Part shown: positions 1 through 33,032 of the stretch, piece after piece
How positions within the stretch are numbered: the stretch's first letter is position 1
How the letters are laid out: every line of letters begins with the position of its first letter
DNA from: Oscillospiraceae bacterium
GTDB lineage: Bacteria > Bacillota_A > Clostridia > Oscillospirales > Oscillospiraceae
NCBI GenBank assembly: GCA_021771675.1
Contig: JAETOP010000030.1
Location: forward strand, 1-33,032
Length of the DNA: 33,032 nucleotides
Reading direction: 5' to 3'
Notes under the pieces: generated by a model
Database searches by the model: none
The model's input: only the letters and a program-made list of their open reading frames with translations
Told to the model about the DNA's origin: nothing
Position numbers and translations under genes: made by a program

Positions 1-1
1 G

Positions 2-40
2 CAAATCGTGAACACTCTTTTTGAGCAAGGCAATACCTGA
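2..40 (+). CDS. C-terminal tail of a gene that begins before the window
   Basis: An open frame runs in from the left edge and ends at a TGA, giving the last residues QIVNTLFEQGNT. A hairpin terminator follows 17 bases later, which supports this being a real gene end. The other two plus-strand frames stop earlier. Too little is visible to name the protein. From its position next to an integrative-element module it may belong to that element, which is inference only. Confidence 0.3.
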   Translation, partial: QIVNTLFEQGNT

Positions 41-57
41 TTTTTGTTACCCCCCGC

Positions 58-90
58 CGCCGAAAAATGACAAAATTTCTTCGGCGTTTT
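58..90 (+). terminator. Intrinsic terminator
   Basis: A 7-bp stem (CGCCGAA / TTCGGCG) is followed at once by TTTTCTT. It would end transcription of the gene entering from the left. Confidence 0.55.
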
Positions 91-127
91 CTTACAATTT
101 CATATCGGCGTTGACACCGCTGGCGGG

Positions 128-346
128 ATGGCTCTCACCGCCGTTCCCTTCAAGGTACGGGTGACCGCCACCGACCTCAACATCCGCACCGGCCCTGGCA
201 CCGATACCGCCAAGACCGGGAAGTTCACCGGGGCTGGCGTGTTCACCATCACCGAGGTCAAGGACGGCCCCGGCTCTGCCAAGGGGTGGGGCAGGCTGAA
301 ATCCGGCGCGGGTTGGATTTCCCTGGACTACGCACAGAAAATTTAA
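128..346 (+). CDS. SH3b-domain protein, probably a 5'-truncated remnant of a cell-wall hydrolase
   Basis: The 72 residues form one bacterial SH3 (SH3b) domain: VTATDLNIRTGPGTD is the typical first strand and RT-loop motif, and GWGRLKSGAGWISLDY is the typical last strand. SH3b domains bind peptidoglycan and commonly form the C-terminal targeting domain of N-acetylmuramoyl-L-alanine amidases, including those on conjugative elements. No catalytic domain is present. The frame is open back to position 71, just after a stop inside the upstream terminator, and the ATG has only GGCGGG touching it rather than a well-spaced ribosome site. I therefore read it as the tail of a larger gene cut by a deletion, though a small secreted or lost-start protein cannot be excluded. 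Confidence 0.6.
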   Translation: MALTAVPFKVRVTATDLNIRTGPGTDTAKTGKFTGAGVFTITEVKDGPGSAKGWGRLKSGAGWISLDYAQKI

Positions 347-375
347 CCAGCGGTCAATATTTTGACCCACAGTTC

Positions 376-406
376 AAGCCCACCGGGAACCATCCTCGGT
401 GGGCTT
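376..406 (+). terminator. Intrinsic terminator after the SH3b gene
   Basis: A perfect 10-bp stem (AAGCCCACCG / CGGTGGGCTT) has an 11-base loop and is followed by a T-rich stretch. A small GGTCAA/TTGACC hairpin precedes it at 352-367. Confidence 0.6.
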
Positions 407-440
407 CTCGCTTTCATTGTTTTTGAGGGGGCATCATTCT

Positions 441-815
441 ATGACAACTGAAAAGTCAAAGGAAATTTTACAGTATAGGGAACAGGGGCTGGGCTATAAG
501 CGGATTGCTGCCCTCACTGGCTACTCGTTAAATACGGTCAAGTCGGTATGTCGGAGAAATCCGAACGGCGAGAAAAAGCTGTGCCTCCAATGTGGGGCCA
601 AGCTGGTGCGCTCCCCGCACTATCGGGAGAAGAAGTTCTGTTCGGACGCCTGCCGTATGGCATGGTGGAACAGTCACCCGGAGGCGGTCAGCCGCAAGGC
701 CATCTACCACTTCACCTGCGCCCACTGCGGTCGGCCCTTTGACAGCTACGGCAACGACCACCGGAAATACTGCTCCCGCACCTGTTATGCTGAGGCGCGG
801 CGGAAAGGGGTGTAA
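441..815 (+). CDS. HTH and double zinc-finger protein of an integrative-element recombination module
   Basis: This 124-aa protein opens with a helix-turn-helix (about residues 5-38, EILQYREQGLGYKRIAALTG then SLNTVKSVCRR), the kind of site-recognition fold seen in resolvases. Two treble-clef or ribbon-like zinc sites follow: CLQCG with FCSDACR, then CAHCG with YCSRTC. The ATG at 441 is preferred over an upstream in-frame ATG at 399 because GAGGGGG lies 9 bases before it and the domain starts there. The gene is followed 2 bases later by the SHOCT gene and then two serine recombinases, a gene order I associate with the integration end of clostridial conjugative elements. A DNA-binding accessory factor for excision or integration is likely, but its exact job is unknown. 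Confidence 0.7.
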   Translation: MTTEKSKEILQYREQGLGYKRIAALTGYSLNTVKSVCRRNPNGEKKLCLQCGAKLVRSPHYREKKFCSDACRMAWWNSHPEAVSRKAIYHFTCAHCGRPFDSYGNDHRKYCSRTCYAEARRKGV

Positions 816-817
816 AT

Positions 818-988
818 ATGTCCGAGGAATTCTTCCGCAATTTGACTGCGTACAAAGCGGCGATGAGTCTCGCCAAGGGTATGCTCCACCAGGGCATTAT
901 TTCCGAGAGTGAGTACGCTGAAATCGATACAATTATGACCAAAAAGTACGGCCTGTCCTTGGATAGTATTTTTCGCACAATCGCTTGA
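818..988 (+). CDS. SHOCT-like small protein (56 aa)
   Basis: The ATG lies 2 bases after the stop of the HTH/zinc-finger gene, with AAAGGGG 7 bases ahead, so the two are translationally coupled. The protein is MSEEFFRNLTAYKAAMSLAK, then GMLHQGIISESEYAEIDTIM, then TKKYGLSLDSIFRTIA. The core GMLHQGIISESEYAEIDT matches the short helical SHOCT pattern (long-loop-short helices, 'GxIseeEyeexK'), which usually mediates oligomerisation. Such a gene regularly sits just before the large serine recombinases in this kind of element. Its function is inferred from neighbourhood only. Confidence 0.7.
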   Translation: MSEEFFRNLTAYKAAMSLAKGMLHQGIISESEYAEIDTIMTKKYGLSLDSIFRTIA

Positions 989-1036
989 TAAATCTGCGGT
1001 TTAGAGCGAATATGTGACCACCAAGGAGGTGATTTT

Positions 1037-2359
1037 TTGGAACGCATTATTCAGAAAATGGAACCGAAAGTTCCTACACAGCCCAAGGCAAAGCGGGTCG
1101 CGGCCTATGCCAGAGTGTCCTCCGGCAAGGATGCCATGCTCCATTCCCTGTCGGCCCAGGTCAGCTATTACAGCGACCTCATCCAGAACCATCCCGGCTG
1201 GCTCTACTGCGGAGTGTTTGCTGACGAGGCCCTGACCGGCACAAAGGAGAACCGCGCCGAGTTCCAGCGGCTGCTGACGGAGTGCCGCGCTGGGAACATC
1301 GACCTCATCATCACGAAGTCGATTTCCCGGTTCGCCCGGAACACGGTGGTGCTGCTCCAGACTGTACGCGAGTTGAAATCAATGGGTGTGGATGTTTATT
1401 TTGAGGAACAGAACATCCACTCCATGAGTGCGGACGGCGAACTGATGCTCACCATTCTGGCATCCTACGCCCAGGAGGAGAGCCTTTCCGCCAGTGAGAA
1501 CCAGAAGTGGCGCATCAAGAAAAACTTCGAGGAAGGGATGCCCTGGTCTGGACAGGTTTTGGGGTACAAATATGTGAATGGCGTCTACATCGTCAAGCCG
1601 GAGGAGGCCGAGATCGTGCGGAGCATCTTCGCCGACTATCTCTCCGGCATGGGCATCGAGACCATCATGAAAAAGCTGAACGCCCAGGGCAAGACTTCCC
1701 GCAACGGTCATGCCTGGTGCCGCTCCAGTGTTCGGAAGGTACTGGGGAACTACTCCTACACCGGCAATCTGCTCCTCCAGACCACATTCCGGGAAAACCA
1801 CATCACCAAAAAGACGCTCCCCAACCGCGGAGAGCTGCCGATGTACCATGCGGAAAATACCCACGAGGCCATCGTCAGCATGGAGGATTACCAGGCGGTG
1901 CAGGAGGAGATGGCCCGCCGCTCCGCCAAGCACAACAAGACCAAGCGCGGCCCCGCCAAGTACCCCTTCACTTCGATGATCGTCTGCGGCACCTGCGGTA
2001 AGGGCTACCGGCGAAAGGTGACCCGCACCGGGCCAGTGTGGATTTGCAGCACCTTCAACATCTATGGCAAAGCGGCCTGCGCCTCCAAGCAGATACCGGA
2101 GGGGACGCTTGAAAAAGTGGCGGCAGAGGTGCTGGGGCTGGAAGCCTTTGACGCAAAGGCCCTCCACGATAAAATAACGGCTATCCGAGCCGAGGGGAAT
2201 AACACTCTGGTATTTCTGTTCAAGGACGGCACTCAAACCGTTAAACGATGGGCAGACCGTTCCAGGGCGGAAAGCTGGACCCCGGAGATGAAAGCCGCAG
2301 CCAGAGAATACGCGAGGAAAGGACAGGCGATGAGATCATGCCAGCAACAAGAGCAGTAA
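1037..2359 (+). CDS. Large serine recombinase 1
   Basis: This is a site-specific DNA recombinase that cuts and rejoins DNA through a phosphoserine link. The N-terminal resolvase domain starts at about residue 20 with AAYARVSS (catalytic Ser in RVS), continues through KSISRFARN, and ends in the long E helix. A Recombinase domain follows (GYKYVNGVYIVKPEEAEIVR), then a zinc ribbon (CGTCGKGYRRK with WICSTF and C at AAC). The C-terminal coiled-coil part is short, so at 440 aa it is on the small side for the class. The start is TTG: AAGGAGG lies 7 bases ahead, whereas the first ATG is 21 bases further in with no site. It overlaps the next recombinase gene, so the two are made together and probably act as a pair on the element's attachment sites. 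Confidence 0.9.
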   Translation: MERIIQKMEPKVPTQPKAKRVAAYARVSSGKDAMLHSLSAQVSYYSDLIQNHPGWLYCGVFADEALTGTKENRAEFQRLLTECRAGNIDLIITKSISRFARNTVVLLQTVRELKSMGVDVYFEEQNIHSMSADGELMLTILASYAQEESLSASENQKWRIKKNFEEGMPWSGQVLGYKYVNGVYIVKPEEAEIVRSIFADYLSGMGIETIMKKLNAQGKTSRNGHAWCRSSVRKVLGNYSYTGNLLLQTTFRENHITKKTLPNRGELPMYHAENTHEAIVSMEDYQAVQEEMARRSAKHNKTKRGPAKYPFTSMIVCGTCGKGYRRKVTRTGPVWICSTFNIYGKAACASKQIPEGTLEKVAAEVLGLEAFDAKALHDKITAIRAEGNNTLVFLFKDGTQTVKRWADRSRAESWTPEMKAAAREYARKGQAMRSCQQQEQ

Positions 2360-3921
2360 CGGTCATTCCCCCAACCATCAATCTTCATACCCATGCCCCG
2401 GCGGTGGCAGCGAAGAAACGCAGGACGGCAGGGTGTGCCCGTGTCTCCACCGACAGTGATGAGCAGTTCACCAGCTACGAGGCGCAAATTGACTACTACA
2501 CCCGGTACATCCGGGGCAACGCTGAGTGGGAATTTGTGTCAGTCTATACGGACGAGGGCATTTCCGGCACGAACACAAAGCGCCGGGCCGGTTTCAATCA
2601 GATGATCGCCGATGCCCTTGCCGGGAAGATAGACCTCATCGTCACCAAGTCGGTGAGCCGCTTTGCCCGGAACACGGTGGACAGCCTGACCACCATCCGC
2701 AAGCTGAAGGAGCATGGCGTGGAGGTCTACTTTGAAAAGGAGAACATCTGGACCTTTGACAGCAAGGGCGAGCTGCTCATCACCATCATGTCCTCACTGG
2801 CCCAGGAGGAGAGCCGCTCCCTTTCGGAGAACATCACCTGGGGCCAGCGCAAGAGGTTCTCTGACGGCAAGGTCAACCTCCCCTATAAGCAGTTCCTCGG
2901 CTATCGGAAGGGGCCGGACGGGTTTCCAGAGGTGGTGGAGGACGAGGCCAAGATCGTCCGCCGCATCTACGCCCTTTTCATGGAGGGCAAAACCAGCTAT
3001 GCCATCGCCAAGGCCCTCACCGCTGACGGCATCCCAACGCCCTCTGGCAAAAGCAAGTGGGGGGCCAGCGTGGTGGAGAGCATCCTCACGAATGAGAAAT
3101 ATAAGGGAGCGGCACTCCTTCAAAAATGCTACACGATAGACTTTCTCAGCAAAAAGCGGAAGGTCAACGAGGGCGAAGTTCAGCAGTATTGGATCGAGAA
3201 AAGCCACCAGCCCATCATCCAGCCCCATGAGTTCGATGTTGTCCAGGCCGAGTTCGCTCGGCGCAAGGGCATGGGCCTCCACTACAGCGGCGGCGGGGTG
3301 TTCTCCTCCCGGCTGGTCTGCGGCGACTGCGGCAGCTACTACGGCCCCAAGGTCTGGCACTCCAACAGCAAGTACCGCCGCGTTGTCTGGCAATGCAACA
3401 GAAAGTTTAGCAACGAGGAAAAGTGCCGCACCCCACATCTGATGGAGGAGGACATCAAGGCTCGGTTCCTGGCGGCGTTCAATCAACTGCTGGATGGCAA
3501 GGAGGCTCTGCTGGAGGATTGCCGCATCATGCAGGACCACCTCACCAACTGCTCCGCCATTGACGCAGAACTGGACGAGCTGCTCCGGGAGATCGCGGTA
3601 GTGACGGAGCTGACCCAGCGGTGCATCCAAGAGAACGCCCGGAGCGCACAGAGCCAAGAGGAGTATGCCGAACGGTACAACGGCTATGTTGCGAGGTACG
3701 AGAAGGCCAAGGCCAAGGTGGATGCCCTCCAGGAGCAGAAAAAGCAACGGCAGGCCAAGGCCGACATTATCGGTGGGTTCATGTTCGCTGTACATGAGCG
3801 GGAGGTTGGTGTCACAGAATTTGACACTGCTCTCTGGCTGGCGGTGGTACAGAAAGCCACGGCTTACCATGATGGGCGGCTGGTGTTCACTTTCCAGAAC
3901 GGCATGGAGATTGAGGGATAA
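2338..3921 (+). CDS. Large serine recombinase 2
   Basis: This is the second site-specific serine recombinase, 527 aa from the ATG that overlaps the end of recombinase 1 by 22 bases. The resolvase domain carries the catalytic serine in CARVST (about residues 33-38), SVSRFARN and the conserved LAQEESRSLSENI helix. The Recombinase domain (FLGYRKGPDGFPEVVEDEAK), a zinc ribbon (CGDCGSYYG, then WQCNRKF and EKC) and a long C-terminal coiled coil (about residues 390-480) follow in the usual order. The residue before A-R-V-S is Cys where this family nearly always has Tyr. Tandem, overlapping recombinases at the end of an element suggest heteromeric integrase function, an inference from gene order. Confidence 0.9.
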   Translation: MPATRAVTVIPPTINLHTHAPAVAAKKRRTAGCARVSTDSDEQFTSYEAQIDYYTRYIRGNAEWEFVSVYTDEGISGTNTKRRAGFNQMIADALAGKIDLIVTKSVSRFARNTVDSLTTIRKLKEHGVEVYFEKENIWTFDSKGELLITIMSSLAQEESRSLSENITWGQRKRFSDGKVNLPYKQFLGYRKGPDGFPEVVEDEAKIVRRIYALFMEGKTSYAIAKALTADGIPTPSGKSKWGASVVESILTNEKYKGAALLQKCYTIDFLSKKRKVNEGEVQQYWIEKSHQPIIQPHEFDVVQAEFARRKGMGLHYSGGGVFSSRLVCGDCGSYYGPKVWHSNSKYRRVVWQCNRKFSNEEKCRTPHLMEEDIKARFLAAFNQLLDGKEALLEDCRIMQDHLTNCSAIDAELDELLREIAVVTELTQRCIQENARSAQSQEEYAERYNGYVARYEKAKAKVDALQEQKKQRQAKADIIGGFMFAVHEREVGVTEFDTALWLAVVQKATAYHDGRLVFTFQNGMEIEG

Positions 3922-3939
3922 CTAAACAGAACCATACAC

Positions 3940-3974
3940 GACCCGCTGGCGCATAGAGCTGGCGGGTCTTTTTT
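3940..3974 (+). terminator. Intrinsic terminator of the recombinase operon
   Basis: A 7-bp stem (GACCCGC / GCGGGTC) is followed directly by six T residues. It begins 18 bases after the stop of recombinase 2. Confidence 0.8.
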
Positions 3975-3976
3975 CT

Positions 3977-4005
3977 TTGCTTTTTATGCAAGTTCGTGTT
4001 ATAAT
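3977..4005 (+). promoter_or_regulatory. Promoter of the NYN-domain gene
   Basis: TTGCTT and a perfect TATAAT are 17 bases apart, and a TG one base before the -10 makes it an extended -10. The predicted start is near 4012, giving a leader of about 25 bases to the ATG at 4038. Confidence 0.65.
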
Positions 4006-4037
4006 GGCATCAATTCAAAAATGAAAGGATTTTGCCT

Positions 4038-4601
4038 ATGTACTTATTTTGGGACAACTCTAACATCCATTATTCGGGATTGAACACTGTATACCCCATG
4101 CTTGAACCTGGAAAAGAACGTGGTATCTATCGAACATACTTCAAAAATTTGTTTGAATTAGTCCGCAATGGAAGAGTAATAAATGGCGCGTATGCTGCTG
4201 GAAGTGTACCTCCCCCGTCTGATGATCTGTGGACATATATTGAGAGTTTAGGTGTCGATATGACCTTGCTCGACAAAACTGCAGATGGAAAAGAGCAAGA
4301 CAGTGTTGATATGTCGTTGCAGACCAATATGTTTCGTGTTGCCTTGGACAATCCTCCTGATACAATGGTGTTACTTACTGGAGATGGTTCTGGCGGGGCT
4401 TTAGGAAAAGGGTTCTTAGCGGATATTAAACGTATACATAAATTGGGGTGGAACATTGAGGTTTATGCATGGGAATCCACCTGCAACCGCTATTTAAAAT
4501 CTTTTGCAGAGGAAAATGGGGTTTTCGTTCCGCTTGAAAAGTATTACTATTCGATTACTTTTTTGAAAGGTGTACGTGTTGTGCAACCGCTTGTACGATA
4601 A
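4038..4601 (+). CDS. NYN-domain (PIN-like) putative ribonuclease
   Basis: The 187-aa protein opens with YLFWDNSNIH, the first acidic motif of NYN/LabA-like PIN-fold nucleases. It also has further acidic positions expected of a metal-binding site: DSVDMSLQTNM in the middle and LLTGDGSGGALGKGFLADIK near the end, where family members usually read TGDgDF. The core nuclease fold fills the whole protein, with no extra domain or membrane segment. AAAGGA lies 8 bases before the chosen ATG; an in-frame TTG two codons upstream is less likely. The gene is clearly more A+T rich than its neighbours and has its own promoter, consistent with a transferred cargo gene at the element edge. It may process or degrade RNA in defence or regulation; the substrate is unknown. 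Confidence 0.75.
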   Translation: MYLFWDNSNIHYSGLNTVYPMLEPGKERGIYRTYFKNLFELVRNGRVINGAYAAGSVPPPSDDLWTYIESLGVDMTLLDKTADGKEQDSVDMSLQTNMFRVALDNPPDTMVLLTGDGSGGALGKGFLADIKRIHKLGWNIEVYAWESTCNRYLKSFAEENGVFVPLEKYYYSITFLKGVRVVQPLVR

Positions 4602-4641
4602 TAGCAACTTTACTGATTTGGCCATCTTACTTTTGTAGGCT

Positions 4642-4732
4642 TGCACACCCTTCCCTTACAATCTGCACCCCCTTTGTTACTTTGACCCAAACAACAGAAA
4701 AACTTGCACCCCCTATACGGCAAGGGTGTGCA
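4642..4732. repeat. Iterated TGCAC(A/C)CCC motifs with an outer inverted pair
   Basis: TGCACACCCTT at 4642-4652 is repeated as its exact reverse complement, AAGGGTGTGCA, at 4722-4732. Between them TGCACCCCCT occurs twice in direct orientation (4664-4673 and 4705-4714). The block is non-coding, follows the NYN gene and lies just before a terminator. It could be a binding array, an element end or a recombination site; nothing in the sequence decides which. Confidence 0.55.
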
Positions 4733-4762
4733 TTTGTATCAGAATCACCAGCACTTTTCAAA

Positions 4763-4800
4763 GCCCTCTGAAATCAAGATTTCAGAGGGCGTTTTCTTTG
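4763..4800. terminator. Strong terminator hairpin downstream of the NYN gene
   Basis: A perfect 13-bp stem (GCCCTCTGAAATC / its complement) with an AA centre is followed by GTTTTCTTT on the plus strand. It sits between the converging NYN gene and the aldo/keto reductase, so it could serve both, but the T-rich tail favours the plus strand. Confidence 0.75.
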
Positions 4801-4845
4801 ACTATGGCGTATTAAAATCTGATGACCTGACCAAGAGCAGGCAGA

Positions 4846-5841
4846 TTATTTCTCTGCGGTGATTGTTTCGATCAGCGCCAGTTCCTCTGCCGAAAAGCTG
4901 GTATGCTCCGCCGCCTTGATGTTGTCCAGGATCTGCTCCGGGCGGGAGGCCCCGGCCAGTACACTGGCCACGACGCCGTCGTGCAGAACCCAGGCCAGCG
5001 CCATCTGCGCCAGGGTCTGACCCCGCTGGGCCGCCAAATCGTTCAGCGCCCGGATCTGGTTCATCCTCTGCTCTGTCAAAGCAGTTTCCTTTAGGAAGCG
5101 GCCATCTGTCATGATCCGGCTGTCGGCGGGGACGCCTTTTAGATAGCGGTCTGTCAGCAGTCCCTGGGCCAGGGGTGAGAAGGCGATGATCCCCTTCCCC
5201 AGCCTGGCCGCGGTCTCCTTCAGGCCGTTGCTTTCGATTGTGCGGTCAAAGATGGAGTAGCGGTTCTGGTTGATGACAAAGGGTACCTTCCACTCCTCCA
5301 AAATGGCAGCGGCCTGCTGAAGATGCTCACCATCATAGTTGGACAGGCCGACATACAGCGCCTTGCCGGACTGCACCACGGAGGCCAGCGCACCCATGGT
5401 TTCCTCCAGCGGGGTGCTGGGATCCATGCGGTGGTGATAGAAAATGTCCACATAGTCCAGACCCATGCGCTTCAGGCTCTGATCCAGGCTTGCCAGCAGA
5501 TACTTCCGGCTGCCCCAGTCGCCGTAGGGCCCGGACCACATCTCATAGCCCGCCTTGGTAGAGATGATCAGCTCGTCACGGTATGCACCCAAATCTTCCT
5601 TCAGAATGCGTCCGAAGTTGATCTCGGCCGCGCCCGCAGGAGGGCCGTAGTTGTTGGCCAGGTCAAAGTGGGTGATGCCGTGATCGAATGCGGTAAAGCA
5701 CATTTCCCGCATCGTCTCAAACCGGCCGGTATCCCCAAAATTGTGCCACAGGCCCAGGGAGATGGCGGGCAGCTTCAGGCCGCTGGCGCCCAGGCGGTGA
5801 TAGGGCATTGTGTCATAGCGTTTCTCAGAGGCAATGTGCAT
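4846..5841 (-). CDS. Aldo/keto reductase, L-glyceraldehyde 3-phosphate reductase type (YghZ-like)
   Basis: This is an NADPH-dependent (alpha/beta)8-barrel reductase of the cytosol. From the chosen ATG (331 aa) the catalytic tetrad is visible: D60 and Y65 in FDLANNYGPP, K96 in STKAGY, and H137 in FYHHRMDP. The C-terminal VLAGASRPEQILDN is the phosphate-binding part of the cofactor site. The motif pattern LGLWHNFGD and the insert around WSGPYGDWGS match the YghZ/Gpr branch, which reduces L-glyceraldehyde 3-phosphate and methylglyoxal. GAAGGGA lies 8 bases before this ATG; the longer frame upstream lacks a site. It starts 37 bases after hsdR on the same strand, so it may ride on the restriction operon, though a functional link is not evident. 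Confidence 0.85.
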   Translation of the reverse strand: MHIASEKRYDTMPYHRLGASGLKLPAISLGLWHNFGDTGRFETMREMCFTAFDHGITHFDLANNYGPPAGAAEINFGRILKEDLGAYRDELIISTKAGYEMWSGPYGDWGSRKYLLASLDQSLKRMGLDYVDIFYHHRMDPSTPLEETMGALASVVQSGKALYVGLSNYDGEHLQQAAAILEEWKVPFVINQNRYSIFDRTIESNGLKETAARLGKGIIAFSPLAQGLLTDRYLKGVPADSRIMTDGRFLKETALTEQRMNQIRALNDLAAQRGQTLAQMALAWVLHDGVVASVLAGASRPEQILDNIKAAEHTSFSAEELALIETITAEK

Positions 5842-5878
5842 AGTTGGATCCCTTCGCTTCCTTTTCAAGATTATGTCT

Positions 5879-8971
<3,093 letters not shown>

Positions 8972-8995
8972 TGTGTCATCACTCAATTCTATGTT

Positions 8996-9187
8996 TTAGT
9001 ACAAATCGATGTCATCATGATCCTCACCATCATAATGATCGTAATAATGAAATCCACATTCTATTGGTTTTCCACACTCGCAGCAAACGTCCCAATATCC
9101 AAATTCCTCAAGTTCGCTGGTAATCCCATGGCTTCGTCTACAATTACAGTAGCCGATTTTATTAATATCCATGCCGTGAAAGTACAT
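8996..9187 (-). CDS. Small Cys/His/Asp-rich protein inside the hsd operon
   Basis: AAGGAGG lies 8 bases before the second of two nearby ATGs, so I start here (63 aa) rather than two codons upstream, where spacing would be only 2 bases. The protein carries CNCRR, then DVCCECGKPIECGFHYYDHY and a very acidic GEDHDDIDLY tail. The cysteines and histidines suggest a small metal-binding (zinc-ribbon-like) fold. It sits between hsdS and hsdR in the same operon and is followed 24 bases later by hsdR. I do not recognise a named family. Possible roles are a modulator of restriction, such as an alleviation or anti-assembly factor, or a passenger; this is inference from position only. Confidence 0.65.
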   Translation of the reverse strand: MYFHGMDINKIGYCNCRRSHGITSELEEFGYWDVCCECGKPIECGFHYYDHYDGEDHDDIDLY

Positions 9188-9216
9188 TTTCATAACCTCC
9201 TTAAATTTTTTGAAAT

Positions 9217-10353
9217 TTAACTTTGTAACATTTCAATCTCTCCCGACATAAGTTCTGGAATAAGGGTGTCGCGGATTTTCGCAAGTTTTAGACTTTCATT
9301 TTGATTATGAACAATGGTTGCAACCATAGGCGCTATAGCTGCATTGAATTCTGCAAGAGTTTCATTATCAGGCGACAATAATAACATTGATTTAACACGC
9401 TCTCTTGGTAATTCTGTTTGACCTGTACTACCAGTATGAAGAGATTCAATCTCTCTCTCATGCAAAAGCCCCCATAAACCAATATAATAGATCAGAGATT
9501 CCTCTTTGGGTCGTACGATTGTTATATGAGAATCAACGGTCATATTTTGGGGTGCAAACCAGACCTGAGCCGCCCGCCCCAGAGTACCTTCTCCAGTTGA
9601 GTTAATAAGCAAGTCACCAAAATGTAACCACTTCTCATTCACTGCTTTAGGTCGGTGCTTTCTCGCTAAAGAAAGATCAATGAGGTGATTTCGGATACAT
9701 TTCTGATTAAGTACAATCTGTTCAGATGTGTCAGCATATTTGGGTGTAATTCCCCGACTTATCAGAGAGGCTAAGCTGCCAAGCGTAACAAGTCCCCAGT
9801 TTGTAGGTTGATTGCTTTTAAACAAACTAAAGTCAACAAACCACTCTTTGAATAAAGCCTGCGCCTGCCGCTCCAAATTTTCGTTTATCTTCTGGTTCAG
9901 TTCGATTTTATCGTCTAATGCTGACAAAATTGACACAACTTTTGCTTGTTCCTGTACTGGCGGGAGTTCAAATTCAATTGCATTTAGATTTGCCTGACTA
10001 AGTTTTGGTTGTGCCGAGCCTGTAATATAGCCAGAAATATCGGTTACATTAAAAAGATAGTATAAATATTCCAGCAAACACTTTTCATTAGTTTGAACAA
10101 TATGTGCATGATTGTTAACCCAGTATCTTCCAACGGCGAGTTGTGCCACTTTTTGCTTCTTTGATCTGAGATTTTCTCCATCTTCCGCGATTAGCAGGTA
10201 CTTCCCGTCAAAAATATAATCATCAATATAATCGATAATTCCCTGTGCTCCATAGTAAGGATACTGTCCTTTTCGGGATTCTCTTTGCTTTGCAGATAAG
10301 GGCACTCTTTTACTGTCATAGTTGATTGTAATTTCGGAAAACTTATATCTCAT
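9217..10353 (-). CDS. hsdS: Type I restriction-modification specificity subunit
   Basis: This subunit reads the bipartite DNA target for both methylation and cutting. The 378 aa split as expected: target-recognition domain 1 (about 1-130), a conserved helical spacer (LPPVQEQAKVVSILSALDDK through KEWFVDF), target-recognition domain 2 (about 185-325), and a second conserved helical repeat (LAEFNAAIAPMV through IPELMSGEIEM). The start overlaps the end of hsdM by 11 bases and has no strong ribosome site, so translation is probably coupled. Base composition is strikingly A+T rich against hsdM and hsdR on either side, which is common for S subunits that exchange specificity by recombination. No second hsdS or flanking inverted copy is present, so switching by inversion is not evident here. 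Confidence 0.93.
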   Translation of the reverse strand: MRYKFSEITINYDSKRVPLSAKQRESRKGQYPYYGAQGIIDYIDDYIFDGKYLLIAEDGENLRSKKQKVAQLAVGRYWVNNHAHIVQTNEKCLLEYLYYLFNVTDISGYITGSAQPKLSQANLNAIEFELPPVQEQAKVVSILSALDDKIELNQKINENLERQAQALFKEWFVDFSLFKSNQPTNWGLVTLGSLASLISRGITPKYADTSEQIVLNQKCIRNHLIDLSLARKHRPKAVNEKWLHFGDLLINSTGEGTLGRAAQVWFAPQNMTVDSHITIVRPKEESLIYYIGLWGLLHEREIESLHTGSTGQTELPRERVKSMLLLSPDNETLAEFNAAIAPMVATIVHNQNESLKLAKIRDTLIPELMSGEIEMLQS

Positions 10354-11845
10354 ACCCTATCGCCCCCAACTGCCTCCTGATCTCCCCCTCCAACTCGTGG
10401 GACTTGGCGAACAGCTCCCCCAGCTCGGCGGTCAGCCGCCCCATCTTCTCCTCAAAGGGCTCCCCGTCCTCCTCCTGCTCCTCAATGCCCACATACCGCC
10501 CCGGCGTGAGGATGTAGTCCTGCTTCGCGATCTCCTGGAGATCGGCCGCGGCGCAGAACCCCTTGACCCCCTCCAGCGTCCCCGCCACGAAGGCGTTGTA
10601 GGTATCGGCGATCTTTTGGATATCCCCATCGGTCAGCTCCCGCAGCTTCCGGGTCACCATGGTTCCCAGCTTCCGGGCGTCAATGAACAGGGTTTTCCCC
10701 TTCTGCCGCTTGCTTTTCGCCAGGAACCAAAGGGACACCGGGATCTGCGTGGTGTAGAAAAGCTGGGGCGGCATGGCCACGATGCAGTCCACCAGGTCGG
10801 CCTCGATGATGTTTTTGCGGATGTCACCCTCCCCGCCCGACTGGGAGGACAAGGAGCCGTTGGCCAACACCATGCCGATGCGTCCACCCGGGGCCAGGTG
10901 CCAGATCATGTGCTGGAGCCACGCGAAGTTGGCGTTGCCCGCCGGGGGCAGGCCGTAGGCCCAGCGCACATCCTCCGCCAGCTTGTCCTGCCCCCAGCCG
11001 GACAGGTTAAAGGGCGGGTTTGCCAGGATAAAGTCCGCCTTGAGCTGGGGGTGGCAGTCGTTGAAGAAGGTGTCGGCGTTGAACTTGCCCAGGTCGGCCT
11101 CGATGCCCCGGATGGCAAGGTTCATCTGGGCCATCTTCCAGGTGGTGGGGTTGGAGTCCTGGCCGAACACGGAAATTTTGTTGATATTCCCGCCGTGGTT
11201 TTCGATAAACTTCGCCGACTGGACGAACATCCCGCCGCTACCGCAGCAGGGGTCGTAGACCCGCCCGTTGTAGGGCTGGAGCACCTCCACCAGCGTACGC
11301 ACCACGCAGGCGGGGGTGTAGAACTCCCCGGCCAGCTTGCCCTCCTGCTCGGCAAACTTGGACAGGCAGTATTCGTAGGTGCGGCCCAGAATGTCCTTGC
11401 TGCTCCCATGCTCGATCATCTGGATGTTGGTGAACAGATCCACCACGTCCCCCAAGCGGCGCTTGTCCAGCTCAGGCCGGGCAAAATTCTTGGGCAGGAT
11501 GTCTTTGAGGCGCTTGTTCTCCTTCTCAATCGCGCGCATGGCCTCGTCGATCACCGCACCCACCTCTGGCGTGTGGGCAGCGGCGGAGATCACAGACCAC
11601 CGGGCAGACTCCGGCACGAAAAAGATGTTCTCGGCGGTGTATTCGTCCTTGTCCTCCTCGAAGCCGTCGCCCTCGGCTGCCAGCTCGTTGTACTTGGCCT
11701 CGAAGCGGTCAGAGATGTACTTTAAGAAAATCAGGCCAAGGACTACGGACTTATATTCCGATGCATCCATATTGCCGCGGAGGACACAGGCCGCCTCCCA
11801 AATCTGCTTTTCAAAGCCGATATTGCTTGTATTTGTTTCCGCCAT
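10343..11845 (-). CDS. hsdM: Type I restriction-modification methyltransferase subunit
   Basis: This N6-adenine methyltransferase forms the M2S core. From this ATG (500 aa) there is a helical N-terminal domain (GFEKQIWEAACVLRGNMDAS through LKYISDRFE), then the S-adenosylmethionine site DPCCGSGGMF at 198-207 and the catalytic NPPF at 276-279, with the C-terminal helices that hold HsdS. The start is set by AGGGG 9 bases upstream and by the usual MAE.. onset; a longer in-frame extension of 21 codons lacks support and would include the -10 region of the likely promoter. It is the first gene of the operon hsdM-hsdS-small protein-hsdR. Confidence 0.95.
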   Translation of the reverse strand: MAETNTSNIGFEKQIWEAACVLRGNMDASEYKSVVLGLIFLKYISDRFEAKYNELAAEGDGFEEDKDEYTAENIFFVPESARWSVISAAAHTPEVGAVIDEAMRAIEKENKRLKDILPKNFARPELDKRRLGDVVDLFTNIQMIEHGSSKDILGRTYEYCLSKFAEQEGKLAGEFYTPACVVRTLVEVLQPYNGRVYDPCCGSGGMFVQSAKFIENHGGNINKISVFGQDSNPTTWKMAQMNLAIRGIEADLGKFNADTFFNDCHPQLKADFILANPPFNLSGWGQDKLAEDVRWAYGLPPAGNANFAWLQHMIWHLAPGGRIGMVLANGSLSSQSGGEGDIRKNIIEADLVDCIVAMPPQLFYTTQIPVSLWFLAKSKRQKGKTLFIDARKLGTMVTRKLRELTDGDIQKIADTYNAFVAGTLEGVKGFCAAADLQEIAKQDYILTPGRYVGIEEQEEDGEPFEEKMGRLTAELGELFAKSHELEGEIRRQLGAIGYEI

Positions 11846-11884
11846 TTTAATATCCCCTAACGTTTCTTCCATATATTTATAGTC

Positions 11885-11913
11885 ATTATATCCTATCCAG
11901 CCCATCAACGCAA
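11885..11913 (-). promoter_or_regulatory. Promoter of the hsd operon
   Basis: On the minus strand TTGCGT and a perfect TATAAT are separated by 17 bases. The start is expected near 11878, leaving a leader of about 33 bases to hsdM. The -35 element lies about 20 bases past the end of a decayed recombinase gene. Confidence 0.65.
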
Positions 11914-11931
11914 TCCACTATCCTTCCAATT

Positions 11932-12173
11932 CTACAATAGCCGCCAGATGTGCCCCATCGTCACCTCAGACAGCGGCCCGCCGTTTCTGCGGTTCCCATG
12001 GGCCCTGCGTTCAGTCAAGAATTCCCCTACTGCGTCAGATGTGAGCTGCGTCAATTCCCGCTCCCCCAGGCAGGGGACGACGTGGTTTTCCAGTACATAT
12101 CGGTGGTCGTCCGCCGCAACGCTGGCGCGTCATACTGCTCCTGCCAGTACCCTGCCCACTCCCGCACCGTCAT
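11932..12173 (-). pseudogene. Frameshifted, truncated tyrosine recombinase (N-terminal part)
   Basis: A good ribosome site (GGAGGGG, 9 bases) precedes ATG and MTVREWAGYWQEQYDAP, the start of the SAM-like core-binding domain of tyrosine integrases. After DMYWK the frame breaks near 12086-12091 and runs into a stop. In the next frame the same domain goes on without interruption: ENHVVPCLGERELTQLTSD, then AVGEFLTERRAHGNRRNGG and PLSEVTMGHIWRLL, ending at TAG. The catalytic domain is absent. This is therefore an integrase remnant with one indel and a 3' deletion whose end now abuts the hsdM promoter. Confidence 0.7.
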
Positions 12174-12257
12174 AACCCCATCCCCCTCCCGCTCAGCTGG
12201 AGCTGTCGAAAGCCAGTCACCGGAGGCCGTGCCTCGCTCAACACTTTTCAATGGAGA

Positions 12258-12886
12258 TTAATAAAGGCGGTGCAACGTATACGGCTGTCCAGTCTTGGCC
12301 TCCAAGAAAACTTCGGGACTGTCCGAGTGCTTGGCGTGTTCCTCCACCAGCAGCTCCGCCGCCCGAGGTGACAGCCCTATCCAACGTTATTTCATTACCA
12401 CCCCCCGGGAATATCAACAGCGGCCCACGACAGGGAGAGCAGTTCCCCTTGCCGCAGACCGCTGGCCAGGTCGACATATAAAATTGGATAGGCGCTCAAT
12501 CCTTGAGCCGCATCTAAGTACCGCTTGATCTGCCCGGAACGCCAGCGGCTAATTTCCAACGCATCGCCCGGGGAACCGCTGATGCTCCAGGCCGGGTTTT
12601 CCTGAATCCGTCCCTCCCGGCAGGCTTCGTCCAAGATCCGCCGCAGAAGCAGATGGACGCACCACACACTGCGGTCAATCAGCCCTGCTTTGGACAACTT
12701 GCGGTAGAATGCCCTAATTTGTCTCTCCCTTAAATCAGTGGGCGCCACACCGCCCAGCTTTGGGGCAATGTGGTTGAAGATCAGGTTCCGGTATCCGCCC
12801 ACGGTGTTGGGCGCCAATTTTCCCTCCGCCTGGGTGTGGAACCACTCCGCCGCCCACTCTCCCAGTATCATGTTCTGTTCTGCCAT
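12258..12886 (-). pseudogene. Disrupted tyrosine recombinase, second copy
   Basis: From ATG at 12886 the frame encodes MAEQNMILGEWAAEWFHTQA and a full core-binding domain, then the start of the catalytic domain with the first catalytic arginine in ASGLRQGELLSLSW. It stops after VDIPGGW. Another frame then continues the fold as RAAELLVEEHAKHSDSPEVF followed by LEAKTGQPYTLHRLY and a stop, with an extra in-frame TAA near 12390. The HxxR and Tyr motifs of the active site are missing. At least one indel, one stop and a 3' truncation make it non-functional. It lies tail-to-head with the other remnant on the same strand. Confidence 0.75.
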
Positions 12887-12948
12887 GGCTTTCCCTCCTT
12901 GCAGCACAAACATATACCACAGAAGGGCGGAACAATCCATAGAAAGAA

Positions 12949-12977
12949 TTGCATCGCTCCCAGAAATATTGTATCAT
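12949..12977 (+). promoter_or_regulatory. Promoter of the 64-aa gene
   Basis: TTGCAT and TATCAT are 17 bases apart, about 28 bases before the ATG at 13005. It lies in the gap diverging from the disrupted recombinase. Confidence 0.5.
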
Positions 12978-13004
12978 AGCCGCAGAACAGAAAGGGGAAA
13001 CGAT

Positions 13005-13199
13005 ATGAGCATCTATACCGCCGAGGAGTTGACCGAAGCCCGCCGCTCCATTGATTCAACGCTGCGCAAATGCGAAAAAGCCCTGTTAAAGCTGACGCCG
13101 GGCAAATCCCAGCACACCCTGACCGCCCGGCGGATCAAGGCGTTCCAAATCGCCCTGGCACTCATTGACCGGGAACTAACAGTGGCGGACAATTCGTAA
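13005..13199 (+). CDS. Conserved small helical protein of unknown function (64 aa)
   Basis: AAAGGGG lies 7 bases before the ATG and a promoter is visible upstream. The protein, MSIYTAEELTEARRSIDSTL.. ending ALIDRELTVADNS, is predicted to be two amphipathic helices with many basic residues in the middle (GKSQHTLTARRIKAFQIA). It has no membrane segment or known catalytic motif. The pattern is familiar as a short orphan protein of gut Clostridia, but I know no function for it. It stands alone between the wrecked recombinase and a convergent 53-aa gene. Confidence 0.65.
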   Translation: MSIYTAEELTEARRSIDSTLRKCEKALLKLTPGKSQHTLTARRIKAFQIALALIDRELTVADNS

Positions 13200-13207
13200 C
13201 GCCCCGC

Positions 13208-13369
13208 TCAAGCCAAGCTCCACTCCAGGACTTCCCGTACCAGACGGCTCCCCACAGTGGTGCCCTCCGGCAGTAGGAACATGGCCACCTGGTTCTCCAC
13301 GCCGTTGTCGCTGATCATGTGGGCGTAGTCCCCGTCGATGGAATTCACAGTATAATAGACAGGTTCCAT
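13208..13369 (-). CDS. Short DUF3006-like protein (53 aa)
   Basis: An excellent ribosome site (GAGGAGGGG, 6 bases) precedes ATG. The product is MEPVYYTVNSIDGDYAHMIS, then DNGVENQVAMFLLPEGTTVG, then SRLVREVLEWSLA. The pattern 'v..idGdyA.li.d.g....va..lLPeg...Gs.l' resembles DUF3006-type small beta proteins, which are common and uncharacterised in Firmicutes. The gene converges with the 64-aa gene with only 8 bases between their ends. Strong translation signals argue it is real despite its size. Confidence 0.6.
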   Translation of the reverse strand: MEPVYYTVNSIDGDYAHMISDNGVENQVAMFLLPEGTTVGSRLVREVLEWSLA

Positions 13370-13444
13370 GATTTTCCCCTCCTCTTAACAAGCGGCGCTT
13401 CCATCCCGCATTTTTCTATGATGCCGTCTCCGGCGTATCAGGGT

Positions 13445-13518
13445 TTGATTTCTTCCCCTGCTTATGGTATTTTAATCAATATAGCACAAATCCGCCGCCG
13501 AGGAAAGTGCCGGCGGCG
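13445..13518 (+). promoter_or_regulatory. Promoter and leader hairpin of the deformylase-like operon
   Basis: TTGATT at 13445-13450 and TATTTT at 13468-13473 are 17 bases apart. Downstream, CGCCGCCG (13493-13500) and CGGCGGCG (13511-13518) form an 8-bp hairpin whose loop holds an AGGAAAG. The hairpin lies before the presumed ribosome site, so an effect on translation is possible but unproven. Confidence 0.4.
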
Positions 13519-13539
13519 ATATTTTGGGAGTTGATTTCC

Positions 13540-13950
13540 ATGGTTTGTGAGATCATGCACGATGAGACATTTTTAGCCCAAAAGGCCCAACCCGCCACCC
13601 CAGAGGATCTACCCGTTGCCCAGGATCTGCTGGACACCCTGGCCGCCCACAAGGACGGCTGCGTGGGCATGGCGGCCAACATGATCGGCGTGAACAAGCG
13701 CATCATCGTCTTTGACGACGATGGCGCTTACGCAATTATGTTTAATCCGGAAATCGTCAAAAAATCCGAACCCTACCAGGCGGAAGAGGGCTGTCTGTCC
13801 CTGTCCGGCACTCGAAAGGCAAAGCGGTGGAAGTCCATCAAGGTACAGTATCAAAACGAGAAGTTTCAAACCCGCTTCAAGACCTTTACCGACTGGACAG
13901 CCCAGATCATTCAGCACGAGATCGACCACTGCGAGGGGGTACTGATTTAG
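13540..13950 (+). CDS. Peptide deformylase-like protein with altered motif 1
   Basis: The 136-aa protein has the three deformylase motifs in order: motif 1 as GMAANMIG (43-50), motif 2 as EGCLSL (83-88), motif 3 as QHEIDH (125-130). The metal ligands C85, H126 and H130 and the catalytic E127 are present. In motif 1 (usual GxGxAAxQ) the Gln that stabilises the transition state is Met48. GGGAG 9-10 bases upstream sets this ATG; a longer in-frame start is less convincing. The canonical enzyme removes formyl from N-terminal Met of new proteins. This short, Gln-less form may have weak or different activity. It is followed directly by a HEAT-like gene. Confidence 0.8.
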   Translation: MVCEIMHDETFLAQKAQPATPEDLPVAQDLLDTLAAHKDGCVGMAANMIGVNKRIIVFDDDGAYAIMFNPEIVKKSEPYQAEEGCLSLSGTRKAKRWKSIKVQYQNEKFQTRFKTFTDWTAQIIQHEIDHCEGVLI

Positions 13951-14397
13951 TTGGACATTGACACCTGCATCACCCGCCTGACGGGGAAGGACGCAAAGGA
14001 CGCCTATGCCTTTACCCAGCAGATCACGGCCGAGAGCCGGGACACCGACACCTGGTATCCATACCTTGAGCAGTTTGCGACCCTTTTGCATCACAAAAAC
14101 TCCCTTGTGCGGAACCGGGCCATCTCCATCCTGGCAGCTAACGCCCACTGGGACACAGCCGGAAAATTTGACGCCCTGCTGGACGAGTTCCTGTCCCATG
14201 TGACGGATGCAAAGCCCATCACCGCCCGGCATTGCATCGCGGCGCTTCCGGAACTTGCGGAGGCAAAGCCGGAGTTCATCCCAAGAATCCACGCCGCGCT
14301 GCAACAGGCTGATCTCAGCGGCTATCCGGACAGTATGCAGTCCCTTGTCCGGAAAGACATTGTGGCAGTGCTGCAAAAAATAGGCGGATCAAATTGA
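13951..14397 (+). CDS. HEAT-repeat-like helical protein
   Basis: The frame starts with TTG immediately after the deformylase stop, with GAGGGGG about 11 bases upstream inside that gene, so it is coupled. The 148 aa are all-helical with repeated two-helix units: SLVRNRAISILAANAHWD, then PITARHCIAALPELAEAKPE, which is the HEAT/Armadillo style of adapter protein. No catalytic residues are evident. It overlaps the next gene by one base. A binding or scaffold role is an inference from fold. Confidence 0.65.
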   Translation: MDIDTCITRLTGKDAKDAYAFTQQITAESRDTDTWYPYLEQFATLLHHKNSLVRNRAISILAANAHWDTAGKFDALLDEFLSHVTDAKPITARHCIAALPELAEAKPEFIPRIHAALQQADLSGYPDSMQSLVRKDIVAVLQKIGGSN

Positions 14398-14921
14398 TGC
14401 ACGCAACCAATCAAATGGAGCTGGGCCTAACCATCCCCCTCCAACGGCATCTGCACGTCAAGGCCCTGCCTTACGGCCAGGAACCAGACCGCCGCTTCTG
14501 CTGGGATCTCCACGTTATTTCTTTGCGGGGGTGTTCCTCCCTGCTGGCCGTCCACTGCCACAGCCGGTATACCTTCGTGCTCTACGATTTGAGCCCCTTG
14601 GACTGGGCGCGTCTGCCGGACATTTTCCGGGAGAGCTTGGAGCGCAGCTTATCCGCCGCCGGATTTTCGGTCGAGGCGGCAAGCCTGCTGTACGGCGGCT
14701 GCCAGCCGCTGTTCACCAAAACCCACGGCCGCCGGGAGGTGGCCTTCTTAAACCGGGCCTGGGACGACGTGATGGCCGCCGAGCTGGCCCTGGACGAGAG
14801 TACTCAAAGTCAGCCCTTGCTGGATCAGATCGTCAATGCCAAGCCCAGCCGGTGCGCGGGCTTCGAGGGGCTGGGTGCGGCCACAAAACGGCTGGCGGCA
14901 ACCCTTCGGGAGTTATCCTAA
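14397..14921 (+). CDS. DUF6933-like protein of unknown function
   Basis: The ATG overlaps the stop of the HEAT-like gene (TGATG), a classic coupling. The 174-aa product has the arrangement I associate with DUF6933: a short N-terminal strand region with WDLHVISLRGCSSLLAVHCH, the strand RYTFVLYDLSP, a helix LPDIFRESLERSLSAAGFSV, and a last conserved stretch FTKTHGRREVAFLNRAWDDV. No function is known for such proteins. Its tight packing with the deformylase-like and HEAT-like genes suggests the three act together. Confidence 0.55.
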   Translation: MHATNQMELGLTIPLQRHLHVKALPYGQEPDRRFCWDLHVISLRGCSSLLAVHCHSRYTFVLYDLSPLDWARLPDIFRESLERSLSAAGFSVEAASLLYGGCQPLFTKTHGRREVAFLNRAWDDVMAAELALDESTQSQPLLDQIVNAKPSRCAGFEGLGAATKRLAATLRELS

Positions 14922-15005
14922 CTTGTTGTATGCGTCTTGTTGATATAGTTCCTCCCCAAATTTTGGGGGTGGGGTGCTCAAAGAAATTTATAGGGAGGGC
15001 TCCAT

Positions 15006-15737
15006 ATGCAGAACCGATACACCGGTGATATTGGCGATTTTAGCAAGCTTGGGCTGCTCCGGCGACTGAGCGCCCGGCTGTCCATCGGTGTCAACTGGTA
15101 TCTGGTTCCTGACGAACGTCACAACGGGGACGGACAGCACATCGATTACTTGACCAAAAATTCGTTCCGAGCGTGTGACCCGCCGCTGTTTGACGCTCTG
15201 GCTCAAATTGTTGGTTCCGGTCAGCGAAAGGTGGTTGAATTAGAGAACCCCGCCATCCTTCCGGCCATATATCATTCCGATGTGCTGGATTTCTACCGTT
15301 CTACGAAGCTGGAGCGGGACGTCATCCGCACCACTTGGCATCAAAGCGCCCTGTCGAAGTTGAAAGATTGTGACCTGATTTTTGTGGATCCGGACAACGG
15401 AGTCATTGTCCCCTCCGCTGAGGGCGGCCCAAAAAGCAATAAATATGTTCTTCCATCAGAGTTGGTGGATTATTACAGGCAGGGATCCAGCGTGGTTTAT
15501 TATCAGCACAAGGCCCGATTGCCCGATGAGTTCTACATCCAGCAGCACCGTCAGTTGATGGACTCCGGCACATTTCCCGATGTGGGAGGGGCCGGACTGA
15601 AATTCGTGTCCACATCTCAGCGTTTTTATTTCTTCCTCCTACAGCCAAAACACATTCCTTCTGCCGCCACCTGTATCGGGCGGATGCTGGCCTCCTCTTG
15701 GAGCCGGTATTTTCAACTTATTGAAGGGCTGGATTGA
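15006..15737 (+). CDS. Conserved protein of unknown function (243 aa) with an FVDPDNG motif
   Basis: GGGAGG lies 7-8 bases before the ATG. The protein opens with RYTGDIGDFSKLGLLR and contains IGVNWYLVPDE, GDGQHIDYL, RTTWHQSAL, DLIFVDPDNGV and KYVLPSELVDYY, followed by SVVYYQHKAR. I recognise this as a widespread orphan family usually labelled hypothetical. The DIFxDPDNG strand-end resembles the acidic loop of Rossmann-like nucleases or methyltransferases, but no clear S-adenosylmethionine motif is visible, so I assign no activity. It is monocistronic; a possible extended -10 (TG-A-TATAGT, 14941-14949) lies upstream. The family often occurs near defence or mobile genes, as here. Confidence 0.6.
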   Translation: MQNRYTGDIGDFSKLGLLRRLSARLSIGVNWYLVPDERHNGDGQHIDYLTKNSFRACDPPLFDALAQIVGSGQRKVVELENPAILPAIYHSDVLDFYRSTKLERDVIRTTWHQSALSKLKDCDLIFVDPDNGVIVPSAEGGPKSNKYVLPSELVDYYRQGSSVVYYQHKARLPDEFYIQQHRQLMDSGTFPDVGGAGLKFVSTSQRFYFFLLQPKHIPSAATCIGRMLASSWSRYFQLIEGLD

Positions 15738-15743
15738 TCATCA

Positions 15744-15959
15744 GAAGCAAACGATTTTTTCTGGACGTTCCAGCCGGCCCAGTCCTACTACTAATTCGCT
15801 CTGGTGAATTACATCGGCTTTCACGATAGAGGTATGCTGCTGGCGGGCGGCTGCGGAGACGCCAACGGCCCGTCCCAGATCGGCAAAACCGGGCATCTGG
15901 AGCGGGCCCATGCCTTTGGCCGGGGGCTGTATCCTCTGGAACCGGCCAAAGGCGCCTGA
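15744..15959 (+). pseudogene. Orphan coding remnant with an internal stop
   Basis: One frame reads NDFFWTFQPAQSYY, a TAA, then FALVNYIGFHDRGMLLAGG, CGDANGPSQIGKTGHLERAH and AFGRGLYPLEPAKGA before TGA. The sequence is protein-like with coding-type codon use, but it has no ribosome site and is broken by a stop. I cannot place the family. It is probably a fragment of a longer lost gene. Confidence 0.3.
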
Positions 15960-16138
15960 CCTTGAAACCGCCGGTAGTTCATAAATACGCAGAACTCCGA
16001 CCCACTTTCAGCCCCACGGGCGGACAGCAACCACAATGCACACGCCACCGCCGGGCAGTTCCAACCAGCAACCGCCTTTGGACAAAATACTACCCAGCAG
16101 CGTCCAAAAGTTCCATTTGAACGTTTAGACATCAGTTT

Positions 16139-16179
16139 AGGAGCAGAAGGTCGCACGTTTGAGTCGTGTTACCCGGACT
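16139..16179 (+). other. Possible 3' fragment of a tRNA gene (attachment-site-like)
   Basis: The sequence AGGTC-GCACG-TTTGAGT-CGTGT-TACCCGG-A fits a tRNA variable loop, a five-pair T-stem (one G-U), a seven-base T-loop, the 3' acceptor strand and an A discriminator. No matching 5' acceptor (CCGGGTA) or D-arm is found just upstream, so it is not a whole tRNA. A terminator follows directly. Such 3' halves are left where islands integrate into tRNA genes. Which tRNA is unclear. Confidence 0.35.
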
Positions 16180-16192
16180 ATTAGGACGGAAA

Positions 16193-16216
16193 ATCGCTCG
16201 TTTTGGGCGGTTTTTT
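16193..16216 (+). terminator. Intrinsic terminator after the tRNA-like fragment
   Basis: A 7-bp stem with two G-U pairs (ATCGCTC / GGGCGGT) and a GTTTT loop is followed by a T run. Confidence 0.5.
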
Positions 16217-16284
16217 GTCTGTTTTCTTTCCATTTTTGATGTAAGTGACCCACTGGGCTTTTCGGTTTGTGGGCAGAGAATTAA

Positions 16285-16311
16285 CCGGCGGTGGGCGTTG
16301 CCCACCGCCGG
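16285..16311. repeat. Perfect 12-bp hairpin
   Basis: CCGGCGGTGGGC and its exact complement are separated by GTT. No T-run follows on either strand, so it is unlike a classic terminator and more like a REP-type palindrome. It lies in the non-coding stretch between the tRNA-like fragment and the YgjV pseudogene. Confidence 0.6.
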
Positions 16312-16402
16312 AATTGGTTTTACCCATTATCGGATAGGGCAGTATCCTATCGGATGGACAGGTCGCCGAACCACTTTTTGCTATGGATGGAATACCTGAA
16401 CT

Positions 16403-16990
16403 CAAGCTTTTCATGTGAACGCCGTTCTCTTTCACAAAACCCATTTTAGTTAGATATGCCGCGTGGGCCTGGGTTTCCTTTCCCGCGAAGGCCAAAGTAT
16501 GCCCCCCTTAGAAGGCAGCTTGGAATACAGGTGGGCTCCGATGGAGCAGTCCCGGTAGGTGGGCGTGGAGTAATCCAGCAGTACCTGCAAAATTCTTTGG
16601 CCGTCCAGTCCTCAGCAGCACACCCGCCGGGTTCCCGTTACCGCAGACGATATAGACCCGGTCTGCCCCGCTGTTCGCCGAAAAATCCGGGAAGTATGTC
16701 CGAATGTCCTCCCGGTAGTAGTCCAGCAGATAGCGCAGAAGGCCCTCACCCTGCGCACCTTCCACCAGATCATAGCTTCGATCCTTCTGGGTCTGCTTGA
16801 TCAGATTATAGACGTTGATCCCGATCAGGAAGCCATTCGTCAGCGCTGTGGGGTAGGAGTGGATCGTCAGGGCATAGGCTGCGAAAATTCCGCTGCCGAT
16901 GGTGTTGATCATTCGCAGCTTGATCACCAATGGCATCAGCATGGAAACCACTACCAGCGCGGATCCCAGATATCCAATCATTTCGAGCAT
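16403..16990 (-). pseudogene. YgjV-like membrane protein fused to an acetyltransferase-like domain, two frameshifts
   Basis: From ATG at 16990 (GGAGGG 7 bases ahead) the frame gives MLEMIGYLGSALVVVSMLMP and further membrane helices of the YgjV type. It is followed by SYDLVEGAQGEGLLRYLLDY, YFPDFSANSGADRVYIVCGN and GNPAGVLL, the start of a GNAT-like domain. The frame breaks near 16608. The next frame continues as LDGQRILQVLLDYSTPTYRD and CSIGAHLYSKLPSKGG. A second break falls in a run of six C residues (16502-16507), after which LAFAGKETQAHAAYLTKMGF and VKENGVHMKSL complete the domain. The second break, in a homopolymer, could be a sequencing error; the first is not in one. The end coordinate is set where homology seems to stop. 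Confidence 0.7.
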
Positions 16991-17133
16991 CCTTTGTCCC
17001 TCCCCTTGGCGCAGGTCATTTTTCTTTTCAACTATTTTTTGATTGTTCCCTATCAACCTTTGGAAGATATTCAGAGAAACGATTGAACGCTGGCATTGCC
17101 ATGTTACCATGTATGTATCATTGTCCCCAGCCT

Positions 17134-18027
17134 CTAATGCGTAATACCGTAAAAATAGTCTTCAAAATATTGTAATGGTTCAGATGGTTTTGCAGTCTCC
17201 CGTGTGATCATAGCGGTCTGGGTACGATATACAGGATAAATGGGAAGGCATAATAGATCAGAGGTCAGGTATGCCCTTGCCACTCCAGACGAGAGAAAGG
17301 TAACCCCCATGTCAGCACGGATCATAGAGATTAAGCTATCCATATTTGGGCAGGTACATACAATGTTGGGCCGCACCCCACACTGTTTGAAGATATCGTC
17401 CATCTCCATCCGGATGCTGGTGGTTTTTTCCAGGGTGATAATGGGCACCGTGGACAGGTCGTGTACCTTTACGCTCTTTTGTCCACCAAAATCTCTTTTG
17501 AGGGACGCCACTACCATGATGGTGTCTTCCAAAAAAACACGAACATTTAAACGTGAATCCATTTGCCTACCAGGTGAAATGTGAATATTTGTAATTGCAG
17601 CATCTAATTCTCGGTTTAGAACCCGGTTAATCAGCGCAGAGCTCCATGCCACCTGAAGGTCAATATGGATATTCGGATAGACTTGATGAAAAGAGTTGAT
17701 GTACTCAGTTATATTGAGATGGGAGAGGGTAGCGAGCAGCCCAACTGACAATGTTCCGCCAACCTCCCGACGGTGGAGCTCCATTGTGCGCTGAAGCTCC
17801 GCCACCTGTTCCAATACCTTCTGAGCCCCATGGACAAATTCTTCCCCCGCGGCAGTCAGCACAACCTTACGGGTAGTGCGCTCAAAGAGCTTAAGGCCTA
17901 ACTCCTCCTCCAGCAAACTAATCTGTTGAGAGAGGGCGGGTTGTGTAATATAAAGCTGTTCAGCTGCCTTGGAAAAGTTGGACGTCTGAGCCAGCTGAAG
18001 CACATATCGGAGTTGGGAAAGCTCCAT
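17134..18027 (-). CDS. LysR-family transcriptional regulator
   Basis: The 297-aa protein has a winged HTH at residues 1-60 (MELSQLRYVLQLAQTSNFSK, AAEQLYITQPALSQQISLLE) and an inducer-binding domain of periplasmic-binding fold from about 90 (GTLSVGLLATLSHLNITEYI). AGGAGA lies 10 bases before the ATG. It is transcribed away from the EPSP-synthase-like gene, with 148 bases between the two starts, the standard layout for a LysR protein that activates the divergent operon and represses itself. The inducer is probably the compound handled by that operon; nothing in the sequence identifies it. Confidence 0.9.
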   Translation of the reverse strand: MELSQLRYVLQLAQTSNFSKAAEQLYITQPALSQQISLLEEELGLKLFERTTRKVVLTAAGEEFVHGAQKVLEQVAELQRTMELHRREVGGTLSVGLLATLSHLNITEYINSFHQVYPNIHIDLQVAWSSALINRVLNRELDAAITNIHISPGRQMDSRLNVRVFLEDTIMVVASLKRDFGGQKSVKVHDLSTVPIITLEKTTSIRMEMDDIFKQCGVRPNIVCTCPNMDSLISMIRADMGVTFLSSGVARAYLTSDLLCLPIYPVYRTQTAMITRETAKPSEPLQYFEDYFYGITH

Positions 18028-18053
18028 GAAACCGCTTCTCCTTTTATAAGTTC

Positions 18054-18111
18054 AGATTATAAATAGCATTATATCTAATTATTTCTCAAAACGCAAGGGG
18101 TCTGCTATACT
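18054..18111 (+). promoter_or_regulatory. Putative LysR operator and promoter of the enolpyruvyl-transferase operon
   Basis: TATAA-N6-TTATA (18058-18073) lies within a longer imperfect dyad. Downstream is TATACT (18106-18111) with a poor -35, TTCTCA, 17 bases before it. The dyad centre would be about 50 bases before the start point, the usual place for LysR activation of a weak promoter. The region is A+T rich, so the dyad could be chance. Confidence 0.4.
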
Positions 18112-18175
18112 TAATTCATCAATTGATTGACCTCTCGGCCGACGTGGTGCCAAAAAATTATGGAGATGTCAAACT

Positions 18176-19486
18176 ATGTTTTATTTGGTAAATCCTACAT
18201 CGCAGCTCAATGGTGACGTAAACGTTCCTGGCTCCAAGAGCCAGACTGCCCGGGGACTTGTTCTGGGCACGCTCGCAAAGGGTACCAGTCACATTCTGCA
18301 TCCCATGCTGAACCTGGACAACTATGACATTGCTGAGTGCTGCCGCCGACTGGGGGCCCAGGTAGACACTTCCAACGATGAGGACTGGGTGGTGAGCAGC
18401 CCTGGCCTGGAGGGGCTCCACATTCCCGGCGCAGTGCTGGACGTGGGCAACTCGGGAACCGGATTTTACTTTATTACCACGCTGGCGGCAATGCTTACCG
18501 GTAAAAGCGTTATCACCGGTGACTACCAGATCTGCTACCGCCCCATTGCTCCCTTACTGGATGCAATTCGGGAGATGGGCGGCAAGGCGATGTCCACCCG
18601 GGACAACGAGCTTGCGCCCTTGGTGATTGAGGGGCCTGTCGAGGGTGGTCACACGGTTCACCTTAACGGCAAAAACGTCCAGTGGGGCATTGGCCTCATG
18701 GTATGCTGTCCTGCACTGAAGGACACCACCACTATCGTTTACGATACCACCCTGGGCGAGCGTCCCTATGCCAACCTGACTATGGACTGGATGAAAGCAG
18801 CCGGCGTTCATTTGGAGAACTGCAACTATGAGAAGTTCGTTATTCCAGGCAACCAGACTTATCGCCCCTTCACCAAACGCACCTCCCGTGACTGGTGTTC
18901 TGCCAGCTACCCCCTGGTGGCAACCGCGATCATGAAAGAGAAGTGCCGCATCAAGCTGCTGGACATGGATATCAACGACTTCATGGGTGAACGCCACTAT
19001 GTGGACTGGATCAACGAGATGGGCGGACACGTCGAGGTTCTGAACGGCGGAAAGGACGGTATCATCGTTGAGGGCGGACATGAGCTCCACGGCATCGAGA
19101 TTGACTGTGGCGACACTCCTGATGCCGTACCTGCCCTTGCAGTGCTGGGCTGCTATGCTCAAGGCAAGATGAAGCTCTATAACATTGCCGCCAGCCGCAT
19201 GAAGGAAACTGACCGCTCCAAAACCATCGCACAGGAACTACGGAAGATGGGTGCCCACATCGACGAGGATGAGGACAGCCTGACCATTTACCACTCTCCT
19301 CTCCACGGAGCCACCATCGACGGACACAACGACCACCGCATCGTTATGGCCACCGCGTGCGCCGCCCTGGGTGCTGAGGGCCCCAGCTTTATTGACTCGG
19401 TTGACCATGTTGGGGTATCCTTCCCCCGTTTCTATGAGGAGATGAGGAATATCGGCGCCAACATGATTCGTTTGGCTGAGAAATAA
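18176..19486 (+). CDS. aroA: EPSP synthase (AroA) family enolpyruvyl transferase, acceptor probably not shikimate 3-phosphate
   Basis: Classic AroA (MurA-like fold) transfers enolpyruvate from PEP to shikimate 3-phosphate. The 436 aa are full length. Aligned by eye with the E. coli enzyme, PEP and catalytic residues remain: K21 (PGSKSQTAR), R122 (YRPI), D316 (DTPDA), E344 and R347 (KETDR), H387-R388 (DHR). The last PEP lysine (E. coli K411) is V414. The residues holding the 3-phosphate and ring differ: S169-S170 are N167-V168, S197 is E195, N336 is A339; S22, R26, Q169 and Y198 stay. GGAG lies about 10 bases before the ATG. No other shikimate gene is near. It is followed by a TAXI-TRAP transporter and faces a LysR gene. 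A diverged but true AroA is the alternative. Confidence 0.85.
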   Translation: MFYLVNPTSQLNGDVNVPGSKSQTARGLVLGTLAKGTSHILHPMLNLDNYDIAECCRRLGAQVDTSNDEDWVVSSPGLEGLHIPGAVLDVGNSGTGFYFITTLAAMLTGKSVITGDYQICYRPIAPLLDAIREMGGKAMSTRDNELAPLVIEGPVEGGHTVHLNGKNVQWGIGLMVCCPALKDTTTIVYDTTLGERPYANLTMDWMKAAGVHLENCNYEKFVIPGNQTYRPFTKRTSRDWCSASYPLVATAIMKEKCRIKLLDMDINDFMGERHYVDWINEMGGHVEVLNGGKDGIIVEGGHELHGIEIDCGDTPDAVPALAVLGCYAQGKMKLYNIAASRMKETDRSKTIAQELRKMGAHIDEDEDSLTIYHSPLHGATIDGHNDHRIVMATACAALGAEGPSFIDSVDHVGVSFPRFYEEMRNIGANMIRLAEK

Positions 19487-19561
19487 TTCCAACGACAAGG
19501 GATTCAAAAGCTGGTAGAATCAACGTACACAGACCCGTAACTAAATTTAGGAGGTATAGTT

Positions 19562-20578
19562 ATGAAAAAGATCGTTAATCTTTTGCTGGCCCTGGCTATG
19601 GCATTCTGCCTTTCGGCCTGCGGCAATTCCGACAGCCAGCCCAGTGCTCCCGCAGGCAACTCCGGCACTCCCGGCGGTGTGACCCGTATCACCATCGGCA
19701 CCGCCGGTACCTCCGGTGCACTCTATCCCATGGGGGTTGCCATGGCCGAAACCATCACCAACCATGTGGACGGCATCACCGCCACTGGTGAGTCCACTGC
19801 CGCATCCATCGAAAACCTGCGGAACCTCCATGACGGCAAGATGGCAATGGGCATCTCCATGAGCGAAATCTGTGCTTACGCTTACCACGGAATAGGCGAC
19901 TATGAGGGCAGTGATTACACAGATATCCGCGCGATGTTCTCCACCATTAACAACTATCTCCAGGTCTTTACGCTCAAGGACAGCGGCATCACCTCTATTG
20001 AGGATCTAAAGGGAAAAACTGTGAGCATGGGCTCCGCCGGCAGCGGCGGTGAGATGGCCGGACGTATGCTCCTGGGCGTCTATGGTCTGGACTACAACTC
20101 GGTCAACGCCCAGTTCATGGGTGAGTCCGACGGCGCCACCGCGCTGAAGGATGGCAAAATCGACGCCATGATCGCCACCCATCCCCTGAACTCTGCGGCC
20201 CTCACCGAGCTTACCACCTCTTGCAACGCGGTACTCCTGTCCATCGACAACGATGCGTTTTATGAGACTTATCCCGCCTACTCCAAAACCACCATTCCTG
20301 CGGGCACCTATCCCAACAACGATACCGACGTGGTAGTTCCGGGCAACAAAGTGATCATGTGTACCTCCCTTAACAGCGGCCTCACAGACGACCAGGTTTA
20401 CGAGATCACCAAAGCCATCTGGGAGAATCGGGACGAATGGGCATCCAGCGCCAAAAGCGTGGAGAGCCAGGCGATTTTTGACGATGTCCTCCAATGCATC
20501 GATCTCCCCCTGCACCCCGGCTCCATCCGTTACCTGGAGGAGAAGGGTGTGACCATTCCTGATGACCTGAAGGGCTGA
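19562..20578 (+). CDS. TAXI-type TRAP transporter solute-binding lipoprotein
   Basis: This extracytoplasmic receptor captures a substrate, usually an organic acid, for the TRAP permease that follows. The signal peptide ends in a lipobox LSAC with Cys at residue 20, so it is membrane-anchored. A Ser/Gly/Pro linker follows. The mature domain starts ITIGTAGTSGALYPMGVAMA, the hallmark of TAXI (NMT1-like) receptors, with IEDLKGKTVSMGSAGSGGEM in the hinge part. AGGAGG lies 7 bases before the ATG. It sits 75 bases after the aroA-like gene and is separated from the permease by a hairpin, which would make more receptor than permease. Confidence 0.92.
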   Translation: MKKIVNLLLALAMAFCLSACGNSDSQPSAPAGNSGTPGGVTRITIGTAGTSGALYPMGVAMAETITNHVDGITATGESTAASIENLRNLHDGKMAMGISMSEICAYAYHGIGDYEGSDYTDIRAMFSTINNYLQVFTLKDSGITSIEDLKGKTVSMGSAGSGGEMAGRMLLGVYGLDYNSVNAQFMGESDGATALKDGKIDAMIATHPLNSAALTELTTSCNAVLLSIDNDAFYETYPAYSKTTIPAGTYPNNDTDVVVPGNKVIMCTSLNSGLTDDQVYEITKAIWENRDEWASSAKSVESQAIFDDVLQCIDLPLHPGSIRYLEEKGVTIPDDLKG

Positions 20579-20586
20579 AACGATTA

Positions 20587-20619
20587 AAAAGGGGCGGACG
20601 CTTGCCGCCCGCCCCTTTT
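20587..20619 (+). terminator. Intercistronic hairpin between receptor and permease genes
   Basis: AAAAGGGGCGG and CCGCCCCTTTT form a perfect 11-bp stem with an 11-base loop that can itself pair with the stem's GC part. It lies 8 bases after the receptor stop. It probably acts as a leaky terminator or as a 3' RNA stabiliser, lowering permease expression relative to the receptor. Confidence 0.7.
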
Positions 20620-20636
20620 GCGAATGAGGTGATAAT

Positions 20637-22538
20637 ATGAACGATAAGCTCCAGTCCAAAAGCGCAAAGGCACTGGATATCATCCTGTCTGTGGTATGCT
20701 TTGTGGTGGCGTTGTTCCACGTTTTCATAGCTTGGGATACCTCCATCAGCCTGGTTCAACAGCGGGTGTTCCATGTCTTTGCAATGCTCCTGATTTATTT
20801 CCTCATGCAAACCCAAAAAGCTGCCTCAGATGGAAAAGTCACAAGGTTCCTCCATGGCGCCCTCTCTCTGATTACCACGGTGGTAGGCGGTTATTTTCTG
20901 GCCAATACCACCCTGACCGCCCTGTCGAAACGGGGGATCAGCGGTGCCACCGATCTGGACATCGTCATGGGCGTCTTGCTCATCCTGGCCGTCATGGTAC
21001 TGGCCTGGCGGACAGTAGGCTGGGCCTTGACTGCCCTGAGCGCCATTTTCATCCTTTACGCCGTAGCTGGGCCTTATATGCCCGAGCTCATCGCCCACCG
21101 GGGCTATGATATCCCGTATATCACGAGCTATGTGGCCTGGACAAGTGAATCCATTTTCGGCACCTGCATCAGTGCTTGCGTGTCTTTTGTGGCGCTGTAT
21201 ATCATTTTCGGAGAGCTGCTCGATGTGTTTGGCGCGGGCCAGTTCTTTATTGATATCGCATATGCCCTCACCGGTCGGATGAAAGGCGGCCCGGCAGAGG
21301 CTTCCGTGGTGTCCAGCGCCTTAATGGGTTCCATCAACGGTTCCGCAGTGGCAAACGTGGTCACCACCGGCACGTTCACCATTCCCCTGATGAAGAAGGT
21401 GGGCTACCGTCCGGAATTTGCCGGCGCGGTAGAGGCGGTGGCCTCCACCGGCGGGCAGCTTCTGCCTCCAGTTATGGGTGCCGCGGCCTTTGTTATGGCC
21501 GACCTGACGGGCATTCCCTATTCCACCATCATCATCGCGGCGATCATTCCTGGTATTCTTTACTATCTAAGCCTTGGCACCTCGGTATATCTTGAGGCAG
21601 ACAAGCAAGGGTTGCAGGCGGAGCGTGCGGATAAGCTGCCTCAGGTGAAAAAGGTACTCAAAGAGGGCTGGTATTATGCCCTGCCCATTCTTGTGTTGAT
21701 TGTCGCCCTGCTGGGCTTCGGCCTCTCCGCCAACTTTGCCGCACTATTCAGCATTGCGGTGCTGTTAGTCATCGGTTTTGCCAAGGAGTGGATCACCAAC
21801 AAGCGGCTGCCGTTCAAAGAGGTGTTTGACGCGCTGGTGAAGGCATCCAAGACTACTGTGTCCGTGACAATCGCCTGCGCCTGCGCTGGCATCGTGATCG
21901 GCATCGTATCCATGACCGGCATCGGTATCAAATTTACCAGCATCGTTTTTCAGCTCTCCGGCGGGCATCTGATTCTGATGCTCCTCCTGGTTATGCTGGC
22001 CTGCATCATCATGGGCATGGGGCTTCCCAGCACGGCGGCGTATATTATTGCCGCCACTGTGGGCGTACCCAGTTTGGTTGCCGCAGGTATCCCCGAATTA
22101 CCCGCCAACCTTTTTGTGTTCTATTTCGCCATCATGTCTTTTATCACCCCGCCAGTGGCGGTGGCTGCCTATGCTGCGGCTGGCCTTGCCGACGCCAGTG
22201 CCAGCAAAACAGGGTGGCTGGCCTTTATGCTGGGTTTGCCCGGCTTTATCATCCCGTTTGTCTATGTCTATAATCCCGCCTTGCTGATTGTGGACACCCC
22301 AGTGTGGGATACGGTCTGGATCGTGATCTTGTCCACCTTCGCAGTTACACTCATGTCTATGACGGTAATCGGTTGGTTCAAGGGAAGGCTGAATCCAATT
22401 TTCCGAATTGCCATAGCCGTGGCTGCTATCCTGATGTTTGTCCCCGGTTTGATCTTCGACATAATCGGTTTGGTAATGGGTGCCAGTATCATCGGCTTCC
22501 TCTTTTTCACGCGGCGTAAAATGCCTGGTGTGGTATAG
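20637..22538 (+). CDS. TRAP transporter fused permease (DctQ-DctM type)
   Basis: The 633-aa integral membrane protein joins the small (4-helix) and large (about 12-helix) TRAP subunits, as is usual for TAXI systems. The large-subunit signatures are MGSINGSAVANVVTTGTFTI and GGQLLPPVMGAAAFVMA, with the repeat MGMGLPSTAAYIIAATVGVP and FITPPVAVAAYAAAGLA. It drives ion-coupled uptake of the ligand held by the receptor. GAGGTG lies 6 bases before the ATG. A terminator hairpin follows about 200 bases downstream, after a stretch with a foreign remnant. The substrate is unknown; context suggests the acceptor or product of the aroA-like enzyme. Confidence 0.93.
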   Translation: MNDKLQSKSAKALDIILSVVCFVVALFHVFIAWDTSISLVQQRVFHVFAMLLIYFLMQTQKAASDGKVTRFLHGALSLITTVVGGYFLANTTLTALSKRGISGATDLDIVMGVLLILAVMVLAWRTVGWALTALSAIFILYAVAGPYMPELIAHRGYDIPYITSYVAWTSESIFGTCISACVSFVALYIIFGELLDVFGAGQFFIDIAYALTGRMKGGPAEASVVSSALMGSINGSAVANVVTTGTFTIPLMKKVGYRPEFAGAVEAVASTGGQLLPPVMGAAAFVMADLTGIPYSTIIIAAIIPGILYYLSLGTSVYLEADKQGLQAERADKLPQVKKVLKEGWYYALPILVLIVALLGFGLSANFAALFSIAVLLVIGFAKEWITNKRLPFKEVFDALVKASKTTVSVTIACACAGIVIGIVSMTGIGIKFTSIVFQLSGGHLILMLLLVMLACIIMGMGLPSTAAYIIAATVGVPSLVAAGIPELPANLFVFYFAIMSFITPPVAVAAYAAAGLADASASKTGWLAFMLGLPGFIIPFVYVYNPALLIVDTPVWDTVWIVILSTFAVTLMSMTVIGWFKGRLNPIFRIAIAVAAILMFVPGLIFDIIGLVMGASIIGFLFFTRRKMPGVV

Positions 22539-22609
22539 GGATCAAAAACAGGCTATTCAGCAGCTATTCATCGGGTTGTTAGGATGGGCTTTTTGACACA
22601 AAAGACAGT

Positions 22610-22717
22610 TTAGCCTTTGAGCCTCACGCCCTCTTTGGCCTCGCAAATCGAGTACCATTGATTCGCTTGCATCAGCTTTTCCCAGAATCGAACCGCAAAA
22701 ACGGTTTCACTACATTT
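22610..22717 (-). pseudogene. C-terminal remnant of an unidentified gene
   Basis: On the minus strand, after a TAG, one frame reads KCSETVFAVRFWEKLMQANQ then WYSICEAKEGVRLKG and TAA. The composition is protein-like, but there is no start or ribosome site and the match stops abruptly. It looks like the tail of a mobile-element gene left between the TRAP operon and its terminator. The family is not recognised. Confidence 0.4.
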
Positions 22718-22739
22718 CTATTTTTCTGCGTCCCCAAAA

Positions 22740-22795
22740 CTGGCGAGGGTTATTCTGGACACCGCAATGTCCCGGACTTCCCTCGCCAGCTTTTT
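22740..22795 (+). terminator. Large-loop terminator
   Basis: CTGGCGAGGG pairs with CCCTCGCCAG (10 bp) around a 30-base loop that holds a smaller GGACA/TGTCC hairpin; CTTTTT follows. It probably ends the TRAP operon. Confidence 0.65.
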
Positions 22796-22837
22796 GCCTA
22801 TTTACCCGCTATTCAGTAATCATAAAGGAGTATTTCT

Positions 22838-23488
22838 ATGAAGATAAATCAAAAAATTTGTCGTGCTATATACTATATTCTTGGCCTCACTATTTTAGCG
22901 CTTGGGCTGACACTGAATGCCAAAACCGGGTTAGGTGTGTCGCCCATCACTTCGTTGCCATACACCGTCGCGGAGATTCTACAGATCAATTTCGGCAATA
23001 CGGTCTTTCTCTCCTACCTAATTTTTATTGCCATAGAACTGGCTTTGACGAAGCAACCATCGGAGCGAATTTTGATTATTTTGCAGATTCCGCTAAGCAT
23101 CGTGTTTACGCGGGTAATGAATCTATTCGGCGGTCTTTTTACCCTGTATGTAGAAACACTCTGGCAACGGATGCTTCTCCTGCTGTGCGCAATTTTTTGT
23201 ACGGGAGTTGGCGCGGCATTGACAATGAATATGCGCCTTGTACCCAATCCGGGCGACGGGGTTGTCCAGTCGATTTCTGAGTTCTCCGGTCAGGAGGTTG
23301 GTCTGGTCAAAAATTGTGTGGACTTGATCAATGTACTCTGTGCGTTTCTCCTTGGCTGCCTGGCCGGAAACCCACTGTTGGGGGTGGGGCTCGGAACGGT
23401 GATTGGTGTATTCGGTATTGGACGTATTGTAGCGCTATTTAACAAACTTTTTAAGGAGCGCCTTCAGACACAGTCAGGCCTCTCCTAA
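22838..23488 (+). CDS. YczE/YitT-like integral membrane protein (DUF6198 type)
   Basis: The 216-aa protein has about five to six membrane helices. It shows the family's signatures: YYILGLTILALGLTLNAKTG, then LGVSPITSLPYTVAEIL, and a second half beginning GAALTMNMRLVPNPGDGVVQ. These two half-repeats resemble each other, as in YczE and YitT proteins. Function is not settled; transport of a small molecule is likely. AAAGGAG lies 8 bases before the ATG. It appears to be transcribed alone, flanked by terminators. Confidence 0.75.
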   Translation: MKINQKICRAIYYILGLTILALGLTLNAKTGLGVSPITSLPYTVAEILQINFGNTVFLSYLIFIAIELALTKQPSERILIILQIPLSIVFTRVMNLFGGLFTLYVETLWQRMLLLLCAIFCTGVGAALTMNMRLVPNPGDGVVQSISEFSGQEVGLVKNCVDLINVLCAFLLGCLAGNPLLGVGLGTVIGVFGIGRIVALFNKLFKERLQTQSGLS

Positions 23489-23610
23489 GGTGCATAAACA
23501 AACATCAGAAATTTGCCGCATTTCCCGCCAATTTCCAGGGTCAGGTTAAAAGACCCTACCCTATCTAAACAAATTGTTGTCAGCTGTCCGGATTGAGTAG
23601 GGCTGTTTTT

Positions 23611-23648
23611 GCCTGTAGCCCTTATATTTCAAGGGCTACAGGCTTTTT
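23611..23648 (+). terminator. Strong intrinsic terminator
   Basis: A perfect 13-bp stem (GCCTGTAGCCCTT with its complement) and a 7-base loop run straight into TTTTT. A weaker hairpin (AGGGTC/GACCCT) lies about 75 bases before it. Confidence 0.85.
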
Positions 23649-23904
23649 CGCTTCGGGTGCCATATGTCGTGGATCAAAAGCAAACCGGTCAAAATCAAAA
23701 CGCAAAACGTATAGGCGAAGGAATACGAGTCCTTACTGAGGTCTCCTGCGGGGCGTCAAATACTGCATCTCTTGGAATCGCAAATGCAGTCGCTTCAAAT
23801 CCACACATCTGTAACAGCCGGCTTCCAACCGAAAAGAACTATTTGTACGTCAAAAAGGGTGGTATTCTCACAGTACTTCCATACTCTATGTTTTTTCGCA
23901 TTCG
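23649..23904. other. Non-coding stretch without a recognisable gene
   Basis: Between the terminator and the ABC exporter's end there are open frames on both strands, but none has a ribosome site, a known motif or convincing codon use. I see no RNA gene or repeat here. It may hold decayed sequence. Confidence 0.4.
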
Positions 23905-25722
23905 TTATGTCGCAAACCCCGCATATTGCGTCATGTAGAGATGGTAGTATTTCCCTTTTTGTGCAATCAGCATCTGGTGGCTGCCACATTCCACTATTCT
24001 GCCCTGATCCATTACCACGATCATATCTGCATCCCGGATGGTGGATAGCCGGTGGGCAATGACGATGCTGGTGCGGTTCTCCATAATCTTCTGCATAGCT
24101 TCTTGGATGGCCCGCTCCGTTCGGGTGTCCACATTGGAGGTGGCTTCGTCCAGAATCAATATCTTCGGGTCTGCCACAAATGCCCGGGCAATGGCCAGCA
24201 GCTGACGCTGCCCATAGCTGATGTTCTCGCCACCCCCGGTCAGAATAGTATACCAACCTTGGGGCACGCCCTCGATCAGTTCGCCGCAGTGGCTCATACG
24301 GGCCGCCTGTTCCACATCTTCTAAGGATGCGTGCTCGCTTCCATATCTCAGGTTGTTTAGGATGGTATCATGGAACAGCACTGTGTCCTGCAAAACGATA
24401 GCCACATTCCGACGCAGGTCATCCCTGGAAATGTTCTGAATATCCTGCCCGTCAATCAAGATCGTTCCACTGTCAATGTCGTAAAAGCGCATGAGCAGAT
24501 TGACCAGCGTGGTTTTGCCGCTGCCTGTGGCCCCCACCAGTGCCACTTTTTCCCCCGGAGGCACCACCAGGCTGAAATCCCGGATCACCGGCTGGCCCGG
24601 GACATAGGAAAACTGTACCTGCCTGAATGTTACAGCGGCGGGGCCGTCCTCCAGCGCGTTCCCGGTTTTATCCTCATCCGGCTCATCCAGGACGGCAAAT
24701 ACTCGTTCCGCTCCGGCGATGGCGGTCTGGAGCTGACCGTATATCTGCGCCAGCTCGTTGATAGGGCGGCTAAACTGTTTGGCGTAGACAATGAAAGCGG
24801 AGATGACCCCCACGGAGATCAAACCGCTGGCGGAAAAGTATCCGCCGAAGGCGGCGATGATGACAAAGCCAATGTTGCCGATGCAGTTCATCACCGGCCC
24901 CATAACCCCGCTGAAAATATCCGTTTTGATGCCTGCACGGGTCAGGGAATCGGAGATGGCGCAGAATTCCCCCACTGTGGCCTCCTGGTGGTTGTAAGCC
25001 ACCATAGTGCGGTAGCCGGACACCATCTCCTCAACGGTACCGTTGAGCCTGCCCAGCAGCATCTGCCGCTGCCGGGAAAATTTGCGTACCCTCCCGGAGA
25101 GCACCTTGGTTGCCAGAAGGGTCAGCAGAACGGTGGCGCAGCTGAGCAGTGCCAGCTGCCAGCAGTACCACAGCATCACGGCCACCGTCCCCAGTATGGT
25201 TAGGACACCGGAAAACAGCGAAGGAAGGGATTGGGAGATGGTGGTGGAGATATTCTCCACATCGTTGGTCATGCGGCTCATCACATCGCCGTGGGAGTGG
25301 GTGTCCATATAGCGGATGGGTAGGTCTACCAGTTTCCCGAACAGCTCTCCCCGCATCCGTTTTACGATGCGCTGGCTCAGATGGGCGCTGAGCAGCCCCT
25401 GCATCAGCTGGCAGGCGCTGTAAAGAGTATAGACAGCCAACATTCCCAATACGGTCCCCAACAAACTGTCCTTCCGGATACCTGCGATCGCATCAATGGC
25501 ATTGCTTTGCAGGCTGGGGGCGTAAACCCCACACGCCGTGCCCAAAACCACCACAAGCAGTATGGCCAACACCATGGCTTTCTCCCGGGCAAAATAGGCC
25601 GCGATGCGTCGAAGCGTCGCCCCGGCATTTTCCGCGTGTTCCGCCTGAGCAAACCGCTGCTCCCGATTCATCATGCCGGGGATGTTACGGGCAGCAAGCG
25701 TCTGCTCTTTTTGTTCAGACAA
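23905..25722 (-). CDS. Heterodimeric ABC exporter, subunit with consensus catalytic residues
   Basis: A membrane domain of six helices (about residues 45-330) is followed by an ATPase domain. Walker A is GATGSGKTT, Q-loop IVLQDTVLF, signature ISYGQRQLL (not the standard LSGGQ), Walker B ILILDEATSNVD with the catalytic Glu, and H-loop IAHRLSTI. The start is TTG overlapping the end of the first subunit by 8 bases, with AGGAGG 9 bases ahead; this gives 605 aa, and the longer open frame upstream lies inside the partner gene. The first 45 residues form a cytosolic lead-in (AARNIPGMMNREQRFAQAEH). Half-sites complement those of the partner, as in BmrCD or TM287/288 exporters. Likely substrates are drugs or lipids. 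Confidence 0.93.
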   Translation of the reverse strand: MSEQKEQTLAARNIPGMMNREQRFAQAEHAENAGATLRRIAAYFAREKAMVLAILLVVVLGTACGVYAPSLQSNAIDAIAGIRKDSLLGTVLGMLAVYTLYSACQLMQGLLSAHLSQRIVKRMRGELFGKLVDLPIRYMDTHSHGDVMSRMTNDVENISTTISQSLPSLFSGVLTILGTVAVMLWYCWQLALLSCATVLLTLLATKVLSGRVRKFSRQRQMLLGRLNGTVEEMVSGYRTMVAYNHQEATVGEFCAISDSLTRAGIKTDIFSGVMGPVMNCIGNIGFVIIAAFGGYFSASGLISVGVISAFIVYAKQFSRPINELAQIYGQLQTAIAGAERVFAVLDEPDEDKTGNALEDGPAAVTFRQVQFSYVPGQPVIRDFSLVVPPGEKVALVGATGSGKTTLVNLLMRFYDIDSGTILIDGQDIQNISRDDLRRNVAIVLQDTVLFHDTILNNLRYGSEHASLEDVEQAARMSHCGELIEGVPQGWYTILTGGGENISYGQRQLLAIARAFVADPKILILDEATSNVDTRTERAIQEAMQKIMENRTSIVIAHRLSTIRDADMIVVMDQGRIVECGSHQMLIAQKGKYYHLYMTQYAGFAT

Positions 25723-27454
25723 TTCCTTCAGCCTCCTCTCCCATTTGGGAACGGTAAATGTCCTGATAAATTCTGCACTCTGCCAGCAGCTCCTCGTGGG
25801 CGCCCACAGCGGCGATCCGTCCGCTTTCCAGCACCACGATGCGATCCGCTTTCCGCACGGAGGCAATGCGCTGGGCTACGATGATCTTGGTCATACTTTG
25901 GCGATTTTCATTTAGCGCGCGGTACAATTCCGCCTCGGTCTTTAAATCCAGCGCGCTGGTAGCGTCATCCAGGATCAGGATCTCCGCCCGCTTCAGCACG
26001 GCCCGGGCAATGGACAGCCGTTGGCGCTGTCCGCCGGACAAGCTCATGCCCCGTTCCGCCACGACGGTATCGTAATCCTCCGGGGCGGAGCGGATAAAGC
26101 CATCCGCTTGGGCGATCTTTGCCGCCGATGTGATCTCTCCCGCCGGTGCGCCCGGTTTGCCCCAAGCGATGTTTTCCCCGATGGACACGGTGAACAGCTC
26201 CGCCTTTTGCAGGGCAACGGCCACCTTTTCCCGCAGCGCCTGCTGGCGGTATTGCCGCACGTCCACTCCATCCACCAGCACCGTGCCCGCCGTCGCGTCG
26301 TAAAAGCGGGGAATCAGGTTGATCAGGGAGGTCTTCCCGCAGCCGGTGCCTCCCATGATGGCCACCGTTTCCCCTTGCCGGATGGTCAGATTGATGTGCT
26401 CCAGCACCGGCCGGGCAGCGCCCGGGTAGGCGAAGGACACATCCCGAAACTCGATCTCGCCCTGATGTCCGGGATTGCCGTCAAGACTGCCGTCCTTTAG
26501 CTCCGGTTCGCTGTCCAGCAGCTCTTTGACCCGTTTCCAGGAGGCCAGCCCGCGGGAGATATTCTGGAACAGCATTACCAGCATGAGCACGCCGTTGAGG
26601 AGTTGGGTGGTATAGGTGACCGCCGCCATCACATCGCCCGGAGTCGTGCCGCCGGTGGACACCTGGAAGGAACCCATATATAAAATGACCGCCACCACTG
26701 CGTACATCAGGGCATTGACTGCGGGGTTCATAAAGGCGAAAATCACCAGCACCCGCAGCTGGGTGCCGATCAGCACCTCGTTGGCTTTCCCGAACCGCGC
26801 CTTTTCATAGGCTTCCCGCACACAGGCCTTGATGATCCGGATGCCCGACACATCCTCCTGCATGATGGAGTTGATGGCATCCAGCTGCCCCTGCAATTTG
26901 GAGAACAGAGGGTTGGCTTTCCACAGGCACAGGACGATGCACCCCGCCACCAGGGGAAAGGCACACAAAACGATCCAGCCGAACTCCCGGTTCAGCCGGA
27001 ACATACAGTACATACTGCCAAAAGTCAGCATACTGGTGCGGATCAGCCCGCGGATAAACACAGAGACAAAGGTCTGCACCTGCGTGATGTCGTTCGTGAC
27101 CCGGGTCACCAGGGAGCCTGTTCCAAAGCGATCCAGCTGCGGGAACGAAAACGACATGATCCGCCGGAAGATGTCCTTGCGGATCTCATTGCCGGTGTTC
27201 TGGCTGGCGATGTGGGTAAAGACGTTGTTCAGTGACCCGCATAATCCGCCAAACAGCACCAGAGCGATCATTTGCAGCCCCAGCGTCCAGATCAGCCCCA
27301 AGTCGCTTGTACCTCCGGTCTTTAATCCCAGTACGCCCTCATCCACAATGCGGCTCATGATCCCCGGCTGGATCAAGTCCATCGCCACCTCGCCGATCAT
27401 GAAAAGCGCCGCGAGGATCGCGTAAAACAGGTAGCGCTTGATGTATTTCCACAT
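25715..27454 (-). CDS. Heterodimeric ABC exporter, subunit with degenerate catalytic residues
   Basis: The 579-aa half-transporter has a six-helix membrane domain from MWKYIKRYLFYAILAALF and an ATPase domain with Walker A GGTGCGKTS and a standard signature LSGGQRQRL. The Walker B ends ILILDDATSALD, with Asp in place of the catalytic Glu, and the switch reads VAQRIASV, with Gln for His. Degenerate Walker B and H-loop here plus the odd signature in the partner would make one inactive and one active ATP site, the known asymmetry of heterodimeric exporters. AGGAGGG lies 7-8 bases before the ATG, which begins 2 bases after the MarR stop, so the regulator and both subunits form one operon. Confidence 0.93.
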   Translation of the reverse strand: MWKYIKRYLFYAILAALFMIGEVAMDLIQPGIMSRIVDEGVLGLKTGGTSDLGLIWTLGLQMIALVLFGGLCGSLNNVFTHIASQNTGNEIRKDIFRRIMSFSFPQLDRFGTGSLVTRVTNDITQVQTFVSVFIRGLIRTSMLTFGSMYCMFRLNREFGWIVLCAFPLVAGCIVLCLWKANPLFSKLQGQLDAINSIMQEDVSGIRIIKACVREAYEKARFGKANEVLIGTQLRVLVIFAFMNPAVNALMYAVVAVILYMGSFQVSTGGTTPGDVMAAVTYTTQLLNGVLMLVMLFQNISRGLASWKRVKELLDSEPELKDGSLDGNPGHQGEIEFRDVSFAYPGAARPVLEHINLTIRQGETVAIMGGTGCGKTSLINLIPRFYDATAGTVLVDGVDVRQYRQQALREKVAVALQKAELFTVSIGENIAWGKPGAPAGEITSAAKIAQADGFIRSAPEDYDTVVAERGMSLSGGQRQRLSIARAVLKRAEILILDDATSALDLKTEAELYRALNENRQSMTKIIVAQRIASVRKADRIVVLESGRIAAVGAHEELLAECRIYQDIYRSQMGEEAEGIV

Positions 27455-27456
27455 GC

Positions 27457-28014
27457 TCACTCCCTCCTGCCCTGGCCGCAGGGATGGGCGCAGTTCGCGC
27501 AGCCGCCGCTGCAACCGTGTCCCTTTTCATGATGGTGGCGGTGATGCTCCCGGCTTCCCTGGTAGCGGATTTCCCAGTCGGCATTGATTTTTTCCAGCAG
27601 GGAGAGCAGTTGTGCCTTCTCCGCCCCAGACAACACGGAGAACATCTCCTCGTGCCTCTGCTGCCGCTGCGCCATAGCCTCTGCTGCCTGCCGCAGCCCC
27701 TCCTCTGTCAGGGTGATATTGGTAGTCCTGCGATCCGTTTCGCTGAGGGCACGGGCAATCAGTCCCATGTTTTCCAGTTTTGCGATGACTTCGCTGGCGG
27801 AGCCGGACTGGATGCCCAGCCGCGCCGTCAGCTCCCGCTGGGTGATCGTACCTGTTTCACGCAGAAGTATCAGGATCCGTTTTTGGCTGCCCTTTCCCTC
27901 ATACAAAGAGCGCATCGTGTGGCTGATGTCCCGCAGGAGAATAATGAGTTGCCCATTGACAGTTTCCATTGAGCGCTGATCCATATGACGTATTGCTTTT
28001 TCTTGATGTCTCAT
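27457..28014 (-). CDS. MarR-family regulator with a His/Cys-rich tail
   Basis: The 185-aa protein has the MarR winged HTH: QRELTARLGIQSGSASEVIA as recognition region and the wing ALSETDRRTTNITLTEEG. After the dimerisation helices it ends in an unusual tail, EHHRHHHEKGHGCSGGCANC then AHPCGQ, about 30 residues that could bind metal. AAAGGA lies 9 bases before the ATG; the longer upstream frame covers the promoter. It is the first gene of the exporter operon, and a palindromic operator overlaps its promoter, so it probably represses itself and the exporter. The signal may be a drug, a metal or a thiol stress; the tail favours the latter two. Confidence 0.9.
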   Translation of the reverse strand: MRHQEKAIRHMDQRSMETVNGQLIILLRDISHTMRSLYEGKGSQKRILILLRETGTITQRELTARLGIQSGSASEVIAKLENMGLIARALSETDRRTTNITLTEEGLRQAAEAMAQRQQRHEEMFSVLSGAEKAQLLSLLEKINADWEIRYQGSREHHRHHHEKGHGCSGGCANCAHPCGQGRRE

Positions 28015-28043
28015 AATTGGGTGTCCTTTCTTGCATATACCTT

Positions 28044-28089
28044 GGTACCTTGATAATTTACACTTTGTTTTGCCAATTGTCAAGGTACC
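28044..28089 (-). promoter_or_regulatory. MarR operator bracketing the exporter promoter
   Basis: GGTACCTTGATAATT (28044-28058) and AATTGTCAAGGTACC (28075-28089) are inverted copies matching at 14 of 15 bases, 16 bases apart. On the minus strand the arms contain the promoter: a perfect TTGACA (28078-28083), 17 bases, then TAAATT (28055-28060). A repressor bound at either arm would block RNA polymerase. Confidence 0.75.
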
Positions 28090-28117
28090 TTATAGACTGC
28101 ACTGATTTGAAACAGTG

Positions 28118-28201
28118 AAAGCCGGTTACATACACAAACCAAAATAAACGCCAGCGGACCATAGCCATCCTGCTGGTGCGGTTGTGTGTGTGACCGGCTT
28201 T
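28118..28201. repeat. Long imperfect inverted repeat with an inner hairpin
   Basis: The left arm 28118-28140 (AAAGCCGGTTACATACACAA and ACC) pairs with the right arm 28180-28201 over about 22 positions, with two G-U pairs and one bulge. Inside, CGCCAGC (28149-28155) pairs with GCTGGTG (28172-28178). It lies between the MarR promoter and the end of the MATE gene. A plus-strand tail CTTATTT is only weakly terminator-like. Confidence 0.6.
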
Positions 28202-28230
28202 CTTATTTACCCTGGAAACGAAAAGACTTG

Positions 28231-28263
28231 AAAAACGCCCAAGAAAACAGTGTCGTTTTGGGC
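28231..28263 (-). terminator. Probable terminator of the MATE gene
   Basis: On the minus strand GCCCAAAAC pairs with GTTTTcttGGGC (small bulge) and is followed directly by GTTTTT. It lies about 105 bases after the MATE stop. Confidence 0.5.
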
Positions 28264-28370
28264 ATTGAACGTTGTAGTAGGGGTAGGAGGAAAATTCGGG
28301 ATGACCGCACAAGAAGCGGTGAAGGGGATAACTGTCGCCAGAGAAACTATCCACTTGGTTCCCATGAGAT

Positions 28371-29717
28371 TTATGGGTATGACATCTTAGGCCCGAACCG
28401 TTTTGACGTCCACAGCCTGACCAACATCAGCAGCCCACGGACGCACAGCTCCACCGCCATGGCGATCCAAACGCCGTAAAGGCCCAGCCGCCCCACCAAC
28501 AGCAGGGACAACCCGATACGAACCACCCAGATGCTCAGCAAGTTGAGAATGCTGGGCACCAGGGTATCTTCCGCCCCCCGCAGCGCCCCCGATGCCACGA
28601 TGGACACGGCAAACAGCGGCTCGGCCAGCAGCTCAATGCGTAGCACCTCCGCCGCCAGAGCCTGAACCTCTTTCGATGGAGTAAGCATCTGGAATACCAG
28701 CGGACAGACCATCCACATCACCACTCCTGCCAGCGCCATCAGCGCCGCCCCAAGGGCGGTGGACAGGTTTGCGTACCGTTTAGCCAGCTTGTACTCCCCC
28801 GCGCCCATGCTTTGGCCCACCAGGGTGGTGGCGGCAGAGCCAATGCCGTACCCGGGCATATAGCACAAGCTTTCCGCTGTGACGGCGAAGGAGTTGGCGG
28901 CAATGGCAACTGTGCCAAGAGGTGCGATGATCCGGGTAGAGGCCACCATCGCCCCGCACATAGCCAGCTCCTGTCCCGCCACCGGGGAACCGATTTTGAA
29001 TGCGCGACAAAGAATTCCCGGATCCAGCGGGCAGGGCTCCCGCCGGGTCAAACGCAAGGTCTGGGATCGTACACAGCAGCACCACAACATCGCCAACGAG
29101 ATCACCACTGTGGCCAGTCCTGTGCCGATTCCGGCCCCCAACACCCCAAGCCATGGAATGAATACGGCGTTAAACAAGACATCTAAGCCACACATAATGG
29201 CATTCAGGATACTGGGCGTCACCATATTTCCGCTGCATTGCAGGCAGGAGGAGGCCAACGAGTTCATCTGCATGAACGGAAGGGTGAGGGCAAACACCAG
29301 GAAATAGGCGGAGGCATCCGCCACTATGTCTACATCGCCTCCCAGCCAATGAGGCAGAGGGTTGCTTAACGCCACCCCTGCGAACAACAGTAAGGTGGAC
29401 AGAAGCAATCCGGTGGCAATGCCGTGCTTCATCACCCTACGGGCCTCCGCCTCCTCCCCTGCGCCAATATGGTGCGCCACCTGGACAGAAAAGCCTGCCG
29501 ATACGCCATAGATGAAACCGCTCATCAACCAGGTGCTGCTGGATACCAGCCCGATGGCGGCAGAAGCCCCGGCCCCCAGCCTGCCCACCATAGCCGAGTC
29601 AATGTATTGCATGACGATGGAAGTGATTTGTGTAAGAATGGCGGGCACGCTCAACCGCCACACACGGGTCAGATGCACGGATATCCCAGCATCCCTCTGC
29701 TCATCGGATTTTTCCAC
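28371..29717 (-). CDS. MATE-family multidrug exporter
   Basis: The 448-aa protein has the twelve-helix, two-bundle MATE architecture. N-terminal signatures are PAILTQITSIVMQYIDSAMV with the GRLGAGASAAIGL loop; the second bundle has AANSFAVTAESLCYMPGYGI and GSAATTLVGQSMGAG. Such proteins expel cationic drugs or metabolites using Na+ or H+. The start is GTG with GGAGGGG about 9 bases ahead; no ATG lies nearby in frame. It has its own promoter and a 125-base structured leader. It follows the MarR/ABC exporter in opposite transcription order on the same strand, making an export cluster. Confidence 0.92.
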   Translation of the reverse strand: MEKSDEQRDAGISVHLTRVWRLSVPAILTQITSIVMQYIDSAMVGRLGAGASAAIGLVSSSTWLMSGFIYGVSAGFSVQVAHHIGAGEEAEARRVMKHGIATGLLLSTLLLFAGVALSNPLPHWLGGDVDIVADASAYFLVFALTLPFMQMNSLASSCLQCSGNMVTPSILNAIMCGLDVLFNAVFIPWLGVLGAGIGTGLATVVISLAMLWCCCVRSQTLRLTRREPCPLDPGILCRAFKIGSPVAGQELAMCGAMVASTRIIAPLGTVAIAANSFAVTAESLCYMPGYGIGSAATTLVGQSMGAGEYKLAKRYANLSTALGAALMALAGVVMWMVCPLVFQMLTPSKEVQALAAEVLRIELLAEPLFAVSIVASGALRGAEDTLVPSILNLLSIWVVRIGLSLLLVGRLGLYGVWIAMAVELCVRGLLMLVRLWTSKRFGPKMSYP

Positions 29718-29842
29718 AGTTCAGTCCCCCTCCCGGTGCAAGTGGCTGCTTTTCAGGTTATGGGAGATCTTGCTCCAGATCAGCCTGTGCAGCATATCCA
29801 GCGGTCTCTTTTTTTAAGAAGATCTTTACGTCTTTTCTGCGA
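29718..29842 (-). promoter_or_regulatory. Structured 5' leader of the MATE gene, riboswitch candidate
   Basis: Within the leader, GCTGC/GCAGC (29744-29748 with 29789-29793), CAGG/CCTG (29754-29757 with 29784-29787) and GATCT/AGATC (29766-29770 with 29777-29781) stack into one interrupted hairpin. Its CTCCC (29762-29766 on the minus strand) could instead pair with the GGGAG of the ribosome site (29726-29734). That makes a translation switch plausible. A known RNA class upstream of MATE genes is guanidine-IV (mepA motif), but I cannot confirm a match. Confidence 0.4.
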
Positions 29843-29848
29843 TGCACA

Positions 29849-29876
29849 AGTATAGCATACTATCGGAAAAATGCAA
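29849..29876 (-). promoter_or_regulatory. Promoter of the MATE gene
   Basis: On the minus strand TTGCAT and TATACT are 16 bases apart, with TG one base before the -10 (extended -10). Confidence 0.6.
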
Positions 29877-30220
29877 GCACCGCGCCTCTGGCGCTCACCT
29901 TGAGGCCGATCTGTGTGTGGCGAGGAACCGCCCGGGCAGCTGGCCCTTCACCGCCGCCTGCGGCAGGCAGATCGTTCTCAACATTATCCCGCACCAAGTC
30001 ATTGTCAATGGCCAGGTAAATTTCAGGCGGGATGAGACGTTCCGCCGGATCTGGAGTTGGCTGCGAAATCCTTATTGTTTTCTTATCCGTCAAGGTCACC
30101 TCAGCAACAGAGCGCCCGAAAAGGCTGAAACCACGCTTGCTCAGAGGGGTGTGGCTGAACTCTGCGCCCGCCGCCCGCATATGATGCTTTACAGAACATT
30201 GATTTTGAGAGGTACTTCCT
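29877..30220. other. Region without a supported gene
   Basis: A minus-strand frame from 30180 to 29860 stays open (MRAAGAEFSHTPLSKRGFSL..., LIPPEIYLAIDNDLVRDNVE) and an overlapping plus-strand frame is open too. Neither has a ribosome site or a family I recognise, and the minus frame runs into the MATE promoter. It could be a decayed gene or a shadow of one. The promoter of the superoxide dismutase gene should lie in the last 100 bases, but no clear boxes stand out. Confidence 0.3.
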
Positions 30221-30742
30221 ATGAACAGATCACCATCTTGCAGCCGTTCCCCGTCTGATTTTCTATCAATTCTGCGTGGCAGACCTCAAGCGGCAGCCCG
30301 GATCGCGGGCAGTAAAGATTATCCCGGTATATCGGGTACTGTGCGGCTGTATCAGAGCAACGCGGGCGTGATTGTCCTCGCCCAGGTCAGCGGCCTACCT
30401 CAATCGGACATTCCCTGCCAGGAGCGGATCTTTGGGTTTCATATCCATGAAGGCACCGACTGCGGCGGCAATATGGACGATCCACTTGCTGATGCCATGT
30501 CCCATTACAATCCCAACGGCTGCGGACATCCTCATCACGCCGGAGACCTGCCGCCACTGTTCGGGAACAACGGGCTTGCCCTCTCCCTGTTTCTGACCAA
30601 TCGTTTTTCCATCAATGAGGTGATTGGCAGGACAGTCATTATCCATGACCGCCCCGACGACTTTACCACCCAGCCATCTGGAAATTCCGGCACAAAAATC
30701 GCCTGCGGAGCAGTACGCAGGGCGTCGGCTGCCTGCCTGTAA
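30221..30742 (+). CDS. sodC: Cu/Zn superoxide dismutase family protein without signal peptide
   Basis: The 173-aa protein carries all metal ligands of the family: H74 and H76 (FGFHIHEG) and H142 (IIHDRPDDF) for copper, H95 (HYNPNG) bridging, H103, H106 and D109 (HPHHAGDLPP) for zinc. C81 and C162 (KIACGAV) match the conserved disulphide. The usual active-site Arg is Lys159 (GNSGTKIACG). It converts superoxide to peroxide and oxygen. No signal peptide or lipobox is present, although most bacterial SodC proteins are exported, so it appears cytosolic. AGAGG lies 8 bases before the ATG. It is monocistronic and ends at a shared hairpin terminator. Confidence 0.9.
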   Translation: MNRSPSCSRSPSDFLSILRGRPQAAARIAGSKDYPGISGTVRLYQSNAGVIVLAQVSGLPQSDIPCQERIFGFHIHEGTDCGGNMDDPLADAMSHYNPNGCGHPHHAGDLPPLFGNNGLALSLFLTNRFSINEVIGRTVIIHDRPDDFTTQPSGNSGTKIACGAVRRASAACL

Positions 30743-30800
30743 TACTTTTGCGTCAAAAAGCGCTTGGCGGCGCGTGCGCCGCCGGACCGTCATTGGAACC

Positions 30801-30834
30801 GAAACCCGCCGCAGTCTTCACTGCGGCGGGTTTC
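30801..30834. terminator. Bidirectional terminator between convergent genes
   Basis: A perfect 15-bp stem (GAAACCCGCCGCAGT and its complement) with a CTTC loop lies between the ends of the superoxide dismutase gene and the minus-strand DUF624 gene. U-tracts are short on both sides. Confidence 0.7.
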
Positions 30835-30857
30835 GTTCAGCGGCTCGTGTGCGCCGC

Positions 30858-31613
30858 CTACCGCCCCTCCAGCCGTTCCTCCACCCGGAAATTCCCATCA
30901 ATCCCCGGATAGATCAGGAACAGCGCCGGAAGGGCCGGGATCCAGAAGTTGGTAAAGGGCAGCAGCGTCACCGCCAGCGGGAAGAACCGCAGCACCAGCC
31001 CCCAGTAGCCGCCCATGATTGCCAGCGCCGACAGAGTCCTTGGCAGCTGGCCGATGCACAGCAGCACTCCGTTTTTCAGCATCTGCCCGAAAGACAGCTC
31101 CATCAAGGCCAGCTGAGGCCACAGGTACAGCGACAGCGCCAATACCACCAGCGCCCCCGCGACAAGCCCCGCCCCCATGGCCGTGCTCAGCTGGAGCGCT
31201 CCGGCGTGGAAGAGCAGGAATACCTGAACAGCCAGCAGACTGCCCCCCACAGCGCCCGGCAGAAGGGCCGCTTTGGCGCTGCGCTTCCAGGCCCGGCGGT
31301 AGATGTGCCACCAGAAGCCCGGCTCATCCCGCAGTCCCCGCAGGATGGTATCCGCCAATCCGCACAGCTCCGGCCCCGCCAGCGCTCCGCCGATGAAGCC
31401 GAAGACAGGAGCGAAGATCAGCACATGGGAGTAAAGGGAAAATGCCGTACCCGCCAAAAAGGGCACACATCCCACCAGCGCCAGAAATCCCGCCCGGAAC
31501 ACATCCCAGAAGTCCCGTGTCAGCATCTCCCAGAAGCGGGGGAAGCCGGTTTTGCGGGGGGTGTCCGGCGGCACGCCGGGTCCCTCGCGGTCATAATTCG
31601 GAAGAAATCCCAT
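30858..31613 (-). CDS. DUF624 (YesL-like) membrane protein
   Basis: The 251-aa protein has five to six membrane helices after a soluble start (MGFLPNYDREGPGVPPDTPR). Its pattern GFPRFWEMLTRDFWDVFRAG, APVFGFIGGALAGPELCGLA and FWWHIYRRAWKRSAKAALLP fits DUF624, a family usually found beside carbohydrate-use genes and of unknown role. AGGAG lies 9 bases before the ATG. It follows the single-span protein by 24 bases and is the last gene of its operon. Confidence 0.75.
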   Translation of the reverse strand: MGFLPNYDREGPGVPPDTPRKTGFPRFWEMLTRDFWDVFRAGFLALVGCVPFLAGTAFSLYSHVLIFAPVFGFIGGALAGPELCGLADTILRGLRDEPGFWWHIYRRAWKRSAKAALLPGAVGGSLLAVQVFLLFHAGALQLSTAMGAGLVAGALVVLALSLYLWPQLALMELSFGQMLKNGVLLCIGQLPRTLSALAIMGGYWGLVLRFFPLAVTLLPFTNFWIPALPALFLIYPGIDGNFRVEERLEGR

Positions 31614-31637
31614 GGTGGTACGCTCCTTTCCACGCGG

Positions 31638-32294
31638 TCAGTCAAAGAGGGCCGCCCAGAGGGCCTGAGCCCCCGCGAAGGCGTTCTCGTCCGCCTCCGT
31701 CGGGATCATCCTGCGGGCAAAGTACAGTGTGTCAGGGAGGCAGTTGTCCCAGTCCACCTCCGCCGCTCCCTCCCAGTCCGAAAGGGGACGGGTCATATTC
31801 TCCCAGTCCACGGAGCCCTCCGGCGGCGTGGAGCCGTCCAGGTAACTGAGGGCGTCGTGGTTGGTCTGAAAGCTCTCCGGGTCGTCCAGAAGGAAAATGC
31901 CGCTCTGGCGGGTGTAGAAGTCGGCGTTCAGCTTATCCAGGTTGGTGGTCATCACCTGGATGGCGGCGTCGTCCATGGCGGTGGAGGCGTAGTCGATCTG
32001 GATGGCATTGACGGCCACGTGGACCTCGCCGTCGCCGTTAAAGTCCGGAGCGGCCCTCTCCAGCGCGGCTTGCAGGGAGGCGATCTCGTCCGGGGTGGCC
32101 GCGTAGCGGGTCACCAGAGCTACGGAGCAGTCGGCGTTCACCTTGTTCAGGCGCTCCCAGGCGATGCCGCAGAGAAGGATCACCGCCAGCACCGCGATCA
32201 GGACATGGAGCCAGTGGTACCGCCACCAGTTGTCCCGGCGCTGCTGGGGCGTCATGTTTTCGGGCATTTCTCTGGGGATGGGACGTTTTGACAT
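31638..32294 (-). CDS. Single-span membrane protein of unknown function
   Basis: The 218-aa protein starts with a proline-rich cytosolic end (SKRPIPREMPENMTPQQRRD), then WWRYHWLHVLIAVLAVILLC as one membrane helix near residue 30. An external domain follows with ADCSVALVTRYAATPDEIAS, DFNGDGEVHVAVNAIQIDYA and FLLDDPESFQTNHDALSYLD. The DFNGDGEV loop resembles a dockerin/EF-hand-type calcium loop, but only one copy is present. AGGGAG lies 6 bases before the ATG. It sits between the esterase-like and DUF624 genes, so a role in glycan-linked envelope function is possible. I do not recognise a named family. Confidence 0.7.
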   Translation of the reverse strand: MSKRPIPREMPENMTPQQRRDNWWRYHWLHVLIAVLAVILLCGIAWERLNKVNADCSVALVTRYAATPDEIASLQAALERAAPDFNGDGEVHVAVNAIQIDYASTAMDDAAIQVMTTNLDKLNADFYTRQSGIFLLDDPESFQTNHDALSYLDGSTPPEGSVDWENMTRPLSDWEGAAEVDWDNCLPDTLYFARRMIPTEADENAFAGAQALWAALFD

Positions 32295-32312
32295 ACCTGT
32301 CTCCCTTTCTGC

Positions 32313-33032
32313 TTACAGATGGATCTCCAGCGGCGCGGCGGCAAGGCCGGTCCCGCCATGGAGCCCCGCGGGGCCGTAGCTGTACCAGGCGTAACGCACC
32401 GTCTCCGGCGCGGGAACGCCGGGAGCGCTCACCCGGACGGCGTCCGGAGCGGCGATTTCAGCGTTCGCGTCATAAAATACGCCGTCCGCGCCCGCCAGCT
32501 GAAAACCTCCGCCGGTCAGCGTCAGTCCGCCGCCGGTATGGGCGAAGCGGAGCAATACGGCGCCGCCCTCCCGCCGGGCGGAGGTACACACCGGAGACCG
32601 TCCGGCCGCCGGCTGACGGTACACGGCTTCCAGGACCAGCAGGCCCAGGCGGGTTCCGGGGGTGCGTTTATCGGTAGGGTGGATGTTGTCAAATTCGCCG
32701 CAGTCCGCCAGGACGGCAATCTCCACGCCCGGCAGGTCCCGGGCGGCGTCCGCCTGGGCCTTGCGGAGAACGGGCCAGCGCATGGGGTCGCCGGAAGCGG
32801 CATCCTCTTTGCTGATATACATAGGCAGCTGCACGAGGAGGAAGGGTTTTTCTTCATCCTCCCAGTCCCGCCGCCAGAGCCGGATGAGGCGGGTCAGCAG
32901 GGCATAGTAGTCCTCCGGCCATTCCTCGTCCTGCTCCCCCTGGTAGTACCAGAAGCCCCGGAGGGCGTAGGGAGCCAGGGGCTTGACCATGGCGCGGTAC
33001 AGGTTTCCGGGACAGTGGAAGCTGGCCCGCCC
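32313..33032 (-). CDS. Sialate O-acetylesterase-like SGNH hydrolase, N-terminus beyond the window
   Basis: The frame is open to the right edge (GRASFHCPGNLYRAMVKPLA), so the catalytic Ser block is missing from view. What is seen matches the second half of sialate O-acetylesterases: GFWYYQGEQDEEW for the oxyanion-hole region, FLLVQLPMYISKEDA, and DNIHPTDKRTPGTR with the catalytic Asp-x-x-His. A beta-sandwich tail (about the last 90 residues) follows, as in this family. Such enzymes remove acetyl groups from sialic acids or plant glycans. It heads the visible part of a minus-strand operon with the single-span protein and DUF624. Confidence 0.85.
   Translation of the reverse strand, partial: GRASFHCPGNLYRAMVKPLAPYALRGFWYYQGEQDEEWPEDYYALLTRLIRLWRRDWEDEEKPFLLVQLPMYISKEDAASGDPMRWPVLRKAQADAARDLPGVEIAVLADCGEFDNIHPTDKRTPGTRLGLLVLEAVYRQPAAGRSPVCTSARREGGAVLLRFAHTGGGLTLTGGGFQLAGADGVFYDANAEIAAPDAVRVSAPGVPAPETVRYAWYSYGPAGLHGGTGLAAAPLEIHL

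Follow-up and report, generated by a model that had tools for sequence, protein, structure and literature searches.

A relative of EPSP synthase encoded beside solute importers may be a retooled enolpyruvyl transferase

What does a close relative of EPSP synthase do when its gene is linked to an importer and not to the genes of chorismate synthesis? The question is raised by the window, the whole 33,032-nucleotide stretch of Oscillospiraceae bacterium DNA analysed here, in which genes for an AroA-like enzyme, a TAXI-type solute receptor and a fused TRAP permease are separated by 75 and 58 bases and face a LysR gene (Table 1), just as an earlier note on this sequence had described. Pfam and NCBIfam were concordant on the families of all four genes. 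The interval given in the earlier note, 18028-22538, excludes the LysR gene (17134-18027). The AroA-like gene had also been said to lie apart from any other shikimate gene in view, and this was borne out: none was found in a Pfam scan of 16 of the larger ORFs of the window, and the window had no tblastn match to AroC, AroK, AroE or chorismate mutase. All genome-level counts given below come from relatives of the window.

Table 1. Features of the importer-enzyme locus (positions in the window)
Feature	Position	Strand	Details
LysR-type regulator, divergent	17134..18027	-	297 aa; HTH_1 and LysR_substrate
Candidate LysR operator, inverted repeat TTTATAA-N7-TTATAAA	18043..18063	.	sequence reading
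Promoter-like site TTCTCA-17-TATACT, TG before second hexamer	18083..18111	+	
AroA-like enzyme (PF00275), putative retooled enolpyruvyl transferase	18176..19486	+	436 aa
TAXI-type solute receptor	19562..20578	+	338 aa; TIGR02122 TRAP_TAXI
G+C-rich hairpin between TAXI and TRAP	20592..20610	.	
Fused TRAP permease (DctM)	20637..22538	+	633 aa; TIGR02123 TRAP_fused

The AroA-like protein scores 286.5 bits against PF00275 and passes the cut-off of TIGR01356, the aroA equivalog model (340.9 bits; cut-off 287.25), and does not reach that of the MurA model TIGR01072 (69.4 bits; cut-off 392.7). Its AlphaFold model has a pLDDT of 94.9, and the best PDB match is an EPSP synthase with bound shikimate-3-phosphate (S3P), at a TM score of 0.90. 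The enzyme is like AroA in fold, length and its catalytic and PEP-side residues. MurA, the UDP-GlcNAc enolpyruvyl transferase, has the same superfamily and fold but differs at the signature positions; NikO, whose acceptor is UMP, provides a precedent for another acceptor within the superfamily, and its match to the unit enzyme spans only 65 residues (33.9 bits). To our knowledge, enolpyruvyl transfer is established for very few acceptors. Comparison with the AroA-like gene of a related locus (L001) gave a dN of 0.055 and a dS of about 1.01, indicating that the enzyme is under purifying selection and is maintained. The TAXI receptor has a lipoprotein-like signal, LSACG, as read by eye.

Between the divergent genes, the inverted repeat is a candidate LysR operator and is partly conserved in the five relatives aligned. 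The promoter-like site is weak, since the region holds nine such sites against 5.3 in shuffled sequences, and the hairpin between TAXI and TRAP is terminator-like on the minus strand only, where the region has seven comparable sites and shuffled sequences have 4.9.

The importer-enzyme unit was found at 37 loci: 28 from a scan of titled genome contigs, eight from a sample of 398 genomes of the phylum of G008 (9/398 positive at 1e-100, one of them previously known) and the window. The earlier note had regarded the genes as a dedicated unit, and the grouping is indeed conserved, as tblastn placed a TAXI gene in 30 of the 37 loci and a TRAP gene in 29 (L024 stops at a contig edge), and five of the seven loci without TAXI adjoin other importers, the remaining two adjoining none. 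Three non-TAXI loci carry an ABC importer with a receptor resembling Leu/Ile/Val-binding proteins (in L138, the only one of these scanned for it, the ATPase is of the branched-chain type), one has a CitMHS-family transporter and another a Gate-family protein. L009 has no adjacent transporter, its nearest candidate being an MFS gene about 1.7 kb off; this locus carries the title Cellulomonas and is possibly misbinned. L016 starts inside the AroA-like gene, with a sugar-type ABC set further on, on the other strand.

Gene order and regulation are more variable. The gene order seen in the window, with a divergent LysR followed by AroA-like, TAXI and TRAP, occurs unchanged in 8/37 loci, the window counted, and LysR-TAXI-TRAP-AroA in four others. 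Regulators are of LysR (15), LacI (12) or IclR (8) type, and none was detected in the truncated loci L016 and L024; the LysR match is divergent and adjacent in 11/37 loci, including the window, whereas in four more it has the same strand and a position some 3.2-3.5 kb upstream. Regulator and importer classes vary, and the pairing of importer with AroA-like enzyme is retained. The grouping goes beyond chance, being shared by loci with Clostridia titles and loci with spirochaete titles, and selection on the AroA-like gene is purifying. ORF clustering of the flanks of 28 loci and part of the window revealed no further family in more than five loci, and Pfam scans of flanking genes, ten and then nine, found nothing common; the smaller clusters include some that span three loci. 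A LysE-type protein is encoded near three loci and a DUF554 membrane protein near six. A plasmid search returned no relative of at least 60% identity (best place 33%), and searches of open-licence papers, judged by the titles and abstract openings listed, gave nothing on AroA beside a TAXI-TRAP importer.

Linkage was also examined from the receptor side, by searching for the TAXI receptor in the 398-genome sample. Of 25 genomes positive at 1e-55, seven had a TAXI locus with the pocket pattern L45, T201 and P203 (VcGluP numbering), and an AroA-like gene, only partial in L185, adjoined all seven; among the other 18 loci, neither the pattern nor an AroA-like neighbour within about 1.5 kb was found (0/18). 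This result shows orthology as well as linkage, with receptor and enzyme travelling together, and says nothing of the bound ligand. VcGluP is assembled from the same TAXI and TRAP families, whose genes lie next to each other in the window, and according to the available part of its report (PMC11574862), Y45, Q93 and E125 hold the amino group of glutamate, S75 and G156 hold the alpha-carboxylate, and loss of Q93 has the largest effect on glutamate binding. The unit TAXIs differ from VcGluP in their pockets at Y45, E125, Y200, M201 and G203, as seen from the 27 loci examined among the 30 that bear a TAXI: position 45 is L and position 125 is N or S in 27/27, S75 and G156 are kept in 27/27, and Q93 is kept in 22/27 and replaced by M in five, among them the window, which with L45 and M93 does not have the key Y45/Q93 residues of the glutamate TAXIs VcGluP and TtGluBP. 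Since S75 and G156 are kept and Y45 and E125 are absent throughout, these positions, as assigned in that part of the report, suggest that the ligand likely carries a carboxylate and probably lacks an alpha-amino group, the retention of Q93 in most unit TAXIs precluding a firm claim on the latter.

If the unit served ordinary chorismate synthesis, a genomic tie to that pathway would be expected. With spirochaete queries, tblastn detected AroC, AroK, AroE or chorismate mutase in 0/37 unit-locus flanks, a search limited to these four functions, from which distant clostridial forms could escape. The earlier note had asked whether a second AroA is present, and in the relatives another AroA-type gene was found in 25/28 unit genomes (exceptions G004, G021 and G025): 14 are canonical, nine belong to the TSQ type of spirochaetes, two of these being fragments, and the remaining two are L088 and L115. 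In the nearest relative, G001, whose AroA-like protein is 91% identical, a separate AroA sits immediately ahead of AroC on a different contig, and AroE and AroK follow farther along. Across the 28 genomes, AroC and AroE each had a match in 25, AroK one over the cut-off in 26, and a MurA-type gene was present in 26 (not G020 or G025). In Murdochiella massiliensis (G004), where the contigs examined are long (0.35 and 1.29 Mb), the PF00275 genes are MurA and the unit enzyme only, and there was no AroC, AroE or AroK match. No AroC match was obtained in G012, which has a TSQ-type AroA, or in G026, which has a canonical one, and G870 carries the unit and no AroC. Among the eight genomes from the 398-genome sample, G106 and G258 showed no AroC; five of the eight have a canonical-type AroA besides, G106 has a further gene of the E197 type, the genes in G258 are all MurA-type, and G077 has a split gene. 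These absences are weak, because most of the genomes are MAGs.

The unit enzymes make up a clade of their own in a 91-row tree (37 rows, SH-aLRT 99), sister to 35 spirochaete AroA rows (SH-aLRT 99), and the two join with a support of 92, a join that an earlier tree failed to resolve. The tree was made by a quick method, without bootstrap and with a long-branch warning, and it omits a broken gene and three duplicates (together L147, L148, L177 and L178), two short rows (L072 and L091) and all MurA rows except two. Spirochaete genomes matched the enzyme in 130/296 cases at 1e-45, and the best 30 places, taken as loci, comprised two unit loci and 28 sister loci. Of the latter, 20 adjoin chorismate mutase and three chorismate synthase, so the sister is very likely an ordinary EPSP synthase; on the same neighbours, we rejected the idea of another odd family made up of the spirochaete genes of TSQ type. 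In the Sphaerochaeta-like genomes examined, the three loci scanned (L117, L119 and L144) instead have a beta-eliminating lyase as neighbour, and a housekeeping role for this sub-branch rests on kinship and on its being the only AroA candidate.

The existence of so close an ordinary relative governs how the active site can be read. The window enzyme keeps K22, D49, T97, R124, D313, E341, R344 and R386, all catalytic or PEP-side, with K411 replaced by V. Among the 120 relatives listed of 2640 matches, D313, E341, R344 and R386 occur in 120/120 and R124 in 119, the last row having a gap; an apparent loss of R124, read by eye, was rejected when the alignment showed the residue kept. In the available part of a study using a model of the tobacco enzyme (PMC12256929), whose numbering, like that of E. 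coli, was equated to the window by order in this analysis, the four residues that hold the PEP phosphate correspond to D49, T97, R124 and E341, all kept in the window. The usual contacts of the S3P phosphate in the same source are R100, S197, K340 and the S170 backbone, in place of which the window has Y100, E197 and V170, with K340 kept. The idea that K411V, S197E and R100Y prove the loss of the S3P site was rejected: the spirochaete-type AroA, in the 28 sister rows listed, has E197 in 28/28, V/I411 in 28/28 and Y100 in 21/28, so altered S3P-phosphate contacts alone do not exclude S3P. What separates the unit from its sister lies elsewhere. N169, W172, W243, P249 and C308 are present in 41/41 unit rows (38 genes, with three second copies; L088 and L115 are in neither comparison set), A336 in 38/41, Y119 in 39/41 and Y123 in 35/41, against T/S169, Y/F/H172 and Q336 in the sister. 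W243 also occurs in 8/15 canonical AroA rows, and N169 in L088, outside the unit clade, so that the mark of the unit is N169, W172 and A336 together. The tobacco active-site set, as given in the part of PMC12256929 available, includes the equivalents of 169, 170, 197, 336 and 340 and does not list W172, W243, P249 or C308.

From these comparisons, we favor the view that the AroA-like enzyme, which is close kin of real aroA and has changes around the acceptor site, has been retooled as an enolpyruvyl transferase for a different partner molecule, an imported acid other than S3P, and we give this a probability of about 0.48. Under this proposal, LysR would control the divergent promoter, the TAXI receptor and TRAP permease would import one carboxylic acid, probably without an alpha-amino group to judge from the pocket, and this single enzyme would act on it, coupling a hydroxyl on the acid with the enolpyruvyl moiety of PEP and releasing phosphate. 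Transfer from PEP is suggested by the retention of the PEP-side residues, and the acceptor is probably not S3P. The earlier note's proposal of a dedicated unit is supported by the comparisons above, and in the relatives both conditions that the note had set for its refutation turned out in its favor, with the grouping conserved and another AroA-type gene in 25/28 genomes. The kept PEP side and the changed positions 169, 172 and 336 speak for it too, and the new acceptor itself stays at just under even odds.

The absence of a recurring second enzyme in the flanks sampled, which leaves nothing conserved to use the product, is awkward for a PEP-consuming step and turns catabolism in the reverse direction into a serious rival. 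Here an imported enolpyruvyl ether acid would react with phosphate and be split into PEP and an alcohol, serving nutrition, which would explain why one enzyme suffices, why the regulators are of LysR, LacI or IclR type and why the unit occurs in genomes without an AroC match (3/28 and 4/10, one genome being common to both sets); the kept PEP- and phosphate-side residues also fit, and the nearby LysE-type or DUF554 protein might export the alcohol. We know of no abundant natural enolpyruvyl ether, EPSP synthase favors the forward direction, and we consider this reversal unlikely. Its more specific form, a catabolic EPSP synthase relative feeding on an enolpyruvyl ether that has gone unrecognised, in a one-enzyme nutrient module, seems somewhat more unlikely again.

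Where a unit has a single enzyme, this is often an isomerase or a lyase, and the fold may have been kept without the chemistry, the imported acid alone being processed by an isomerase, lyase or hydrolase reaction that uses no PEP. This is improbable to much the same degree as the reversal. The replacement of K411, which is kept in 14/15 canonical rows, by V or I in every member of the unit clade would fit, but V/I411 is also found in the chorismate-linked sister, and certain other AroA genes have T or V at this position; moreover, R344, R386 and the equivalents of the PEP-phosphate residues, as equated here from the available part of the tobacco study (PMC12256929), are all retained. We give the least credence to an ordinary EPSP synthase isozyme tied to the uptake of a shikimate-pathway acid. 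The TIGR01356 result, the ordinary appearance of the sister clade and the three of 28 genomes with no other AroA-type gene speak for it, but positions 169, 172 and 336 are changed, the unit is linked to importers with none of the four chorismate-pathway functions near any of the 37 loci, and G004 has the unit with no match to AroC, AroE or AroK.

The proposed retooled transferase bears on how this family is counted. The aroA product is the target of glyphosate, and relatives of the AroA-like protein carry aroA product names; as the protein also passes TIGR01356, annotation and surveys of the glyphosate target may count as aroA an enzyme that is probably not a true aroA. A new acceptor tied to an importer, if true, would add one reaction to enolpyruvyl transfer and one nutrient to those imported.

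The stretch of the window upstream of the unit (LysR, AroA-like enzyme, TAXI receptor and TRAP permease) has a mobile appearance, and the genes found there are listed in the table together with features seen near AroA-like genes in relatives' genomes (L-numbers).

Features of the window and of the relatives' loci
Locus	Coordinates	Feature	Placement
Window	1037-3921 and 5879-12940	Two resolvase-type recombinases, type I restriction-modification set, integrase fragment	Upstream of unit
Window	22838-23488	Small DUF6198 membrane protein, with sub-threshold similarity to YczE	Downstream of TRAP, same strand
Window	23905-27514	Two neighbouring ORFs	
L022	9353-9979	LysE-type translocator	Immediately 3' of AroA-like gene
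L026	9191-12568	CitMHS-family transporter, arylsulfotransferase	After unit enzyme
L027	9006-10981	Alpha/beta hydrolase, Gate-family membrane protein	After unit enzyme
L117	7520-8548	Beta-eliminating lyase (PF01212)	After spirochaete-type AroA
L119	2187-3215	Beta-eliminating lyase (PF01212)	After spirochaete-type AroA
L144	4498-5526	Beta-eliminating lyase (PF01212)	After spirochaete-type AroA

The LysE-type translocator occupies the same place in L023 and L024, and the TAXI gene is divergent in all three LysE-bearing loci. A DUF554 membrane protein lies at most 3.1 kb from the unit enzyme in six loci (L008, L012, L013, L015, L018 and L019), the match in L015, counted here, being weak. In the sister clade, the lyase follows the spirochaete-type AroA in three scanned Sphaerochaeta-like loci, with no chorismate mutase in that place. 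Within the window itself, the two ORFs at 23905-27514 were grouped into one cluster by ORF clustering and, judged by eye from their sequences, may be ABC exporters, which they resemble.
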